A stretch of DNA of 64,000 nt from Parasphaerochaeta coccoides DSM 17374 (GCF_000208385.1 NC_015436.1:1736001-1800000); one strand, 5' to 3'. Counted from the first letter of the stretch, positions 1 to 64,000 are shown. The notes: generated by a model not told the origin, from the letters alone. Made by a program: numbers and translations.

Positions 1-788
<788 letters not shown>

Positions 789-1931
789 TCAGTTTTTTTC
801 TGTGCTTTCTTCGGGTTCCCCAGCAAAGGAGGAAAGCGAGACAGGAGCATGTCTCCTTTCCCTTTCGTCAAAACGGAACACACCCCAGACAGGGAAATGA
901 TCGCTGGTTCCCCGCCTCAGCCTTACATTCCACGCGCGTGGCGTGCCATCGGACGCGACCGCGGAATCAGGCGCGTTGCAGCCGAATTCTTTCATCCTCC
1001 ATCCTGCCCTGTCAGCGGGAGCCAGTCCAGAAAAAAGGATATGGTCATAGCGATGCCATGTACCTTCATATACATAGGAACCGGGGCGGAAAGTATTAAT
1101 CCTTCCATCGAGCCAAGGAGAATACCACGAACCTTTCTGCCCTCCTTGCATGCCCGATACAACCAAGGAACCAGCGGCTTCCCATTCCCGTGCATGAGAC
1201 GATGCCGCACGGACAAGCGCGGTCCGATATCCTCTTTCCATTCCTTTTTCTTCACCAGGATCCTCGTTCATATCCCCTGCAATGACCAGCAGGCAACCAG
1301 GATCAGCCTGACGCCAAAGCCTGGCTCTCGTAGAGAGCAAGCTGGCAAGAGCTCGCCGTCCTTCCTCCGTCACCCGGTCGCCTTCCTTGCGTGACTTCGC
1401 ATGTACCGCCCACACGACCACCGTTCCTCCATGAACGTTGAACACCGCTTCCAGTGCAGGACGGAATCCCTCCACTCCCTGGACGGTAATCCTTACCGGA
1501 TTCAGGCGTGAAATGATGGCCGTGCAGATAGCACCCCCTTCCTGACCGGCAGCCGCGTACCAGCGGTATCCTCTCCGTGCCAAAGGCCCTGCTATGAGGT
1601 CAGCGACCACACCGCTGTTTTCCACTTCCTGGAGGACTATGATGTCGGCATCAGGAAAGATACGGGATGACAGAACCTTCCGGATGTCTTCAAGCCGCAG
1701 GTGATAAGCCGTCTCATCCCATCGGGAAGACGGACCGTATTCCTCATATTCCGTCCCCGATGTACGGCCATCCATCAGATTCTGGACATTCCAACTGAGG
1801 ATGGTCACATCTGTGGGCGCAGCTTCACCTTCTCCCACAGGACATGAACAGAGACTCACAATGCACATGAGAAGGATGACATGGATAGATATGTATACCG
1901 GACGCATCAGAACCTCCGTTCCCTTATTCAT
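789..1931 (-). CDS. Exported endonuclease/exonuclease/phosphatase-family protein
   Basis: The protein is about 380 aa and belongs to the EEP superfamily of metal-dependent phosphodiesterases (DNase I / exonuclease III fold). Visible motifs in order: ILSWNVQNL near the N-terminus, DIIVLQEVEN (catalytic Glu), VVVWAVHAKS, LVIAGDMNEDP (metal Asp/Asn) and TSDHFPVWGVF (catalytic Asp-His). The N-terminus has a hydrophobic segment ending in a plausible lipobox (LCSC, Cys about residue 29), so a lipoprotein or periplasmic location is likely. An internal Met at residue 9 is an alternative start. It sits 41 bases downstream of the MFS-HEAT gene on the same strand, so the two are probably co-transcribed. 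The substrate (DNA, phospholipid or sugar phosphate) cannot be told from the sequence. Confidence 0.85.
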   Translation of the reverse strand: MNKGTEVLMRPVYISIHVILLMCIVSLCSCPVGEGEAAPTDVTILSWNVQNLMDGRTSGTEYEEYGPSSRWDETAYHLRLEDIRKVLSSRIFPDADIIVLQEVENSGVVADLIAGPLARRGYRWYAAAGQEGGAICTAIISRLNPVRITVQGVEGFRPALEAVFNVHGGTVVVWAVHAKSRKEGDRVTEEGRRALASLLSTRARLWRQADPGCLLVIAGDMNEDPGEEKGMERGYRTALVRAASSHAREWEAAGSLVVSGMQGGQKGSWYSPWLDGRINTFRPGSYVYEGTWHRYDHILFSGLAPADRAGWRMKEFGCNAPDSAVASDGTPRAWNVRLRRGTSDHFPVWGVFRFDERERRHAPVSLSSFAGEPEESTEKN

Positions 1932-1972
1932 GATAAGGACGGAACCGTCCGTGGCGTTTCACGGAAATATGA

Positions 1973-4195
1973 TTAGCGGGAGTTTTTCATCAGGAAATAT
2001 CCGAAGTACAGCAGGGCAATGGCATCCTGCATATCGAAGACAGTCACATCCCAGTCACGTGCTTCGAGAATCCCGGCCCGCAGATTGCCAAGCCGTGTAT
2101 CATGAATCATCGATGCCCTCTCCACCATACCCATGCAGAAGCTGACAATCCGGGGGAAATTCTCTTGGGAGAAATCATGGAAAATCGTGTCATAGTTCGC
2201 ATCAATGTCCGTCACGTCCCGCGCTTCATCAAGGAAGTCAGTCAAATAATCCTGCACGTCACGGTTAAGCCATTTCTGATAGATGCGCGCCAACTGGGTA
2301 TCATGAGGCCGGAGAAAGTCCGCCATGATTGTATAGCGGGTACGCCGGAAGGTCGCGCTCCTGTTCTGCTTCACTGCAAAGAAGAAATCACGGTAGAACA
2401 GACCATTCTGGTCAAGGATGTTCTTGGCTATGAGAAAGTCGATTTCCTCGTCGATGTGCCGTGCATACCGGGAAAGTTCCGTAATCTTGGGCAGATAGTC
2501 CTTGTTGCCGGTCATCCGTGCCAAAGATTTGCTCGCCATGGAACGCACAGAAGACCATCGACCATCCAGAAGTTCTTCCAAAGCCTTGAGAGCCTTATCG
2601 TTGCGTCGATAAGAACCGAGCGCAGCAATGGCATCCATCTGAACGAATGAGTCATCATCCTTGGCCAAGGCAATCAAATCATCGACCAAGGTCATGCGGG
2701 GCTTGTCACCCAGTGCCCTGACCATTTCCAGCTTGTCCAAGGAATACGGCAGGGCAAGCTCAGCGCGGATTGCGCTCGTCGCGACTCCGGCCAGGTTCGT
2801 CCCCAGGGATACGACCAGAGCCTTACGTTCCAGAGGATCCACCACATGGTCGAGTCTTTCAATCTTGCTTAATGCCTGTAGGCCATGGAAACTGAACATT
2901 GCCCGTCCTGCGTCGCGGGTAGAATAGCTTCCATGTTCCTTGAGGATGGTTGCCAGAACCGAACCAAGGACAGTCATCAGCAACGCCAGCAGGAAAGTCA
3001 GCGAATAGTCATTGCCCAGATGGAAGGATGCCACTGACAGCAGTCCGTCAGGATGTCCGTTCCGAACCAAGATACCGCCCAGAACGCCGGAAACCAAGGC
3101 AAAGAAAGCAATGACGAAATTGCTCATCGCATTGAAAGGCACGGCCTCATTGTCCGGGATGATGTTTGACACCATTTTCTGAGCCATGATGTTGACAATG
3201 GCAAGTGAGAAATTGGACAGGAATCCCATCAGAAAAAATGCCCAGGCGCCAGCACCGCCGGGAAGGATAATCCAACCCAGGAAACTGATGCAGAGCAACC
3301 GCGCACCCCAGAGAATCAGAGGGCGGGAACCCAAGCGGTAACCCAGCCAGCGGGAGACGTATCCCGCCAGAATGACGGCAAAAGCAGCTACGACTGAATA
3401 GACAATGACCATGCTCTCCGACAGGTTGAGCACTACTCTCATGAACGGGACGGACAGGCCATTGATGACCGACACCCCGATGAACGTCCACCTGACCAGC
3501 AGGCGCAGAAGATGCTCCGGACGTTTCATCTCCTCACCGAGGATGGTGAACATGCTCCGCCCCTTGTGAACCTCAACCTTAGCTCTTCCGGGGATACGGG
3601 AAACGGTTATGGCGGCAATGGTATTGCCAATGACCCCCACCATCTGGAGAACCATGATGCCAAACTGACCGGAAAGCTGTCTGATGGAAGTCACCAATGA
3701 GCTGACCACGCGTGTCAGGATTGACGAAGCCTGGTAGGAGACGTTCAGTGTTCCTATCAGGTGGACTCGATTTCCCGCCGTACTGATTGATTTTAAGGTG
3801 TAATCATAAAATACCAGACCCAGCATCCTGAACAGGCAGAAAAGCGAATAGGTGGACAGGAGTATCGCCACCGATGCGGGGCCGTCCGGAATGAAGTATA
3901 TCCCCAGGTACGCCAGGCAGACCAAGCCACGGAGCAGCCAGCAGAACGACTGCACCTTTACCATGTTCCGACCCTTGAAAAGCCGTGGGACAATGGGAAG
4001 CACGAAACCCATGATATGTATTACGGAGGAGATATACCCAAGTGCAAGGTTTCCCGCGCCGAACTGAACGGCGAGAAGATATACGAAAGTATCGCCGAGC
4101 AGACTGAAGGACGAGCCATTCCATGCCTCACACTGGTTCAGGTACTTCTGACCTTTTTTCTTTTCTTCCTCGTTCAGGTATTTCGTCTTTGCCAC
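1973..4195 (-). CDS. MFS-type transporter fused to a C-terminal HEAT-repeat domain
   Basis: The 740-residue protein has about twelve hydrophobic segments over residues 30-420, as in the major facilitator superfamily. A soluble C-terminal part of some 300 residues follows. Residues about 440-590 contain HEAT-like helical pairs, for example the stretches around LVDDLIALAKDDDSF and QMDAIAALGSYRRNDKALKALEELLDG. The last 130 residues have no recognised domain. Translation starts at a GTG with GGGGTGA upstream. It is 38 bases downstream of the ClpP-like gene and probably in the same operon. The substrate is unknown. The HEAT domain suggests a regulated or partner-binding transporter; this is inference. 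Ordinary MFS proteins are about 400 aa, so the extension is the unusual part. Confidence 0.75.
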   Translation of the reverse strand: MAKTKYLNEEEKKKGQKYLNQCEAWNGSSFSLLGDTFVYLLAVQFGAGNLALGYISSVIHIMGFVLPIVPRLFKGRNMVKVQSFCWLLRGLVCLAYLGIYFIPDGPASVAILLSTYSLFCLFRMLGLVFYDYTLKSISTAGNRVHLIGTLNVSYQASSILTRVVSSLVTSIRQLSGQFGIMVLQMVGVIGNTIAAITVSRIPGRAKVEVHKGRSMFTILGEEMKRPEHLLRLLVRWTFIGVSVINGLSVPFMRVVLNLSESMVIVYSVVAAFAVILAGYVSRWLGYRLGSRPLILWGARLLCISFLGWIILPGGAGAWAFFLMGFLSNFSLAIVNIMAQKMVSNIIPDNEAVPFNAMSNFVIAFFALVSGVLGGILVRNGHPDGLLSVASFHLGNDYSLTFLLALLMTVLGSVLATILKEHGSYSTRDAGRAMFSFHGLQALSKIERLDHVVDPLERKALVVSLGTNLAGVATSAIRAELALPYSLDKLEMVRALGDKPRMTLVDDLIALAKDDDSFVQMDAIAALGSYRRNDKALKALEELLDGRWSSVRSMASKSLARMTGNKDYLPKITELSRYARHIDEEIDFLIAKNILDQNGLFYRDFFFAVKQNRSATFRRTRYTIMADFLRPHDTQLARIYQKWLNRDVQDYLTDFLDEARDVTDIDANYDTIFHDFSQENFPRIVSFCMGMVERASMIHDTRLGNLRAGILEARDWDVTVFDMQDAIALLYFGYFLMKNSR

Positions 4196-4233
4196 GTTGG
4201 CGTCACCCCATAAGATGGAAAATCATAAAAGAC

Positions 4234-4815
4234 TTACAACTCTTTCCTGGAAGATACGATACGACTTATCAGGCCATAATCCCGCGCCTCGCCAGCATCA
4301 AGCCAGTGGTCACGTTCCGTGTCCTCCGCCACTTCCTCCACACTCTTTCCCGTAGCGGCGGCAATAACGCCGTCAAGTTTGGCGCGGAGCTTCTCTATCT
4401 GACGCGCGTGTATCTCGATATCAGTCGCCACGCCCTTCATCCCGCTGAGGGGCTGATGGATCAGATAAGTGGAATCCGGCAAGCCTACCCTTCTGTCCGC
4501 CGGAACGGACAGCAGGATCAACGCCGCAGCACTGGCGACCAATCCCATACCGATAATGGTGATCGGGCAAGAAACAAAACGGATCATGTCGTATATAGCA
4601 TAGCCCGCGTCCACATCCCCTCCCGGAGAATTGATGTACAGGTAGACCGGCGCATCTCCATCCTCAGCCTCCATGACCAGCAATTGCCTAATCAGGCGAT
4701 CGGCACATTCCTTGTCGATTTCTCCGGAAAGCAAAATGGAACGTGTCTTCAGGAGTTTATCGTTCAAGGCTGGATCCTGAGGAACCACGGGAGTCTTTTC
4801 TTCTTTGTCAGGCAT
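4234..4815 (-). CDS. clpP: ClpP-family serine protease
   Basis: The cytoplasmic S14 peptidase degrades unfolded substrates with a Clp ATPase partner. With the start at 4815 the protein is 193 aa, the normal ClpP length. The triad is Ser95 (in LVASAAA), His120 (in IHQP) and Asp169 (in ERD); the 25- and 49-residue spacings equal those of the E. coli triad. YINSPGGDVDAGYAIYD is the substrate-binding strand region. The open frame continues upstream to 4974. However, the ATG at 4815 has AAGAGG before it, and a good promoter at 4873-4901 would start the mRNA about 50 bases upstream, which excludes the longer starts. The sequence around the active Ser differs from the usual GQAASMGA, so this may be the second, divergent ClpP that many spirochaetes carry. 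No ATPase gene is adjacent. Confidence 0.9.
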   Translation of the reverse strand: MPDKEEKTPVVPQDPALNDKLLKTRSILLSGEIDKECADRLIRQLLVMEAEDGDAPVYLYINSPGGDVDAGYAIYDMIRFVSCPITIIGMGLVASAAALILLSVPADRRVGLPDSTYLIHQPLSGMKGVATDIEIHARQIEKLRAKLDGVIAAATGKSVEEVAEDTERDHWLDAGEARDYGLISRIVSSRKEL

Positions 4816-4872
4816 GACGAGCCTCTTTCTCACAAATATATTCATGCCGGCTATTCTGTCGGCAACTATGTA

Positions 4873-4901
4873 AGTATACGAATAAAACATCCGTATGAAA
4901 A
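4873..4901 (-). promoter_or_regulatory. Candidate sigma-70 promoter of clpP
   Basis: On the minus strand TTTTCA (4896-4901) and TATACT (4873-4878) are separated by 17 bases. Initiation would be near 4866, which supports the short ClpP start at 4815. Confidence 0.5.
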
Positions 4902-5022
4902 GGCACAATGTCGAAAGGAACAATGTTTTTCCCGGAAGGAAATCCTGGGAAATTCCGGAAGAAAATTCCGTCATCAGTCGGAAAATTTCATGTACCGGCC
5001 AGATTTCGCTTGGTTGTCGTAC

Positions 5023-6822
5023 TCAGATGCTCACTGTGATTCCCGCCGTCAGTTGGAAATCATGAGTGAATCCTGGCAGGTTCCTGTAGGCGACCATTCC
5101 GCTGCCATCATCCTCGGTGAAAGAATACTTGTTCCATGCTCCAACCCAGTCAAGGCTCACACGGGCACTCACATTCGGCCTGTCCATGACCTGCCATTCG
5201 CCAGAAAGCTGGGCGTGGATGCGGGTTTCAATCTCATCCGCAGTCCCTGAGGGCGTCGCTCCCGGATAATCCGGCACTTCTTCATTGTTCCCGCCAGTAT
5301 GATGAGATTCCAAAAGGTTCATCTTTCCATGTCTCATTCCCATCAGCCTGAAACCAAGGACGCCTTGTCCGGGAACCCTCCAGGAGACATCCCATTGCAG
5401 GACGAGCGCATCCCCGCCGTATGGATACCCGATATAATCGGGATTAAGGACGAAACTCCGATATTCCCCTGACTGACCGAGGACAAAATACTTCCGGAAC
5501 ATCAGAAAGTCAACCTCATCACGCCGATAGAGAACGGGAGTCGTCATGGCTGCTTCCAGCGAGGTAGTCAAGATGCCCGCCCCTACAATACAGGCATGTT
5601 CGACACCGCCAAGCAGTCCCCACGCTCCCTTTTGGGAAGCATCTTCGTGGGGTGCCCGTGCCTGGTCAAGGACAAACTGGCCATAGACATTCCAGCCCGG
5701 AGAGAACGCCCAATCAAGCTCGGCATGGGCAATGGCATTGAACATATCGTGATTGTTGAGATTGTGATAGATATAAGCAGGATTAAGATAACTGAGGTTT
5801 GCGACATCATTCTTGTACATCACGTTCTCCGACACGACAAGCGTCACTGTGTCCCATGGTCGGAACTCAAGGCGGTGGAGGAGAAAAATACGAAAATCAG
5901 TGTCGGGGTCTTGGCTGGAGGAAAAGTTCGTATCAAGGAATATGATTGAACTATCATAGGCGAACCTGTCACCAAATGCGGTGAACCTCAGATAATCATG
6001 GAAATCGACATGGTCATCAACAATGAAATTCCCGGAGTGTCCGTTACCCCATGACAACCTGTCCTTGGCGAGCGAGACGTTCCAGTTGCCGCCACCTACG
6101 GAGAACACCGCCCGCTTGGGCGTCTGGATATCAACAAGGGCAGTCGTCAGGGACATGGACGACTGAAAATGCTGCCGCATGGAATACAAGGATGTCGGAA
6201 GAATAAATCCAGCTTTGCCAGAAGGAACGACAACGCCGATTCCATGCTGTGTATCCGTGCCGTAACCATCCCCTGTACCATCGGGCGAATATGACTCTGA
6301 CGTATATCGGCTGCGTCCATATTGTAAATCACTATGGATATATCCCCAGTTTCCCGCTGACAGGTCAAGGTTGAGCTTGAGAAGCGGCCGACGGTCAGTG
6401 AAGCCTCGCACCCAATCTTTCTCCATCATGAAGTCCTGCGTGTTGGCATGCGCATATGCCTCGAACGAAGCGGAAGCTCCGCCTCCAAGCCGGAACACAT
6501 CATCCAACTTCACAGGCAGGATTGATGAGATTTCTTTCTCAATCACATCATAGGAGGCCCTGAACGCTCCTGACAGCCGACTCCCGTCGATACGGTTGAA
6601 AATCAGGCGTGCTTGTGCCTTGGTCCAGGGACGGGATGTCGTAGCCGTTCCGAGTCCTTGCAAAAGGTACAGGGAGTCAATCCCTTCGTAGACATAACTG
6701 TCCAGAGGGATGACTTCCTGGGAAGTGGCTCCGGCGGATGCAAGGGATATGGCGGATACGGAAAAAATCGCGGAAAGGAAGACAAGGATAATCATGAAAG
6801 CATAACGCAGTTTTTTTCTCAT
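5023..6822 (-). CDS. Wzi-like outer-membrane beta-barrel protein (paralogue 1)
   Basis: The 599-residue protein has a clear signal peptide (residues 1 to about 30, ending near SLASAGA). A predicted outer-membrane barrel follows, with many alternating aromatic strands and a C-terminal ITVSI end. It shares with the next two genes an N-terminal motif (P-x-DS-x-VYE-I-x-LY-x-QGL) and the barrel motif DRLSWGNGHSGNF. These resemble the capsule-assembly Wzi family, whose E. coli member binds capsular polysaccharide at the outer membrane. It lies 68 bases downstream of paralogue 2 and is probably read with it. It is clearly more diverged than paralogues 2 and 3 are from each other. The family call is by motif and architecture; the polysaccharide-binding role is inferred. 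Confidence 0.7.
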   Translation of the reverse strand: MRKKLRYAFMIILVFLSAIFSVSAISLASAGATSQEVIPLDSYVYEGIDSLYLLQGLGTATTSRPWTKAQARLIFNRIDGSRLSGAFRASYDVIEKEISSILPVKLDDVFRLGGGASASFEAYAHANTQDFMMEKDWVRGFTDRRPLLKLNLDLSAGNWGYIHSDLQYGRSRYTSESYSPDGTGDGYGTDTQHGIGVVVPSGKAGFILPTSLYSMRQHFQSSMSLTTALVDIQTPKRAVFSVGGGNWNVSLAKDRLSWGNGHSGNFIVDDHVDFHDYLRFTAFGDRFAYDSSIIFLDTNFSSSQDPDTDFRIFLLHRLEFRPWDTVTLVVSENVMYKNDVANLSYLNPAYIYHNLNNHDMFNAIAHAELDWAFSPGWNVYGQFVLDQARAPHEDASQKGAWGLLGGVEHACIVGAGILTTSLEAAMTTPVLYRRDEVDFLMFRKYFVLGQSGEYRSFVLNPDYIGYPYGGDALVLQWDVSWRVPGQGVLGFRLMGMRHGKMNLLESHHTGGNNEEVPDYPGATPSGTADEIETRIHAQLSGEWQVMDRPNVSARVSLDWVGAWNKYSFTEDDGSGMVAYRNLPGFTHDFQLTAGITVSI

Positions 6823-6890
6823 ATGAAATTCCTCATGACCATCGGATTCGGATAGTCCAGCCCTTCCGCAATTTTGTTCATTTTTCCGTC

Positions 6891-8666
6891 CTAAAGTGAG
6901 TAAGAAACACCCAAAGTCACCTGAAAATCATTAATGGGCGCGTTCGTTGAGATGTTTCCCGGATTCTTGACGTGGATGTAATCCATCTGACCGTAGGCCA
7001 TCAGACCTGGCAGTATCCTGTAGGAACCTTTCAGTCCAACGATGGTCGTATAGGAACGAATATCCCGCAGATGTGCGTCATCGTCCTTATAATTGTGCAT
7101 GGGATGACTTTCGGTCGGCGTAGGGTCAAATGGAACAGTATTCGTGGAAGGCGTTCCGTTGTTGACTTCACTCCATGCTGTCCACTTATCGAAAGTCCCA
7201 TGAATCATGTGGAATAGAGACGCCTCGACCTCCCACGTGCCAAAGTTCTTCAACCCTATGTTTCCGTTCAGAACAATGGCGTCACCACCATACTTATAAC
7301 CAAGGAAATCTTCGGCATAATATACGGCGTGTTTATCAAAGTATCTTGTCGCTACGACATAATTCAATCCATGTTCCTTTGTAGTATCACTACCTGAATT
7401 GTACCGCAGGTAGAGGAACGGATCAGTTTTCACTGCTTCAATCCCTCCATAAAGGATGCCTATTCCAAGAGGAATGTTCCCCTGCACTCCCAGCATGAAA
7501 CCAAACGCATTGGGAAAAGCCCACTCATCTTTTCCTGGAACAGGTTCTCCTGGAAGGGAAAACTCATCGACGACAACCTGTCCGTAAATGTTCAGGTTCC
7601 TGATGGGAGTGTAGTCCACTTCAAGAGAAATGATGGAATTGCTGAAACTGCGGATGTAGTAGTCATGGAAAATCATGGCAGGATTGAGGATTCTCAAGTC
7701 CAGAGTGTTTTCTTCCGACTGGTACATCATGCCTTCGGTGATGGTCAGTCCAACCTTATCGCCGAACAGACGCCATTCGAGCCGATGCCCCATGAACATG
7801 TTCAGTCCATTGACATTTCCTGTCTGACTTGATTCAGGAGCTACATGCACCGGCGTTTCATCCGTCGAATAATATCTTCCCGGATGTGGAAAGAACGATG
7901 TGAGGAATGTGTATTTGAAGTTTTTGCTATAGGTGGTGAAACGACCTTGATTGTGATATTTCAGATGGTCGCCCACGACGAAATTGCCCGCCTTTCCCGG
8001 TCCCCATGACACCTTGTCCCGTCCAATCTCAACGCTCCAGCCGTAGCCACCGAACGCGCCGAATGCTCTGTAAGGCACGTTCAAATCAAAATCAGTCATT
8101 GATGCCGGCGGAATCATGATGATGTTTGTCGTCAGAGTTTTCTGACCGAAAAAGATAGAGGTAATCTGCCTGGTGGCACTATCAGAACCTGTATACGGCA
8201 CGTTCCCCAGCGACAGCGATGAATACCCATAGATGTTCTCATGAGGATTAGTCTCCAATACAATGTCAAGGAACGGCTTCCGTTGGTCGAAGCCCCGTAT
8301 CCAGTCTTCTTCATTGACAAAGTCAACCGTATTGGTGTGGACATATGCCTCGACAGCCGCGTCCAGACCGAACCGGACGATTTTGGCTCTCGTACCCAGT
8401 TCTCCGGCGGCAAAGTCATGAATGTTCTTATACGTCCCTTCCAACCGTGCCGGATCAATCTTTTCCAGCATCCTCAACAATTCGTCTTTGCTCCAGGGCC
8501 CTGCCGATGATGGAAGGGCAAGCCCTTGCGCAATGTACAGATGACTAATCGCTTCATACACTTCTGAATCAACCGGATAGATTTTCTGATTACCAGACCG
8601 AGCAGAGAAAACCGCCTGCATAGCCAGCAGGAGGCAAACACATACCAGAATAATCTTCTTTTTCAT
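6891..8666 (-). CDS. Wzi-like outer-membrane beta-barrel protein (paralogue 2)
   Basis: This 591-residue exported protein has a signal peptide MKKKIILVCVCLLLAMQAVFSA and the same motif order as its neighbours: IYPVDSEVYEAISHLYIAQG at the N-terminus, GRDKVSWGPGKAGNF in the barrel, and a C-terminal strand ending in GVSYSL with aromatic/hydrophobic periodicity. By eye it is nearly identical to paralogue 3 over most of its length. Differences cluster in loops, for example the insert near residue 270 and the segment before ARQITS. The start is supported by AAGGA six bases upstream. The region upstream holds a leader that is repeated before paralogue 3. The likely site is the outer membrane; capsule or exopolysaccharide binding is inferred from the family only. 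Confidence 0.7.
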   Translation of the reverse strand: MKKKIILVCVCLLLAMQAVFSARSGNQKIYPVDSEVYEAISHLYIAQGLALPSSAGPWSKDELLRMLEKIDPARLEGTYKNIHDFAAGELGTRAKIVRFGLDAAVEAYVHTNTVDFVNEEDWIRGFDQRKPFLDIVLETNPHENIYGYSSLSLGNVPYTGSDSATRQITSIFFGQKTLTTNIIMIPPASMTDFDLNVPYRAFGAFGGYGWSVEIGRDKVSWGPGKAGNFVVGDHLKYHNQGRFTTYSKNFKYTFLTSFFPHPGRYYSTDETPVHVAPESSQTGNVNGLNMFMGHRLEWRLFGDKVGLTITEGMMYQSEENTLDLRILNPAMIFHDYYIRSFSNSIISLEVDYTPIRNLNIYGQVVVDEFSLPGEPVPGKDEWAFPNAFGFMLGVQGNIPLGIGILYGGIEAVKTDPFLYLRYNSGSDTTKEHGLNYVVATRYFDKHAVYYAEDFLGYKYGGDAIVLNGNIGLKNFGTWEVEASLFHMIHGTFDKWTAWSEVNNGTPSTNTVPFDPTPTESHPMHNYKDDDAHLRDIRSYTTIVGLKGSYRILPGLMAYGQMDYIHVKNPGNISTNAPINDFQVTLGVSYSL

Positions 8667-8830
8667 ATTACGTCCTTATATAAAACATATGAAAGGAAAG
8701 GATTCCAGGAACTTCAGCTTTACCTGCGTCCTCTCCGTTTCAGGCGTATGCACACATGGCGGAACGTAACATTAATTCTTGACAAATACCAGATAATATT
8801 TTGTTTTCCATAATATCCCCATAATACAGA
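8667..8830 (-). repeat. Duplicated 5' leader, copy A (upstream of paralogue 2)
   Basis: About 160 bases upstream of paralogue 2 match the bases upstream of paralogue 3 (10809-10975) with scattered substitutions. The shared blocks include a pyrimidine-rich hairpin next to the start codon, CTGAAACGGA, GAATTAATGTTA, TTATCTGGTAT and ATATTATG. The duplication therefore included the regulatory region as well as the gene. Confidence 0.8.
8695..8736 (-). promoter_or_regulatory. Conserved leader hairpin of paralogue 2
   Basis: On the minus strand GGAGAGGA pairs with TCCTTTCC about 28 bases before the ATG. An inner CAGG/CCTG helix lies inside it, with a 13-base terminal loop. Paralogue 3 has the same fold with an A in place of G, so the G-T pair becomes A-T. 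That is weak covariation evidence for a real RNA structure. No known riboswitch class was recognised. Confidence 0.45.
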
Positions 8831-8950
8831 GATACACCAAAACCCGACCTGTTTCGATTCGTCTTAACACGCTATCGAGAACAGGCCGCGGAGTGTGAGG
8901 ATATGTATTCCGTTACCGTCGGGACTTCAGTGCCAATCAATCAGAAAGTG

Positions 8951-9000
8951 TTTGAGGGGGCATAGTCACACCTGTCGGATAGCTATGCCCTTCCTCAAAT
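8951..9000 (-). terminator. Hairpin downstream of paralogue 3
   Basis: TTTGAGG..GGGCATAG pairs with CTATGCCC.CCTCAAA across a 17-base loop, starting 18 bases after the paralogue 3 stop codon. There is no strong T run, so it may be an mRNA-stabilising or processing hairpin rather than a full intrinsic terminator. Confidence 0.5.
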
Positions 9001-9017
9001 TCACCTCTTTCAATGTC

Positions 9018-10808
9018 CTAAAGTGAGTAAGAAACACCCAAAGTCACCTGAAAATCATTAACAGGAGCGTTCGTTGAGATGTTTCCCGGATTCTTGACGT
9101 GGATGTAATTCGCCTGACCATAGGCTGTCAGGTTCGGCAGTATCTTGTAGGAACCCTTCAAGCCAATGATAGTCGTATAGGAAGCGGCATTCCGCAAATT
9201 CGCGTCATCGTCCTTATAATTGTGCGTGGGATGGCTTTCGGTCGGCGTAGAATCAAGAGAAACACTATCATCGGAAGCCGTACCATTGTTGATTTTGCTC
9301 CATGCTGTCCACTTGTCGTGGGTACCGTGAATCATGTGGAACAGAGATGCCTCGACTCCCCACGTGCCAAAGTTCTTCAACCCTATGTTCCCGTTCAGGA
9401 CAATGGCGTCACCACCATACTTATAACCAAGGAAATCCTCGGAATAATATACGTAATGTTCAAAATAGTATCTTGTCGCGACGACAAAGTTCAATCCTTG
9501 TTGCGTTTTTGGACCGGTCGCCGAGGTATCTGTATTGTATCGCAGGTAGAGGAATGGATCGGTTTTCACAGCTTCGATTCCCCCGTAGAGCATACCTATC
9601 TCAAGAGGAATATTCCCTTGCGCTCCCACCATGAAACCGAGCCCATTGGGGAAAGCTTTGTCGGCTTTGCCTGGAATATTTTCTCCGTTGATGGCAAACT
9701 CATCAACGACAACTTGTCCGTAGACGTTCAGGTTCTTGATAGGAGTGTAGTCCACTTCAAAGGAAAGGATGGAGTTGCTGAAACTGCGGATGTTATAGTT
9801 GTGGAAAAGCATGGCGGGATTGAGGATTCTCAAGTCCAGAGTGCCTTTTTCCGACTGGTACATCATGCCTTCAGTGAGGGTAAAACCAACCTTATCGCCA
9901 AACAGACGCCATTCAAGCCTGTGAGCCATAAACATGTTCAGTCCATCGACATCCCCGTCCTGATCCGACTTCGGGGTCACATGCATTGTCCCCCCACTAA
10001 CCTTATCCAGCGTATAATATCTTCCTGGATGCGGAAAGAATGATGTGAGGAATGTATACTTAAAATTTTTATTGTATGTAGTGAAACGGCCCTGGTTATG
10101 GTATTTCAGATGGTCGCCCACGACGAAATTGCCTGTCTTTCCCGGTCCCCATGACACCTTGTCCCGTCCAATCTCAACGCTCCAGCCGTTGCCACCGAAC
10201 GAGCCGAATGCCCGGTGCGGAATGTTGTTTGTATCAAACATCGCTGCCGGAGGAAGCAGGAAGATGTTGGTCGTCAGTTTTTCCTGCCCGAAAAAGATAG
10301 AGGTAATCTGTCTGGCGGAGTCATCATAGCCTGTATACGGCGCATTCCCCACTGACAGTGACGAATACCCATAGATGTTCTCCTGAGGATTCGTCTCCAG
10401 CACAAGGTCAAGGAGAGGCTTTCGTTGATCGAATCCGCGTACCCAGTCTTCTTCATCAACGAAGTCAACCGTATTGGTATGGGCATATGCCTCGACAGCC
10501 GCGTCCAGACCGAACCGGACGATTTTGGCTTTCTCACCCAGTTCTCCGGCGGCAAAGTCATAGATGGTCTTGTATGTACCCTCCAACCGTGCCGGATTAA
10601 TCTTTTCCAACATCCTCGACAGTTCATCCCCGCTCCAGGGTCCTGCCGATGATGGCAGGGCAAGCCCTTGTGCAATGTACAGATGACTAATTGCTTCATA
10701 CACTTCTGAATCAACCGGATAGATTTTCTGATTACCAGACCCAGCCGAGAAAACCACCTGCATAGCCAGCAGGAGGCAAGCACATACCAGAGTAATCTTC
10801 TTTTTCAT
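9018..10808 (-). CDS. Wzi-like outer-membrane beta-barrel protein (paralogue 3)
   Basis: The 596-residue exported protein starts MKKKITLVCACLLLAMQVVF and has the same architecture as paralogue 2: signal peptide, IYPVDSEVYE N-terminal motif, GRDKVSWGPGKTGNF barrel motif and a C-terminal GVSYSL strand. The last roughly 20 codons and the stop are the same at DNA level as in paralogue 2, and the upstream leader is also shared. This points to a recent whole-unit tandem duplication. It is the first gene of the three in transcription order. Variable segments fall where surface loops are expected, so antigenic or ligand variation is possible (inference). The outer-membrane location is well supported; the ligand is not. 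Confidence 0.7.
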   Translation of the reverse strand: MKKKITLVCACLLLAMQVVFSAGSGNQKIYPVDSEVYEAISHLYIAQGLALPSSAGPWSGDELSRMLEKINPARLEGTYKTIYDFAAGELGEKAKIVRFGLDAAVEAYAHTNTVDFVDEEDWVRGFDQRKPLLDLVLETNPQENIYGYSSLSVGNAPYTGYDDSARQITSIFFGQEKLTTNIFLLPPAAMFDTNNIPHRAFGSFGGNGWSVEIGRDKVSWGPGKTGNFVVGDHLKYHNQGRFTTYNKNFKYTFLTSFFPHPGRYYTLDKVSGGTMHVTPKSDQDGDVDGLNMFMAHRLEWRLFGDKVGFTLTEGMMYQSEKGTLDLRILNPAMLFHNYNIRSFSNSILSFEVDYTPIKNLNVYGQVVVDEFAINGENIPGKADKAFPNGLGFMVGAQGNIPLEIGMLYGGIEAVKTDPFLYLRYNTDTSATGPKTQQGLNFVVATRYYFEHYVYYSEDFLGYKYGGDAIVLNGNIGLKNFGTWGVEASLFHMIHGTHDKWTAWSKINNGTASDDSVSLDSTPTESHPTHNYKDDDANLRNAASYTTIIGLKGSYKILPNLTAYGQANYIHVKNPGNISTNAPVNDFQVTLGVSYSL

Positions 10809-10975
10809 TTTACTTCCCTATGATGTAAAACATATGAAAGGAAAGGATTCCAGGAACTTCAGCTTTACCTATGTCCTTTCCGTTTCAGGCGCACGACGCA
10901 CGCACATACGGCGGAACATAACATTAATTCCTGGTAGATACCAGATAACATTTTATGTTTTTCATAATATCTGGA
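10809..10975 (-). repeat. Duplicated 5' leader, copy B (upstream of paralogue 3)
   Basis: This is the second copy of the leader at 8667-8830. Here a perfect dyad CTGGTA-GA-TACCAG lies at 10931-10944; in copy A the same place reads TTGACA-AA-TACCAG, so one arm has been lost there. Confidence 0.8.
10840..10881 (-). promoter_or_regulatory. Conserved leader hairpin of paralogue 3
   Basis: GGAAAGGA pairs fully with TCCTTTCC on the minus strand, with an inner AGG/CCT helix. It is the counterpart of the hairpin at 8695-8736. Confidence 0.45.
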
Positions 10976-11006
10976 GGATATCCCAAGAATACTGAAAGCG
11001 TATCCG

Positions 11007-11696
11007 TCAGATTTCCTGCATATACAGAACCCCCGCAGATTCTCCAAGTTCTTTCAACACGGCGTCATGCCGTCTCTTACGGGAAAAGCGGAGATAGAAA
11101 TGTCCGTTGACCAATGAACCGTGCTGGCTCTCGTTGACACCAAATTCCTCGACCTGTATTTTTTTTTCATTCAACATGATGATGAAATCATTCAAGGCTT
11201 CGACGGAAGCAAAGATGATGTAGAGGGCGAAATTCGCGCTCACAGCGGCAACGCGACTTTGCAGGCGGCTGAACACCGTCATCACAATCAAGATGACCAC
11301 ACACGTAACGAATGCGCCGAAATAGAATCCGGCTCCAATTGCCAGACCCATACAAGCGGCAGCCCAAAGCTCCGCGGCGGTAGTCAGTCCGCGCACACGG
11401 TTGCCCCCTGTGATTATGATGCTTCCGACTCCCAGGAAACCGATGCCGCTGATCACTTGAGCTCCCAAGCGTGTCACATCGGTTCCACCAAAGGTTTGGT
11501 TTATGAACTGACCGGTCATCATGACCAACGTGGCGCCGAGACAGACAAGTATGTAGGTGCGGAAACCGGCGGCATGACGTTTCAACGCCCTTTCCATCCC
11601 CAAGACACCTCCGGCGCATACAGCAAAGCCTATTCTGAACAGGATAGACCAAACATCCAATTGTATTAGATTGGTTCCCAGGATTCCCTCCAGCAT
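11007..11696 (-). CDS. MgtC/SapB-family inner-membrane protein
   Basis: About 229 aa from the second ATG of an ATGATG pair. Five hydrophobic segments occupy roughly residues 15-150 and carry the MgtC hallmarks: GMERALKRHAAGFRTYILVCLGA, GAQVISGIGFLGVGSI and VRGLTTAAELWAAA. A C-terminal ACT-like soluble domain follows. MgtC proteins are linked to magnesium-limited growth and, in pathogens, to survival in macrophages; general family members of this length with the C-terminal domain also occur in free-living bacteria. AAGGAGGA sits directly before the start, and a promoter-like pair at 11743-11771 excludes the longer upstream frame (to 11771). It is transcribed divergently from era. No neighbouring magnesium transporter ATPase is seen. 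Confidence 0.85.
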   Translation of the reverse strand: MLEGILGTNLIQLDVWSILFRIGFAVCAGGVLGMERALKRHAAGFRTYILVCLGATLVMMTGQFINQTFGGTDVTRLGAQVISGIGFLGVGSIIITGGNRVRGLTTAAELWAAACMGLAIGAGFYFGAFVTCVVILIVMTVFSRLQSRVAAVSANFALYIIFASVEALNDFIIMLNEKKIQVEEFGVNESQHGSLVNGHFYLRFSRKRRHDAVLKELGESAGVLYMQEI

Positions 11697-11742
11697 CATT
11701 CCTCCTTCCACATACGCCCGATACTCCTGTGGGTGATTCATC

Positions 11743-11771
11743 ATTACACAGTATGGCGGATTTTTCAACAA
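11743..11771 (-). promoter_or_regulatory. Candidate promoter of the mgtC-like gene
   Basis: On the minus strand TTGTTG (11766-11771), a 17-base spacer and TGTAAT (11743-11748). Confidence 0.35.
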
Positions 11772-11839
11772 AACATTGAAGTCTCATCTCCACATCACCC
11801 TCGCCCAGATGTCCCATGGGACTCAAATTCCTTGCTATC

Positions 11840-11868
11840 TTCACGCTTTACCTGTTGTCGGATATACT
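11840..11868 (+). promoter_or_regulatory. Candidate promoter of era
   Basis: TTCACG (11840-11845), a 17-base spacer and TATACT (11863-11868) lie 46 bases before the era ATG. Confidence 0.5.
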
Positions 11869-11913
11869 ACCACTGCGACATCTACCAGGTCGTTATCAGA
11901 GGAAAAGAACAGC

Positions 11914-12798
11914 ATGAAATGCGCCACAGTCACCATCATCGGACGCCCATCAGCGGGAAAAAGCACGTTGGTCAACACCATTTGTGAAGCCAAGGTCTCC
12001 ATCACAGCCCGAACACCCCAGACGACACGCAATGCCATCAAGGGCATCTACACCGACAGCCGTGGACAACTGGTGTTCACTGACACCCCCGGCTACCACA
12101 CATCGGACAAGCAGTTCAATAAACGCCTGCAAGATGTCGCCCTTTCCGCCCTTGAAGACTCGGACATCATCCTCTATGTTATTGATGCGTCACGCCAGCC
12201 CGGAGAGGAGGAAGAAGCGATCGCCGGTTTGCTTTCAAAGATTACGAAGACTCCTGTCATCTGTGGCATCAACAAAGCTGACATCCTCACCGAAATCCAG
12301 AAAGAAACAGCAACTTCATTTCTTCAGAAACAGTTACCAGCCTCTCCCGTCCTGACCTTCTCGGCACAGGAAGACACAGGAATCGATGAACTTCTGATTA
12401 CCTTGTTCTCCCATGCGCCAGAAAGCGAACCTCTCTATCCAGAGGAAACCTTCACGGACCAGCCGCTGGAGTTCCGCATTGCCGAAATCATCCGTGAGAA
12501 AGCAATCAGATTGAGCCGGGAAGAGCTGCCCCATTCAATCTTTGTAGAAGTCTCCGATTTGGAATATAACGAAGAAGAAAGCAAGGTCTGGGTCAGGGCA
12601 TTCATCAATGTCGAACGCGAAAGCCAGAAGGGAATGGTAGTCGGAAAAGGCGGAGATAACATCAAGAAGATACGGAAAGAATCATTCAAGGACATCAAGA
12701 AGATATTTCCTGACTTGCAGCTCACCATCGACCTGCGGGTCAAGACACAGGAGAAATGGCGGCAGGATTCAGGTCTCCTGGACAAGCTGTTAACGTAA
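11914..12798 (+). CDS. era: GTPase Era
   Basis: Era is a cytoplasmic Ras-like GTPase that binds the 3' end of 16S rRNA and helps mature the 30S subunit. At 294 aa it has the normal length. G1 is GRPSAGKST; G3 is DTPG (in VFTDTPGYH); G4 is NKAD. The C-terminal KH domain carries GMVVGKGGDNIKKI, the GxxG RNA-binding loop (KGGDNIK). The start at 11914 is chosen because AGAGGA precedes it and the G1 motif then begins at residue 10, as in other Era proteins; the open frame extends upstream to 11776. It is divergent from mgtC and convergent with the ROK gene, with only 12 bases between the stop codons. Confidence 0.95.
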   Translation: MKCATVTIIGRPSAGKSTLVNTICEAKVSITARTPQTTRNAIKGIYTDSRGQLVFTDTPGYHTSDKQFNKRLQDVALSALEDSDIILYVIDASRQPGEEEEAIAGLLSKITKTPVICGINKADILTEIQKETATSFLQKQLPASPVLTFSAQEDTGIDELLITLFSHAPESEPLYPEETFTDQPLEFRIAEIIREKAIRLSREELPHSIFVEVSDLEYNEEESKVWVRAFINVERESQKGMVVGKGGDNIKKIRKESFKDIKKIFPDLQLTIDLRVKTQEKWRQDSGLLDKLLT

Positions 12799-12810
12799 TT
12801 ACTCTTAACG

Positions 12811-14007
12811 CTAGAATAGAGGAACAAGCATAAACGAATTTTCGAGCCAATGACCGAACATACGTTCCCCACTGCCAATAATGACCAACTCATGCGCAGA
12901 CTTGTCTATCGTGCGAACAGAGGTATCAACAGAACGGGCAAGTTTCGAATAAGAACGACAAGACAGCCATATCTGCTGACGAATCAGAGGAAACAAAACC
13001 CCCTGATTTCCCCCCAGGACAATTTCCTGGGGATTGAAAAGATCTGACAGGGCAGCAATTGCCTCGCCAATTTTCTCAGCCGCATAATCGACTCTCTCAA
13101 TAACAGCCTTCTCTCCTTCTGTATAGCGGCGGGCAAGCTGATACGCATAATCAGTAGAGGTTTCCGAAGCTATCAAGACATCTGCCTCTCCCAGATCCGA
13201 AGCAATTGATTCCAGTGTGGCCACCGTTCTCAGACATCCATGATGACCGCATTTACATTGGCGGTCATTCCCTGTCACCTTGATGTGACCAAGCTCTCCT
13301 GCAAAACCATCAGCGCCTTTATACAGTTGTCCGTTAATTGTGATACCCATGCCGATACCTTGGGTAAAAAACAAAAAAAGGCGATTTCTCACGGATCTTT
13401 CCATTACCTGAGAAAGTCCGGCAAGATTTGCGTCATTTTCAACAATCACATGCAAGTTCGGAAAAAGTTCTTCAATATGTCTACCTACTTGAACCCTTTC
13501 AAACAACGGGTTGCTGCTCTGCAATACAAGACCTGTTTTTTCATTCAGTACAGCAGATACCCCCACGCATACCCCCAGAATACGAGGAGCCGGGACAGGA
13601 AGAAGTTTGGAATACGCGTGCTTGATATTCCCAAGTACAGTTTCCAATGTGTCTTCCACCATGATATCAAAACGCTCAGAACGGCAAATATTTCCGACCA
13701 AGTCAACCAGTGCCACATAACCATGCTGTGTATGGTGTAAGTCGATGACTATTGTATACGCATAATCAGGGACAAACGCGATACATGCGGCTTTCCTCCC
13801 TCCAGTTGACTCAAGAGTATCAATCACCTTAAAAAGCCCGGCTTCAACAAGAGCGTTACAGATATTAGACACTGAGACAAAACTAAGCCCAGCCTGGACA
13901 GCTAATTGAGATTTAGACTGTTCTCCCTGCATACGTACAAGACTATATATTTTTGCCACGTTAGCAATCTTGACTTCTTTATTATTCGTTATGTTTTTCA
14001 TGCACAA
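12811..14007 (-). CDS. ROK-family transcriptional regulator (NagC/XylR type)
   Basis: About 398 aa. Residues 12-70 form a winged helix-turn-helix (SKSQLAVQAGLSFVSVSNICNAL). The ROK sugar-kinase-like domain follows, with VGVSAVLNEKTG, the NDAN segment, a GELGHIKV histidine and the zinc motif CKCGHHGC. Such proteins repress sugar operons and are released by a sugar ligand. Here the gene is the last of a same-strand run with a GH57-like protein, amidohydrolase, ABC permeases, binding protein and phosphohexomutase, so it is the likely local regulator. The start may be TTG at 14007, five bases after AAAGGA, or ATG at 14001. The ligand cannot be named. Confidence 0.85.
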   Translation of the reverse strand: MCMKNITNNKEVKIANVAKIYSLVRMQGEQSKSQLAVQAGLSFVSVSNICNALVEAGLFKVIDTLESTGGRKAACIAFVPDYAYTIVIDLHHTQHGYVALVDLVGNICRSERFDIMVEDTLETVLGNIKHAYSKLLPVPAPRILGVCVGVSAVLNEKTGLVLQSSNPLFERVQVGRHIEELFPNLHVIVENDANLAGLSQVMERSVRNRLFLFFTQGIGMGITINGQLYKGADGFAGELGHIKVTGNDRQCKCGHHGCLRTVATLESIASDLGEADVLIASETSTDYAYQLARRYTEGEKAVIERVDYAAEKIGEAIAALSDLFNPQEIVLGGNQGVLFPLIRQQIWLSCRSYSKLARSVDTSVRTIDKSAHELVIIGSGERMFGHWLENSFMLVPLF

Positions 14008-14144
14008 TAAAATCCTTTCTCATATGATACCATTTTTTATCACTCCATGCATCATCCACTTTACTTCAAAAAACCAACACAACAGAACTACAGAAAACAA
14101 TGTTCTGCCATGTATGCCAACACCTTGCCGATCCAGCACAGTCT

Positions 14145-15266
14145 TCACGCAAGACTTTTCAGAGCAAACTCAAGATTATCCTCAACAAACTTCCTGCGTG
14201 ATGGAGCTACCGTATGCTCTCCGGGATTCCATGTCGAATGCCAATATCCAATCCTTCCATCAGAATTATGAGACAACAGCAGATGATTCCAGGCTTTCGC
14301 AATCTTTGCAGAATCTTTTCCTTCCCTCTCCGCTTCAAATATTTTCTCACGGACAAGCAATGTCTTTTCCCAGATTGCCGCGGCCTCGCCTTCAGTGAAA
14401 GTCTCGATTCTCGTATTTCCCAGATAGTCTGGAAGAGAAATTTCCGGCATATCTTTCTGCGCGTCCACTACATCGTCTATCCATACTGGTGTGACGACAT
14501 CAAGCCTGCTCAGCTGACCGAGAAATTCATCCATCACTTCATAGGTACCACCAAAACCGCTGTTGAACGCATCAATGAAAACTGTCTCAGCATCACGCTT
14601 GATAAGTAACAGACCATCTGGATGTTGTTCCGCGAATTTTCTTATTCCTCCGATAACCCTGGAGACCGGATTTTGTCCCTTCATCATCAATTTCTCGTAT
14701 CTGGGAGGGTTATCCGGCAGTTCATAGGCGGCCGGAATAGCGACCAGGGAAGTCCCATCGCCAAGGGCAACCCGGCATGGAGCATAGGGTTCACGCTCGA
14801 TTCCCGCTTCTTTAAGACCCAGCTGAATCTGTGACGCAAGAGCAATAAACCAACGTATTCCGTTTTTGTATAGAACCCGACCCATCTCCTTGGTGAAAGC
14901 AAATTCAGGCGGGAGAAATCCATGTGGTTCCTGTCGCAGTATCTTCTTGTCCAAGGCAATACCTCTCTGCATCTGCATTGAGAATTCCTCGACAGTCAAC
15001 AGCTGCGGGATGGGATGAGTGTATGTATATGTACCGAAACGGAAATGCTTTTCGGCATTCTGATGCATAAGATCAAGGACATCGGGGGCCATTTCCTGGA
15101 TGCGCTCTGACGAAAAACCGGACACAAAACAATCAGCTTTAAGACCGTGCTTGATGAACAGTTTCAACAGGGGTTCATACCCTTTCCTGATAATCTGTTC
15201 CTCATCTCCGACTTCAATCTCACACCTCTGGATATTGAAATTAAACGCAAAACCTACTTTAAGCAT
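14145..15266 (-). CDS. GH57-like (polysaccharide-active) protein
   Basis: The 373-residue protein looks like the catalytic barrel of glycoside hydrolase family 57. It has an N-terminal strand, TYTYTHPIPQLL near residue 80, and FLPPEFAFTKEMGRVLYKNGI near residue 117, where Glu121 would be the nucleophile. A C-terminal helical part contains AWNHLLLSHNSDG, like the AW-x-DLLLAxGSD motif of GH57/GH38-type enzymes. It has no signal peptide, so action on an imported sugar is likely. GGAGG precedes the ATG. It lies between the amidohydrolase and ROK genes of the carbohydrate locus. A polysaccharide deacetylase-like fold is the main alternative. At 373 aa it is shorter than most GH57 enzymes, and the acid/base Asp is not certain. 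Confidence 0.6.
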   Translation of the reverse strand: MLKVGFAFNFNIQRCEIEVGDEEQIIRKGYEPLLKLFIKHGLKADCFVSGFSSERIQEMAPDVLDLMHQNAEKHFRFGTYTYTHPIPQLLTVEEFSMQMQRGIALDKKILRQEPHGFLPPEFAFTKEMGRVLYKNGIRWFIALASQIQLGLKEAGIEREPYAPCRVALGDGTSLVAIPAAYELPDNPPRYEKLMMKGQNPVSRVIGGIRKFAEQHPDGLLLIKRDAETVFIDAFNSGFGGTYEVMDEFLGQLSRLDVVTPVWIDDVVDAQKDMPEISLPDYLGNTRIETFTEGEAAAIWEKTLLVREKIFEAEREGKDSAKIAKAWNHLLLSHNSDGRIGYWHSTWNPGEHTVAPSRRKFVEDNLEFALKSLA

Positions 15267-15621
15267 ACTTCCTCCGTGCTTCCCTCTTTCCTCATTTGAG
15301 TTTTACTAGTCAATATATTACATATCTTTTAATAAGTATATAAATATTAGTCAAAAAATATATGCACCCCGTTTTTCCGGCCATTCTCCTTTTTCTCCAT
15401 TTTTAGTTTCTTTTCGGGCGACAAGTTGTGCAGCCTTGCCTTTCACATTGTTCTGTGACAATCCGAATCTGGCTTCTCATGACTTTCACCCACACATCCA
15501 TGGATCGGATCACACAGGTAAACCATCCTTCATTTTTTCTCATACCAATCCTCTATCCACATAAATAAAATCAGTTCGAATGCAGAGACCCCTGAAAACA
15601 GAAACAAAGCGACATTTTTCA
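15267..15621. other. Intergenic region before the GH57-like gene
   Basis: There is no gene in these 355 bases. The part next to the GH57-like start (about 15300-15360) is very AT-rich and may hold a promoter for this gene and the ROK gene. A small ATTGT-N6-ACAAT hairpin is at 15449-15464. Nothing else stands out. Confidence 0.4.
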
Positions 15622-16560
15622 CTACATGAAAAGATTCTGACTCTTATTCAGCTTCAACAGCATTGCGGCATTTTTAAAGAGAACCGCGTGCATTTCTTCC
15701 TCATCCAAACCCAGGAAACGGAAGTTCTTCTGCTGTTCTTCAAGATAGATATAAGCAAATCCACGAGGCATCCAGCTTGAGTCCGTACCAAAAAGCAAGC
15801 GCCCAGGTCCGATTGTCTCAACAAACTTACGCATCACATCCTCCAATGTCAGCCGATATGGCATCCACCGTATCCATTGGTTTGAACCACAGGTATCAAC
15901 CCAGACATTCGGACGAGTCCAGCATAATTGGAGAAGATCCTGCATATGTGTACAACCAAAATGAGGAACGACAAAATTCACACGCGGAAAATCTCTGGAT
16001 GCCTGGGCAAGGCTTAACGGACTTATATTGACTCCATCCGGCTTTCCCCCGGCTGCACCCTGGAGGCCATAGTGGATTAAAACGGGTTTATCGTATTTTT
16101 CACAAATTTCCCAGAGTGGATAGAATTTCTTGTCGGACATGGGCGTATCGATATCAGGCCCAAGAAGTTTATAACCACTCAGTTTCAAATCCCGGAAAGC
16201 ATACTCCAGCATGTCAGCGGCTCCGTGCATATCAGGATGATGATGGGCGAAGCCAAAGAATCTATCTGGATACAGAGAAACAATCCTGGCAAGGCGCTCA
16301 TTGCCTCCTCCACTGACCCAGACAATCTTCTCAATGCCTTTGGCGTCCATGTCGGCTATCCAATCCGCGGCTATCTCCGCATCATCATCCTTCGTTGGCT
16401 GAGGGGAAGGAAAATTAAAAGCCTTGCGCCATATTTTCCCATGGTCACGGGATCCCGTCCCATCAAACTGCACACTTTCATACTGTGGATAATCCGGGAA
16501 CCAGTCTCCCTTCACGGGAAAATGACAATGAAAATCAATAATAGGAATATTCTGAATCAT
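15622..16560 (-). CDS. Amidohydrolase-2 family metal-dependent hydrolase
   Basis: The 312-residue cytoplasmic TIM-barrel enzyme has the metal ligands of the amidohydrolase superfamily: DFHCHFP (HxH) at residue 10, VLIHYG, VPHFGC and the late Asp in LLFGTDSSWMPRG. Family members (PF04909) act as decarboxylases, lactonases or hydrolases on small ring or acid substrates. It lies 45 bases downstream of the inner-membrane permease gene, so it is part of the sugar-uptake operon. A lactonase-like or similar step on an oxidised sugar is the simplest idea, which is inference. The reaction cannot be fixed from sequence. Confidence 0.75.
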   Translation of the reverse strand: MIQNIPIIDFHCHFPVKGDWFPDYPQYESVQFDGTGSRDHGKIWRKAFNFPSPQPTKDDDAEIAADWIADMDAKGIEKIVWVSGGGNERLARIVSLYPDRFFGFAHHHPDMHGAADMLEYAFRDLKLSGYKLLGPDIDTPMSDKKFYPLWEICEKYDKPVLIHYGLQGAAGGKPDGVNISPLSLAQASRDFPRVNFVVPHFGCTHMQDLLQLCWTRPNVWVDTCGSNQWIRWMPYRLTLEDVMRKFVETIGPGRLLFGTDSSWMPRGFAYIYLEEQQKNFRFLGLDEEEMHAVLFKNAAMLLKLNKSQNLFM

Positions 16561-16605
16561 TTTATTTCTTCTCGTCCTTTTCCATACTTCCCGCCGGAGT
16601 TGTTA

Positions 16606-17421
16606 TCAGCCCTTTACCCCGGTCAGGGCTATGCCTTTGATAATTTGTTTCTGAAAGATCAAATAAAGAACTAATACAGGAATAGTTGCCACTGAAGCAC
16701 CTGCCATGACCATTTCCCATTCCGTTTGGAATTCCCCATTAAAGAAGGAGAGCCCAACGGGCAGCGTATACTTGGTTATTTCATCACTGATGATCAACGG
16801 CCACAGAAACGCATTCCAGTTACCGACAAAACTGAAAATCGCCAGCGCGGACAAGGCGGCCTTGACCAATGGCATGCACACCCGAACCCATATAGAGAAT
16901 TCATTCAGGCCGTCTATCCGTCCCGCGTCAATCAAATCATTGGGCAGACCATCAAAGAACTGTCTCATCAAAAACGTTCCGAAGCCACTCATCAGACCTG
17001 GGAAAATGATTCCCCAATATGTATTTGCCCATTTCAGGTTATTCGCCATAATGTACCAAGGGATGACTAACATTTCCGTAGGAATCATCATGGTGGAGAG
17101 TATCAGCAGAAAAATAAGCTTCTTCCCTCTGAACTTATACTTTGCAAAGGTATATCCAACCAATGAATCAAAGAACAATACAGAAAATGTAACGAGGATT
17201 CCACAGATAAGCGAATTAATGAACCACCTTGAGAAATGCCCGCTCGTCATCAACCGCACATAGTTCGCCGTGGTAGGAGCTGTGGGAATGAGGGAAAGAT
17301 TGAAAACCGCACGCCCTTGCTTGAATGATGTTGCAATCATCCAAAAGAAAGGGAAAAGCATGGCAAGCCCGAAGGTGATAAGCAAAATGTGCGTAAGTAT
17401 ATGTAATTTACGTATCTTCAC
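16606..17421 (-). CDS. Carbohydrate ABC transporter permease (MalG type)
   Basis: The 271-residue inner-membrane protein has six hydrophobic segments and the EAA loop DAGRIDGLNEFSIWVRVCMPLVKAAL, where the ATPase docks. This is typical of CUT1-family sugar importers. The start is a GTG overlapping the upstream permease stop region by 14 bases, with GAGGAT before it. The partner genes are the MalF-type permease and the binding protein upstream. No ATPase is encoded here, so a shared MsmX/UgpC-type ATPase elsewhere is expected. Confidence 0.92.
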   Translation of the reverse strand: MKIRKLHILTHILLITFGLAMLFPFFWMIATSFKQGRAVFNLSLIPTAPTTANYVRLMTSGHFSRWFINSLICGILVTFSVLFFDSLVGYTFAKYKFRGKKLIFLLILSTMMIPTEMLVIPWYIMANNLKWANTYWGIIFPGLMSGFGTFLMRQFFDGLPNDLIDAGRIDGLNEFSIWVRVCMPLVKAALSALAIFSFVGNWNAFLWPLIISDEITKYTLPVGLSFFNGEFQTEWEMVMAGASVATIPVLVLYLIFQKQIIKGIALTGVKG

Positions 17422-18316
17422 TTCTGGTTATCCTCATTTGAATCAGCGTAACGATGAGAATTATGCAGAAAAGCGCCACGGTCATGGTTGCCGAATATCC
17501 CATTTCAAAGCTTCTGAAAGCAGTATCGTAGATATAAAGGACTAACGGTTTTGTCGAATTCAGCGGTCCTCCGTCTCCTTGGGTTGACATGTTCATGACT
17601 TGCGTGAATATCCTCAAGTACCGTATGGTACCAGTGATGACCAGAAAGACTATCGTCGGCTTGAGAAGCGGCAGCGTGATTTTCTGCAACTGTTGCATGT
17701 TGCTTGCCCCGTCTATCCGGGCGGCTTCATAATATTGCTCCGAAATACCTTTCAGCCCTGCCAAAAAGATTATCATCTGAAAACCAAGATCAGCCCAGAC
17801 CGTAGTCACCAGGACGGCAAAAGGAGCCTGAGTCGTCGATCTCAAGAAAGGCTGACTTGGTAGATTCAAGGCCGTAAGGATGTTATTGAATACCCCCACA
17901 GGAGGAGGTTGGAACAACCAGCGCCATACCCACGCCGCAGCTACCATAGATGTTATATAAGGCATGAAATAAATTGTTTTATAAAGATCCGCTCCCCTAT
18001 TCAGATAATTGATGTGATACGCCAGCAGGAAACCCAGGAACATACTGATGGGAAGGCCAAATACGACATACCGTATAGTGTTTCCCAATGTTTTCACAAA
18101 AACACTATCCCCCATGAGCCGAAAGTAGTTTTCAAGTCCAATGAAATCCATATCCCTGGACACAATATCCCAGTCCGTAAAAGACAGGTAGAATGCATAC
18201 AACGTAGGATAAAATCTTACCACGACATAAAATATGATGGGAACGCACAGGAACGCATATGCCCACAGCTCGTTTTTCTGAGCAAGTGTACGAGGTTTTT
18301 TCATATTGTGCGCCAT
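17408..18316 (-). CDS. Carbohydrate ABC transporter permease (MalF type)
   Basis: A 302-residue permease with six transmembrane segments and the EAA-loop sequence EAARIDGASNMQQLQKITLPLLKPT. The start at 18316 has AAGGAGG five bases upstream; the open frame reaches 18361 but without a ribosome site. It is translated just before, and overlaps, the MalG-type gene. It forms the heterodimeric channel of a CUT1 importer with that protein and the binding protein at 18410-19708. The sugar is unknown. Confidence 0.92.
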   Translation of the reverse strand: MAHNMKKPRTLAQKNELWAYAFLCVPIIFYVVVRFYPTLYAFYLSFTDWDIVSRDMDFIGLENYFRLMGDSVFVKTLGNTIRYVVFGLPISMFLGFLLAYHINYLNRGADLYKTIYFMPYITSMVAAAWVWRWLFQPPPVGVFNNILTALNLPSQPFLRSTTQAPFAVLVTTVWADLGFQMIIFLAGLKGISEQYYEAARIDGASNMQQLQKITLPLLKPTIVFLVITGTIRYLRIFTQVMNMSTQGDGGPLNSTKPLVLYIYDTAFRSFEMGYSATMTVALFCIILIVTLIQMRITRSEDT

Positions 18317-18376
18317 CTTTTTCCTCCTTATACCGGGGTATTCCAGCTTGTTGCGTGGCAATAGGTTCCAGGATAG

Positions 18377-18401
18377 CCGGCCTCTTATACACAGAGGCCG
18401 G
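18377..18401 (-). terminator. Intercistronic hairpin between binding protein and permease genes
   Basis: CCGGCCTCT pairs with AGAGGCCGG across a 7-base loop, directly after the binding-protein stop codon and with no T tract. In ABC operons such hairpins raise the amount of binding-protein mRNA over the permease mRNA; here that role is inferred. Confidence 0.6.
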
Positions 18402-18409
18402 TATCATCA

Positions 18410-19708
18410 CTACTTGTTTTTGTAGTACTTATCGAGCATTGCCTGTTCTGCTTTCGCTGCTCCGTCAACAGCGTTCTTTATCGACATGCCATTGAGCACG
18501 ACCTGATCCCACGCGTCAAGCCATACCTGACGTTGACCTGCCTCATCCACAAACATTGTAGCATGAGCATCCGCAAGCCCGCGAATGAAAGGACCGTATT
18601 GTGGGTCTTCAGCGAACTCCCGACGAGAAGCCAGCTCTTTCTTTGCAGGAAGTTCTCCGATGTCCTTGAGCCAACGTGCCATGACGTCTTCCCTGGTAAG
18701 GAACTCCAGGAACTTCACCGAAGCTTCAAGCTTCTTCCCTGTGGTCGTGCTGGTGATACCGTTAGCCCAGAAAGATGCGAAGTTCGAAGAAATACCGTTG
18801 AGTGTAGGGATATCCGTTACGCCGTAATCAAGCTCTTTCACTGCGTCAAGGGTTCCGAGACGGAAAGAACCATCAATATTCATTGCCAGCGCCCCGGCTT
18901 TGAATGCCGTTACGTCATCTGTCATGAACATCGGCATGCCGACCTGGGATTTCAATTGTAGATTCGTAGCATAGGTAAAAGCATCATATCCTGCCTGATT
19001 ATTATAGGTGACAGTCCTGCCATCAGCGGAATAGGGTGTGCCGCCAAACTGACGGACGAGCGTTTCACGAATCCAGTGGTAAATTTGCCCATTAAGCTGC
19101 AAACCCCATCCTTCCTGGATGTAATTACCGTTCTTGTCTTTCTTTGTGAGCTTGAGAGCCATCTCAATAGCTTCTTCCATTGTCTTTGGTGGCTTTTCTG
19201 GATCAAGTCCCGCTTCTCGGAACAAATCTTTATTCCAGAACAGCGCAAGTGACCGGACGGCGGTGGGGATGGCATAATATTTTCCTTCGAATTTTGCAGC
19301 TGAAACCAAGGGGAAAAACTCGGCTTCAACCTTCTCCGGCGAGAAAACAGAATCTGGTAATGGTTGCAGGTAACCAGCATCCATGTACATCGGCAACCAG
19401 CCATAGAACAGATTTATGACATTCGGGCCTGTCCCCGTAGGAACAGAAGAAGCGACTTTCGTATTATAATTTTCATATGGGAAAGTCTGCTGGCTTACCT
19501 TGATACCAGGATTTTCAGCTTCAAATTCCTTGATGAGTTCATCCATCAGGATTTTTTTCGTTTCATAAAAATACTGCCAGTAGATTATTTCTGTAACGTC
19601 CTGATCTGAACCACTTGCTACCGTTTCTGTCTGGCCTTTTGCAAAAATAAAAGGACATATAAACATAAGCACTAAAAAAAATCCTACTATCCTTTTGAAA
19701 TTTTTCAT
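18410..19708 (-). CDS. Extracellular solute-binding protein, family 1 (sugar)
   Basis: This 432-residue exported binding protein has a signal peptide (MKNFKRIVGFFLVLMFICPF, cleavage near FAKG). The fold is that of maltose-binding-type proteins: a first lobe strand TEIIYWQYFYETKK, LALFWNKDLFREAGLDPEKPP and the late hinge FLEFLTREDVMARWLKD. There is no clear lipobox. GGGGG precedes the ATG. It is the first transporter gene after the phosphohexomutase, and a perfect palindrome lies 33 bases upstream. It delivers an unknown sugar or oligosaccharide to the two permeases downstream. Confidence 0.92.
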   Translation of the reverse strand: MKNFKRIVGFFLVLMFICPFIFAKGQTETVASGSDQDVTEIIYWQYFYETKKILMDELIKEFEAENPGIKVSQQTFPYENYNTKVASSVPTGTGPNVINLFYGWLPMYMDAGYLQPLPDSVFSPEKVEAEFFPLVSAAKFEGKYYAIPTAVRSLALFWNKDLFREAGLDPEKPPKTMEEAIEMALKLTKKDKNGNYIQEGWGLQLNGQIYHWIRETLVRQFGGTPYSADGRTVTYNNQAGYDAFTYATNLQLKSQVGMPMFMTDDVTAFKAGALAMNIDGSFRLGTLDAVKELDYGVTDIPTLNGISSNFASFWANGITSTTTGKKLEASVKFLEFLTREDVMARWLKDIGELPAKKELASRREFAEDPQYGPFIRGLADAHATMFVDEAGQRQVWLDAWDQVVLNGMSIKNAVDGAAKAEQAMLDKYYKNK

Positions 19709-19740
19709 TCATTCCCCCTTTAGAACTTTTTACATAAAAC

Positions 19741-19756
19741 ATCTGCTTAAGCAGAT
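19741..19756. promoter_or_regulatory. Perfect 16-bp palindrome before the binding-protein gene
   Basis: ATCTGCTTAAGCAGAT is a perfect dyad. On the minus strand it sits between TTGCTA and TTTTAT, which could be -35 and -10 boxes, so it is in the position of an operator. The ROK protein is a candidate binder (inference). Confidence 0.5.
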
Positions 19757-19944
19757 AGCAATTCATTGTTTCCACATGTACATTCACGTTTTAGTTCTCT
19801 ACATGTGTCTTCCTTTCATCCATGGAACATCCGGCACCCAGGACATCCTGGAAATCCCTGGAGCGTCAGGATGTGTCACCCTTCTATCCGAAGTCTCCTT
19901 TTGGTCTCCTGACAGAATACTATGAATCCACTATGTTGAATTTT

Positions 19945-21885
19945 TTATCGGCCTCCTTTCCCTTTTATTTTTTTGCAACCGGAGTCACCGGGACCACAGT
20001 TATATTTCAATCCCTCTCCACCGGCCTGTCGGCAATGCTCGTATTGTTCACGCGCATGTTCCATATCAATGGGCTGTATATTGCTCAGAATACTTGTCAA
20101 TCGATCATATGTTCCCTGGATGAAAATCCGTGCCATTTTTTCATATTCCTGTAACAAGGAAATGGTAAGGGTTATCTTAGGTTCCGTGCCGGACTTCCTC
20201 ATGAACATAATACCTATGGGATTATTTTTCGGTGGAGACGATAATTCGAAAAACATCATATCTGGCTCTTGTTCTTTCAATATTTCTTTACATGAAAATG
20301 GGTTGCATTTTGTCAAAACATCCAAAGCCCGTTCCCAGGACTCCGTGTCACGGGCAAAGTCCTCCAGCGGAATATTTCTCCATACATTGCGGATGATGCT
20401 TCCAGAAGAAAAAAAGGTTACATTGCCAGTCGCCATTGTCTGTATGGCAAGCAGTACGGTCAGCATACCGTTGCCAGTAAGAAGAAGAGAAGAGCCAACA
20501 GGTACAGGAACAATGACATGACCTGTCCTTTCACAGCCAACAAAACTACTTTGAGCAGCACCATGACGGGCAAAAGAATCAACCAACCACCGGTCCCCTA
20601 CACACACGACATCCACTATCCAATCATTCTTGCTTGAAATAGCAAAGGAAAAAGCGTAATCACTTTCTACAGTGCAGACAAGCAGTCTTTTCTTACTTTC
20701 CTTGTTCTTGTATTCTCCCTTGTGTCCTTGGACAATCAAGAATGCCAGCATGTCCCCATCAAGAAGCCTCAAGGCTCCGTTTTCATCCTTTTGCACGAGA
20801 AAAACCCTGTCGCCATCTCCATCAAGAACAATTGCAAGTGGTTGTTTCTCCCTGGTTTTCGGAACATAGGAATGAAGCGCCTTGAGTACGTCCGTCCACC
20901 CTTCTCCAGAATGACCAAGTTCTGTGCCCAGATCCTCTATTGCGCCTACGCCACAATCCAGATTGATACGGTTTTTCCCAGGCTCACATGCAGAGAGAAT
21001 GACATCCGCCCCCAAATCTCTCAGATATTCTTGCGCGAATGTAGAATACGCGCCATTCGCAGTATCCAGGAAAACACGCCGCCCAGAAAAAAAATAAACC
21101 AGCGTTTTTCTATTGAGCATCGCATCAAGAATTTCATGAGCACTCCCGCGGACATCTTGTTCGCGCACAGTTCCCACAGGATGTCTTTTTTTTCCAAGAG
21201 AAAAAGCAGCATGGAAAATCTTATGGGTCAAGGCATATTCGCCAGATGCTCCGTCAGGGTAAAGTTTACGACCATCAATAAATACCTTAAGTCCATTATA
21301 TTCTGCCGGATTATGTGAAGCAGTAAGCATCACTGCTGGACATCCTTGTTTCACACTTTCATAAACAAGCACCGGAGTTGGCACGATACCAATGTCAATC
21401 ACATTAAATCCGGCTTCCCGAAGACCTGTCATGACCGCCTTTTTTAGATATCCTCCACCGTAGTAATCACGGCCATCCTCAGCAAACATGATTTCATTGA
21501 TAGATGCCATACTGGACATGTCCATTATTCCGCCCAAAGAAAACGCATAGAGCCTGAGGAATTCCGGAGAGATGATTCTGTTCTGGATATATCTCTGGAT
21601 AGCCTTACGTGAAGAAACTTGCTCATGAGAAATCAAACCACGCACACCATCTGTTCCTTGAAACTTATAAGCACAGCTGCTGAACAGCAGTCCTGCATCG
21701 TATTTCATAGGCCGACTCAAAAAACTGCGAAGACGTGAGACATCCATGATGGCATCATGCCCAGTTTTGGAGAACAAGACAGAAAGATTATCACCAGCAT
21801 TAGCTTCAGAGGAGTCCGGCAGATTTTGACAGACCTTGGATGGATCGAGATGTTCTAGAGTATCCAGTATCCAATATTCAATCAT
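19945..21885 (-). CDS. Alpha-D-phosphohexomutase (phosphoglucomutase-like)
   Basis: The 646-residue enzyme interconverts hexose 1- and 6-phosphates through a phosphoserine. Landmarks: FQGTDGVRG, the phosphoserine loop TASHNP (Ser about residue 190), the metal loop LDGDGDR and the C-terminal phosphate loop RKSGTEPK. It has about 75 residues before the FQGTDGVRG motif and an insert-rich middle, which makes it longer than typical 450-550 aa family members. Its C-terminus is lysine- and glycine-rich. The start at 21885 has GAGGG just upstream; the frame could begin at 21939 without a good site. It heads the sugar operon and should feed the imported sugar into central metabolism. PGM, PMM or GlmM specificity is not resolved. 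Confidence 0.88.
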   Translation of the reverse strand: MIEYWILDTLEHLDPSKVCQNLPDSSEANAGDNLSVLFSKTGHDAIMDVSRLRSFLSRPMKYDAGLLFSSCAYKFQGTDGVRGLISHEQVSSRKAIQRYIQNRIISPEFLRLYAFSLGGIMDMSSMASINEIMFAEDGRDYYGGGYLKKAVMTGLREAGFNVIDIGIVPTPVLVYESVKQGCPAVMLTASHNPAEYNGLKVFIDGRKLYPDGASGEYALTHKIFHAAFSLGKKRHPVGTVREQDVRGSAHEILDAMLNRKTLVYFFSGRRVFLDTANGAYSTFAQEYLRDLGADVILSACEPGKNRINLDCGVGAIEDLGTELGHSGEGWTDVLKALHSYVPKTREKQPLAIVLDGDGDRVFLVQKDENGALRLLDGDMLAFLIVQGHKGEYKNKESKKRLLVCTVESDYAFSFAISSKNDWIVDVVCVGDRWLVDSFARHGAAQSSFVGCERTGHVIVPVPVGSSLLLTGNGMLTVLLAIQTMATGNVTFFSSGSIIRNVWRNIPLEDFARDTESWERALDVLTKCNPFSCKEILKEQEPDMMFFELSSPPKNNPIGIMFMRKSGTEPKITLTISLLQEYEKMARIFIQGTYDRLTSILSNIQPIDMEHAREQYEHCRQAGGEGLKYNCGPGDSGCKKIKGKGGR

Positions 21886-22000
21886 TACACCCTCTCTGAT
21901 GTCACCATGAAAACACCTGGTCTCATTTGGCGGCATCAATAACCATCCGTAATTCCTGCCACGTCAGGGTTCCTCTATGGCTTCAATTACTATTTATATT

Positions 22001-22028
22001 ATTATAAGTCTTTTTATAACTTTGTAAA
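22001..22028 (-). promoter_or_regulatory. Promoter of the phosphohexomutase/sugar operon
   Basis: TTTACA (22023-22028), 16 bases, and a consensus TATAAT (22001-22006) on the minus strand. The surroundings are strongly AT-rich. The predicted leader is about 110 bases. Confidence 0.65.
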
Positions 22029-22059
22029 GTTTTTTATCCTCCAATATTTCTACGAAGAA

Positions 22060-22095
22060 AAGGACTAAGGCACTCATTGAGCAACCTTAGTCCTT
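22060..22095 (-). terminator. Intrinsic terminator downstream of lysK
   Basis: AAGGACTAAGG and CCTTAGTCCTT form a perfect 11-bp stem with a 14-base loop, followed on the minus strand by TTCTTCG. The region between it and the lysK stop (22096-22256) contains no convincing gene. Confidence 0.75.
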
Positions 22096-22256
22096 AAAAT
22101 AAATTAACAATCATTTTCATTGAGTTTCCGGAATTCTTGGTCAGCCAGCATTCCTCTCAGCTTGCCTATCAGCAAGGCTTGCGTTATCCACGAGTACGCA
22201 TCCTCTCATCAAGGATTTCGCCATTGCAACCCCTCTTCGGGTCACTCCGTGGTTCC

Positions 22257-23819
22257 TCAATACCTTCCCAGGATAGGAAGTATCCTTTCCTTGCCGCAGT
22301 TACGGATGAATCCTGCCAGCTTGGGACCACGTTCGCCGCCAATCAGAACCATGTAGACCATCTTAAAGAAATCCGGCGTTTCCAGACCATTGTCTTTTGC
22401 CACATCGTAGAGTCGCTGTGTAAAATCCTTATCATCCAGATTATCAAGATTCTCTACCAATGCGCGCAAGTCGTGGATGGCCTTGCGTTCCACATCTGAT
22501 AATTCGACCAAGGGGGATGTTCCGGCAGCAAGCGTCCAGCGGAATTCCTCCGGGCTGAAGGTGGTAATCCACTTCCATGCGCAGACGGCACGGGCACGCA
22601 ACCTTTCCTTCTGGCCTTCGGTAATGCCAGGCAACATATCAAGTACCGCCTCAATGTCCCCAACGTGAATCTGCAATAGGTTGCAAAGATGACGGAACGG
22701 TATCTGGTAGCCTGCCTCGGACGGCACTTCCCCGACCTGGCTCAGTTCGTAAATACGTTTTTCCTTGGCACGCCGCTTGTCGTTGGCCGACTGCAAACCG
22801 AAATAGATACGTTCGCAGGTGTCATAATCTTCATAGATTTTCAGGACATCCAAATCAAAGGATATGGAAAATTCAGTGTTCGGCCGTGTGCTGGCGAACA
22901 AGTACCGGGTCACTTCTGGCAAATAGACTTCCAGGACATCAGGAAGACTGATGACTTCTCCCGTGGACGATGATATCTTCCCTCCCCGCCCTTTTATGCT
23001 GATGAAATCATATTGGAAGGATACGGGAGCCTCGGCACCATAAACCTTCACCACTTTCCGGCTGGTATCAAAGGAACCGCCTTCGCTATGGTGATCCTTG
23101 CCCGCAGGTTCGAAATCCACCTGTTCACGCGCCCATCGCATAGGCCAGTCAAGCCGCCAGGGGAGTTTGGCTAAAGCCGTCTCCCTCAGGTCGATAGTCT
23201 CGACCTGTTGCGTCTCGTCATCACGATACGTCAGTCCCCACTCTCCGTCCCAGTCCAGCACGGTAGTCATGTCCTTTCCCGTGAAACCACTGAAAATGGA
23301 AACCGGCCACCAGTCCGCAGGAAGCGGTTCTGTCCGAAATTCGTCCAAGATCTGGCGCAACTCATCACGATGCTCCAATGTCAGGCGGATTTCTCTGGCG
23401 TAATTGCTGGCGCGGTACCGTGAGGCTTGGTAGATGTACTCCGGCTCTATGCCAACCCATGGCAACGCTTCCTCGACATCCAGTTCATTGGAACGGGCAT
23501 AGTTGTCGGCACGGCCTGTAGTATCAGGAACCAAGGTTATGGGTTTGCGGAGATAGGTTTTCAGCAAGTCCGGTTGCGGCATGTTTTTGGGAACCTTGCG
23601 GAAGACGTCATAGTCGTCCCATGAATATATGAAACGGACATCATGTCCTTGGGAACGCAAGGCGCGTACCACGAGGTCGACGGAGATAATCTCCCTGAAA
23701 TTACCGATATGAACCGTCCCAGACGGAGTAATCCCTGATGCACAGGTATATCTGTCCTTCGGTCCTTTTTCCCTGACAATCTTCGCGGCATATACGTCCG
23801 CCCAATGCATTTCGCTCAT
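22257..23819 (-). CDS. lysK: Lysyl-tRNA synthetase, class I
   Basis: The 520-residue enzyme charges tRNA-Lys with the class I (Rossmann) fold that is found in archaea and a few bacteria, including spirochaetes. Motifs: GTVHIGNFREI (HIGH-type) near residue 37, and KISSSTGEVI (KMSKS-type) in the middle; the C-terminal helical anticodon-binding part ends LGRY. The start is placed at the ATG at 23819, because TGGACA (23851-23856), 18 bases and TATACT (23827-23832) lie directly before it. This would start the mRNA at or next to the ATG. An upstream in-frame TTG (23849) would be inside the promoter. Confidence 0.95.
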   Translation of the reverse strand: MSEMHWADVYAAKIVREKGPKDRYTCASGITPSGTVHIGNFREIISVDLVVRALRSQGHDVRFIYSWDDYDVFRKVPKNMPQPDLLKTYLRKPITLVPDTTGRADNYARSNELDVEEALPWVGIEPEYIYQASRYRASNYAREIRLTLEHRDELRQILDEFRTEPLPADWWPVSIFSGFTGKDMTTVLDWDGEWGLTYRDDETQQVETIDLRETALAKLPWRLDWPMRWAREQVDFEPAGKDHHSEGGSFDTSRKVVKVYGAEAPVSFQYDFISIKGRGGKISSSTGEVISLPDVLEVYLPEVTRYLFASTRPNTEFSISFDLDVLKIYEDYDTCERIYFGLQSANDKRRAKEKRIYELSQVGEVPSEAGYQIPFRHLCNLLQIHVGDIEAVLDMLPGITEGQKERLRARAVCAWKWITTFSPEEFRWTLAAGTSPLVELSDVERKAIHDLRALVENLDNLDDKDFTQRLYDVAKDNGLETPDFFKMVYMVLIGGERGPKLAGFIRNCGKERILPILGRY

Positions 23820-23826
23820 AGGCCGC

Positions 23827-23856
23827 AGTATAGCGGGGAAGCCGTTCAAGTGTCCA
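23827..23856 (-). promoter_or_regulatory. lysK promoter, apparently leaderless
   Basis: On the minus strand TGGACA, 18 bases, TATACT, then seven bases to the lysK ATG. There is no ribosome-binding site. Confidence 0.6.
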
Positions 23857-23920
23857 CATCCGATATCCCATCATCCCGCCATCTTTCCGCGCCCTGGCTG
23901 GATTTTCTGAAAGCATCTGG

Positions 23921-23926
23921 CTATAC
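23921..23926 (+). promoter_or_regulatory. Possible -10 box of rlpA, leaderless arrangement
   Basis: TATACT ends only seven bases before the rlpA ATG (23934), as at lysK on the other strand. No clear -35 box or ribosome site is visible. Confidence 0.35.
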
Positions 23927-23933
23927 TGGGTTC

Positions 23934-24626
23934 ATGAAGACAGGAAACTCCACCGCCAGATTCGCCTGCATCCTGCTCCTTGTCGTCACCACGACCATGA
24001 CCGGCCTTTGCGCATCCGATGACACCGCTGATACACCACCCGCGCCTTCTTACGAAATGAAGGGCATTGCTTCTTGGTACACCAGTGACAGGACGGACAG
24101 CCTCACCGCCAACGGAGAAATCTTCGACCCGACGAAGATGGCTGCCGCCCATAAGGAACTTACATTCGGCACATTGGTCGAAATCCACAACATGGATAAT
24201 GGAAAGAGAGCCACGGTACGGATTAATGACCGCGGGCCGTATGTCGATGGACGCATTATTGACCTGACACCGGAGGCCGCGCGAGCCACAGGAATGTATG
24301 AAAGCGGCATAGCTCCCGTGGAACTGACCATTATCTACGAACCGACCGTACCGGAGTCACAATATAACCGTGCCGGTGACACTGGCTGGTACAAGCTCCA
24401 ACTGGGCGTTTTTTCCAATTCCCGAACAGCATGGAACATCTATCAGAAGCTGGTCGGAGCGCACTTCAAGCCCACTGTCGAAATCATTGACGGCTCCTTG
24501 ATCCGATTGAGTATCAGATGGGTAGCGGCCTACCGGCTCGACCGCACCCTTTCAACCTTGGCATCCCTGGGGTTCGCAGAAGCAGACATCTTGAAGAAAG
24601 GTGAATACAGCCCCTTCGAAGAATAG
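23934..24626 (+). CDS. rlpA: RlpA-like lytic transglycosylase with SPOR domain
   Basis: The 230-residue exported protein has a signal peptide (through TGLCA) and a double-psi beta-barrel with GIASWYTSDRTDSLTANGE, the DPTKMAAAH segment and INDRGPYVDGRIIDLT. In Pseudomonas RlpA the matching Glu, Asp and His act on naked glycan strands at the septum. The C-terminal 75 residues (GWYKLQLGVFSNSRTAWNIY onward) form a SPOR domain that binds denuded peptidoglycan. There is no lipobox Cys at the usual site (GLCASDD could be one), so lipid attachment is uncertain. It is divergent from lysK and convergent with the outer-membrane protein gene downstream. Confidence 0.88.
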   Translation: MKTGNSTARFACILLLVVTTTMTGLCASDDTADTPPAPSYEMKGIASWYTSDRTDSLTANGEIFDPTKMAAAHKELTFGTLVEIHNMDNGKRATVRINDRGPYVDGRIIDLTPEAARATGMYESGIAPVELTIIYEPTVPESQYNRAGDTGWYKLQLGVFSNSRTAWNIYQKLVGAHFKPTVEIIDGSLIRLSIRWVAAYRLDRTLSTLASLGFAEADILKKGEYSPFEE

Positions 24627-24708
24627 CCGACACTATAGTAATTTCACACGCCAATTTCATACGGTCATGCATCATGCACCAATTCTATGTGCAGAGGCAG
24701 AAATCCAA

Positions 24709-25905
24709 TCAGAAATCCAGGAAGAACGTGACTGATGTGGCAATCCTGCTGTCCGAACCGTTGACATAGTTGTCGCCTTTGATAAGATAGGCGACCTGGT
24801 AGCCAAGGTCGATGAAATCAAAGAAAGAAACCGTAACTTGCGCACCAGTACTCGCCAAGAAATCAGCAGCTCCTCCCCGATTCGTATGCAAGGTATTTCC
24901 TGCCGCGATACCGGCATCAAAGAAGATGTTCACCCGCGGGAAAATCCCCGCTATGACGGGTTCCGGGCCGGATAAACGGATGTCAAAGTTGTTCACCGCT
25001 GTGAACTGCCGATTATAAGAGGCCGTGGTGAAGCCCCTGACTTTGCGTCCCAGCGAGAATGGGCGTTGGGCATACGCAGGGACGACCTTTCCGTCAATCC
25101 ATGCCACGTTCGCCCTGTCAACGAGCGTTATGGAGAATACATGGTCATCACCGTCATAGAGGGAGTACAGTGTCTTACCTGCTACGGCGTTGATGTAAGC
25201 ACTATAATAGTCGGCAACCCCGCTCAGGGCACTGTTCAATGCACGGGGAGCCCAATCAAGTTGCACTTTCACCAGAAGTCCATCCTGGTTCAGCTTGCGT
25301 TCATCCATCATGTTGAGCGTCGCTCCGATGGAGAACGATGTACCGAGATGACTTCTTTTGCCAGTTGTTTCGTCAGGGGTAAGATACTCGTAGATATCAT
25401 AGGGGTTGTCCAATTGGTCAAGGGCATTGCCGATGCTAAGGACGGGGGAATCGGTTCCCCACATCTTCCTGTCTTTGCCTTTGACTATGGAATCCCGGCT
25501 GTCCTCGAAACGCCCGTTGTACGAGACATATGCAGTAATAAGGTCGGTATCAGGTACCCATGATGTACCGAAGCCCTGACGGAAGCGCAGGTTCCAATCA
25601 AAGCGCAGGACATCATAGGTCAGAGGGCTGTCAAGTAGATAACCGTGCGTCCCATTGACATCAGACTGCCACAGCTTGTTCTGGATATATCCCGCGCCAG
25701 CGAGAAACTGGAATTCGGTAACATCTCCCTCGTTCAGGCTAAGTCCGGTATATCCGGCGCCTGAATTGAAATATGATGGCAGGAAGCCTCCTACAATCTC
25801 AGGGTGCTGATCCAAATCTCCGAATACAAAATGGAAGTCCGAGGCGTATAGTCCGGACAGAACGACAGTCAGAAGCACGATGCCCACTATGATTTTTTTC
25901 TTCAT
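24709..25905 (-). CDS. Exported outer-membrane beta-barrel protein, unknown function
   Basis: The 398-residue protein has a signal peptide (MKKKIIVGIVLLTVVLSGLYA) and a barrel-like pattern throughout. It ends in ...SDSRIATSVTFFLDF, a C-terminal Phe as used by the BAM complex for outer-membrane insertion. The last third (IFFDAGIAAGNTLHTNRGG and following) resembles the closing strands of BamA/surface-antigen-like barrels. It has no POTRA domains. I do not recognise a specific family. It is monocistronic on the minus strand; the tRNA is downstream of its start on the other strand. Confidence 0.65.
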   Translation of the reverse strand: MKKKIIVGIVLLTVVLSGLYASDFHFVFGDLDQHPEIVGGFLPSYFNSGAGYTGLSLNEGDVTEFQFLAGAGYIQNKLWQSDVNGTHGYLLDSPLTYDVLRFDWNLRFRQGFGTSWVPDTDLITAYVSYNGRFEDSRDSIVKGKDRKMWGTDSPVLSIGNALDQLDNPYDIYEYLTPDETTGKRSHLGTSFSIGATLNMMDERKLNQDGLLVKVQLDWAPRALNSALSGVADYYSAYINAVAGKTLYSLYDGDDHVFSITLVDRANVAWIDGKVVPAYAQRPFSLGRKVRGFTTASYNRQFTAVNNFDIRLSGPEPVIAGIFPRVNIFFDAGIAAGNTLHTNRGGAADFLASTGAQVTVSFFDFIDLGYQVAYLIKGDNYVNGSDSRIATSVTFFLDF

Positions 25906-26021
25906 CGAGGAAATCCCCTTTTTTTCGGCTATGTCCCCATAATATCATGACCACAAAGAGCATTCAACAAAGGGATGTCAGCTCATTATTTTTTTATATT
26001 TTTTCACAATCTGCATAGATA

Positions 26022-26050
26022 TTTACACAACCCAAAAACTATGATATTTT
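26022..26050 (+). promoter_or_regulatory. Candidate tRNA promoter
   Basis: TTTACA (26022-26027), a 17-base spacer and TATTTT (26045-26050), 40 bases before the tRNA. Confidence 0.4.
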
Positions 26051-26090
26051 GGTGAAGCTTTTTTGATGGGTTTTTCCCGTCATATGGAGC

Positions 26091-26164
26091 GGGCCTATAG
26101 CTCAGTTGGTTAGAGCATCGGACTCATAATCCGTGGGTCGCAGGTTCAAGTCCTGCTGGGCCCA
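26091..26164 (+). tRNA. tRNA with anticodon CAT, probably tRNA-Ile2 (or elongator tRNA-Met)
   Basis: A complete 74-base cloverleaf folds from GGGCCTA to TGGGCCC plus discriminator A. The D stem is GCTC/GAGC, the anticodon loop CTCATAA, and the T arm GCAGG-TTCAAGT-CCTGC. CCA is not encoded. The C4-G69 and C5-G68 acceptor pairs are identity elements for the lysidine enzyme TilS in E. coli, which favours tRNA-Ile2 over elongator Met. The first anticodon-stem pair is a T-T mismatch. The anticodon alone does not decide between the two. Confidence 0.95.
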
Positions 26165-26197
26165 AAAAACAAACATGACAGACCACGAAACGACCGG

Positions 26198-26230
26198 CCT
26201 CCTTCCTGGTTATGGAACGGAGGTTTTTCT
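26198..26230 (+). terminator. Intrinsic terminator downstream of the tRNA
   Basis: CCTCCTTCC and GGAA-C-GGAGG form a nine-pair stem with a 7-base loop, followed by TTTTTC. The remaining space to valS (26231-26480) shows no gene. Confidence 0.75.
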
Positions 26231-26480
26231 ATTTCAACCAAATCCATCACGATCCCACTTGTTTCGTCATCAGGAGAACAAGGAATGCTCAATTGATACA
26301 TTCCTGTTGAATCCAGAAGTAGATGATAGTGGTTTGTCCAAGAAAGCATGAAAGAATTGCGAAAAAAAGCGTTTAAAACAATCCTTATCTCCATCCTGCC
26401 TGTTTTAAAACAGTAAACACCCAGTAAACGCCAGATTAAACACCTTTTTTGCTCGTTTTCTAAGGATATCATCCCAGTGC

Positions 26481-29135
26481 TTAGAACATACCTTCAAGTA
26501 TGCACAGGTTTTTCCCCTCTTTCGAAATTCTCTCCTCAAACTCAGACTTCTTGGCTTTTTCCTTCTCAATCGCCTCTGGTTTGGCGTTGGACATGAACTG
26601 TTCGTTTCCCAGCTTTTTCATCACGCCCTCCAGGGATTTCCGGCTCTTCTCAAGGTTCGTGCGCAGACGCGTCTTCTCGGCCTCCACGTCAATCGCCTCC
26701 CTGACGAACAGGAAGCATTCAAAGCCCTGTCCTGCCACGGGAACCGCCCCCCGTACATCCCGCGTACCGACAACATCGATCTCCAGATTCCCGGCATTGA
26801 GGAAGCCCGCGAGCAGATTCTTCTGCTCTACCAGGAAATGGGTCGACGCAAAGCCTGTATCGGGCTTCACCACCACATGAACCTTTTTATCGGCAGGGAT
26901 GCCCAGCTCGGCTCTGACCCCTCGCACATTGCGGACAAGCTCCTGAAGAGAAGCCATATGAGCCTGTGCCTCTGGATATTCCCTGTCCGCGGTCTGCTCC
27001 GGGTAAGGAGCGACCATCAGCTGAGGATGGGCATTGGGCAGCTTGCTGTAAATTTCCTGTGTGATGAACGGCAGGAAGGGATACAACAGCCGCAGCGATT
27101 CCTCAAGGATATCCAGGAGCAGCGAGACCGCCCTGTCCTGTACCACAGGGTCATTGCTCTCAAGGTTGTGCTTGGACGCCTCAATGTACCAGTCACAGAA
27201 ATCATTCCAGAAGAAGTCATAGACCGTCTGGCTGGCCTCGTTGAAGCGATAGCCCTCCAGCGTCGATTGCACCCTTCCCGCAGCCTGGTTCAGCTCGGCA
27301 TAGATCCACTTGTCCATGATGGAAAGCTCCGTCTCAGGCACGGACACCTTGGTTCGGCCTTCAAGCTTCATCAGCAGGAAGCGGGAGGCATTCCATATTT
27401 TGTTGGCGAAACGGGAACCCATCTTGAACAAACCCATGTCAATCAGGACATCCTGACTCTGAACAGTCAGGTGGGCAAGAGTAAATTTCATGGCATCGGC
27501 CCCGTAGAGGTCGACCACTTCAAGAGGATCGATTCCATTGCCCAAGGACTTCGACATCTTCCTGCCCTGCCGATCCCTCACAAGACCGGTCAGGTATACA
27601 TCCTTGAAGGGCACCTTTCCGGTGAACTCAAGGGACGCCATGATCATGCGGGACACCCAGAAGAAAATGATGTCGTATCCGGTGATCAGAGTCTGGGTCG
27701 GGAAGAATTCCTTCAGGTCGGGAGTATCCTCCGGCCACCCCAGCGTGCTGAACGGCCACAGCCATGAGGAGAACCACGTATCCAGGACATCTTCTTCCTG
27801 ACGCAGGTGAGAGCTGCCGCATTTCGGACAGACCGTGACATCGTTCCGGGACACAATCATCTCGCCACAGTCTTCACAATACCAGACAGGAATGCGGTGT
27901 CCCCACCAGAGCTGGCGGCTGATGCACCAGTCCCTGATATTCTCAAGCCAGCTGCTGTAGGTGTTCTCCCAGCGCCGGGGATAGAAGGTGACCTCGCCGT
28001 CCTTCCATGCCTTCAAAGCCTTGTCCGCCATGCCCCGCATTCTGACAAACCATTGGTCTGAAAGGTATGGTTCTATGATGGTGTTACAACGGTAGCAATG
28101 CCCTACCTCATGGACATACGGCGTGCTGCCCAGCAGATACCCCTGTCCTTCCAAATCATGGGCGACCATATCCCGTGCGACAGCCGCCTGGACGCCACGG
28201 TACGCTGGCGGAACTTCATCATTGAGCGTCCCGTCAGGGTTGAGGATGTTTATAGCTTCCAAGTTGTGCCGACGTCCGCATTCCCAGTCATTAGGATCAT
28301 GGGCTGGAGTTATCTTTACCATACCCGTACCAAATTCCTTGTCAACGAAGCTGTCAGCGATGATGGGGATTTCACGGTCGGTCAGAGGCAGGCGGAGCTT
28401 TTTCCCCACGACCGTGGCGTATCGTTCATCATCTGGGTTCACCGCGACAGCGACATCTCCGAACATCGTTTCTGGACGTGTCGTGGCAACGCTGATGCTT
28501 CCCGAACCATCCGCATAAGGATAGCTGACTTGATAAAGCCGTCCTTCCAGGGTCTTGTATTCCACTTCGTCATCGGCAAGAGCCGTCCCGCAATGGGGAC
28601 AATAGTTGATCAGGTACTTGCCTTTGTAAATCAATCCTCTTTCATACAGAGTGACGAATGCTTCGCGCACGGCACGGGACAGTCCTTCGTCCATGGTAAA
28701 ACGTTCATGCTCCCAATCACAGGAACAACCAATCTTTTCCAATTGTTTGACGATGACGGAGTGATGCTTTTTCTTGACCTGCCATGTCCGTTCAAGGAAT
28801 TTCTCCCTGCCCAGGTCATGGCGGCTCAAGCCTTCCTTGGCAAGCTGGCGTTCGACGACATTCTGCGTGGCGATGCCAGCATGGTCGGTTCCCGGAACCC
28901 ACAGAGCCTTGCGGCCAGACATCCTTTGGTACCGGATGATGGTGTCAGACAGGGAATTGTTCAGGGCATGTCCCATATGGAGAATTCCCGTGACATTGGG
29001 AGGCGGCATGACGATGGTGAACGGCTTGCCCGGTACATCCTGCGGCTTGAACAGTCCGTCACGTCTCCATGCTTCATAAATCCTGTCCTCGAAGTCCTTC
29101 GGGTCATAAGCCTTTTCCAGCTCGACCGCGTTCAT
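26481..29135 (-). CDS. valS: Valyl-tRNA synthetase
   Basis: The 884-residue class I synthetase charges tRNA-Val and edits threonine. Visible landmarks: PPPNVTGILHMGHALNN (HIGH), the CP1 editing domain with TTRPETMFGDVAVAVNPDD, zinc-type cysteine pairs (NYCPHCG and VCPKCG), GRKMSKSLGNGIDP (KMSKS) and a C-terminal coiled coil from about residue 815. The start at 29135 has GGGAGG seven bases upstream and gives MNAVELEKAYDPKDFE, the usual N-terminus; the frame is open to 29237. There is no T-box leader upstream. It borders the AT-rich island on its 5' side. Confidence 0.96.
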   Translation of the reverse strand: MNAVELEKAYDPKDFEDRIYEAWRRDGLFKPQDVPGKPFTIVMPPPNVTGILHMGHALNNSLSDTIIRYQRMSGRKALWVPGTDHAGIATQNVVERQLAKEGLSRHDLGREKFLERTWQVKKKHHSVIVKQLEKIGCSCDWEHERFTMDEGLSRAVREAFVTLYERGLIYKGKYLINYCPHCGTALADDEVEYKTLEGRLYQVSYPYADGSGSISVATTRPETMFGDVAVAVNPDDERYATVVGKKLRLPLTDREIPIIADSFVDKEFGTGMVKITPAHDPNDWECGRRHNLEAINILNPDGTLNDEVPPAYRGVQAAVARDMVAHDLEGQGYLLGSTPYVHEVGHCYRCNTIIEPYLSDQWFVRMRGMADKALKAWKDGEVTFYPRRWENTYSSWLENIRDWCISRQLWWGHRIPVWYCEDCGEMIVSRNDVTVCPKCGSSHLRQEEDVLDTWFSSWLWPFSTLGWPEDTPDLKEFFPTQTLITGYDIIFFWVSRMIMASLEFTGKVPFKDVYLTGLVRDRQGRKMSKSLGNGIDPLEVVDLYGADAMKFTLAHLTVQSQDVLIDMGLFKMGSRFANKIWNASRFLLMKLEGRTKVSVPETELSIMDKWIYAELNQAAGRVQSTLEGYRFNEASQTVYDFFWNDFCDWYIEASKHNLESNDPVVQDRAVSLLLDILEESLRLLYPFLPFITQEIYSKLPNAHPQLMVAPYPEQTADREYPEAQAHMASLQELVRNVRGVRAELGIPADKKVHVVVKPDTGFASTHFLVEQKNLLAGFLNAGNLEIDVVGTRDVRGAVPVAGQGFECFLFVREAIDVEAEKTRLRTNLEKSRKSLEGVMKKLGNEQFMSNAKPEAIEKEKAKKSEFEERISKEGKNLCILEGMF

Positions 29136-29404
29136 ACAACGCCTCCCATCCATCTCGCGGCTTAATTGCCGTGAATGTTCGATATGGTAATACCTGCCTA
29201 CCTTAATACAATTGTTTGCTATTGGACTGGTGAGCAAAAAATTAATTTGAGACTCAGCTGAGCAGTGTCCAATACATCCTCTTGGTCAGTACTCATCGCT
29301 TTATCCTGCCTGCAAGATTCCGCTTCAATTGAGGTCAAATTAGGTCACATTCTTCTATGCCATTTTTTCTATCAATAGGCTTTCACTCGTTTCGTAATAA
29401 GTTA

Positions 29405-30625
29405 TCATGTTGCATTTTCTTTCCGCTTTAACAGATACAAGTATATTAGAATTGCTAACAAAACAGCAACAGCCGCAATTAACCATAATTCCCTGAATGA
29501 TAGATGGGTAAGGATTATTCCACCAATAACAGGTCCAAGAAAATTACCCGTAGTCTTAAACAAGGGTAATATTGCGTTAAACCTTCCCCTGAAATTCATA
29601 GGTGTATTATTATTTTGGTAGGCTTTAGAATTATTGTTAATGAGTATTTCCCCCACAGTATATAGTGCAGTGAGAGCATAAAACTGCCAAGGAATCCTTG
29701 CTAAACCAAATAAAGCAAAGGTCACCAGGTACATGAAAGCCGCGGACAATACATTAATTAGAACATTGTTTTTCTTGCTAATTGCCAAAACAAACGGATT
29801 GAATAATATAACAATGATAGCATTTAAAGAAGCCATGAACCCATAATATTGTGCTCCTTTGAGTTCAAATAGAGCCGTTGTCTGTAATGGAAGAGCAAAA
29901 GCTATTTGTCTATAAGCAAAAGCAATAAATAAACTTGCCAGGGAAAACCAGAGAAGTTGAGGACGTGCAAGCAGTACCTTAAAGATTGAACCTGATTCTG
30001 CTTTTTCTCCCGTATTCAACTGTTTGCTTTTTTCTATTGCTGCAACTGAGGGTTTGGACTCCGGAACAAATAATACTACTAAGGAAATCGCAACAAGTTC
30101 AGCGATACCATTTCCCCAAAATAACCACTGAGGATGGTTGTAAAACAGAAAAGAAGCAAGCAATGGTCCTATCGCAAAGCCCATATTAAGAGCTTGGTAT
30201 AGAAGACTGAAGGCCGCTTGTCTCTGTTCAGGTTTTGTAATATCTACTTCAAGTGCATTCCTTGCGGGATCAGTAATACCATCAAAGAATTGAGCAAGAA
30301 AGATGAACACAAAAGCATAACTTTGGTCAAAAAAGAACCCACAAAGTATATAACTGAGTCCCATCATAATCTGTGAACTTACCATTATGGTCTTACGCCC
30401 AAAGAGATCACTTAACTTACCGCCAATCAAAGAACCTGGAATGCTTATAAACGCAAGTCCAGAAACCAACAAACCTGTTGTGGCGACATCATACCCAAGC
30501 CTGACTGTTAGGTATAATGAGAAAAAAACAACGACAAAATTCCCTGCACAATTTATAAAAACTGTTAAAGCCATAATATAAAAGCTTTTGTGTAGACCCT
30601 TATATACAGAAATGGGATTCTTCAT
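29405..30625 (-). CDS. MFS transporter (drug-efflux-like)
   Basis: The 406-residue protein has twelve hydrophobic segments and the MFS motif A between TM2 and TM3 (GGKLSDLFGRKTIM), with a motif C-like GFAIGPLLASFLF in TM5. These are marks of 12-TM H+-coupled efflux pumps. It is the last gene of the AT-rich operon and is preceded by a 30-codon ORF. Its own ribosome site (AAGAGGAG) lies inside the end of that ORF, so the two are probably translationally coupled. Neighbouring exporter genes suggest a small-molecule efflux or resistance unit, which is inference. Confidence 0.85.
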   Translation of the reverse strand: MKNPISVYKGLHKSFYIMALTVFINCAGNFVVVFFSLYLTVRLGYDVATTGLLVSGLAFISIPGSLIGGKLSDLFGRKTIMVSSQIMMGLSYILCGFFFDQSYAFVFIFLAQFFDGITDPARNALEVDITKPEQRQAAFSLLYQALNMGFAIGPLLASFLFYNHPQWLFWGNGIAELVAISLVVLFVPESKPSVAAIEKSKQLNTGEKAESGSIFKVLLARPQLLWFSLASLFIAFAYRQIAFALPLQTTALFELKGAQYYGFMASLNAIIVILFNPFVLAISKKNNVLINVLSAAFMYLVTFALFGLARIPWQFYALTALYTVGEILINNNSKAYQNNNTPMNFRGRFNAILPLFKTTGNFLGPVIGGIILTHLSFRELWLIAAVAVLLAILIYLYLLKRKENAT

Positions 30626-30634
30626 TATAGTAAT

Positions 30635-30727
30635 TTACTCCTCTTGTATATTCGAACTTTTCTCATTTACTGCTTCGATACCTGATTGAATTCCCAAGAA
30701 TATAATATCAGGAAAAACATGATCCAT
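30635..30727 (-). CDS. Small ORF, 30 codons, between ABC permease and MFS genes
   Basis: ATG at 30727, TAA at 30635-30637. The start follows GGAGG at a good distance, and this site overlaps the stop codon of the upstream permease. The peptide starts MDHVFPDIIFLGIQSGIEAV and ends in an acidic, polar tail. It has no Gly-Gly leader end and no Cys or Ser/Thr-rich core. It could be a leader peptide that couples MFS translation, a peptide substrate of the exporters, or the relic of a larger gene. I do not recognise it. Confidence 0.4.
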   Translation of the reverse strand: MDHVFPDIIFLGIQSGIEAVNEKSSNIQEE

Positions 30728-30731
30728 ATTA

Positions 30732-31523
30732 TCATCCTCCAAAAGAGGAATATCGTTTTAGCCCTCTATCCCACAGAAAAAGACAAATAAGAAATAGACC
30801 TATACACCATACAATGGAAATTACTAGATACATCGCCAAATTATCATCATCCAAAGTATTGAGAAAAATAGAACTTGGGAAAAAAACCGAATATGCAAAT
30901 GGCATTAATGATAAGAAAGAAAACCAACTTGAAGAGAGTAAGTTCAGTGGAAATATAGAACCAGACATGATATTCCTAAACACTCTTATCGAGGAGTAAA
31001 AAGCATTGACTTTGGTGAAATAAAAACTATAAAAACCAATCATTAAATCAATAAAAAAATTAATTACATACCCGGCACCAATAAAGCATAGATAATAGAA
31101 AATTCTAACACCAGAAAAATAGAAATCAAAATAATTTCTCAATATTATCGCCAATAAAGCTATTGGGATAAAATTCATTACTATAAATACAAGTCTTCTT
31201 GGCAGGTCAATCATCAACTGGTATAAAATATAACTACAAGGCTTCACCAAGTATTTATTTAAATCTCCAAGACGAATATCTTTTGATACATTGTTTACGG
31301 TTCTAGATTCCGTTAAATTCGTAGTAACAAGAACAATAAGATAATATGAAACAACTTCATTTATTCCCATGGAAAAAGATTCATTTTGTTTAGCTACCGC
31401 AATCCACAATAAAGTATTCACACCAAAAGGAACTAAAGAAAATAAAAAAGAAGATATGAAATCAGCTCTATACTCAAGTAGATTCACTAATTCATTCCTC
31501 AATACTATAAGATATTTTCTCAT
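30732..31523 (-). CDS. ABC-2 type permease (COG3694/COG4587-like)
   Basis: A 263-residue inner-membrane protein with six hydrophobic segments and short loops. It opens MRKYLIVLRNELVNLLEYRADF, the usual entry of this permease family (PF06182). It overlaps the ATPase stop by 4 bases (31520-31523). With the second permease upstream it should form the channel of a three-gene exporter of the viologen/drug-exporter type. The substrate is unknown. Codon and base use are AT-rich, like the rest of the island. Confidence 0.82.
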   Translation of the reverse strand: MRKYLIVLRNELVNLLEYRADFISSFLFSLVPFGVNTLLWIAVAKQNESFSMGINEVVSYYLIVLVTTNLTESRTVNNVSKDIRLGDLNKYLVKPCSYILYQLMIDLPRRLVFIVMNFIPIALLAIILRNYFDFYFSGVRIFYYLCFIGAGYVINFFIDLMIGFYSFYFTKVNAFYSSIRVFRNIMSGSIFPLNLLSSSWFSFLSLMPFAYSVFFPSSIFLNTLDDDNLAMYLVISIVWCIGLFLICLFLWDRGLKRYSSFGG

Positions 31524-32539
31524 GCTTCCCTCTGATATATAGACCGAATCACATCATCCATATTTGGGTTCTCAATCGATAAATCCTGAATTTCATCCAA
31601 AACATTTCTCACAAGATATGCAACAACATCAATACTACATTCATTGCTGCATGTAACTCTTATTAAATTCTCACCTTCAGTCACATACTTGAGGTTATTT
31701 TCCTCAGACAATCTTAGTTTTATTTCCTTTGTAATGGGTTTTTTCATTTTCAGAATAATATCTTTGGTTATAAAAACATCTCTCTGAAAACTGCTAAATT
31801 TATTCGAATAAATTATCTCGCCATGATTAAGAAGTATAATTGAATCGCACAGCGATACGATATCATTGAAATTATGACTTGTAAGAATGATTGTCGCTTT
31901 ATTCTTCTCCACATAGTCCTTAAGAAAATTTCTAATATTATACTGTGTAATAACATCCAATCCTATTGTCGGCTCATCAAGGAAAATAACTTCTGGATAA
32001 TGAAGCAATGCCGCTATTAATTCCATTTTCATTCTTTCCCCAAGGGACAAACGTCTGACTTGAATATTCAATAAATCTTTCACACCAAGAAGAACAACCA
32101 TATTATCAAGTCTTGATTTAAACAAATTCTCATCAATTTCATAGATTGCTTTATTAAGGTAAAAAGAATCAATGGCAGGCAGATCCCACCAAAGCTGACT
32201 TTTATTGCCCATAATCATTGATATTCTCTTAAGGAAATCTTTTTTCTTATGGAAAGGATAATAGCCCAAAACCTCCGTTTTTCCTGAAGTTTCCTTAATC
32301 AAGCCTGAGAGTATTTTCAAAGTAGTTGTTTTCCCAGCACCATTCAATCCTACAAACCCTACTATTGAACCCTTCTTAACTTCAAATGAAATGTTCTTCA
32401 CAGCGCATTTAGTCAATTTCTTTCTATAAAAAATATTATGGATGCTTCCAGACAAACCTTGCTCTTTTGTATAATATGAGTATTCTTTTGTGAGATTTTC
32501 CACCCTAATGACGACATCACTAACTGCTTGCACTGACAT
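31520..32539 (-). CDS. ABC-2 exporter ATPase (COG4586-like)
   Basis: The 339-residue ATPase has Walker A GLNGAGKTTTLK, signature LSLGERMKME, Walker B VIFLDEPTIGLD and a switch His in LTSHNFNDI. The signature is LSLGE rather than LSGGQ, as in this exporter subfamily. The N-terminal 50 residues carry the family's linker (RVENLTKEYSYYTKEQGL). It overlaps the upstream permease by 20 bases and the downstream one by 4, which shows coupled translation of the three subunits. Confidence 0.92.
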   Translation of the reverse strand: MSVQAVSDVVIRVENLTKEYSYYTKEQGLSGSIHNIFYRKKLTKCAVKNISFEVKKGSIVGFVGLNGAGKTTTLKILSGLIKETSGKTEVLGYYPFHKKKDFLKRISMIMGNKSQLWWDLPAIDSFYLNKAIYEIDENLFKSRLDNMVVLLGVKDLLNIQVRRLSLGERMKMELIAALLHYPEVIFLDEPTIGLDVITQYNIRNFLKDYVEKNKATIILTSHNFNDIVSLCDSIILLNHGEIIYSNKFSSFQRDVFITKDIILKMKKPITKEIKLRLSEENNLKYVTEGENLIRVTCSNECSIDVVAYLVRNVLDEIQDLSIENPNMDDVIRSIYQREA

Positions 32540-33308
32540 ATCTTCTTATACCTCTTTTAAATATCAATCCCGAAACAACGAAAACGATGGCAGATATCAC
32601 AAATGCAGATATAACCATCCTCAAAGAGAGAAAGTCTATCAAGTACATAACAGGAAAATTAAAACAAACAAGAACAGGAATACAATAAATTAATATCTTC
32701 TGAATTACTTTGGGATAAATACTCATTGGTTTATTGCCTATCGTAATGAGTTCCGAACCAATTCTCATCACAATATCCATTCTTATCACCCAGAACGATA
32801 ATGACATTAAAGAAAACATAATCGAGTAGATTATTAGAAATCCATTCACGGAAAGGAGAATATAAAGAACAATATTAAAGACATTTAAATCAATGTGCAT
32901 TTTTAGTATCACATAAATCATCCCAATAATTATTATAAGAATGTTTTTTACCTGAGAAATATCGAAGTCATTGAATGAAATGTTAAAACGCTGATTTAAA
33001 GGTTTCAATAAAATAAAATCCAAACCACCTGTATTTACCATTTCAGGAAGTCTGGATAACCCTGGAACAAAGAACATCGTAAAAAAAGCATCTATTAGAC
33101 CTCCTTGAAAAATGAGTAACAACATCTGATACTTATCGAAGCCATTGATTGAATCTGTATGAAAATAAATGACATTTATAAAAATGACATACATCACCAT
33201 CCAAACAAGTTCAAACAATCCGCCAAGAAAAAAGTTTGCTTTATATTCCATCTGATTCATTACGGAACCTAAGAAATATACTTGAAGAATTTTGAAATAT
33301 CTCTTCAT
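32520..33308 (-). CDS. ABC-2 type permease, second subunit
   Basis: A 262-residue membrane protein with six hydrophobic segments, starting MKRYFKILQVYFLGSVMNQMEYKANF, close in layout to the other permease (both have a KANF/RADF word at the end of the first amphipathic helix). It is the first of the three exporter genes and starts 12 bases downstream of the tag gene. Pairing of two such permeases with one ATPase is the normal composition of this ABC exporter group. Confidence 0.82.
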   Translation of the reverse strand: MKRYFKILQVYFLGSVMNQMEYKANFFLGGLFELVWMVMYVIFINVIYFHTDSINGFDKYQMLLLIFQGGLIDAFFTMFFVPGLSRLPEMVNTGGLDFILLKPLNQRFNISFNDFDISQVKNILIIIIGMIYVILKMHIDLNVFNIVLYILLSVNGFLIIYSIMFSLMSLSFWVIRMDIVMRIGSELITIGNKPMSIYPKVIQKILIYCIPVLVCFNFPVMYLIDFLSLRMVISAFVISAIVFVVSGLIFKRGIRRYVSASS

Positions 33309-33320
33309 AAATTTTCCCTA

Positions 33321-33893
33321 CTACAGATTTTGCTCCACGTGGCGATATCTGAAACAGTAATTTCGATGATCGTTGATTACACCGGCTGCTTGAAGATGAG
33401 AATACACTGTAATCGAACCAAGATAAGAGAATTTTCTCTCTTTTAGATCTCTACTTACCTTATCAGACAAATCGTTTCTTGTGATGCAAACAGAACCATC
33501 CGCATGACCTGGATATTCAACTGTTTTGTTATCGGTGAATTGCCAAAGATAAGAAGAGAAAGAACCAAACACTTCTTGAATCTTAAGAAAAGCTTTTGCA
33601 TTGTTTATTATTGCCCGAATCTTCCTCGGAGAATGAATCATGCCTTCTAGCTTCATAATTCTTTCTACTTGCATCTCATCATACAGTGCAACTTTGGAAG
33701 CATCAAATTCATCAAACGCAGAACGAAGAACAGCTCGTTTTCGTAAAACAGTCAGCCAGCTCAACCCACACTGCATAACTTCCATGGAAAGATATTCAAA
33801 TTGTTTATAATCATCATAAAGAGGGATTCCCCACTCTTTATCATGGTACTCCACTAAAAGAGAATCATCTCCTGTCCAGCTGCATCTTTTCAT
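33321..33893 (-). CDS. tag: DNA-3-methyladenine glycosylase I
   Basis: The 190-residue repair enzyme removes 3-methyladenine from alkylated DNA. The zinc ligands of E. coli Tag are present at matching places: Cys4, His17, His176 and Cys180. The family start MKRCSW and the segment YHDKEWGIPLYDD are clear. The active-site neighbourhood (EYLSMEVMQCGLSWLTVLRKR) is intact. It heads the AT-rich operon; the next gene begins 12 bases downstream. A base-repair enzyme beside efflux pumps would fit a resistance or self-protection unit against a DNA-damaging compound; this is inference. Confidence 0.95.
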   Translation of the reverse strand: MKRCSWTGDDSLLVEYHDKEWGIPLYDDYKQFEYLSMEVMQCGLSWLTVLRKRAVLRSAFDEFDASKVALYDEMQVERIMKLEGMIHSPRKIRAIINNAKAFLKIQEVFGSFSSYLWQFTDNKTVEYPGHADGSVCITRNDLSDKVSRDLKERKFSYLGSITVYSHLQAAGVINDHRNYCFRYRHVEQNL

Positions 33894-34033
33894 TTGTCTT
33901 GCCTATAATTTTTGATTTTAGATATTGGTGAATATTAGCTCTGGTTTCCTTTCATGATGACACATCAGCATGATGATTGTAGCATACTTTATTATGACAG
34001 AATGCGATACTTGAAAATCTATCAGACTTTATA

Positions 34034-36868
34034 TCAAGTCAAAGATGAGGATAATTTTTTAAAATAGCCATTCCCCTTCGCCGCCTTATCACATAGCTGC
34101 CGATGACTGAGCGTTTCTTTCTGCGCTTTCTCATATGAGGACAGTTCGTTCTCCACCCATTCCATCTCCTGGCTGCCATCCGTGGAAAAGCGATGCCACC
34201 TGATGCCGTATCTGTCGAACAAGGAGTTTTTCATCTTGTCACGCTGACTCTGCCGTGTCCCTTCCCTATGAAAATGGACACCATCCACCTCAATCGCCAG
34301 GAACGGGCTTCTGCTGACCTTGTTGTATATGAGGAAATCCACATGGGTGGCCGGATTTTTCACATATTTCCGTTCCTCGTCGTTCAACGAACTCACGTCT
34401 CTAATCAGCATGTACAGCGGCTGGTGGCAGATGACACTGAACGGCAAGGATGGATGCTTGGCAAGACAGCCAGTCAATAATTCGTACATCAGATTCTCTG
34501 AATCATAACGTGATACATTCTTGTGGTTTTTCAAGTATTCCATACGACTGTCCGTGTATTGCTTGTACAGATAGTCAAAGATCGAGTAAATCCTACTCTG
34601 GACAACGGTACCGTTATTGTACTCGATATAGGAAACCAAATCGCTTACATTACTATCCGCAGGCAGTTCGTTGCCAGATACAACGAGACAAAAACACATC
34701 TTCGCCCGTGAGACCGCGACGTTCAGAAGATACGGGTTGTCCAGAAACTCGGAAACACCGTTGTCGACCGTTGACAGGATGATCGTATCCTTCTCCCGTC
34801 CCTGGAAACGATGAACCGTCGCCACATCGATATCGCACGAGCCAAGAACCTCGCAAAACGTTTCCACCTGGTTCTTGTAGGGGGTGATAATGCCAATGCC
34901 TCCCTGTGAAGACTGCATCATGCAGGGCAAGACTTCATTGCAGATGACATCCACTTGCCGCCGATTGGCATGATCCCGCTCATGGTTACCAACCACAGTC
35001 CTGTACACCGAGAGGACTTCGTCTTCACCCTTGTCCTCCGTCATAATGATCAGCTGTCCTCCATAGAACTTCTGGTTGCAGAACCCAATGATTTTAGGAT
35101 GGCAACGATAATGTTCGTGCAACATCTTCTGAGGAACCGCAGGGAAAAGAGAACATATGGACTTCAAAAGGCTGTTGCTCACAAACGAATACCCTTCTGG
35201 CAATATATGCGTCTTGAAAACCTCTTCGGCATGCTCCCTTGTTTTCTCATCGACAACATTGGGAAGCTGTTTCAGATCGCCGACAATTACTGCGTTCCGC
35301 GCAGAGGACAAGGACAGGGCTCCGGTCACGATGTCCACCTGCGAGGCCTCATCCATGATGAGATAATCGTATGTCACATCCACTCCCAGGCTACTCCGCG
35401 AAGAGAAAGTCGTGCTGAGGACAACAGGATATTCTTGTATGAAGTCGTTGGGACGCTGCCACAAGTCATCAGAGGAGAACTTCTCTCTTTTCGACTTTCC
35501 TCCATATCTTTCGTACATCTGTGCGTGGAGATAATCCAAGGACCATTCTGTCAGATTCCACATCTTTGCTACGGCATTCTCCTCTTCAAGAGCTTTGACC
35601 AGGGATGCAGCTTCGGCGGCAAGTTCAGTTCTCTTCACCTGATAGAACATACCCTGAAGGAGGGTGACGACTGTGGCCAGGTCTCTTTTTAGGAGCTTCC
35701 AGATTCCGATGCCGCAGGCAAGTACGGCCTTCACCTTGAAACACAGGGAGACGGGTCTGCTCCTTTCGTCAAACCGACGGCATTCCTGCCATAGGTTCAT
35801 GAGCTTGTCCGATGACAGTCCTTGACGCAGTTTCGAGATGGTTTCCATGCGCCTTGTCTCAGTACAGAACCGCTTGAAATGTACAATTTCCGTGTCCAGG
35901 CTATCTAGTTTCTGCCGAACATCGGCAAGGCACCGTTGCTGGGAAAACACATGGGAAATCTCCGCGACGGATGTCCGAATGTTTTTTTTAAGGGAGCCCA
36001 ACGCCTCATGACTTTTCTTCCACTCTGATAGGTCGGGATATTTGCCTAACTGATTTTCAAGGAACTTTGTTTTATTATGCGCTTTGCCGAGTGAAGCAAC
36101 AAGGAAATCCATGCCATATTTCGGAGCAGACAGCTTTTCGGAGACATTGACTGTCGCAGAGTTGTTGCATGAAACAACCTGAATAGTTTTCCCCTGTACC
36201 AGCAGGTTTGCTATGATATTGAGAATCGTCTGGGTTTTCCCCGTCCCCGGTGGCCCCTGGATGACACTGAGTTGCGAAGTCAATGCATTTCTCACTGCTT
36301 CGAACTGGCTTGCATTTCCACCAAAAGGGAAAATGAGATCGGGAGTTTCGTGTACTGCTGGCTTGTGTTCAGCGGGATTTAGATAAAGGGCAAGTACGGA
36401 TTTCTCGTCGATGAAAGATATCCTGTCATAATACTTCTTCAACAGGACAGACCCGTCCTCGGTCGTCAATTCATGTGTGTCTGCCAATCGGCGCAGGTAG
36501 TTCATACAATCCCGTGCCTGAGCATTCCTGAGACAGGAATACATCACCTGTACTTCATGCCAGAGATATGAACGTTCACTGCCGTCAGAGAAAATGACAC
36601 GCAGATATTTTTCTGAAAATAAACTGAACACATACAGGGCTTGCACATTGAACAGTCTGCGTCCCTGATGATTGATTTGCACCATGACAGGATCTAGCTT
36701 CTTCGGATTCGTAAGCACGCGAAGCGAAGATTGGTTGTACAGATATCTCTTTCCGTTCTGGAAAACGACTTCGAATTTTTTTTCCTGCTGATGATAGGTA
36801 CAGGACTTGATATCCTTTGAAATATCCTGCCCATCCTTCAGGATCATGTCCCTGCTTGCATCCAGCAC
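34034..36868 (-). CDS. SF1 helicase with C-terminal PD-(D/E)XK-like nuclease domain
   Basis: The 944-residue protein has two short N-terminal repeats (residues 20-110) and then an Upf1/SF1-type helicase. Its parts are Walker A GPPGTGKT at 205-212, Walker B DYLIMDEASQVD, motif III GDLKQLPNVV, HYRCHPKIIGFCN, GIITPYKNQVE, VHRFQGREKDTIILST and NVAVSRAKMC. A long insert after motif Ia (about 230-480) may be a lever or coiled-coil region. The C-terminus (about 850-930) has NPATHVDFLIYN..PFLAIEVDGVHFHREG, which reads as the D-ExD core of a DUF2726-like nuclease. The start is GTG with GAGGTG before it. The neighbouring Fic gene and island suggest a mobile-DNA defence role, not proved. It could instead be a housekeeping DNA-repair helicase. 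Confidence 0.85.
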   Translation of the reverse strand: MLDASRDMILKDGQDISKDIKSCTYHQQEKKFEVVFQNGKRYLYNQSSLRVLTNPKKLDPVMVQINHQGRRLFNVQALYVFSLFSEKYLRVIFSDGSERSYLWHEVQVMYSCLRNAQARDCMNYLRRLADTHELTTEDGSVLLKKYYDRISFIDEKSVLALYLNPAEHKPAVHETPDLIFPFGGNASQFEAVRNALTSQLSVIQGPPGTGKTQTILNIIANLLVQGKTIQVVSCNNSATVNVSEKLSAPKYGMDFLVASLGKAHNKTKFLENQLGKYPDLSEWKKSHEALGSLKKNIRTSVAEISHVFSQQRCLADVRQKLDSLDTEIVHFKRFCTETRRMETISKLRQGLSSDKLMNLWQECRRFDERSRPVSLCFKVKAVLACGIGIWKLLKRDLATVVTLLQGMFYQVKRTELAAEAASLVKALEEENAVAKMWNLTEWSLDYLHAQMYERYGGKSKREKFSSDDLWQRPNDFIQEYPVVLSTTFSSRSSLGVDVTYDYLIMDEASQVDIVTGALSLSSARNAVIVGDLKQLPNVVDEKTREHAEEVFKTHILPEGYSFVSNSLLKSICSLFPAVPQKMLHEHYRCHPKIIGFCNQKFYGGQLIIMTEDKGEDEVLSVYRTVVGNHERDHANRRQVDVICNEVLPCMMQSSQGGIGIITPYKNQVETFCEVLGSCDIDVATVHRFQGREKDTIILSTVDNGVSEFLDNPYLLNVAVSRAKMCFCLVVSGNELPADSNVSDLVSYIEYNNGTVVQSRIYSIFDYLYKQYTDSRMEYLKNHKNVSRYDSENLMYELLTGCLAKHPSLPFSVICHQPLYMLIRDVSSLNDEERKYVKNPATHVDFLIYNKVSRSPFLAIEVDGVHFHREGTRQSQRDKMKNSLFDRYGIRWHRFSTDGSQEMEWVENELSSYEKAQKETLSHRQLCDKAAKGNGYFKKLSSSLT

Positions 36869-37031
36869 GATTCACCTCTTTCCTGTAAGCAATTGACCGG
36901 AATCACCGGAAGTCCGGCTCTGCCTACGTTCTTCTCCACCGACTGGGTACAGCCGGGTTCGTTGTTGTCGTTCCGATGACTGAGCCATTCCAATCAATCG
37001 GAGACCATCTTTTATTGATCATAGACGGCCA

Positions 37032-37058
37032 TTTCCCATAAAGACTATTCTCCCATAA
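37032..37058 (-). promoter_or_regulatory. Direct repeats upstream of the helicase gene, word shared with fic
   Basis: TTTCCCATAA (37032-37041) and TTCTCCCATAA (37048-37058) on the plus strand. The same word forms the dyad before fic at 38157-38185. Confidence 0.4.
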
Positions 37059-37077
37059 ATGACAGCAAATCGGGAAA

Positions 37078-38133
37078 TTATTGATATTCAGGATTTCTTA
37101 CATAAGAAGTACTTCTCCCCCCACCTTGACTGAATATATATCCTTCTTCCTTGAGCCTTTTGAGTGCCGCCTCGACAGACGAGCTTTTTATGCTGGGACA
37201 CAACTCCAAAATTTCCATTTTGGTGAATGTACCCACTCTTTCGTTGACAGCCTCCCTGACAATATCATAGGGGGTACTCTTACGGTCGACAGAGCCAAGC
37301 CTATTTTCAAAATCCTTGTAGCAGTTCAGGACGATGCCCAGAAAATATTTGATGAAGGACGTATAGTCATTCCGCCCCTCATGCCAATCTGTAGAAACCT
37401 GTCGGAGCGCATCATAGTAAGACGCCTTGGTCTTCTCAATCTTCCTCTCTACACTGATATATTTACCCACCATGAAACCACTCTTATACAACAGCAACGT
37501 AGTGAGAAGACGGCTCATACGGCCATTGCCATCATTGAACGGATGAATACACAGGAAATCACAAATGAATATCGGAATCAGGATGAGAGGATCAACCACC
37601 TGCTGCGCAATGGCCTGCTGGTAGCTTCTACAAATCTCATCAACTGCATCCGGTGTCTCGTAGGGTTCACGTGGTGTAAATCTCGTCAAGGTTGTCCCAT
37701 CGGCATGAAACTCATTAATGAAGTTCTGCGTATTCTTGAATTTGCCACCGAAGGACTTGTCAGTATATGATAAAAGATCACGATGAAACTGAAGAATAAC
37801 ATGTGGCGTGAGCGGAATGAACTCGTAGCTCTCATGGATTGTGCTCAGGACATCCCGGTATCCAGCAATCTCCTGCTCGTCACAATCTCGTGGAGTACTC
37901 TTCTCTTGAACCAGTTGCCGTATCCTTGTACGTGAAGTCCCAATACCTTCAATCTTATTCGAGCTTTCAGTACTCTGTATCCTCGCAACTTCAACCAGGC
38001 GTTCCACTTCAACAGGCTTTTGTCTGATGTACAGTTCTTGCTTTCCCTTGTGCTCACGTATGCTGGAAACATATGAGAGGATGCTGCTGCTCCATGAACT
38101 TTCCTTTAAGTTTGTATAATTGAATTGACGCAT
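37078..38133 (-). CDS. Fic-family protein (class II, with winged-helix C-terminus)
   Basis: The 351-residue protein carries the complete Fic motif HPFNDGNGRMSR (His197 to Arg208), so it should transfer AMP or a related group to a protein hydroxyl. An N-terminal inhibitory motif [S/T]xxxE[G/N] is present as SNKIEG (Ser58, Glu62); this Glu blocks the ATP site until released. The last 60 residues (TKMEILELCPSIKSSSVEAALKRLKEEGYI) form a winged helix, which suggests DNA binding and autoregulation. The start at 38133 has GGGAG five bases upstream; the frame reaches 38235. No antitoxin gene is adjacent, and none is needed for this class. The target is unknown. Confidence 0.9.
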   Translation of the reverse strand: MRQFNYTNLKESSWSSSILSYVSSIREHKGKQELYIRQKPVEVERLVEVARIQSTESSNKIEGIGTSRTRIRQLVQEKSTPRDCDEQEIAGYRDVLSTIHESYEFIPLTPHVILQFHRDLLSYTDKSFGGKFKNTQNFINEFHADGTTLTRFTPREPYETPDAVDEICRSYQQAIAQQVVDPLILIPIFICDFLCIHPFNDGNGRMSRLLTTLLLYKSGFMVGKYISVERKIEKTKASYYDALRQVSTDWHEGRNDYTSFIKYFLGIVLNCYKDFENRLGSVDRKSTPYDIVREAVNERVGTFTKMEILELCPSIKSSSVEAALKRLKEEGYIFSQGGGRSTSYVRNPEYQ

Positions 38134-38156
38134 TTTTCTCCCACTGTTCAGAATTA

Positions 38157-38185
38157 TCTCCCATATAATACCATAGTATGGGAGA
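38157..38185. promoter_or_regulatory. Dyad in the fic promoter region
   Basis: TCTCCCATA and TATGGGAGA are perfect 9-bp inverted arms around 11 bases, just upstream of fic. The word recurs as direct repeats before the helicase gene. Confidence 0.55.
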
Positions 38186-38235
38186 ATAGCAGTGTCCGTA
38201 GGAGAAAAACATACGGTAGAGCCTCCCCTCCCCAA

Positions 38236-38776
38236 TGCATGTTGAAATGCCGAGAAACATCCATGCTATAAAGATGATGATTTCCCGCTACCCTTCATTA
38301 CCCCACAAATCAGAACATTTATTTAAAATGAAAAAAATTATAGCAAAGTCTCAAAAACATGATAAAAAAAATTGACAAAGATATTACTAATGTTATTATT
38401 AGATTTATAATAACTGTTTTACAATGAAGGAAAATGAGGGTGATTATCTCCTTTGAATCTGTAAAACGGCACTGTCAAGGAGGGCATGTGGAGTTCCCCA
38501 TAGAACAAAAAGTGAAAAAAACCGGAAAACAGTATCTCCCCTTCTTTTCCTTTCAGTCTGACCTGAAGTTCCCCCATACATATGGCATCTTGGATACTCC
38601 CAATTCCTACCGTCTGGATTGCGCCTTCACGGATCTTCGCTTCTCTTTGCAAATCCTTTAATTCTCCCTATTGCACATAATCAGAATATTAAAATGAAGG
38701 AGGTGAAGTTTTTAACACGGGCAATAACAAGTTCTTGGTTTTGTGTTGGAAATAACGAAAAACAAAAGGTGGTATT
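38236..38776. other. Intergenic region between fic and the PIG-L gene
   Basis: This is 541 bases. 38290-38420 is very AT-rich and holds a strong plus-strand promoter. The rest would be a roughly 370-base leader of the PIG-L gene. Open frames occur on both strands in it (38434-38661 plus; 38419-38652 minus) but neither is convincing. The plus frame, 75 codons, has AAGGA two bases from its ATG and lies just after the promoter. Confidence 0.4.
38372..38399 (+). promoter_or_regulatory. Strong candidate promoter of the PIG-L gene
   Basis: Consensus TTGACA (38372-38377), 16 bases, TATTAT (38394-38399). Confidence 0.6.
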
Positions 38777-41440
38777 ATGAAAAAGATTCTTACTATTCTC
38801 GCACTGTTGGCTATCTGCATGCTGACAGTAGCAGCTCAAGGTCGGATAGACAACACTCCATCGTACACAATTGACAGCGCTGATGTTATACTGAACCGTG
38901 GCCCTATATGGAGACCCTCATCTCCGGTCTTTGAGGAAATTGGAGCTTCTGGAATTTACCAGTCTCTTTCCAGGATTGGCAAATATGCAAGCTTTGCAAG
39001 TATCGGTGCCCACCCGGATGATGATGACTCAGGGATGTTTGCTTATCTCACCAAAGCTGAGCAAGTCAGGGTAGCAAACGTGATTGCAAACCGTGGCGAG
39101 GGCGGACAAAATGCAATTGGTCCTGAACTTTACCAAGGGCTTGGCGTCATTAGGACGGGAGAACTGCTAGCAGCCAGGAACATTGACGGAGCCGAACAAT
39201 ATTTCTTGAGTGCATATGACTTTGGCTTCTCAAGAAGCGGAGACGAAGCTCTTACTTTCTGGAATCAGGAAAACCTGATTGGTGATATAGTCCGCTTCAT
39301 CAGGACATTCCGTCCTCAGGTAGTATTGAATCATCATGGGAACGAATACGTCACTGTCACTGGACATGGTCAACACCAGGGAATGGGGAAAATCGTACCT
39401 ATGGCTGTAGCTGCGGCCGCCGACCCTAACGCATATCCAGAACAAATCAAGGAGGGTTTGTTACCATGGACTGTTTCCAGAGTTTTTACCAGAGGTGAAG
39501 GAAATACCATTATTGACCGTGGTACTTTTGATCCTGTAATAGGTCGGTCATATCAACAGATTGGTACTGAGGGACGCTCTTATCACCGCACGCAGAGCAT
39601 GGGAAACATACAGGCGTTAGGTTCATCTACAGCCAATTTCAAACTTCAGGAGTCAGTCTCTCCATTCACTGAAGACCCCAAGACCTTCTTTGATGGGATT
39701 GACACAACTCTGACAGGAATTGCCGACTTGACGGGAGATGAGGAAGGCAAGATTCCTTTCTTGAGAGTCGGACTGGAAAAACTCAATCTTGAGAGTGAAC
39801 GAATCTTGGATTCCTATAATCCAAAATATCCTGAATTGATTGTTGCAGACCTCGATCTGATGTTGTCCCAGTTCAAGACACTGCACAGACAAATCTGGGA
39901 GAGCAAACTCTCCACGGTGAAAAAAGATTATGTCATGCAGGCGCTGGAGCGCAAGATCAATGAAACCGAACAAGCAATGATCAAAACTTCCGGGGTGATT
40001 CTGGAAGCCTTTAGTGCAAAATCCCTCTATACAGCCGGAGACAATGTAGAAGTGAACTTTACTGTCTATGCAGTAGGCAAGACTCCCGTGACCGTAAAGA
40101 AACTTGCAGTGCATGCAGACAAAGGGGATACCGTCGAAAAGCAAGTGGATGCCGTCATCCAGAACAATGCGGTCATCAAAGAATCCGTAAAGCTGACAGT
40201 TGATGACAGAACCCCTGTTTCCAGGATATTCTGGTCGACAGATGGTAAAGTCCTGACATTGGAGGACTCTGATCCTGCTATGATTATCCAACCTTTCAGA
40301 GATTATCCGCTCGTTGGATACGCACAAGTGCAAATCGGCTCGGCCATAATTAGTCTGAAGCAGCCTGTACAAAACCGAATACAAAATGTTGTCATTGGAG
40401 AAGAAAGAACCTATGCCGCAGTAGTCGCTCCTTTTTCTGTCGCAGTGAATCCCAAAAACATAATTGTCAAGGCATCCCCCTCCGAACAGACGATTGACTT
40501 GCAGATTTCTGTCACCGCAAACAAGGCAGCTGAAGTTCAGCTGGAAGTTGATACGGTTGCAGGAATCCACATTGTCCTTGAGCAAGAGACCCTCTCCTTC
40601 ACAACTGCGCAGACAAGCCAGATTGTCAATGCAAAGCTGGTTATCCCCGGAAATTTCAAACAAGGCAAATACCCTGTTTCCGTAAGTATTACAGCAGAAG
40701 GGGAAAAGTATACTGATGGCTATGCAGCTATTCATTATCCACATGTTGAGAAACATTATCTCTATTCATCAGCAACCAGTAATCTCTCAATCATTGATGT
40801 CGATATGGCAAAGGATGTGAGAATCGGCTATGTACAGTACAATGATACCATTCCAGAGTACTTGGAACAGGTTGGGATAAAAATTGACATTCTTTCACCT
40901 GAGTTCATGGAAATGGGAAATTTTGACGATTACGATACAATAGTCATTGGGCCTTTGGCATATGAATTCCGAAGCGATCTGGTCAACAACAATGCCCGAC
41001 TGTTGGACTGGGTATCCCGTGGTGGTGTACTCATGGTTCAATATACTCGAGTGAAGTGGAATAGTCTGAATGTAGGACCATACCCCTCAACTATTGGGAG
41101 CTTGAATCGTGTAACCGTTGAAGAAGCGGAAATAACAGTACTGCAACCAGAACACCCGATTTTCAATTATCCAAATAAAATCACTACTTCTGACTTTGAA
41201 GGATGGATACAAGAAAGAGGACTTTATTTCTTTGAGAGCTGGGATGAACATTATCTTCCCTTGCTGGCTTGTCAAGATCCCGGTTTCCCACTTCAGAAAG
41301 GCGGTTTGATGGTAGCGGAATTAGGGAAAGGGCTTTGGATCTACAATGCCTATGCCTTCTTCCGCCAGATTCCTGGTGCCGTCCCAGGCGGATATAGAAT
41401 ATTTGCGAATATCCTCTCACTGCCAGCATCTCTGAAATAG
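38777..41440 (+). CDS. Secreted PIG-L (LmbE-like) family deacetylase with large C-terminal region
   Basis: The 887-residue protein has a signal peptide (to TVAA, residue 20). The PIG-L domain at about 70-300 contains the zinc motif AHPDDDD (His79-Asp82) and HGQHQ (197-201). These enzymes remove N-acetyl groups from N-acetylglucosamine-containing substrates. After a helical linker the middle part has two beta-rich, NEW3-like segments (about 410-640). The last 240 residues resemble a class I glutamine-amidotransferase-like fold (FDDYDTIVIGPLAYE, RGGVLMVQYTRVKWN) without a clear catalytic triad. AAGGTGG precedes the ATG. Periplasmic or outer-membrane glycan trimming is the likely role. It is monocistronic, with its own promoter and terminator. 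Confidence 0.82.
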   Translation: MKKILTILALLAICMLTVAAQGRIDNTPSYTIDSADVILNRGPIWRPSSPVFEEIGASGIYQSLSRIGKYASFASIGAHPDDDDSGMFAYLTKAEQVRVANVIANRGEGGQNAIGPELYQGLGVIRTGELLAARNIDGAEQYFLSAYDFGFSRSGDEALTFWNQENLIGDIVRFIRTFRPQVVLNHHGNEYVTVTGHGQHQGMGKIVPMAVAAAADPNAYPEQIKEGLLPWTVSRVFTRGEGNTIIDRGTFDPVIGRSYQQIGTEGRSYHRTQSMGNIQALGSSTANFKLQESVSPFTEDPKTFFDGIDTTLTGIADLTGDEEGKIPFLRVGLEKLNLESERILDSYNPKYPELIVADLDLMLSQFKTLHRQIWESKLSTVKKDYVMQALERKINETEQAMIKTSGVILEAFSAKSLYTAGDNVEVNFTVYAVGKTPVTVKKLAVHADKGDTVEKQVDAVIQNNAVIKESVKLTVDDRTPVSRIFWSTDGKVLTLEDSDPAMIIQPFRDYPLVGYAQVQIGSAIISLKQPVQNRIQNVVIGEERTYAAVVAPFSVAVNPKNIIVKASPSEQTIDLQISVTANKAAEVQLEVDTVAGIHIVLEQETLSFTTAQTSQIVNAKLVIPGNFKQGKYPVSVSITAEGEKYTDGYAAIHYPHVEKHYLYSSATSNLSIIDVDMAKDVRIGYVQYNDTIPEYLEQVGIKIDILSPEFMEMGNFDDYDTIVIGPLAYEFRSDLVNNNARLLDWVSRGGVLMVQYTRVKWNSLNVGPYPSTIGSLNRVTVEEAEITVLQPEHPIFNYPNKITTSDFEGWIQERGLYFFESWDEHYLPLLACQDPGFPLQKGGLMVAELGKGLWIYNAYAFFRQIPGAVPGGYRIFANILSLPASLK

Positions 41441-41455
41441 TTCTATGCAGCACCA

Positions 41456-41492
41456 ATGAAAGCCGTCCAGCAAATTCCTGGGCGGCTTTCAT
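41456..41492 (+). terminator. Terminator of the PIG-L gene
   Basis: ATGAAAGCCG pairs with CGGCTTTCAT, extended by CC/GG inside, followed by a T-rich tail (CATCTTTCATCATTTT). Confidence 0.75.
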
Positions 41493-41654
41493 CATCTTTC
41501 ATCATTTTGGATATAGGATAATCACCAGATTATTGCGTCTGCGGCCGCATGTCCTCTCTGGTTCATTACGCGAATGCTCGTATTGTCATTCAATTACAAT
41601 CAGCAGCAAATTTTGTTAAAACAATCCCGCACCCATCCGCCCCAATCATCGCCC

Positions 41655-43064
41655 TCACATCTTCTTGTATTCGGCCAGGATTTCCTCAGCGGCTTTTTTC
41701 CCGTCCGCGTAGAACAACAGCGTATTCTCCTTGATGAACAGTGGATTCGCTATTTCAGCGAAACCAGGACTGAGGGAACGCTTTACTACAATGACAGTAC
41801 GCGCCTTTCCGACATCCAGCACCGGCATACCGGAAATAGGATTCCCCTCCTCATGAGCCAAAGGATTGACGACATCATTCGCCCCTATGACGACAGCAAC
41901 GTCAGTCACCGGGAATGTCGGATTAATCTGTTCCAGCTCCTTCAGCTTGTCATAGGGAATATTCTCCTCAGCAAGCAACACGTTCATATGCCCAGGCATG
42001 CGGCCAGCAACAGGGTGAATGCCAAACTCTACCTCGATATCATCCTTCTCCAGTGCCTCGGAGAGCATCCGCACCGGATTCTGGGCACGGGAGACAGCCA
42101 TGCCATATCCCGGTATGAACACTACCCTGTTCGCGCTCTTGAGAATCATTGCAATCTCCTCGGCATCGGTCGTCTTCACCTTTCCCGCGTAGATATCGAC
42201 TGCCTGTCCCTTCTCCGCGTCCTTTCCCCCGACACCGCCGAAAATAACATTCGCCAGAGAACGATTCATCGCCTTGCACATGATTTGCGTCAGGATTATT
42301 CCGCTTGCACCGACAATTGCGCCGGAAATGATGAGAATGGTGTTGTCCAGCACAAATCCAGTCGCGGCGACCGCCAGGCCGGAATATGAATTTAACAGAG
42401 AGATGACAATGGGCATGTCCGCGCCGCCAATGGATATGGTGAGAAGAATGCCAAGGAACGATGAGAAAAAGATCAGCAGCCAGAGGTAGATGAGTTTGCC
42501 AGGATACATCACCATGCCGACCATGGAAGCCACGGCAGCAAGCATCACCAGAACCTTCACCACCTGATCACCCCGGAACTTCACGGCATGCGTAGTGATT
42601 ACCCCTTGCAGTTTCCCGGAAGCCACCATTGATCCCCAGAAAGTCAGCGCACCGATAAAGACAGAAATAACTATGGAGACGATGAACTGCGTGTCAAAGA
42701 CGAAGACCCCCGCGTTCAGTTCAAGTGCCTTCATGATGATTACATCAAGGAACGACACCACTGCCACCAAGAGCGATGCGATTCCTCCGAATCCGCTCAG
42801 AAGCCCTACCATCTGAGGCATTGCAGTCATCTTTACCTTCAACGCCATCCATGTCCCCACAATGCTCCCCAGCAGGATTCCTCCGAGAATCCACAAAGGA
42901 TTGAGCATGTCATACGCTATCACAGTCACAAGGACAGCCAGGAACATCCCCACGGCACCCAGCAAATTTCCTCTCACTGCCGTATCAGGGCGGGAAAGAC
43001 CTTTGAGTCCTATGATGAAAAAAGCGGCGGCGACAAGATAGACACTGTTTACCAGGATGTTCAT
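41655..43064 (-). CDS. pntB: NAD(P) transhydrogenase beta subunit
   Basis: The 469-residue subunit has eight or nine membrane segments (about 1-270) and a C-terminal NADP-binding domain III with VFIPGYGMAVSRAQNPVRML, HPVAGRMPGHMNVLLAE and VIGANDVVNPLA. With the alpha subunits it couples proton entry to hydride transfer from NADH to NADP+. It overlaps pntAb by 4 bases and has AAGGA before its ATG. It is the last gene of a three-gene operon. Confidence 0.97.
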   Translation of the reverse strand: MNILVNSVYLVAAAFFIIGLKGLSRPDTAVRGNLLGAVGMFLAVLVTVIAYDMLNPLWILGGILLGSIVGTWMALKVKMTAMPQMVGLLSGFGGIASLLVAVVSFLDVIIMKALELNAGVFVFDTQFIVSIVISVFIGALTFWGSMVASGKLQGVITTHAVKFRGDQVVKVLVMLAAVASMVGMVMYPGKLIYLWLLIFFSSFLGILLTISIGGADMPIVISLLNSYSGLAVAATGFVLDNTILIISGAIVGASGIILTQIMCKAMNRSLANVIFGGVGGKDAEKGQAVDIYAGKVKTTDAEEIAMILKSANRVVFIPGYGMAVSRAQNPVRMLSEALEKDDIEVEFGIHPVAGRMPGHMNVLLAEENIPYDKLKELEQINPTFPVTDVAVVIGANDVVNPLAHEEGNPISGMPVLDVGKARTVIVVKRSLSPGFAEIANPLFIKENTLLFYADGKKAAEEILAEYKKM

Positions 43065-43345
43065 TTCTTTTCCTTTTTCTTGAACTTCTCAAGCATGCGG
43101 TGAGTGACGACGAAACCGCCAACGACATTGATTGTCGCAAAGAATAGAGCGACAGCACCCAGAACCATGCAGAGCCTACTGTTACCTGAACCCGTCGCAA
43201 TGAGCGCCCCGATGATTGTTATGCCGGATATAGCGTTCGTCCCGGACATCAGAGGCGTATGGAGCAACGGGGGAATCTTCGTGATAAGTTCGTATCCCAG
43301 GAAAATCGAAAGGACAAATATGATGATGAGGTAGACAAGATTCAT
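43061..43345 (-). CDS. pntAb: NAD(P) transhydrogenase alpha subunit, membrane part
   Basis: The 94-residue protein has three hydrophobic segments and matches the C-terminal membrane part of E. coli PntA (SGTNAISGITIIGAL is a family mark). It is a separate gene, as in Rhodospirillum and many bacteria. It overlaps pntAa (43342) and pntB (43064) by 4 bases each, so translation of the three subunits is coupled. Confidence 0.95.
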   Translation of the reverse strand: MNLVYLIIIFVLSIFLGYELITKIPPLLHTPLMSGTNAISGITIIGALIATGSGNSRLCMVLGAVALFFATINVVGGFVVTHRMLEKFKKKEKK

Positions 43346-44511
43346 GCAATACCCTCCTTTGCTCCGGATGAAATCCGAAGTGTGTCTTTCCGTATGATGC
43401 CATCGGCGACCACAAGCGTAGCATCGATGATTTCATCTCCTCTATCCACGGCAAGGTTTCCTGCTGAATCAAAAAGGTTCTTTACAAAGTTCTCAATGTT
43501 CCTTGCATAAAGAAGGCTGGCATTGCGTGGCACAGTGGATACAATGTTCGCCGGAGCAATGATGGTTACGCCATGCGCCATGATGGTCTTCCCGAACTGC
43601 GATAGTTCGCAGTTGCCTCCATGTTCCGCGGTCAGGTCAACAATGACCGACCCCCACGGCATGAGGGAAACCATCTCCTCGGTGACCAGGACAGGAGATT
43701 TCCTTCCCGGAACGGCGGCTGTAGTTATCACAATGTCGCTGTCCTTCAGGACATCAGACAGAAGCTCACGTTGCTTCCGGTAGAAGTCCTCTCCCAGTTC
43801 CTTTGCGTATCCTCCGGAGCCTTCGCTATCATCTGTATCAAGTTTCATCTCAATGAACCGGGCTCCCAGGCTGTGTACTTGGTCTTTCACAGCGGGGCGC
43901 ACGTCATACGCACTGGTCACCGCGCCCAGACGCCTCAGTGTCGCTATTGCCTGGAGTCCGGCCACTCCCACTCCCAGGACAAACGCATGCGCCGGGGCTA
44001 TCGTACCCGCTGAGGTCATCAGCATGGGCATGAGTTTGGGAAGTGTATCAGAGGCAATGAGCGCCGCCTTGTAGCCGGAAAGATTCGACATTGACGAAAG
44101 CACATCCATGCTCTGGGCACGTGAAATACGCGGGATAAGCTCCAGCGCATACACTCTGGCGTGAGCGCGGGCATATGATTCGTAGATAGGATGGGGAGCG
44201 TAAGGTTCGGTGAGTCCAATGACGAACGCGCCTTTTTTCAGAAGCGCGACATCTTTTTCATATGATTCATCATGGTTATTGCCGCCGCCCCTCACGACGA
44301 ACAGGATATCCGCCTGCCGGAACACTTCCTGACGCTCAACGACGGAAGCCCCTGCCATGGCATAGGCGGCATCGGAAAATCCGGATTTCTCCCCTGCTCC
44401 CTGCTCGACCATCACGACATGTCCCGCCTTGCACAAGCTTGTCACAGTCGCAGGAACCGTCGCCACGCGATTTTCTCCTGGATGATTTTCTTTTGGGATA
44501 CCGAAATACAT
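43342..44511 (-). CDS. pntAa: NAD(P) transhydrogenase alpha subunit, NAD-binding part
   Basis: The 389-residue soluble domain I is related to alanine dehydrogenase. It has GIPKENHPGENRVATVPATV at the N-terminus, the Rossmann segment VLGVGVAGLQAIATLRRLGAVTSAYDVR and PGRKSPVLVTEEMVSLMPWGSVIVDL. The start at 44511 is preceded by AGGAG. It binds NAD(H) and docks on the membrane parts encoded next. The open frame reaches 44559, but that extension lacks a ribosome site. Confidence 0.96.
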   Translation of the reverse strand: MYFGIPKENHPGENRVATVPATVTSLCKAGHVVMVEQGAGEKSGFSDAAYAMAGASVVERQEVFRQADILFVVRGGGNNHDESYEKDVALLKKGAFVIGLTEPYAPHPIYESYARAHARVYALELIPRISRAQSMDVLSSMSNLSGYKAALIASDTLPKLMPMLMTSAGTIAPAHAFVLGVGVAGLQAIATLRRLGAVTSAYDVRPAVKDQVHSLGARFIEMKLDTDDSEGSGGYAKELGEDFYRKQRELLSDVLKDSDIVITTAAVPGRKSPVLVTEEMVSLMPWGSVIVDLTAEHGGNCELSQFGKTIMAHGVTIIAPANIVSTVPRNASLLYARNIENFVKNLFDSAGNLAVDRGDEIIDATLVVADGIIRKDTLRISSGAKEGIA

Positions 44512-44572
44512 ATTCTCTCCTAATCTTGTCGTCCGGGGTGAAAATGATTTGTGAATCATATATGTGCCTATA

Positions 44573-44600
44573 TAAATAATAATCCATAAAATACAGTCAA
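44573..44600 (-). promoter_or_regulatory. Possible pnt operon promoter
   Basis: TTGACT (44595-44600) on the minus strand, with TATTTA 16 bases on (44573-44578). The surroundings are AT-rich. Confidence 0.4.
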
Positions 44601-44724
44601 GCCACTATTTTTCTTATAAATTGCAGTTATGGTTTTTTAATACGCGTCAAAGTGTAAATAATATCCAATAACAGAAATAAGTGCATGCGCGAATATGATG
44701 CCAAAAAAGACATCACGACCATTC

Positions 44725-44739
44725 TGGCGGCATCCGCCA
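44725..44739 (-). terminator. Short hairpin downstream of the FAD dehydrogenase gene
   Basis: TGGCGG-N3-CCGCCA, 38 bases after the stop codon; a T6 run follows only 18 bases later, so terminator function is doubtful. Confidence 0.35.
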
Positions 44740-44776
44740 TCCAGTCAAATGATGAGTTCGTATGTATGTCTTGCCT

Positions 44777-46192
44777 TCAACCAAGGATTTTCCCAGGGTT
44801 CATGATCATCTGCGGATCCAACGCTTCCTTCACAATCCTGTAAAGCTCATATTCCTCAGCAGGAATCAATTCTTTCAAATACCTTTTCCGCTTCAATCCT
44901 ATTCCATGCTCACCGCTTATCTTGCCGCCGAGTTCCCGCACTATGAAGGCGTACAGTTCCCTCAAGATTTCAGGTTCAATGATGTTCCAATGCTCAATGT
45001 TGCTTTCAGGATTCTTGACCAGCGTCGCGTGGAGATTCCCGTCCCCCGCATGTCCGTAACAAGGAATGGTGATATCATATTTTTCAGAAAGACGGGAAAG
45101 TTCAGGCAAGACATCAGCAATGGAACCCATGGGAACAACAATGTCTTCAAGGCTCTGCACCGGGCTATATACTTTCAGAGCTTCCGCGATATTCCTGCGT
45201 ACAGCCCAGATACGTTCCTGGGTGTTCCTGTCTTCCGCAATATAGACCTCCATTGCCCCATGCTCATTACAGATATCACCAATGGCAATCATGTCCCTTT
45301 CTACCTGTCCTTCATCCGTACCGTCAAGCTCAATCAACAACATCGCCCCGACACCTTCAATGGGAAGTGTCTCATTCAAATACACGCAGGACATTTCAAT
45401 GGAAAGTCTGTCCATGAATTCCATGCTGGTGGGGATGATACCTTTGGTCATGATGACCGGGACGACATCAATCGCTTCCTGGGCAGTCTTGAACGACACA
45501 AGAAGATCAGCCTTTACCACAGGCAGCCCGATAAGTTTGATGATGGCCTTCGTTATGATTCCGAGCGTCCCTTCGGAACCGATATACAATTGCTTGAGAT
45601 CATACCCGGAAACATCCTTGGTCACTTTACCACCGAGCCGGACGACATCTCCGTGGGGAGTCACGACCTCCAGAGCAAGGACATAACGTCCGGTGACGCC
45701 GTATTTCACGGCTTTCCCGCCTCCGGCGTTCTCCGCTATGTTTCCTCCAAGAAAACATGTCTCAAGACTCATGGGATATCCGGCAAAGACCAATCCGTGA
45801 GCCTTCACCTGCTCGTTCAGTTCATTGGTGATGACCCCAGCTTCCGCCGTCACCGTAAGGTTTTTCTCATCTATTTCCAGCACCTTATTCATTTTTTCCA
45901 ACGAAAGAACAATCCCGCCGAATACAGGTATCGCCCCACCGGAAAGCCCTGAACCTGCTCCACGCGGAGTCACCGGAATCCGTTCACGGGACGCAAGTTT
46001 CATAATCAGGGCAACCTGCTCAGTGTTCAAGGGAGTAACGACGACCTCCGGCATATGGGCATAATGCTCAATGGATGTCTCATCATGGCTGTAGGCTTCC
46101 ATCCTGTCCTTGTCATACAGAACATTATGGGAACCAAGTATCTTCACGAGTTCTTCCACCAAGGCAGGGGTTACTGTCGCATACATGTTCAT
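44777..46192 (-). CDS. FAD-linked oxidase, D-lactate/glycolate dehydrogenase type
   Basis: The 471-residue flavoenzyme has a PCMH-type FAD-binding domain (PRGAGSGLSGGAIP, GAGGGK-like NAGGGKAVKYGVTGRYVLALEVV) and an FAD-oxidase C-terminal domain with YGHAGDGNLHATLV and SGEHGIGLKRKRYL. It matches the GlcD/LctD family. Its gene overlaps the etfA stop by 4 bases (ATGA) and follows etfB-etfA. That is the gene set of the Acetobacterium lactate dehydrogenase/Etf complex, which drives NAD+ reduction with lactate by flavin-based electron confurcation. Lactate is therefore the first substrate guess, but glycolate or another 2-hydroxyacid is possible. Confidence 0.88.
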   Translation of the reverse strand: MNMYATVTPALVEELVKILGSHNVLYDKDRMEAYSHDETSIEHYAHMPEVVVTPLNTEQVALIMKLASRERIPVTPRGAGSGLSGGAIPVFGGIVLSLEKMNKVLEIDEKNLTVTAEAGVITNELNEQVKAHGLVFAGYPMSLETCFLGGNIAENAGGGKAVKYGVTGRYVLALEVVTPHGDVVRLGGKVTKDVSGYDLKQLYIGSEGTLGIITKAIIKLIGLPVVKADLLVSFKTAQEAIDVVPVIMTKGIIPTSMEFMDRLSIEMSCVYLNETLPIEGVGAMLLIELDGTDEGQVERDMIAIGDICNEHGAMEVYIAEDRNTQERIWAVRRNIAEALKVYSPVQSLEDIVVPMGSIADVLPELSRLSEKYDITIPCYGHAGDGNLHATLVKNPESNIEHWNIIEPEILRELYAFIVRELGGKISGEHGIGLKRKRYLKELIPAEEYELYRIVKEALDPQMIMNPGKILG

Positions 46193-47214
46193 GTGCTTCC
46201 ATCCTCCAGGACAAAGTCCAAGGCCAAGTCCAAGGCCAAGTTCAAGCGCCTGAGCAGTTCCGGAACAATCTCAAAAAGGTCTCCCACCAACGCGAAGTCC
46301 GCGACGCGCAAGAGATTCGCACGCTCGTCAGCGTTGATCGCCACGATGCATTCCGCCGTCTTGATACCTGCCATGTGCTGTACCGCGCCGGATATCCCTA
46401 TTCCCATGTAAAGCCGCGGGGAAATTGTCTTTCCGGAAAGCCCTACCTGATGCGGATATCCCTTCCATCCCCTGTCCACGGCATCACGGGTTGCCCCGAC
46501 CTGACCGCCAAGCGCATGGGCAAGGTCTTCAATCAAGCGGAAGTTCTCTTTTTTCTTCAAGCCCTTTCCCCCTGCCACCACAATTTCAGCTTCCATGATT
46601 GAGCCCTGATCAGAATGTTCCTTCCGTGTCCCCAGGACGGTGACTCTTTCATCCTGCCATGCAGGGTTCCAGGGCACACGGACGATTTCTCCTTTACGGG
46701 AAGAATCGGCGGGAAGATGCCGTATGGATTTTGCCCTGACCGTAGCCATCTGAGGGCGATGCTCAGGTGTCTTTATCGTAGCCATGATATTGCCGCCGAT
46801 AGCGGGTCGTGTCTGAAGGAGGTTCCCGCTCTTTTCCTCAATGGACAGCTCGGTGCAATCGGCAGTAAGGCCGGTTCTCAGCCGTACCGCCAGAGCAGGA
46901 AAGATGCTGCGTCCACTCGTCGTAGCTGCGCCAAGGAATATTTCAGGCTTATGTTCCTCGGACAATCCGGTAAGGATATTGACATATACTTCATGACCCG
47001 ACCATCCGAGCTGTTCATGGGTAACGACATATACACAATCAGCGCCATAAGTGAACAGAAGTCGGATCTCATCATCCGGGATGTCACCGATTACGACCGA
47101 ACAAAGTTTGCAGCGCAAGGAATCCGCCAGAGTCCTCCCCCACGCGAGAAGCTCATAGGAAACATCCTTGAGCGTAGTTCCGTGGCATTCAGCCAAAGTC
47201 CATACGTCATGCAT
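46189..47214 (-). CDS. etfA: Electron transfer flavoprotein alpha subunit
   Basis: The 341-residue protein has the EtfA FAD-binding domain in its C-terminal half: VVAGGKGLKKKENFRLIEDLAHALGGQVGATRDAVD, YPHQVGLSGKTISPRLYMGIGISGAVQHMAGI and ...ADFALVGDLFEIVPELL. It has no N-terminal ferredoxin-like domain, unlike the Acetobacterium LctC. The C-terminal tail contains two exact 12-bp DNA repeats (46216-46239), coding LALD-LALD. It overlaps etfB by 8 bases and the dehydrogenase gene by 4. It carries electrons between the 2-hydroxyacid dehydrogenase and the membrane or NAD pool. Confidence 0.94.
   Translation of the reverse strand: MHDVWTLAECHGTTLKDVSYELLAWGRTLADSLRCKLCSVVIGDIPDDEIRLLFTYGADCVYVVTHEQLGWSGHEVYVNILTGLSEEHKPEIFLGAATTSGRSIFPALAVRLRTGLTADCTELSIEEKSGNLLQTRPAIGGNIMATIKTPEHRPQMATVRAKSIRHLPADSSRKGEIVRVPWNPAWQDERVTVLGTRKEHSDQGSIMEAEIVVAGGKGLKKKENFRLIEDLAHALGGQVGATRDAVDRGWKGYPHQVGLSGKTISPRLYMGIGISGAVQHMAGIKTAECIVAINADERANLLRVADFALVGDLFEIVPELLRRLNLALDLALDFVLEDGST
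46216..46251. repeat. 12-bp tandem repeats at the 3' end of etfA
   Basis: GTCCAAGGCCAA occurs twice in tandem, followed by a third, degenerate copy. It codes LALD repeats in the EtfA tail. Confidence 0.7.
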
Positions 47215-48064
47215 GGCGACCTCTCTCCTGTCCCGGCAGATGTCCTGGTAGATGCCCTGGCAGATGTCCCAACAGATTTTTGTCCTTCAGAAACCGCAGA
47301 AGCTGATCGACAGCATCGCTTGCGGGAAATTCTTCCGAAACCTTCACTATGGTGGTGTTTCTCGTTATTTTGGGCGTTTCAATCCTTACTACCCGTGTGG
47401 GAGAACCTTTGAGTCCAAGAAGGGAGGGATCGGCGTCCAATGTCTTTGCATCCCACACGGGAATTTCAGCATGAAGTGTCCGTTTTTTTCCTGCCAGAGT
47501 GGGAAGGCGCGGGACGACAATCTCTTTTACGACCGTCAGAACCGCGGGAAGACGCGCCCGAACCTTCTGATATCCTTCTTCGACAAGACGTTCCACGGTG
47601 ATGTGAGTTTCCTCGACCTCAAGAAGTTTTGCCGCATACGTGACCATAGCCATGCCGAGCCACGCGGCCAAGGCGGGACCGACCTGTCCCGTATCCCCAT
47701 CCGTCGCATGCTCGCCTGTCACAATGAGATCCACATGCTCCAGTTTCCTGATGGCACAGGCAAGCGTATAAGACGTGGCACATGTATCCGCGCCACCGAA
47801 AGCCCTGTCAGAAAGATGGACGGCATCATTGCATCCCATGGCAATGGCTTCTTTAAGAACCTTGGATGCTGCGGGAGGTCCCATGGTCAACGCCGTGACC
47901 CTGCCGCCAATCTGTTCCTTGATGCGCAACGCTGTTTCCAAGGCATAGAGATCCAAGGGATTGATAATTGCCTCCGACCCGGAACGTATCATGGTTCCCG
48001 TTTCCGGATCCATCTTTACATTGCCTGTCTCCGGAACTTGCTTGATAGGCACGACAATATACAT
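47207..48064 (-). CDS. etfB: Electron transfer flavoprotein beta subunit
   Basis: The 285-residue subunit opens MYIVVPIKQVPETGNVKMDP and has the EtfB fold: VTALTMGPPAASKVLKEAIAMGCNDAVHLSD, DLIVTGEHATDGDTGQVGPALAAWLG and RLPAVLTVVKEI. It ends with GHLP repeated three times, coded by 12-bp tandem repeats; the normal EtfB lacks this tail. GGAGG precedes the ATG. It is the first gene of the etfB-etfA-dehydrogenase operon and starts 106 bases after ptsI. Confidence 0.95.
   Translation of the reverse strand: MYIVVPIKQVPETGNVKMDPETGTMIRSGSEAIINPLDLYALETALRIKEQIGGRVTALTMGPPAASKVLKEAIAMGCNDAVHLSDRAFGGADTCATSYTLACAIRKLEHVDLIVTGEHATDGDTGQVGPALAAWLGMAMVTYAAKLLEVEETHITVERLVEEGYQKVRARLPAVLTVVKEIVVPRLPTLAGKKRTLHAEIPVWDAKTLDADPSLLGLKGSPTRVVRIETPKITRNTTIVKVSEEFPASDAVDQLLRFLKDKNLLGHLPGHLPGHLPGQERGRHA
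47230..47265. repeat. 12-bp tandem repeats at the 3' end of etfB
   Basis: Three 12-bp units related to CCTGGCAGATGT code GHLP repeats in the EtfB tail. The frame is kept because each unit is four codons. Confidence 0.75.
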
Positions 48065-48174
48065 TGTCCCTCCTTGCCATCATATTCGGCATGTCTGATA
48101 TACAAGTGAATTTTTCTCACCGCATGATGGGAATTATGATCAGTAAATAAATTTTTGACCGTAGCTATTTTCAT
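48016..48174 (-). CDS. Possible small ORF between ptsI and etfB
   Basis: A 52-codon frame begins with an ATG that overlaps the ptsI stop as ATGA. AAAGGG lies six bases before it. It runs into the start of etfB in another frame. Its peptide starts MKIATVKNLFTDHNSHHAV. The coupled start is typical of real genes, but the overlap with etfB and lack of any recognised family make it doubtful. Confidence 0.25.
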   Translation of the reverse strand: MKIATVKNLFTDHNSHHAVRKIHLYIRHAEYDGKEGQCILSCLSSKFRRQAM

Positions 48175-49808
48175 GCGTTCCCTTTCAGGTTCAAGCCGCA
48201 TATCGCCCGCTTCGCCTGGGGAATAAGGGCTGAAGACATTGACAGTTCATCAACCCCCATGCGCAGGAATTTTTCTGCCAGGACTGGATTACCCGCCGCT
48301 TCTCCACAGATACTCACGGTAATGGAACGGGCTTTCGCATTGGCGACAGTCTGTCTTATTAAGGACATGACAGCAGGATTTTCAACATCGTACCAGGATG
48401 CCACATCTTCATTCATTCTGTCGGCTGCCAGAACATACTGCGTCAAATCATTTGTCCCTATGCTGAAGAAATCAACATGCTCGGCCAGTTCCGCGCTCAA
48501 TACCGCTGCCGCCGGAGTCTCCACCATGATTCCGAAAGGAATGGAGTCACGGACGGCAATCCCTTCTTTTCTCAAATCCATTCTTACGTACTCAAACAAT
48601 TCCTTCGTTTGTATAATCTCATCAAGCCGCGAAACCATTGGAATCATTATCCTGAGATTGCCAAAGACGGACGCCCTGCCCAAGGCGCGGAGCTGAGTGA
48701 TGAACATTTCCTTATGGGTCAGGCAGAGACGGATTGCACGCAACCCCAATGCCGGGTTTTCTTCCTTCTTCGTGGGGAGATAGGAGACCTGTTTATCCGC
48801 CCCGAAATCCAAAGTCCGTATGACGACCTTCTTGTCTCCCATGCCTTCAAGGACTTTTCTGTAGGCTTCGACTTGTTCGTCCTCTGACGGAGGAGCCGAC
48901 CTTTTCATGAACAGAAATTCAGTCCTGAACAGTCCGACTCCTTCCGCGCCGTAAGATAGAGCCTCATCCACTTCTTCAGGAGAACCGATATTGGCAAAAA
49001 CAGGAACATGTCTGCCATCCTTGGTCACTGCCTTACGTTTTCCTATGCTTCGCAACTCCTGATCTTCACTCTTCTGGGCGTGGATACGTTTTTCATACCG
49101 CCCTGTCATTTCTTCATCAGGATTGACAATCATAGTCCCGGCCTCTCCATCTACAATCACACGCTCTGATTCAAGGACGGCTGAGCAGGCTCCCCGCGCG
49201 GAAATGATACAGGGTATTCCCAATGAACGTGCGAGAATGGCAGCATGGGAAGTAACTGACCCTTCTTCAAGGACAATTGCCATGATTTTTTTGCGATCCA
49301 TGCTCATTGTTTCACTCGGAGACAGGTCTGATGTTATGAGGATAAAAGGAATGGCGCTCTCCGGAATCATGTCCGTCTTCCCTGTCAAGCGGGAAACCAA
49401 CACCCTGCCAATATCCAAAATATCGTCTTTCCGTGCCCTCATGTACTCGGAATCAAGCGCCGCAAACTCCGCGGCAAGAGCTTCCGCCGTATGCCAGACA
49501 GCATGTTCTGCCGTTGCTCCGGATCTGATGGCAGATGAAACAGAGGAAAGAAAGTCATCATCCTCCAGCATCATCAGATGTATGGAAAACACCTGTGCAT
49601 GATCTTCTCCCGCTGTATCCACAGCCATGCGGAAAGTTCGCTCGATTTCTTTTCGGGCATCCTCCAATCCTTTTTCAAAGCGAATCAGCTCTGCTTCCAC
49701 AGAAAGGGATGACGCATGAGAAACCCCAAGGGAATCTGTCTTGCGCCACACAATACCAGGCCCCATGGCGACTCCGGAAGATATTCCTTTTCCATCAACT
49801 GAATGCAT
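48171..49808 (-). CDS. ptsI: PTS enzyme I (phosphoenolpyruvate-protein phosphotransferase)
   Basis: The 545-residue protein takes phosphate from PEP on an active-site His in GSVTSHAAILARSLGIP and passes it to HPr. The PEP-binding TIM barrel is complete: GVGLFRTEFLFM, NPALGLRAIRLCL, MIPMVSRLDEI, GIMVETPAA, FFSIGTNDLTQY and SICGEAAGNP. It follows ptsH after 18 bases and closes the yhf operon. No sugar EII gene is nearby, so it may serve the whole cell or act only with the small PTS-like proteins encoded upstream. Confidence 0.97.
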   Translation of the reverse strand: MHSVDGKGISSGVAMGPGIVWRKTDSLGVSHASSLSVEAELIRFEKGLEDARKEIERTFRMAVDTAGEDHAQVFSIHLMMLEDDDFLSSVSSAIRSGATAEHAVWHTAEALAAEFAALDSEYMRARKDDILDIGRVLVSRLTGKTDMIPESAIPFILITSDLSPSETMSMDRKKIMAIVLEEGSVTSHAAILARSLGIPCIISARGACSAVLESERVIVDGEAGTMIVNPDEEMTGRYEKRIHAQKSEDQELRSIGKRKAVTKDGRHVPVFANIGSPEEVDEALSYGAEGVGLFRTEFLFMKRSAPPSEDEQVEAYRKVLEGMGDKKVVIRTLDFGADKQVSYLPTKKEENPALGLRAIRLCLTHKEMFITQLRALGRASVFGNLRIMIPMVSRLDEIIQTKELFEYVRMDLRKEGIAVRDSIPFGIMVETPAAAVLSAELAEHVDFFSIGTNDLTQYVLAADRMNEDVASWYDVENPAVMSLIRQTVANAKARSITVSICGEAAGNPVLAEKFLRMGVDELSMSSALIPQAKRAICGLNLKGNA

Positions 49809-49826
49809 GAGAACACCCCCTCTCCT

Positions 49827-50084
49827 TCACATGTTTTGCTGGCAATATGTCTCCAATGCCTGGCAGTCACTCTCCTCATGCTCTCCTTCCAGGGAGACTG
49901 TAATGACCTCCCCTTTCTGGATATCAAGTTTCATCAAGGAAAAAAGTTTTTTCAAATCAGCGCTTTTCCCTTTCGCCGAAATCGTCACATCAGAGGAAAG
50001 ACTCTTGGCGAATGCTACCACCTGCCCTGCGGGTCTGGCGTGAAGCCCGTTTTCAACCGTAACCGTATGTGTGAAATTCTTCAT
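49827..50084 (-). CDS. ptsH: HPr-family phosphocarrier with Lys at position 46
   Basis: The 85-residue protein has the phosphorylated His15 in GLHARPAG. In the second helix, where Bacillus HPr has the regulatory Ser46 (LKSIMG), this one reads LKKLFS, so residue 46 is Lys. The HPr kinase-dependent catabolite switch should be absent in this copy. It lies 65 bases after yhfW and 18 bases before ptsI, in one operon with the yhf genes. It may be the cell's general HPr or one dedicated to this cluster. Confidence 0.93.
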   Translation of the reverse strand: MKNFTHTVTVENGLHARPAGQVVAFAKSLSSDVTISAKGKSADLKKLFSLMKLDIQKGEVITVSLEGEHEESDCQALETYCQQNM

Positions 50085-50149
50085 TTTCCCTACCGTCCCC
50101 CGTCCTATATCCCCTGTCCTATACCCTATGTTCCATTATCAAACTATCA

Positions 50150-51364
50150 TCAAAATTTCTGTAGCTGCTGTAAGAAACTGGTTCCGTTCTCCGTAGGAGA
50201 AAGTTTGAAATAATCTGTGGCGGTCGCGCCAACATCAGATAATGTCTTCCGTATACCTATGCAGCCGGGATGGAAGCCCGCGCAATGAATCATGAGAGGA
50301 ACATATTCACGCGTATGATGAGGATGCCCTATGGTAGGGTCATTACCATGGTCAGCCATCACGACCAGAATATCCCCATGATCCATGAGACGTATGATTT
50401 CGCCTATCTTCCGATCCGCCAGACGAAGTATCCGGGCATACTTTTCCACGCTTTCCTGATGTCCCGACAAATCTGTTTCCTGGACATTGCAACAGATGAA
50501 ACCTTCAGGATATGTCTGGATCACTTCAATCATCTTGTCCAGGACAGCTTCCGTCTCGACTATGGAAAAACTATGGCCGAAAGGATTCTGAATGACATCG
50601 GCGGCTTTCCCAAGGAGAATTGACGGCAGCCCCGCGCGGCCTATGATTGAAGGAGCCTGGACATCAGGATTTACCCCGTACCCCATATGAACGCAATGAT
50701 AATCATTGTCGTATACTCCGGACTCCGGTGCGTTTATGCCTATATAACCGTTGTCATGTTCCTCAAGAGCAGAAAGTATTTTCTCCAACGATGTATTTCT
50801 CCCCCCGAAAGTGATGACACGGGGAACAAGGGATACACTGCGTACCAGACGACCTATCTTCAGTTCTTCTTCAAAGGAAATAAAATCCAAAGCACCCGTC
50901 ACATTGAACGCTTGGCCTGGATCACATTCAATGTTGTCCGCTACTGTCACCGCATCGTTGACAATCAATATCTTTTCCTTCTCTCCGGCGTATTCCCTGA
51001 CGCGATATCCCTTCTCCTGAAGAACACTGCGCACCGTATCAATTTTATTCTTGAACGGCTCGCTGAAAGGTGTCCTATACTTCGTGCCCACAATTTCCTG
51101 ATGTCCGAAGAACGTGTCAGCGCCATGATGAGTGAGTGTTCCTTTTCCATAGATGGCTGAAGGACTGATTTTCATGTTCTCACTCTCCCGTCCCGTTATG
51201 TTCATCAGGCCAAGCTGCTCCAAGACGGGAAGTTTGATTTCAGGCAATGCGTCAAGAATATGACCCCATGTATCTGATCCTATGTCCTGCGGTCTGACCT
51301 GTGGGACATCAGGCATCTGGCCTACTCCGAAACCATCCAGAACTATGATCATGAATCGCTTCAT
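50150..51364 (-). CDS. yhfW: YhfW-like phosphopentomutase-family metalloenzyme
   Basis: The 404-residue protein belongs to the alkaline phosphatase/phosphopentomutase superfamily. Its metal ligands are visible in IIVLDGFGVG, GADTFFGHQEIVG, NVQETDLSGHQESVEKYA, VVMADHGNDPTIGH and PHHTREYVPL. The DeoB-like cap inserts are present, and the length fits YhfW. It should transfer or isomerise a phosphate on a pentose-like or related phosphate ester. GAGGT precedes the ATG. It lies between the YhfX gene and ptsH. Exact chemistry is unknown for the whole family. Confidence 0.85.
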   Translation of the reverse strand: MKRFMIIVLDGFGVGQMPDVPQVRPQDIGSDTWGHILDALPEIKLPVLEQLGLMNITGRESENMKISPSAIYGKGTLTHHGADTFFGHQEIVGTKYRTPFSEPFKNKIDTVRSVLQEKGYRVREYAGEKEKILIVNDAVTVADNIECDPGQAFNVTGALDFISFEEELKIGRLVRSVSLVPRVITFGGRNTSLEKILSALEEHDNGYIGINAPESGVYDNDYHCVHMGYGVNPDVQAPSIIGRAGLPSILLGKAADVIQNPFGHSFSIVETEAVLDKMIEVIQTYPEGFICCNVQETDLSGHQESVEKYARILRLADRKIGEIIRLMDHGDILVVMADHGNDPTIGHPHHTREYVPLMIHCAGFHPGCIGIRKTLSDVGATATDYFKLSPTENGTSFLQQLQKF

Positions 51365-51403
51365 TTACTTTACCTCGTTTTCATGGCCCCGTTTTTTATA
51401 GCC

Positions 51404-52567
51404 TCATTCCCTGCCCCGAATTTTTTGCCCCGATGAAGTGAATATCCCCGAAATGCGCGGCATTCCCTGTGACAGGCCGGTCATGAGAGCTACCGAGCTT
51501 CTGGTGACAAACATCTGTGTACGGAAAGACATGATGACGCTCTCAGAAACAGGATGGAGTCCTTCCAGCGTGAAATAGTAATCTATGTTCTCCTCTGCCG
51601 GAGGACGGACGGGAACCACACGGCTTTCACGTGTGTCACCAACCAAGGCAAGCCGCATATGGGAACGCCGGTAATGACCTCCTCCATAACAGAAGGACAT
51701 TCCGCCCTCCGTATGGGAAACCTCACTGACATAGACGATGCCAGGAATTTCCGCACAGTTTTTTTCCGCATGCAAGGGCGTAGTCCCGGTCAAGCCATGA
51801 CCAGGTTCGCCATGTGTCCCTCCAATCTGATGTATGAGAGGAATGGTGTCGGAGCATGTGGCACTGGGAAGATTGACTTGGGAGACAGGAATTCCCCTGT
51901 CCCGTAACCAGGCTGCGGCTTTCACTACAGTGGAGGAATTATGCGTAGGAAAGATTGTCCCGCGCTTTTCGTCATATAAGAAACAGGGGAAAGCCGTTAC
52001 ACCGGCAATATGGACATGGGGGAGCTTACGCAGCGAACTTACCACTTCCGGCAGGCTTGCAAGCGAAAAACCGCCAGTCTGTCCGGGAAGGCAGATATCT
52101 CCATTATCCATGACCCGCAGCATCACCTGCTGCTCCATATGAAGGTGCGAGCATATATGTTCGATTTCCTGAGCCTTTTCCAGTGAATATATGGTCATTA
52201 TCTCAGGACGGGCGGAAAGAATCTTCGGAAGCGTTGCCTTCGGAGTCTGCACAAGATGCCCGACATTCCCAAGCGGGATTCCCTGGTCTACATACTCAAG
52301 AGCTTCCCGATAGTCCACAGCCACAGCTCCGGCATAGCCCATGTCTGTCAGAAGACGGGCAATGACGGGGTTATGTCCCACCTGCTTGAGCATGAAATAA
52401 AGCGAGACAGACTCGGCGTCAGCTGTTTTCTTGAGGTTTTCAGCATTAAGGGCAAGCCTGTCCATGTCAATCACATACGTATCAGGGAGAAGCTCCCCTT
52501 TTTTATGAAAGAAAATCGCGGCATCGACCAGACTTGGATTCAACTCCATGACTTTGTTGAGGAACAT
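51404..52567 (-). CDS. yhfX: YhfX-like PLP enzyme (alanine racemase-fold)
   Basis: The 387-residue protein has a fold-type III PLP barrel. The likely PLP lysine is in LYFMLKQVGHNPVIARLL near residue 60. Other landmarks are MLRVMDNGDICLPGQTGG and the strongly conserved GGTHGEPGHGLTGTTPLH and SFCYGGGHYRRSHM. It is placed just after yhfS, whose stop overlaps its ribosome-site region. It should act on an amino-acid-like substrate, as a racemase or eliminase; this follows from the fold only. Confidence 0.83.
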   Translation of the reverse strand: MFLNKVMELNPSLVDAAIFFHKKGELLPDTYVIDMDRLALNAENLKKTADAESVSLYFMLKQVGHNPVIARLLTDMGYAGAVAVDYREALEYVDQGIPLGNVGHLVQTPKATLPKILSARPEIMTIYSLEKAQEIEHICSHLHMEQQVMLRVMDNGDICLPGQTGGFSLASLPEVVSSLRKLPHVHIAGVTAFPCFLYDEKRGTIFPTHNSSTVVKAAAWLRDRGIPVSQVNLPSATCSDTIPLIHQIGGTHGEPGHGLTGTTPLHAEKNCAEIPGIVYVSEVSHTEGGMSFCYGGGHYRRSHMRLALVGDTRESRVVPVRPPAEENIDYYFTLEGLHPVSESVIMSFRTQMFVTRSSVALMTGLSQGMPRISGIFTSSGQKIRGRE

Positions 52568-52574
52568 AGGCAGA

Positions 52575-53696
52575 TCATTCCTTGTCTTTCAGGACAGTAG
52601 AGAGCGACTCCGTCAGAATGCGGAGAACCGTATCAGCGCCGGATCTCATGGGGTTTATGCGAATCGTGTTCTTTTCCATGCCCACACAGGCTTCACGGAA
52701 TGTACCGGACACTCGGTAGAACATCGGAGCAAACTCATATTTTGACTCACTTCCCACGGGATATGGCGCCACGCCATATTTTTCCGCGGTTTCCAGGAGC
52801 TTATCAGCAATATTTTCTTCAAATTCAACAAGTATGACTCGTGACTGGGCGTTGGCAATGAATGCTTTCCTCACCCCGTGGACTTCCCCCGCATTGAGCC
52901 TGCGGAGTATCTCATCAGTCACTTCCGCCTGAATAGCAAAGGAAACAGGCGCATAAACGAATCCCCGGAGTACCTCCATTGCTTCAGGTCCTTGAACCTG
53001 GCTTCCGCCGGAATAGCACCGGGAACGGATGAGCCGGACATATTCCTGACGACCGACGACAATGCCCACCCCTTCCGGCCCCAACAGTTTGAAGCTGGAG
53101 AAACAAGAAACATCCGCCCCTTCCTGGCAGCTTCCCTGGCAGCCTATCAAAGGAATTTTGAAGACTGCATAGTTATCATCGGTAAGGATTGCAATTCGCT
53201 TGTCAGCGGCTTTGATGCATGAGATGACATCATGCGCATCATAGGAATCATCCGGTTTCTGACGCGTGACCTGTACAAGCGCGGTCGTTATGTTTGTCCT
53301 GGCGCGAAGTACGGACATGAGGGCATCCTTGTCGTTGAAATCAACGGTGACCGTCTCCGCTTTCATGGTTGCCAACGTGTCCTGCGTCGTAGGATAGACA
53401 GGAGCATCGTGGAGCAACAGGACACCGGTGTCCGGCAGCATGGAACCGAGCGCATACCGGATTGCGCCAGTCCCAGCCCCTCTGACCAGAACCGCATCCT
53501 CCGCACCGAAGATGGCGGCTATAGCCTTTTCTACCCGCCGAGTCTGACGGGGGCCGTGGGATGAAGGGTCAATCCCGAAATCACCTGCTGACAACAATTC
53601 TTTCCCGGAAAAATGACGACAGGCACAGTCCACTATATGGAACTGGAGACGTTTTGCATCTTCAAGGGACATGGATTCCAATGGGTACGTCTTCAT
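52575..53696 (-). CDS. yhfS: YhfS-like PLP enzyme (aminotransferase fold)
   Basis: The 373-residue fold-type I PLP enzyme has the cofactor lysine in CFSSFKLLGPEGVGIVVG and the ring-stacking/phosphate region RGAGTGAIRYALGSM. It is related to the Cys/Met-metabolism and class V groups. It is 5 bases downstream of php and 7 bases before yhfX. A trans-elimination or transamination step on the same metabolite as YhfX is inferred from gene order only. Confidence 0.83.
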   Translation of the reverse strand: MKTYPLESMSLEDAKRLQFHIVDCACRHFSGKELLSAGDFGIDPSSHGPRQTRRVEKAIAAIFGAEDAVLVRGAGTGAIRYALGSMLPDTGVLLLHDAPVYPTTQDTLATMKAETVTVDFNDKDALMSVLRARTNITTALVQVTRQKPDDSYDAHDVISCIKAADKRIAILTDDNYAVFKIPLIGCQGSCQEGADVSCFSSFKLLGPEGVGIVVGRQEYVRLIRSRCYSGGSQVQGPEAMEVLRGFVYAPVSFAIQAEVTDEILRRLNAGEVHGVRKAFIANAQSRVILVEFEENIADKLLETAEKYGVAPYPVGSESKYEFAPMFYRVSGTFREACVGMEKNTIRINPMRSGADTVLRILTESLSTVLKDKE

Positions 53697-53701
53697 TTTT
53701 G

Positions 53702-54592
53702 TCAGTTCTCCTCGAACCTATAGACCCTTTTTGGGTTATCATGAAGCATCTTCTTGAGATCAGCCTTATTGATTCCCGCTTCCACCAGCAGAGGAACGAA
53801 GGTTTCAAGCAAGTAAGAATACCCAAGCCCTCCATTGGCTTTAAACTGCGACTTGCGCGTTATATCCATTGACATGACAATCTGTCCTGAATAGCCACGC
53901 GCACACAACGTGACCAACCAGTCCTTCCGTTTCTCGTCAGGCATGTAATTTTCTTTACCGATTGTATCGAACGCAATAGTGACTCCCTCATCCATAAGCC
54001 TGACCATGTATTCAAAATCTCCGGACAGGTCTACATGACTGATGACCACATGGGACAGGTCAACGCGCATGGTCTTGAACAAAGCCACCTGTTCCATCCC
54101 CAAGGTACCGAGCGTCGTATGTGTCGCGATGGCCGCGCCAGTTTCCAGGTGAGCTTTCGATGCCGCGCGGAATATTTTCTTTTCCAAGTCTGAAATGGCG
54201 TTCCTGTCCGTACCTATTTCCCCTATGAAAGATGCTTTGACAGAAGTGTCGTCAATCCCTTGTGTCAACTCACGGATCATCATGGCGGCAATGGAAGGCT
54301 CATCAAGTTCATACGCTTCTTCCGGCAGGAATGGCTCCTTGTAATACCCTGTACCATGGAGGATGTTCAGTGACGTCCTCCGGGCTACTTCCTCCACATA
54401 CATGACATTACGACCCATTCCCTTATTCGTCATGTCTATGATGGTGGAAACCCCCAGCTCCCGCAGCCTGGAAAATTCCGCTATGGTCTGTTCTTTTTCA
54501 TCCAGTCTGCAATCATCGGTTTTCTTGACTCCTGAAAGGTCTATCGTCGTATGTTCATGAGCATATACACAAGGAAAAACATCATTATTCAT
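53702..54592 (-). CDS. php: Phosphotriesterase homology protein (PHP)
   Basis: The 296-residue amidohydrolase-fold enzyme has the HxH of the PTE family (VYAHEHTTID), a bridging Glu in FIGEIGTD, His in IATHTTLGTLG and VVISHVDLSGD, and Asp in VMSMDITR. E. coli PHP (YhfV) uses Glu in place of the carboxylated Lys, and the Glu is here too. It overlaps the amidase gene by 4 bases (ATGA). A lactonase or phosphotriesterase-like hydrolysis is expected; the natural substrate is not known. Confidence 0.87.
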   Translation of the reverse strand: MNNDVFPCVYAHEHTTIDLSGVKKTDDCRLDEKEQTIAEFSRLRELGVSTIIDMTNKGMGRNVMYVEEVARRTSLNILHGTGYYKEPFLPEEAYELDEPSIAAMMIRELTQGIDDTSVKASFIGEIGTDRNAISDLEKKIFRAASKAHLETGAAIATHTTLGTLGMEQVALFKTMRVDLSHVVISHVDLSGDFEYMVRLMDEGVTIAFDTIGKENYMPDEKRKDWLVTLCARGYSGQIVMSMDITRKSQFKANGGLGYSYLLETFVPLLVEAGINKADLKKMLHDNPKRVYRFEEN

Positions 54593-55710
54593 TTTCTTTC
54601 TCCTGCCGGAATGAAATAATCTTCACTGACATCGTTGAAACCCACGGGAAAATAGTGCGCGGGATTGGATATGTACAAAGCTGTCATATCATCCTCAGGA
54701 ACTACGAATAAGCGGGCGGCACACAACATCCTGGCAATTTTCTCCGGCGTTGATTCACAGATGAGAACAATCCCGGAAGCAAATTCATGGGAAGGCACAG
54801 CAATGGCGGATGCTCCTGCCATGGTAACGACACGGAGCAGTCCCTTTTTCCCTGCCCGTTGCAGAATCCGGGTTCTTGCGTCCCAATGCCCGAAAACAGA
54901 GTCTCCGAACCCAGCGACATCCACCGGCCCTTCATGGGCGATGATGGCGTCACATGTCGGCAGCACATCCTTCAAGAACTCAATGAGAGGCATCCGCGAA
55001 TCATATACATCGGGACAGGAGAGAGAATGGAATTTTTCTTTCGCGAAACTTTCCATTACCAAAACTGAACTCCCGTCCCTGTCAGAGGTGTCAGAGGATT
55101 CCGGAACAGGAAAGACAGAAGCCATTTCCCTGGTGTTCTTTTCCATGTCTGCCATATCGAGGTCAAGGACACATGAGACAACACGAAGCAGTTCATCATA
55201 ATCCCTCGTGATGAATCCTACCGAGGGACGGAATGATATACCATCCGTCGAAGTTCGGGAAAAACGCGACAGCCATTCTGATTCTATCAAAGGACTGATG
55301 CACGCATACAGGTTCAAGCATAGCGCAGGGGCAAGGACAGATCCTCCTCCGTCCGTACCAATTCCTATGTCATTGATGCCAATACGGACATTGATGGCAG
55401 TGCCGCTTGAAGATCCTGTCATTGGCCTGCCGGTGACAGGATTGCGAAGGAAAATATCAATAGCCCGCCCTCCATGGCTGGCAACATCTAAAGTATGCAG
55501 CCTGTACGATCCTCCCTTTCTCAACTTTGACATGAGAGTGGGAGGAATTTGCACACGGTTCTTCACTCCGACATACCTGACATCCTCATCCTCCATGATT
55601 CTTCCAAAATCCGCCAGGATGGCCGGATGTACCTCATCCACGGAGGAATAAGGATTCTTCAAAGCAAGAAAAGTCTTTTGTGCATACATGGCCGTACGGC
55701 TACTGTTCAT
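54589..55710 (-). CDS. Amidase-signature family enzyme in the yhf operon
   Basis: The 373-residue protein has the core of the amidase signature family: TGSSSGTAINVRIGINDIGIGTDGGGSVLAPA, with the cis-Ser in GSSSG and the nucleophilic Ser in GGGSV. A possible general-base Lys is in VGVKNRVQIPP. It is shorter than usual (about 450-480 aa) with a compact C-terminal part. The start at 55710 has GGAG before it; the frame extends to 55755. It lies between yhfT and php and overlaps php by 4 bases. The E. coli yhf operon does not contain such a gene, so an amide or carbamoyl bond in the substrate is a natural guess. Confidence 0.78.
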   Translation of the reverse strand: MNSSRTAMYAQKTFLALKNPYSSVDEVHPAILADFGRIMEDEDVRYVGVKNRVQIPPTLMSKLRKGGSYRLHTLDVASHGGRAIDIFLRNPVTGRPMTGSSSGTAINVRIGINDIGIGTDGGGSVLAPALCLNLYACISPLIESEWLSRFSRTSTDGISFRPSVGFITRDYDELLRVVSCVLDLDMADMEKNTREMASVFPVPESSDTSDRDGSSVLVMESFAKEKFHSLSCPDVYDSRMPLIEFLKDVLPTCDAIIAHEGPVDVAGFGDSVFGHWDARTRILQRAGKKGLLRVVTMAGASAIAVPSHEFASGIVLICESTPEKIARMLCAARLFVVPEDDMTALYISNPAHYFPVGFNDVSEDYFIPAGERK

Positions 55711-55785
55711 TACGTTCTCCATTTCATGCGGTTCAGGCCAGCCATTCCGGCACAAACCGCATGAATGACAGATTTCCCCTTATCA

Positions 55786-57072
55786 TCACACCGGGTATAA
55801 GCCAATGATATGAAGGATGTTCACAAGGATTCCTACGGCAATTGCGCCGATAGGTCCAATGGCAAGTTCAACAATAGGTTTCTTTGCAAACTTGTTCAGC
55901 AAATACATTCCAATGATGACAAAGAGTCCGAATCCCGGAGCAATTGCCTGGGCAGCCATCATACCGCCGATCAGCAAGGCAATTTCCAAGACGCGACTCA
56001 TGGCGGTCCTTATGTTGTCACCGCATTTCCGTACCCCTGGGAACTTGTCAAGCAACTTTGCTATGTAAGTGAGCAGCAGGACTTCAAGGACAATGATTCC
56101 AGCACCAAGAATGAGGGCAATGATTGGATTACGTACAAGGAAACCTATTACGAATACAAAGGTCATTCCTACCGGACCATATACGCCCGTGGTAATCGCA
56201 GTCGTGGCTATCAACGGGATGAAGCCAATCGCACGTGCCAGCGCCGTCATAGCTGCATTTCCCAGCTCTCCATTTGCCGCAAGACCCAAGCTGATAGGAT
56301 CACCGGCTACAATGGAAAGGCTCGTCGCACAGGCGACAAGACCGCCCATGACAGCAAGATATGGGATGTTCTTGCGGATGCGTGATACTTTCTCACTGAA
56401 TACGGCGACAAGCTGTTCGTTAGTCGTTCCCGCGCCTTCCTTATCCCGGACTGCATACACAACCAGGAAAACCATGCCGGCGAGCAAAGCCATTCCGTCC
56501 TTGTTCAGGGATATCGTATACTCGCCCATGGGGAACGATCCGAAAACCGTGACTATCTGGCGGATAAGAAGTGTCACGCCCGCTGTAAGAATACCCTTCT
56601 TGAGACCATATTCCAATGCAACGGCTACTGCGGGGAAAATTGCGAACGCAATGGTAATCGGAGTGCTGACCTGTCCAAGGGAGCCAAGGAAATTAATCGG
56701 CAGCTTGGAAAAAAGATCAACAATGAATTGCAACCCAGCGACAAGACCGACTCCATATAACGCGCCCAGACCACCGGCGATGATCATGCCTTTCTTGCCC
56801 TTTCCGCAGAAAGTGCCAATGATATCCGTCCCCAGCAAGATGCTATGGATGAGGATGATTGTCGAAGTCAGCGAGACGGGGATTCCAAATCCGATTACAA
56901 GTCCGAAGCTGATTGCAAAGGATGTTGCCGCAAGGGCTTTCCTGTCCATCCTCCCTTCCAGGTATTCAGGAAGTATCGGACGAAAACCATCATTGAATAC
57001 TGCTACTCCAGTATTCGAGAGCACCGATGCCAACGCTCCCATTAATGCTATGGTGATATACTGAATGACCAT
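55786..57072 (-). CDS. yhfT: YhfT-like membrane transporter
   Basis: The 428-residue inner-membrane protein has about twelve hydrophobic segments and glycine-rich loops (ALMGALASVLSNTGVAVFNDGFRP at the start, KFAKKPIVELAIGPIGAIAVG near the end). It matches the E. coli YhfT type by length and placement. GGAGG precedes the ATG. It lies between yhfU and the amidase gene. Substrate import for the enzymes downstream is the likely role. It does not look like a classical PTS EIIC, and the transport mode is unknown. Confidence 0.8.
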   Translation of the reverse strand: MVIQYITIALMGALASVLSNTGVAVFNDGFRPILPEYLEGRMDRKALAATSFAISFGLVIGFGIPVSLTSTIILIHSILLGTDIIGTFCGKGKKGMIIAGGLGALYGVGLVAGLQFIVDLFSKLPINFLGSLGQVSTPITIAFAIFPAVAVALEYGLKKGILTAGVTLLIRQIVTVFGSFPMGEYTISLNKDGMALLAGMVFLVVYAVRDKEGAGTTNEQLVAVFSEKVSRIRKNIPYLAVMGGLVACATSLSIVAGDPISLGLAANGELGNAAMTALARAIGFIPLIATTAITTGVYGPVGMTFVFVIGFLVRNPIIALILGAGIIVLEVLLLTYIAKLLDKFPGVRKCGDNIRTAMSRVLEIALLIGGMMAAQAIAPGFGLFVIIGMYLLNKFAKKPIVELAIGPIGAIAVGILVNILHIIGLYPV

Positions 57073-57114
57073 AGACTCCTCCCTCTTTTTTTCGATTCCA
57101 GTCAGATAAGCAAT

Positions 57115-57471
57115 TCACAATGCATATGAAAGAATGATTGGAACTACTTTCCCAATGTCTTGAGCAGTAAACCCAAATGCTTTTTTACCTGCTTCAACCT
57201 CCTTTTTTATTTCTTCGTCACTCTTGATGCTCCCCGGCATGGACACAGTACAGCATGAACCCAGTCCCAAGATGGCTATAGCCAAGGCGAGAGCTCCTCC
57301 ACCCCCGGTGCTACAAGCTCCCAGGTATATGTCGGCAGCTCCTGTCCTGATTGCCATGGCCGCATCAATGTCGCTTTTTATTTCAACGGTCGCCCTGTCG
57401 CCGGCAATTTTCCTTGCCAGAATGGCGATCTCCTGTTTATCCATCTGTCCTCCGACCACAATCTTCTTCAT
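57115..57471 (-). CDS. yhfU: YhfU-like (DUF2620) protein
   Basis: The 118-residue cytoplasmic protein opens MKKIVVGGQMDKQEIAILAR. Its core SDIDAAMAIRTGAADIYLGAC is followed by a Gly-rich STGGGGALALAIAILG; it ends KKAFGFTAQDIGKVVPII. The length and motifs fit DUF2620/YhfU. The single Cys before the Gly-rich loop recalls the phosphocysteine loop of PTS EIIB proteins, but this is only a resemblance. GAGGAGG precedes the ATG. It lies 10 bases after yhfY and 42 bases before yhfT, so a partnership with the YhfT membrane protein is likely. Confidence 0.83.
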   Translation of the reverse strand: MKKIVVGGQMDKQEIAILARKIAGDRATVEIKSDIDAAMAIRTGAADIYLGACSTGGGGALALAIAILGLGSCCTVSMPGSIKSDEEIKKEVEAGKKAFGFTAQDIGKVVPIILSYAL

Positions 57472-57481
57472 TCCATCCTCC

Positions 57482-57844
57482 TCAAGAATCCTGTAGCTTG
57501 GAAAGCAAGACGCCGACGTGTACGCATAGATAGTCTTTCTCTGTTTCCGGCAACTCCGGAATGAAACGCACAATGTCTTCTACCAAAAACCGTGCCCGTG
57601 GGTACTCAGGTTCAGACTGGCTCTCCTCCAGGACTTCAGATGCCAAAGGTTGTACCGCCTCTCCCTTCCCTGTTCTTTCCAGCGCAATGCACAGATGAGT
57701 GATGAAGCCCGCCCCATTTTCTTCTGTAAGCGTTACCCCATGGGCACGGGAGAAATGGGCAATGACATCCTTGACTACCTTGTAATTCCTGGCAGAAAGA
57801 ACTCCTGAGTCCAGAAGCAGATCCATGCGCGTAGTGATGTCCAT
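57482..57844 (-). CDS. yhfY: YhfY-like PRD-domain protein
   Basis: The 120-residue protein matches the length of E. coli YhfY and looks like a single PTS-regulation domain: helical, with conserved His residues in DVIAHFSRAHGVTLTEENGAGFITHLCIALERTGKG and a late ENGAGF/THL core. PRDs are phosphorylated by HPr or EIIB on histidines. It is 26 bases downstream of yhfZ. AAGGAG precedes the ATG at 57844. Together with HPr and EI in the same operon it makes PTS-dependent control plausible. Confidence 0.8.
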   Translation of the reverse strand: MDITTRMDLLLDSGVLSARNYKVVKDVIAHFSRAHGVTLTEENGAGFITHLCIALERTGKGEAVQPLASEVLEESQSEPEYPRARFLVEDIVRFIPELPETEKDYLCVHVGVLLSKLQDS

Positions 57845-57870
57845 GACGGCTTTCTCCTTTTTGTTTTCTC

Positions 57871-58815
57871 TTAGTACTGAGGCATGCATGCACCTGCCAT
57901 GACTTTTTTCTGGTATTCCAACACCTCGTCAGGATTCAGCAATTCTGCGAGGATACGTGATATGAATGGTTTTCCGGCCAGGTGGATTATGGCTGCTTCA
58001 GTATCATCCTGACTAATTTGTTCCAGAGGGAATGAGAAGATTCCATTCTTCCTGGCATCCAGGGCATCGGCATTCCAAATGGTGGCGTCAATATCATTTC
58101 CCTTAAGGGCAGGAATAACCTGGTTGTATACTATGGGGACATATGTTACCTGGGTATCACGAAAGAAACGATGTGACAGTATCCTCTGATCCGTAGATGC
58201 TTCATCGACACCAATGCGACAGTTTGAAAAATCCTGCGCTTTCAGATTCACTCCGTTCCTGCACGTCACCAGGGCATGCTGATCAACATACGTATGCGGA
58301 CCAAAATTATGCGCAATGACAATGGGGTACTGTTTTTCTACATAATGCTCGGCGGCAAGGCGGGAGACCACCGCAAAGTCATATCTCTGCTCCAGGATTC
58401 CTTCAAGCCGATTATCAGCACCGCGTGAGAAAACAAGGGACGTTCGCATTTTTCCTTTGTTCATGGAAGTACTTATGCCTGTAGCAAGACCTTCATATCT
58501 TTTTGAATAGGGCAACGGCATGACGCCGACCAGTGAATTCATGTCACATATGTCAAGGAGGAGCGAAAGATTGAGATCCGTAATGAAGGTTCCAAGGCTT
58601 CCTCGTGGTTGGAGCTTTATTGCCCCTTCCTGTTGCAGGAATGAAAGAGTCGTCTGAATTGTTCCCCGTGAAGCATTGAACTGTCGGGACATCTCCTCTA
58701 CGGTCATGATACGATCCCCTTTTTCCAGACCGCAGAAAGCCGCCGCAACCTGTTGGGTGGCAATTCCGACTTTATTCATCAACTTCTTCTTCAGCACGAT
58801 GTACAACTCCCTCAT
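57871..58815 (-). CDS. yhfZ: YhfZ-like GntR-type regulator with a binding-protein-like domain
   Basis: The 314-residue protein has an N-terminal helix-turn-helix (TVEEMSRQFNASRGTIQTTLSFLQQEGAI). The C-terminal periplasmic-binding-protein-like domain contains MPLPYSKRYEGLATGI, YDFAVVSRLAAEHYV and NFGPHTYVDQHALV, as in E. coli YhfZ. It should sense a metabolite of this pathway and regulate the operon. The start is uncertain: ATG 58815 has no ribosome site, GTG 58797 follows GGGAG, and ATG 58779 is also possible. A perfect 16-bp palindrome sits directly upstream. Confidence 0.87.
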   Translation of the reverse strand: MRELYIVLKKKLMNKVGIATQQVAAAFCGLEKGDRIMTVEEMSRQFNASRGTIQTTLSFLQQEGAIKLQPRGSLGTFITDLNLSLLLDICDMNSLVGVMPLPYSKRYEGLATGISTSMNKGKMRTSLVFSRGADNRLEGILEQRYDFAVVSRLAAEHYVEKQYPIVIAHNFGPHTYVDQHALVTCRNGVNLKAQDFSNCRIGVDEASTDQRILSHRFFRDTQVTYVPIVYNQVIPALKGNDIDATIWNADALDARKNGIFSFPLEQISQDDTEAAIIHLAGKPFISRILAELLNPDEVLEYQKKVMAGACMPQY

Positions 58816-58818
58816 AAT

Positions 58819-58834
58819 ATACGAAATTTCGTAT
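58819..58834. promoter_or_regulatory. Perfect palindrome, candidate YhfZ operator
   Basis: ATACGAAATTTCGTAT, with a further GTCGTATTTTAC half site 10 bases away. A minus-strand TAAAAT box (58849-58854) would place the RNA start on or next to it. Its position suggests autorepression of the yhf operon. Confidence 0.55.
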
Positions 58835-59022
58835 TTTCTGTTTGTCGTATTTTACCATCACCTTATGAAAAAAGAAAGAAAAAATTGTAGAAATAAAAAC
58901 CGGAAATAAAAGGGCGGACTTCTTTCGTTGCCCTTCTTCCTCCGTCAAAGATTAAACACCGCAGGCATATTTCTTTCTGCCGGGAAACAGGGTATCATAG
59001 TACTGACAGGCACAATACCAGT

Positions 59023-59055
59023 GCATGATATCAGCGCATGATATCAATGCATGAG
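59023..59055 (+). repeat. Three direct repeats upstream of the iron alcohol dehydrogenase
   Basis: GCATGATATCA occurs twice at a 13-base interval and GCATGA a third time, 57 bases before the dehydrogenase start. Each full unit contains the palindrome TGATATCA. Possible activator or repressor sites. Confidence 0.5.
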
Positions 59056-59111
59056 AAAACAGAACCGCCAGAATCCATGACATGGGCTGTGCGCGGACAA
59101 GAGGAATGAAA

Positions 59112-60293
59112 ATGAAACGGAATTTTGTTTACTATACACCGACGAAAATCATCTTTGGGAAGGGCGCGGAGACTCAGGTCGCCTCCCTTGTGAAAGAACA
59201 GGCTTGCAAGAAAATCCTCATCCATTATGGTGGAAACAGCGCCAGGAAATCCGGCCTTCTGGACAGGATACAAGCAACATTGGAAGCGGAGCGCATAGCA
59301 TATGTAACCCTTGGCGGCGTTGTTCCTAATCCCCTTCTCTCCCTTGTCTACGAAGGGATTGAGCTATGCAGGAAAGAGGGAGTTGATTTCATCCTTGCCG
59401 TAGGAGGAGGAAGCGTCATTGACTCCGCAAAGGCAATAGGGTATGGAGTCGCCAATGGCGGCGATGTCTGGGATTTCTTTGACGGACGCAGGAATGCCAC
59501 AATGTGCCTGCCTATCGGAACAGTCCTGACCATTGCCGCGGCAGGCAGCGAGATGAGCAGTTCCTGTGTCATCACCAAGGAAGATGGTGGTTTCAAGCGT
59601 GGATACAACAACGATGCATGCCGACCGAAATTCTCCATCATGAATCCTGAACTGACCATGAGCCTGCCTGACTACCAGACGGCATGCGGTTGCACAGACA
59701 TCATGATGCATACCATGGAAAGATACTTCAACCAGAGCGACAACTACGACCTTACTGATGGCATCAGCGAAGCATTGCTCAGGGTAGTGATGAAAAATGC
59801 CCGGATACTCAGGGACAAGCCGGACGACTATGACGCCAGGGCGGAAGTCATGTGGGCGGGAAGCCTTTCCCACAATGACCTGACCGGATGCGGAACCGGC
59901 GGCGGCGACTGGACCACCCACAGGCTGGAACATGAGATAGGCGGCATGTTCGATGTTGCTCATGGCGCAGGTCTTGCCGCGCTGTGGGGAACATGGGCAC
60001 GCTATGTGTACACGGCTGCTCCAGGGCGTTTTGTCACGTTCGCCGTGAATGTCATGGGCGTTCCGGCAACCGGTACTGACAAGGAAATAGCCGTGAAAGG
60101 AATTGAGGCCATGGAGGAGTTTTACCGCTTCATCAAAATGCCCACATCAATGACTGAGCTGGGAATTTCTCCCACTGATGCCCAGATTGAGGAAATGGCC
60201 GAGAAATGCAGTGCTATCTTCCCTGATGGCCTCGGTGCTGTCATGTCCTTGAAAAAGGATGACATGATTAAAATATATAGAGCGGCACGGTAA
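59112..60293 (+). CDS. Iron-containing alcohol dehydrogenase (BdhA/YqhD-like)
   Basis: The 393-residue group III dehydrogenase reduces aldehydes with NAD(P)H. It has the Rossmann GGGSVIDSAKAIGYG, the GTVLTIAAAGSEMSSSCVIT segment, and the metal ligands in CTDIMMHTMERY and the HEIGGMFDVAHGAGLAALWG stretch. The ATG at 59112 follows AGAGGA by six bases; the frame opens at 59082 without a site. It is divergent from yhfZ, which may or may not mean a metabolic link. Confidence 0.92.
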   Translation: MKRNFVYYTPTKIIFGKGAETQVASLVKEQACKKILIHYGGNSARKSGLLDRIQATLEAERIAYVTLGGVVPNPLLSLVYEGIELCRKEGVDFILAVGGGSVIDSAKAIGYGVANGGDVWDFFDGRRNATMCLPIGTVLTIAAAGSEMSSSCVITKEDGGFKRGYNNDACRPKFSIMNPELTMSLPDYQTACGCTDIMMHTMERYFNQSDNYDLTDGISEALLRVVMKNARILRDKPDDYDARAEVMWAGSLSHNDLTGCGTGGGDWTTHRLEHEIGGMFDVAHGAGLAALWGTWARYVYTAAPGRFVTFAVNVMGVPATGTDKEIAVKGIEAMEEFYRFIKMPTSMTELGISPTDAQIEEMAEKCSAIFPDGLGAVMSLKKDDMIKIYRAAR

Positions 60294-60324
60294 GATTCTT
60301 CTTGGCAATGTCCGGCAAGGCAGC

Positions 60325-62256
60325 CTACTCCAGCTCCAAGGCTCCGGTGTAGAGCTGCCAGTACTTGCCCTTCATGTCAATGAGCTGCTCGTGGGTTCCC
60401 CGCTCGATGATCCTGCCTTTATCCATCACCATGATTACATTGGAATCCTGGACTGTCGAAAGCCGATGCGCAATGACAAAGACAGTCCGACCCTTCATCA
60501 GAGCATCCATTCCCTTCTGAACCAGAGACTCGGTACGGGTATCAATGGAACTGGTGGCCTCATCCAAAATCATCAGCGGAGGATTGGCAACAGCGGCACG
60601 GGCAATGGAAATCAACTGCCGCTGACCTTGTGAAAGACCGCTGCCATCGCCCTTCAACATAGTCTGGTAGCCATCGGGCAACATCCTGATGAAGCTGTCC
60701 GCATTGGCCAGCCTGGCCGCCTCAATGCATTCATCATCAGTCGCGTCGAGTTTCCCGTAGCGGATATTGTCCATTACCGTGCCCGTGAAAAGATTCACGT
60801 CCTGTAGCACCATGCCCAGGCTCCGCCTCAAGTCGGCCTTGCGGATCTTCTTGATAGTGATGCCGTCATACCGAATCTTGCCATCCTCTACGTCATAGAA
60901 ACGGTTAATCAGGTTGGTGACCGTAGTCTTGCCCGCCCCCGTGGCACCGACAAAAGCAACCTTCTGCCCCGGCTTGGCGTACAGGGAAATGTCCTTGAGC
61001 ACCAGCTCTCCGGGTACATACCCGAAGTTCACATCAAGGAACCTGATGTCACCCCGCTGCTGCGCATAGGTAATCGTACCGTCCTTGTGAGGATGCTTCC
61101 ACGCCCAAAAACCAGTACGTTCCGTGCATTCCTCAATGCTGCCATCCTCATGAATCCGCGCATTGACCAGTGTTACGTACCCGCTATCTGACTCAATCGG
61201 CTCATCGAGTAAATCAAAGATGCGTGACGCGCCCGCAAGAGCCATGATCACCATGTTGAACTGCATGGATATCTGACCAATGGGATTGACGAAACTTCGG
61301 GACAGCGTGAGGAAGGAAATGATTGTCCCCATGCTCAAGAGTCCCATTCCCTGGATGGTCAGGTTCGGGATTCCCGCTATCCCTCCCGCGCCGCCGACGA
61401 TAGCTATAAGTACATAGAGCAGATAACCCATGCTTCCGATTACCGGCATGGTGATGTTGCCGTAGATACCCGCCTTGGTCGCGCTGGAGCAGAGCTGGTC
61501 ATTCTTATGGTCAAAGGCTTCCTTGACTTTCTGTTCATGACAGAAGACCTTAACCACCTTCTGGCCATTGATGATTTCCTCAATATAGCCGTTCACGTCT
61601 CCCAATGCCTGCTGCTGGCCTATGAAGTGGATACGGCTCTTGCTGACCAACATACGCACAGTGAGCATGAGACCGACGGTGAACAGGATGACGAAACCGG
61701 ACAGGACAATGCTCAGGTAGAGCATCGACACGAAAGCCGCAATGACCGAAATAAGTGAGGAGAACATCTGGGGGATGCTCTGGGAGATTGCCTGTCTCAG
61801 GGAATCAGCATCATTGGTGTAGCGGCTCATCACATCCCCATGGACATGGGTATCAAAATACTTTACGGGCAGTTTCTGCATGTGGGAGAACATGTCGTCC
61901 CTGATTTTCTTGAGCGTCCCCTGCTCAATAGTCACCATGGTTCGGTTGGAGATGAATGCGGAAAGCGCACCACCCAGATAGATGGCTCCCATTACCAGGA
62001 TGGCCCGGAACATGGCGGCATAGGAAGGGTTCACCTGTCCGAGCAACGGCAGGATATGGTCATCAACCAAGACTTGAAGGAACAGGGCAGAAAGCGCACT
62101 GGTTCCGGCAGTGATAAGGATGCACACGGTCACGACCGTCAGACGCACCTTGTATTGCCCCATGTAGGAAAGAAGACGCTTGATAGTCCCCGGCTTGAAA
62201 CGACCTGGGGTCATCCCCGTCCCACGTGCTTTTGGTTTCACGGCTGTCTTACTCAT
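60325..62256 (-). CDS. ABC exporter subunit with canonical Walker B Glu
   Basis: The 643-residue half transporter has six membrane segments (about 25-330) and a nucleotide domain with GATGAGKTTVTNLINRFY, LSQGQRQLISIARA and MILDEATSSID. Its C-terminus (YTGALELE) is typical of TmrAB/TM287-288-like pairs. It overlaps the stop of its partner by 8 bases (ATGAGTAA). An insert of about 50 residues precedes Walker A. It should work as the catalytic half of a heterodimer exporting lipids or drugs. Confidence 0.9.
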   Translation of the reverse strand: MSKTAVKPKARGTGMTPGRFKPGTIKRLLSYMGQYKVRLTVVTVCILITAGTSALSALFLQVLVDDHILPLLGQVNPSYAAMFRAILVMGAIYLGGALSAFISNRTMVTIEQGTLKKIRDDMFSHMQKLPVKYFDTHVHGDVMSRYTNDADSLRQAISQSIPQMFSSLISVIAAFVSMLYLSIVLSGFVILFTVGLMLTVRMLVSKSRIHFIGQQQALGDVNGYIEEIINGQKVVKVFCHEQKVKEAFDHKNDQLCSSATKAGIYGNITMPVIGSMGYLLYVLIAIVGGAGGIAGIPNLTIQGMGLLSMGTIISFLTLSRSFVNPIGQISMQFNMVIMALAGASRIFDLLDEPIESDSGYVTLVNARIHEDGSIEECTERTGFWAWKHPHKDGTITYAQQRGDIRFLDVNFGYVPGELVLKDISLYAKPGQKVAFVGATGAGKTTVTNLINRFYDVEDGKIRYDGITIKKIRKADLRRSLGMVLQDVNLFTGTVMDNIRYGKLDATDDECIEAARLANADSFIRMLPDGYQTMLKGDGSGLSQGQRQLISIARAAVANPPLMILDEATSSIDTRTESLVQKGMDALMKGRTVFVIAHRLSTVQDSNVIMVMDKGRIIERGTHEQLIDMKGKYWQLYTGALELE

Positions 62257-64000
62257 GGAGGATGCTCCCCTTTGTCTGCGAATGATAGACTTCACAATAG
62301 ATTGAACTGGATTCAAGCAACTGTTCATGCGTCCCGACTGCTGATATCCGGCCATCATCCAGTACAATGATCATATCGGCATCCTGGACAGAGGCGACCC
62401 GCTGGGCAATGATAATCTTGGTCGTACCGGGGATATGGGTACGCATGGCTTCCCGTATCTTTGAGTCCGTCGCCATATCCACCGCGCTGGTGGAATCATC
62501 CAGTATCAGAACCTTCGGATTCTTCAGCAGGGCGCGGGCTATGCACAGCCGCTGCCGTTGTCCACCTGACACATTGCTCCCGCCCTGCTCAATGTAGGTA
62601 TCGTAGCCGTCAGGAAACCCGCTTATGAACTCATCAGCCTGGGCAAGCTGAGCGGCATGACGCATTTCATCGTCAGTGGCGTTCTCATTGCCCCACCTGA
62701 GATTCTCCTTGATGGTTCCTGAGAACAGCACATTCTTCTGGAGTACCATGGCCACCTGGTTGCGCAGGACATCTACCTCATAGTCCCTCACATCCACGCC
62801 GCCTACCCGCACGGAACCGGAGATGACATCATAGAGACGGGGAATGAGCTGGACGAAGCTGGACTTTGAAGAACCTGTCCCGCCGATAATGCCTACCACC
62901 TGGCCAGCCGCTATCGCGACCGAGACATCATCCAGCACGGGCTTGTCCGCCGTACGGGAGTATGAGAATGTCACATGGTCGAACACAACAGAACCATCAG
63001 GAACCTCACAAACCGGATTTTCAGGATTCGTCAGATCGCTGTTTTCAGAAAGGAGAGCTGCTATTCGTTCAATTGAGGCACGGGAAATAGTAATCATCAC
63101 AACTACCATGGAAAGCATCATGAGGCTCATCAGTATCTGCATGGCATAGGTAATCATGCTGGCCAACTCTCCGGTGGACAGTCCAATGGCCGCATTGTTC
63201 CCGCTGGCTATGATTTCTTTGGCGCCGAACCATGAAAGGAGCAACATGCTGGTGTAGAGACATATCTGCATCAGCGGCGCGACAAATGAAAGCCGTTTCC
63301 CCGCACGGGTGAAACCTTGGAAGATTAACTGGGAGATGCCGGTGAACTTCTTTTCCTCGAACTTCTCGCGGTTGTATGACTTGACCACCCTCATGCCGTG
63401 AAGATTCTCCTCCACCGCGCTGTTCAAGAGGTCATAGTAGCCGAAGACCTTGGCAAAAATCGGATGAACACTGCTCATGATGAACCACAAGCCTATTCCC
63501 AGAACCGGGATGGCTCCCAGGAAAATCATGGACATACTGCTATCGATCCGGAATGAGAAAATCATGGCAAAGATAATCATGAAAGGGGAACGCACAGCCA
63601 GACGAATGACCATCTGATAGGCCATCTGGACATTGGTCACATCGGTTGTCAGCCGGGTGATGATGCTCGATGTCGAGAACTTGTCGATATTTGAGAAAGA
63701 GAAAGTCTGGACGTTGTAGAACATATCCTTGCGCAGGTTCCTGGCAAAGCCGGAGGCCGCCACAGCCGCATTGGTTCCCGCCCGCACGCCGAAGAACAGT
63801 GCAAAAAGGGAAAAGACGACCAGCACGATTCCTACCCGCAGCACTTCGTTCATGTTGCTCTTTGCTATGCCGTTGTCAATCAGCAAGGCCATGAGTGTCG
63901 GGATGAGTATTTCCAAGATTGATTCGATGATGACGTACAGAGGCGCCATGAGACCTGGTTTCTTGTATTCACGAATGCTGGCAAACAGTTTTCTGACCAT
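62249..64000 (-). CDS. ABC exporter subunit with degenerate Walker B (5' end at window edge)
   Basis: At least 583 residues. Six membrane segments are followed by GGTGSSKSSFVQLIPRLY, VSGGQRQRLCIARALLKNP and LILDDSTSAVD. The Asp in place of the catalytic Glu marks the inactive ATP site of a heterodimeric exporter; the partner downstream keeps Glu. The ATG at 63998-64000 is the last base triplet of the window; MVRKLFASIREYKKPG looks like a normal start, but a start further upstream cannot be excluded. Confidence 0.88.
   Translation of the reverse strand: MVRKLFASIREYKKPGLMAPLYVIIESILEILIPTLMALLIDNGIAKSNMNEVLRVGIVLVVFSLFALFFGVRAGTNAAVAASGFARNLRKDMFYNVQTFSFSNIDKFSTSSIITRLTTDVTNVQMAYQMVIRLAVRSPFMIIFAMIFSFRIDSSMSMIFLGAIPVLGIGLWFIMSSVHPIFAKVFGYYDLLNSAVEENLHGMRVVKSYNREKFEEKKFTGISQLIFQGFTRAGKRLSFVAPLMQICLYTSMLLLSWFGAKEIIASGNNAAIGLSTGELASMITYAMQILMSLMMLSMVVVMITISRASIERIAALLSENSDLTNPENPVCEVPDGSVVFDHVTFSYSRTADKPVLDDVSVAIAAGQVVGIIGGTGSSKSSFVQLIPRLYDVISGSVRVGGVDVRDYEVDVLRNQVAMVLQKNVLFSGTIKENLRWGNENATDDEMRHAAQLAQADEFISGFPDGYDTYIEQGGSNVSGGQRQRLCIARALLKNPKVLILDDSTSAVDMATDSKIREAMRTHIPGTTKIIIAQRVASVQDADMIIVLDDGRISAVGTHEQLLESSSIYCEVYHSQTKGSILHE

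Follow-up and report, generated by a model that had tools for sequence, protein, structure and literature searches.

A yhf gene cluster joined to a second HPr and enzyme I pair in Parasphaerochaeta coccoides points to a probable dedicated phosphorelay

We analysed a 64,000-nucleotide stretch of the Parasphaerochaeta coccoides DSM 17374 genome (GCF_000208385.1, NC_015436.1:1736001-1800000), referred to here as the window; positions are counted from its first letter. Eleven genes form a run on the minus strand (48171-58815), in the order yhfZ, a gene for a single-PRD protein, yhfU, yhfT, an amidase gene, php, yhfS, yhfX, yhfW and the genes for HPr and enzyme I (EI). All eleven were intact, on one strand and at the coordinates given in an earlier note on this DNA, and their family assignments were confirmed by Pfam and NCBIfam profile searches. 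The run opens with the GntR-like regulator YhfZ (57871-58815; HTH_41 and YhfZ_C domains, PF14503 with 215 bits, NF041241 with 325 bits and over its cut-off), followed by a stand-alone PRD protein in the yhfY position (57482-57847; PF00874, 29 bits against a cut-off of 23), YhfU (57115-57471; DUF2620, PF10941, 139 bits) and YhfT, a multi-helix membrane protein and putative transporter (55786-57072; PF10797, 589 bits). Next come an amidase-signature hydrolase (54589-55722; PF01425, 33.9 bits), the phosphotriesterase homology protein Php (53702-54592; PF02126, PTE, 268 bits), the fold-I PLP enzyme YhfS (52575-53696; PF22475, YhfS-like_C, 146 bits; solved homologue 4j8l), the alanine-racemase-type PLP enzyme YhfX (51404-52567; PF21279, YhfX-like_C, and PF01168, Ala_racemase_N; solved homologue 4kbx) and the phosphopentomutase-like YhfW (50150-51364; Metalloenzyme, PRK12383/NF009049 with 563 bits, over the cut-off). 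The run ends with the second HPr of the genome (49827-50084; PF00381, 77 bits) and its second EI (48171-49808; PF05524, PF00391 and PF02896, all three PEP-utiliser domains).

Gaps read from the sequence did not exceed 65 bp, within the limit of 75 bases claimed before. They measured 23 bp between yhfZ and the PRD gene, 10 bp from there to yhfU, 42 bp between yhfU and yhfT and 30-63 bp between yhfT and the amidase gene, depending on the amidase start (ATG at 55722 or 55710, with TTG at 55755 also possible). Further along, php and yhfS are separated by 5 bp, yhfS and yhfX by 7 bp, yhfX and yhfW by 39 bp, yhfW and the HPr gene by 65 bp, and the HPr and EI genes by 18 bp. The earlier note also spoke of several 4-base overlaps; one was found inside the run, between the amidase gene and php, and the overlap of etfA and glcD lies outside it. 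A scan of the minus strand of the run, a weak test, revealed no convincing terminator. Behind EI, after a gap of 106 bp, lie etfB, etfA and a gene for a glcD-like FAD oxidase (44777-48064, minus strand; PF01012, PF00766, PF02913 and PF01565). These genes are possibly a continuation of the operon; etf genes also occur near yhf genes in three other loci (L073, L097 and L102), but were found in 1 of 37 control windows as well.

The enzymes of the run retain their conserved active-site residues: K53, SxS103-105 and S127 in the amidase, the metal ligands H12, H14, E125, H158, H186 and D243 in Php, the PLP-enzyme lysines Lys203 in YhfS and Lys61 in YhfX, and the active-site residues of YhfW. YhfT, YhfU, YhfS, YhfX, YhfW, Php, YhfZ and the PRD protein are encoded together, eight core families in common with the E. 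coli yhf operon (yhfSTUWXYZ-php), and the adjacency of yhfZ and yhfY (PRD) is also shared. The E. coli operon differs in having another gene order, no amidase gene and no linked HPr or EI; BLASTN of the cluster against the distant E. coli genomes gave no match. We found no report of a yhf function, or of a link between yhf and the PTS, in the open-access literature.

The genome contains two HPr and two EI genes. The HPr encoded in the run keeps His15 but carries Lys46 in place of Ser46 in the alignment, and its EI has intact TSHAAILAR and CGE active-site motifs, so that the pair offers a full EI/HPr domain set with its phospho-histidine motifs. The other HPr, which has Ser46, is encoded in an lptB-rpoN-hpf-hprK-HPr block. 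Without Ser46, the yhf-linked HPr should escape the HPr kinase of this genome, and control by that kinase is unlikely from the sequence; the yhf-linked HPr proteins of two other loci similarly have Lys (L062) or Arg (L052) at this position. In a tree of EI proteins, the other EI falls with those of its own bacterial family, whereas the yhf-linked EI is placed in a separate clade, on a long branch. An AU test of all yhf-linked EI copies as one clade gave p 0.097. One additional EI gene, in genome G151 (L194), has neither yhf nor HPr neighbours. A whole-genome search detected two PF00359 proteins (PtsN-type EIIA), and its only PRD domain was that of the yhf operon. The same search covered PF02378 (EIIC), PF02302 (EIIB) and PF03610 (EIIA-man) and found none of the three.

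The recurrence of this gene arrangement was followed in other genomes. GTDB genomes were scanned with a YhfT alignment and 80 of 490 reported yhfT loci were kept; relatives, plasmids and E. coli contributed 8 more, so that 88 loci were examined. HPr lay beside the cluster in five of these 88, one of which, from Treponema (L086), also has EI. Seven more loci came from 393 Spirochaetota genomes that were searched, and four of the seven have EI as well as HPr. In total, 10 of 96 yhf loci carry HPr and six of these also EI, in Spirochaetota, Bacillota and Fusobacteriota (the window, L052, L062, L077, L081, L086, L201, L205, L206 and L207). The neighbourhood comparison for ptsH/ptsI linkage proposed in the earlier note thus placed HPr and/or EI directly beside yhf genes in nine further genomes. 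We found neither HPr nor EI in any of 37 control windows of 20 kb taken from yhf genomes. Two layouts were seen: the pts genes either follow yhfW, immediately or behind an intervening nagB, or stand in front in the order HPr-EI-PRD-yhfU-yhfT. Locus L201 has the gene order of the window, and three spirochaete loci (L205, L206 and L207) read HPr-EI-PRD-yhfU-yhfT-php-yhfS-yhfX-yhfW and lack yhfZ. The scan also returned two weak YhfT matches: the one in genome G008 (L009/L016) was discarded as an unrelated uracil permease, and the one in G090 is a short stretch containing stops.

Six yhf proteins were concatenated for a tree (91 rows), on which the pts label required five changes, compared with 9.7 when labels were shuffled. 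One change depends on the end of a contig, 333 bp past yhfW in L112, and we therefore count at least four gains: HPr/EI genes were recruited to yhf clusters separately at least four times. The yhf proteins of the window group with those of a Ruminococcaceae (L052) and a Fusobacteriaceae (L062) locus and not with those of its own family (L011-L014), so horizontal acquisition of the cluster and its HPr together is probable. The linkage could also be that of chance neighbours, an HPr/EI pair serving the whole cell from an accidental location, and the pair is indeed missing from most yhf clusters. This reading is very improbable: the linkage is found in three phyla and was acquired at least four times, a housekeeping HPr/EI set is present elsewhere in the genome, there are no main PTS permeases for the pair to serve, and about 0.2 adjacent HPr genes would be expected in 96 loci (a rough estimate that assumes some 3 HPr genes in every 3,000) against 10 observed. 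An accident limited to this one strain, which would have undone the earlier claim, does not agree with these data. The repeated acquisitions, the divergent EI copies and the failure of the chance reading support a functional tie between the PTS pair and the yhf genes.

The PRD protein is the better candidate for the target of this pair. It has 121 residues from a start at 57847 that is preceded by AAAGGAG, and its conserved phosphorylatable histidine is His51 (His65 if counted from an upstream ATG at 57889). All 77 aligned sequences share this first PRD histidine, and an Arg and a Glu are likewise invariant (100%); the second histidine is conserved at 92%, and at several of the pts-linked loci Asn or Tyr takes its place. 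Pfam detected the PRD alone, with no attached nucleic-acid-binding domain, and the protein scored 16.7 bits against TIGR03582 (the EF_0829/AHA_3910 PRD family), below the 69.35 bits required. A PRD protein is encoded in 86 of 88 loci. It neighbours yhfZ in 81 of 84, and the two genes shift position in the operon together; this suggests that the PRD protein works with the YhfZ regulator. In the three spirochaete loci without yhfZ, control through YhfZ cannot apply and is thus not universal; the position of the PRD gene between HPr-EI and yhfU-yhfT in these loci indicates that the protein may act on the YhfU-YhfT pair as well. HPr and EI might instead switch an enzyme of the operon on or off, such as YhfS, YhfW or YhfU, by analogy with GlpK and DhaM, enzymes controlled by the PTS through histidine phosphorylation. 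We regard this as quite unlikely, since HPr typically targets PRDs and the PRD here, encoded at nearly every locus, keeps its histidine. The earlier note had proposed phosphorylation of both YhfU and YhfY; the invariant histidine, in the only PRD of the genome, favours the PRD protein (YhfY), and the RpiB-like fold of YhfU argues against YhfU. His51 of the PRD protein is therefore the more likely phospho-acceptor.

YhfU was modelled with AlphaFold2 (pLDDT 96), and the best Foldseek matches of the model were RpiB sugar-phosphate isomerases (probability 1.0, TM 0.61-0.71). Cys53, in the motif GAC-x-TGGGGAL, is invariant in 87 of 87 sequences, and hhalign with the E. coli RpiB sequence, verified against the PDB, paired it with Cys66 of RpiB (score 31.0, against 20.3 or less in 20 shuffles). 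The modelled protein thus combines the RpiB fold with the Cys-x-Thr-Gly-x-Gly loop that marks the RpiB/LacAB group; DUF2620 was its sole Pfam match, with no match to LacAB_rpiB, and no RpiB sequences were present among the fetched yhf loci. As modelled, YhfU folds like the RpiB sugar-phosphate isomerases and has its invariant cysteine in a loop. This fold, and the lack of any EIIB match, led us to reject YhfU as an EIIB. The YhfT model (pLDDT 87) contains about 15-18 helices and resembled no solved structure in a Foldseek search of the PDB (best E 0.12, probability below 0.25). EIIC, our initial guess for YhfT, found no support in that search, in a sequence search of solved chains or in Pfam.

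These models bear on the idea that the three proteins form an unrecognised PTS-type permease, with the PRD protein in the role of EIIA, YhfU Cys53 in that of EIIB and YhfT in that of EIIC; the substrate would be phosphorylated on uptake, and operon-encoded EI and HPr would power the system in some species. The gene order is compatible with such a system: yhfU and yhfT are adjacent in 86 of 86 loci, the PRD gene adjoins yhfU in 65 of 86, the order HPr-EI-PRD-yhfU-yhfT occurs in L205-L207, and the YhfU cysteine is invariant within a phosphate-loop-like motif. Two observations weigh against it. The cysteine in RpiB, to which Cys53 corresponds, acts as a catalytic base and not as a phospho-carrier, and YhfT found no solved-structure match although the PDB holds EIIC structures. 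A PRD-YhfU-YhfT permease is possible, but we judge it unlikely and not the leading reading when set against a relay. The PEP-dependent uptake claimed earlier, if meant as a classical PTS permease, is not supported: the YhfT model shows no EIIC-like fold, and PF02378, PF02302 and PF03610 are missing.

Neighbouring genes provide a lead to the substrate. The amidase gene is present in 65 of 88 loci, and yhfW adjoins yhfX in 78 of 78. Within about 110 bp behind yhfW, nine loci encode nagB (PF01182), an adjacency that is notable independently of any control comparison. An AmiE-like beta-lactamase-family hydrolase is encoded in 15 loci, lying between yhfU and yhfT in L054 and, inside the yhf cluster of the spirochaete locus L204, between the PRD gene and yhfU. 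Genes for MupG (five loci), MurQ (three), NamZ (two) and NagA (one) were found near other yhf clusters. None of nagB, AmiE, MupG, MurQ, NamZ and NagA occurred in the 37 control 20-kb windows, which came from some of the yhf genomes, in a comparison that is biased in their favour because the queries were picked from yhf neighbourhoods. The NagB and Mur genes are linked to a minority of yhf clusters. Together with the amidase, the two PLP enzymes and YhfW, the nagB, AmiE, MupG, MurQ and NamZ neighbours suggest that the substrate may be an amino-sugar compound, possibly derived from peptidoglycan. The etfBA-glcD products might serve to oxidise 2-hydroxy acids, for example D-lactate, the side product of MurNAc breakdown. 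The catabolic route for an amine, amide or phosphate-bearing compound anticipated before is supported in outline, by the conserved catalytic residues of the amidase, Php, the PLP enzymes and YhfW.

From the conservation of the PRD protein, its adjacency to yhfZ and the layout of L205-L207, we therefore propose a PEP-EI-HPr-PRD relay, in which the HPr/EI pair would be dedicated to the yhf module. EI would accept phosphate from PEP and hand it to His15 of HPr, and HPr would phosphorylate the stand-alone PRD protein at the invariant His51. Phospho-PRD might then set expression through YhfZ, the activity of a YhfU-YhfT uptake unit, or both. The amidase, Php, YhfS, YhfX and YhfW would process the substrate, probably an amino-sugar compound and perhaps one from peptidoglycan, to a glucosamine-6-phosphate-type intermediate. 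The phosphotransfer, the direction of control and the substrate are all inferred. We give a probability of about two in three to this reading as a whole: a yhf catabolic module that was gained by horizontal transfer and has its own PEP-dependent phosphorelay, a PRD acceptor and a probable amino-sugar substrate. In the 86 of 96 yhf clusters that are free of linked pts genes, the general HPr would have to serve.

The proposed relay resembles several known systems in part. Salmonella dga and Enterococcus EF_0829-0839 loci use PRD or PTS control and a PLP ammonia-lyase for amino-sugar acids; the likeness lies in PRD/PTS control with a PLP enzyme, and YhfS is not DgaE by score. With regulators of the LicT, MtlR and LevR type, the PRD protein shares the conserved histidine and the presumed PEP-EI-HPr donor. 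It differs in having no DNA- or RNA-binding domain, in lying beside a GntR-like regulator and in its private EI and HPr. Brucella has a regulatory PTS without permeases, in which EI and HPr occur without sugar permeases (PMC2937029). The Brucella-type regulatory PTS and PTS-Ntr are alike in this respect; in contrast, the pair described here is a second copy within a catabolic operon, and the hprK regulatory set lies elsewhere.

The yhf genes are widespread, being found in hundreds of genomes besides that of E. coli, and have no known function. In P. coccoides, a full phosphorelay apparently serves one operon in a genome without the main PTS sugar-permease families. The separate recruitments of such a pair make it very probable that phosphate transfer from PEP controls what the yhf set does or is coupled to it. 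The nagB, MurQ, MupG and AmiE neighbours are a new lead to a concrete substrate class, and the repeated recruitment of EI and HPr gives a biochemical handle on the family, namely which protein accepts the phosphate.

Yhf clusters of other genomes were found in the vicinity of amino-sugar and phosphotransferase genes. At three loci (L073, L102 and L099), the cluster was directly adjoined by MurNAc genes encoding a PTS EIIBC, MupG and MurQ; nagA was also present at L102. In a Clostridium MAG (L064), EIIB and EIIC genes and a gene encoding a SIS-domain protein (5133-7451) were located just upstream of the cluster. In the Synergistaceae, the yhf set was divided between contigs (L137 and L138 against L097 and L104), one carrying yhfT-php and the other yhfU-yhfS-yhfX-yhfW or PRD-yhfU-amidase-yhfS.

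The other HPr of P. coccoides is encoded in a housekeeping regulatory block (L017, 5368-10690) made of consecutive lptA-like, lptB, rpoN, hpf, hprK and HPr genes; a LexA-like gene comes next. In the window, two tandem, near-identical genes (6891-10808) encode outer-membrane-like products of ~595 aa with signal peptides, and a third, more distant copy lies at 5023-6822.

An iron-containing alcohol dehydrogenase gene (59082-60293) is divergent from yhfZ. Downstream of the yhf run, a plus-strand gene (38777-41440) has a secreted product of 887 aa that contains a PIG-L domain (GlcNAc de-N-acetylase). Behind the enzyme I gene and on the same strand, etfB, etfA, a glcD-like FAD oxidase gene and the transhydrogenase genes pntA and pntB (41655-48064) may extend the yhf operon; etf genes were also close to yhf clusters at L073, L097 and L102.
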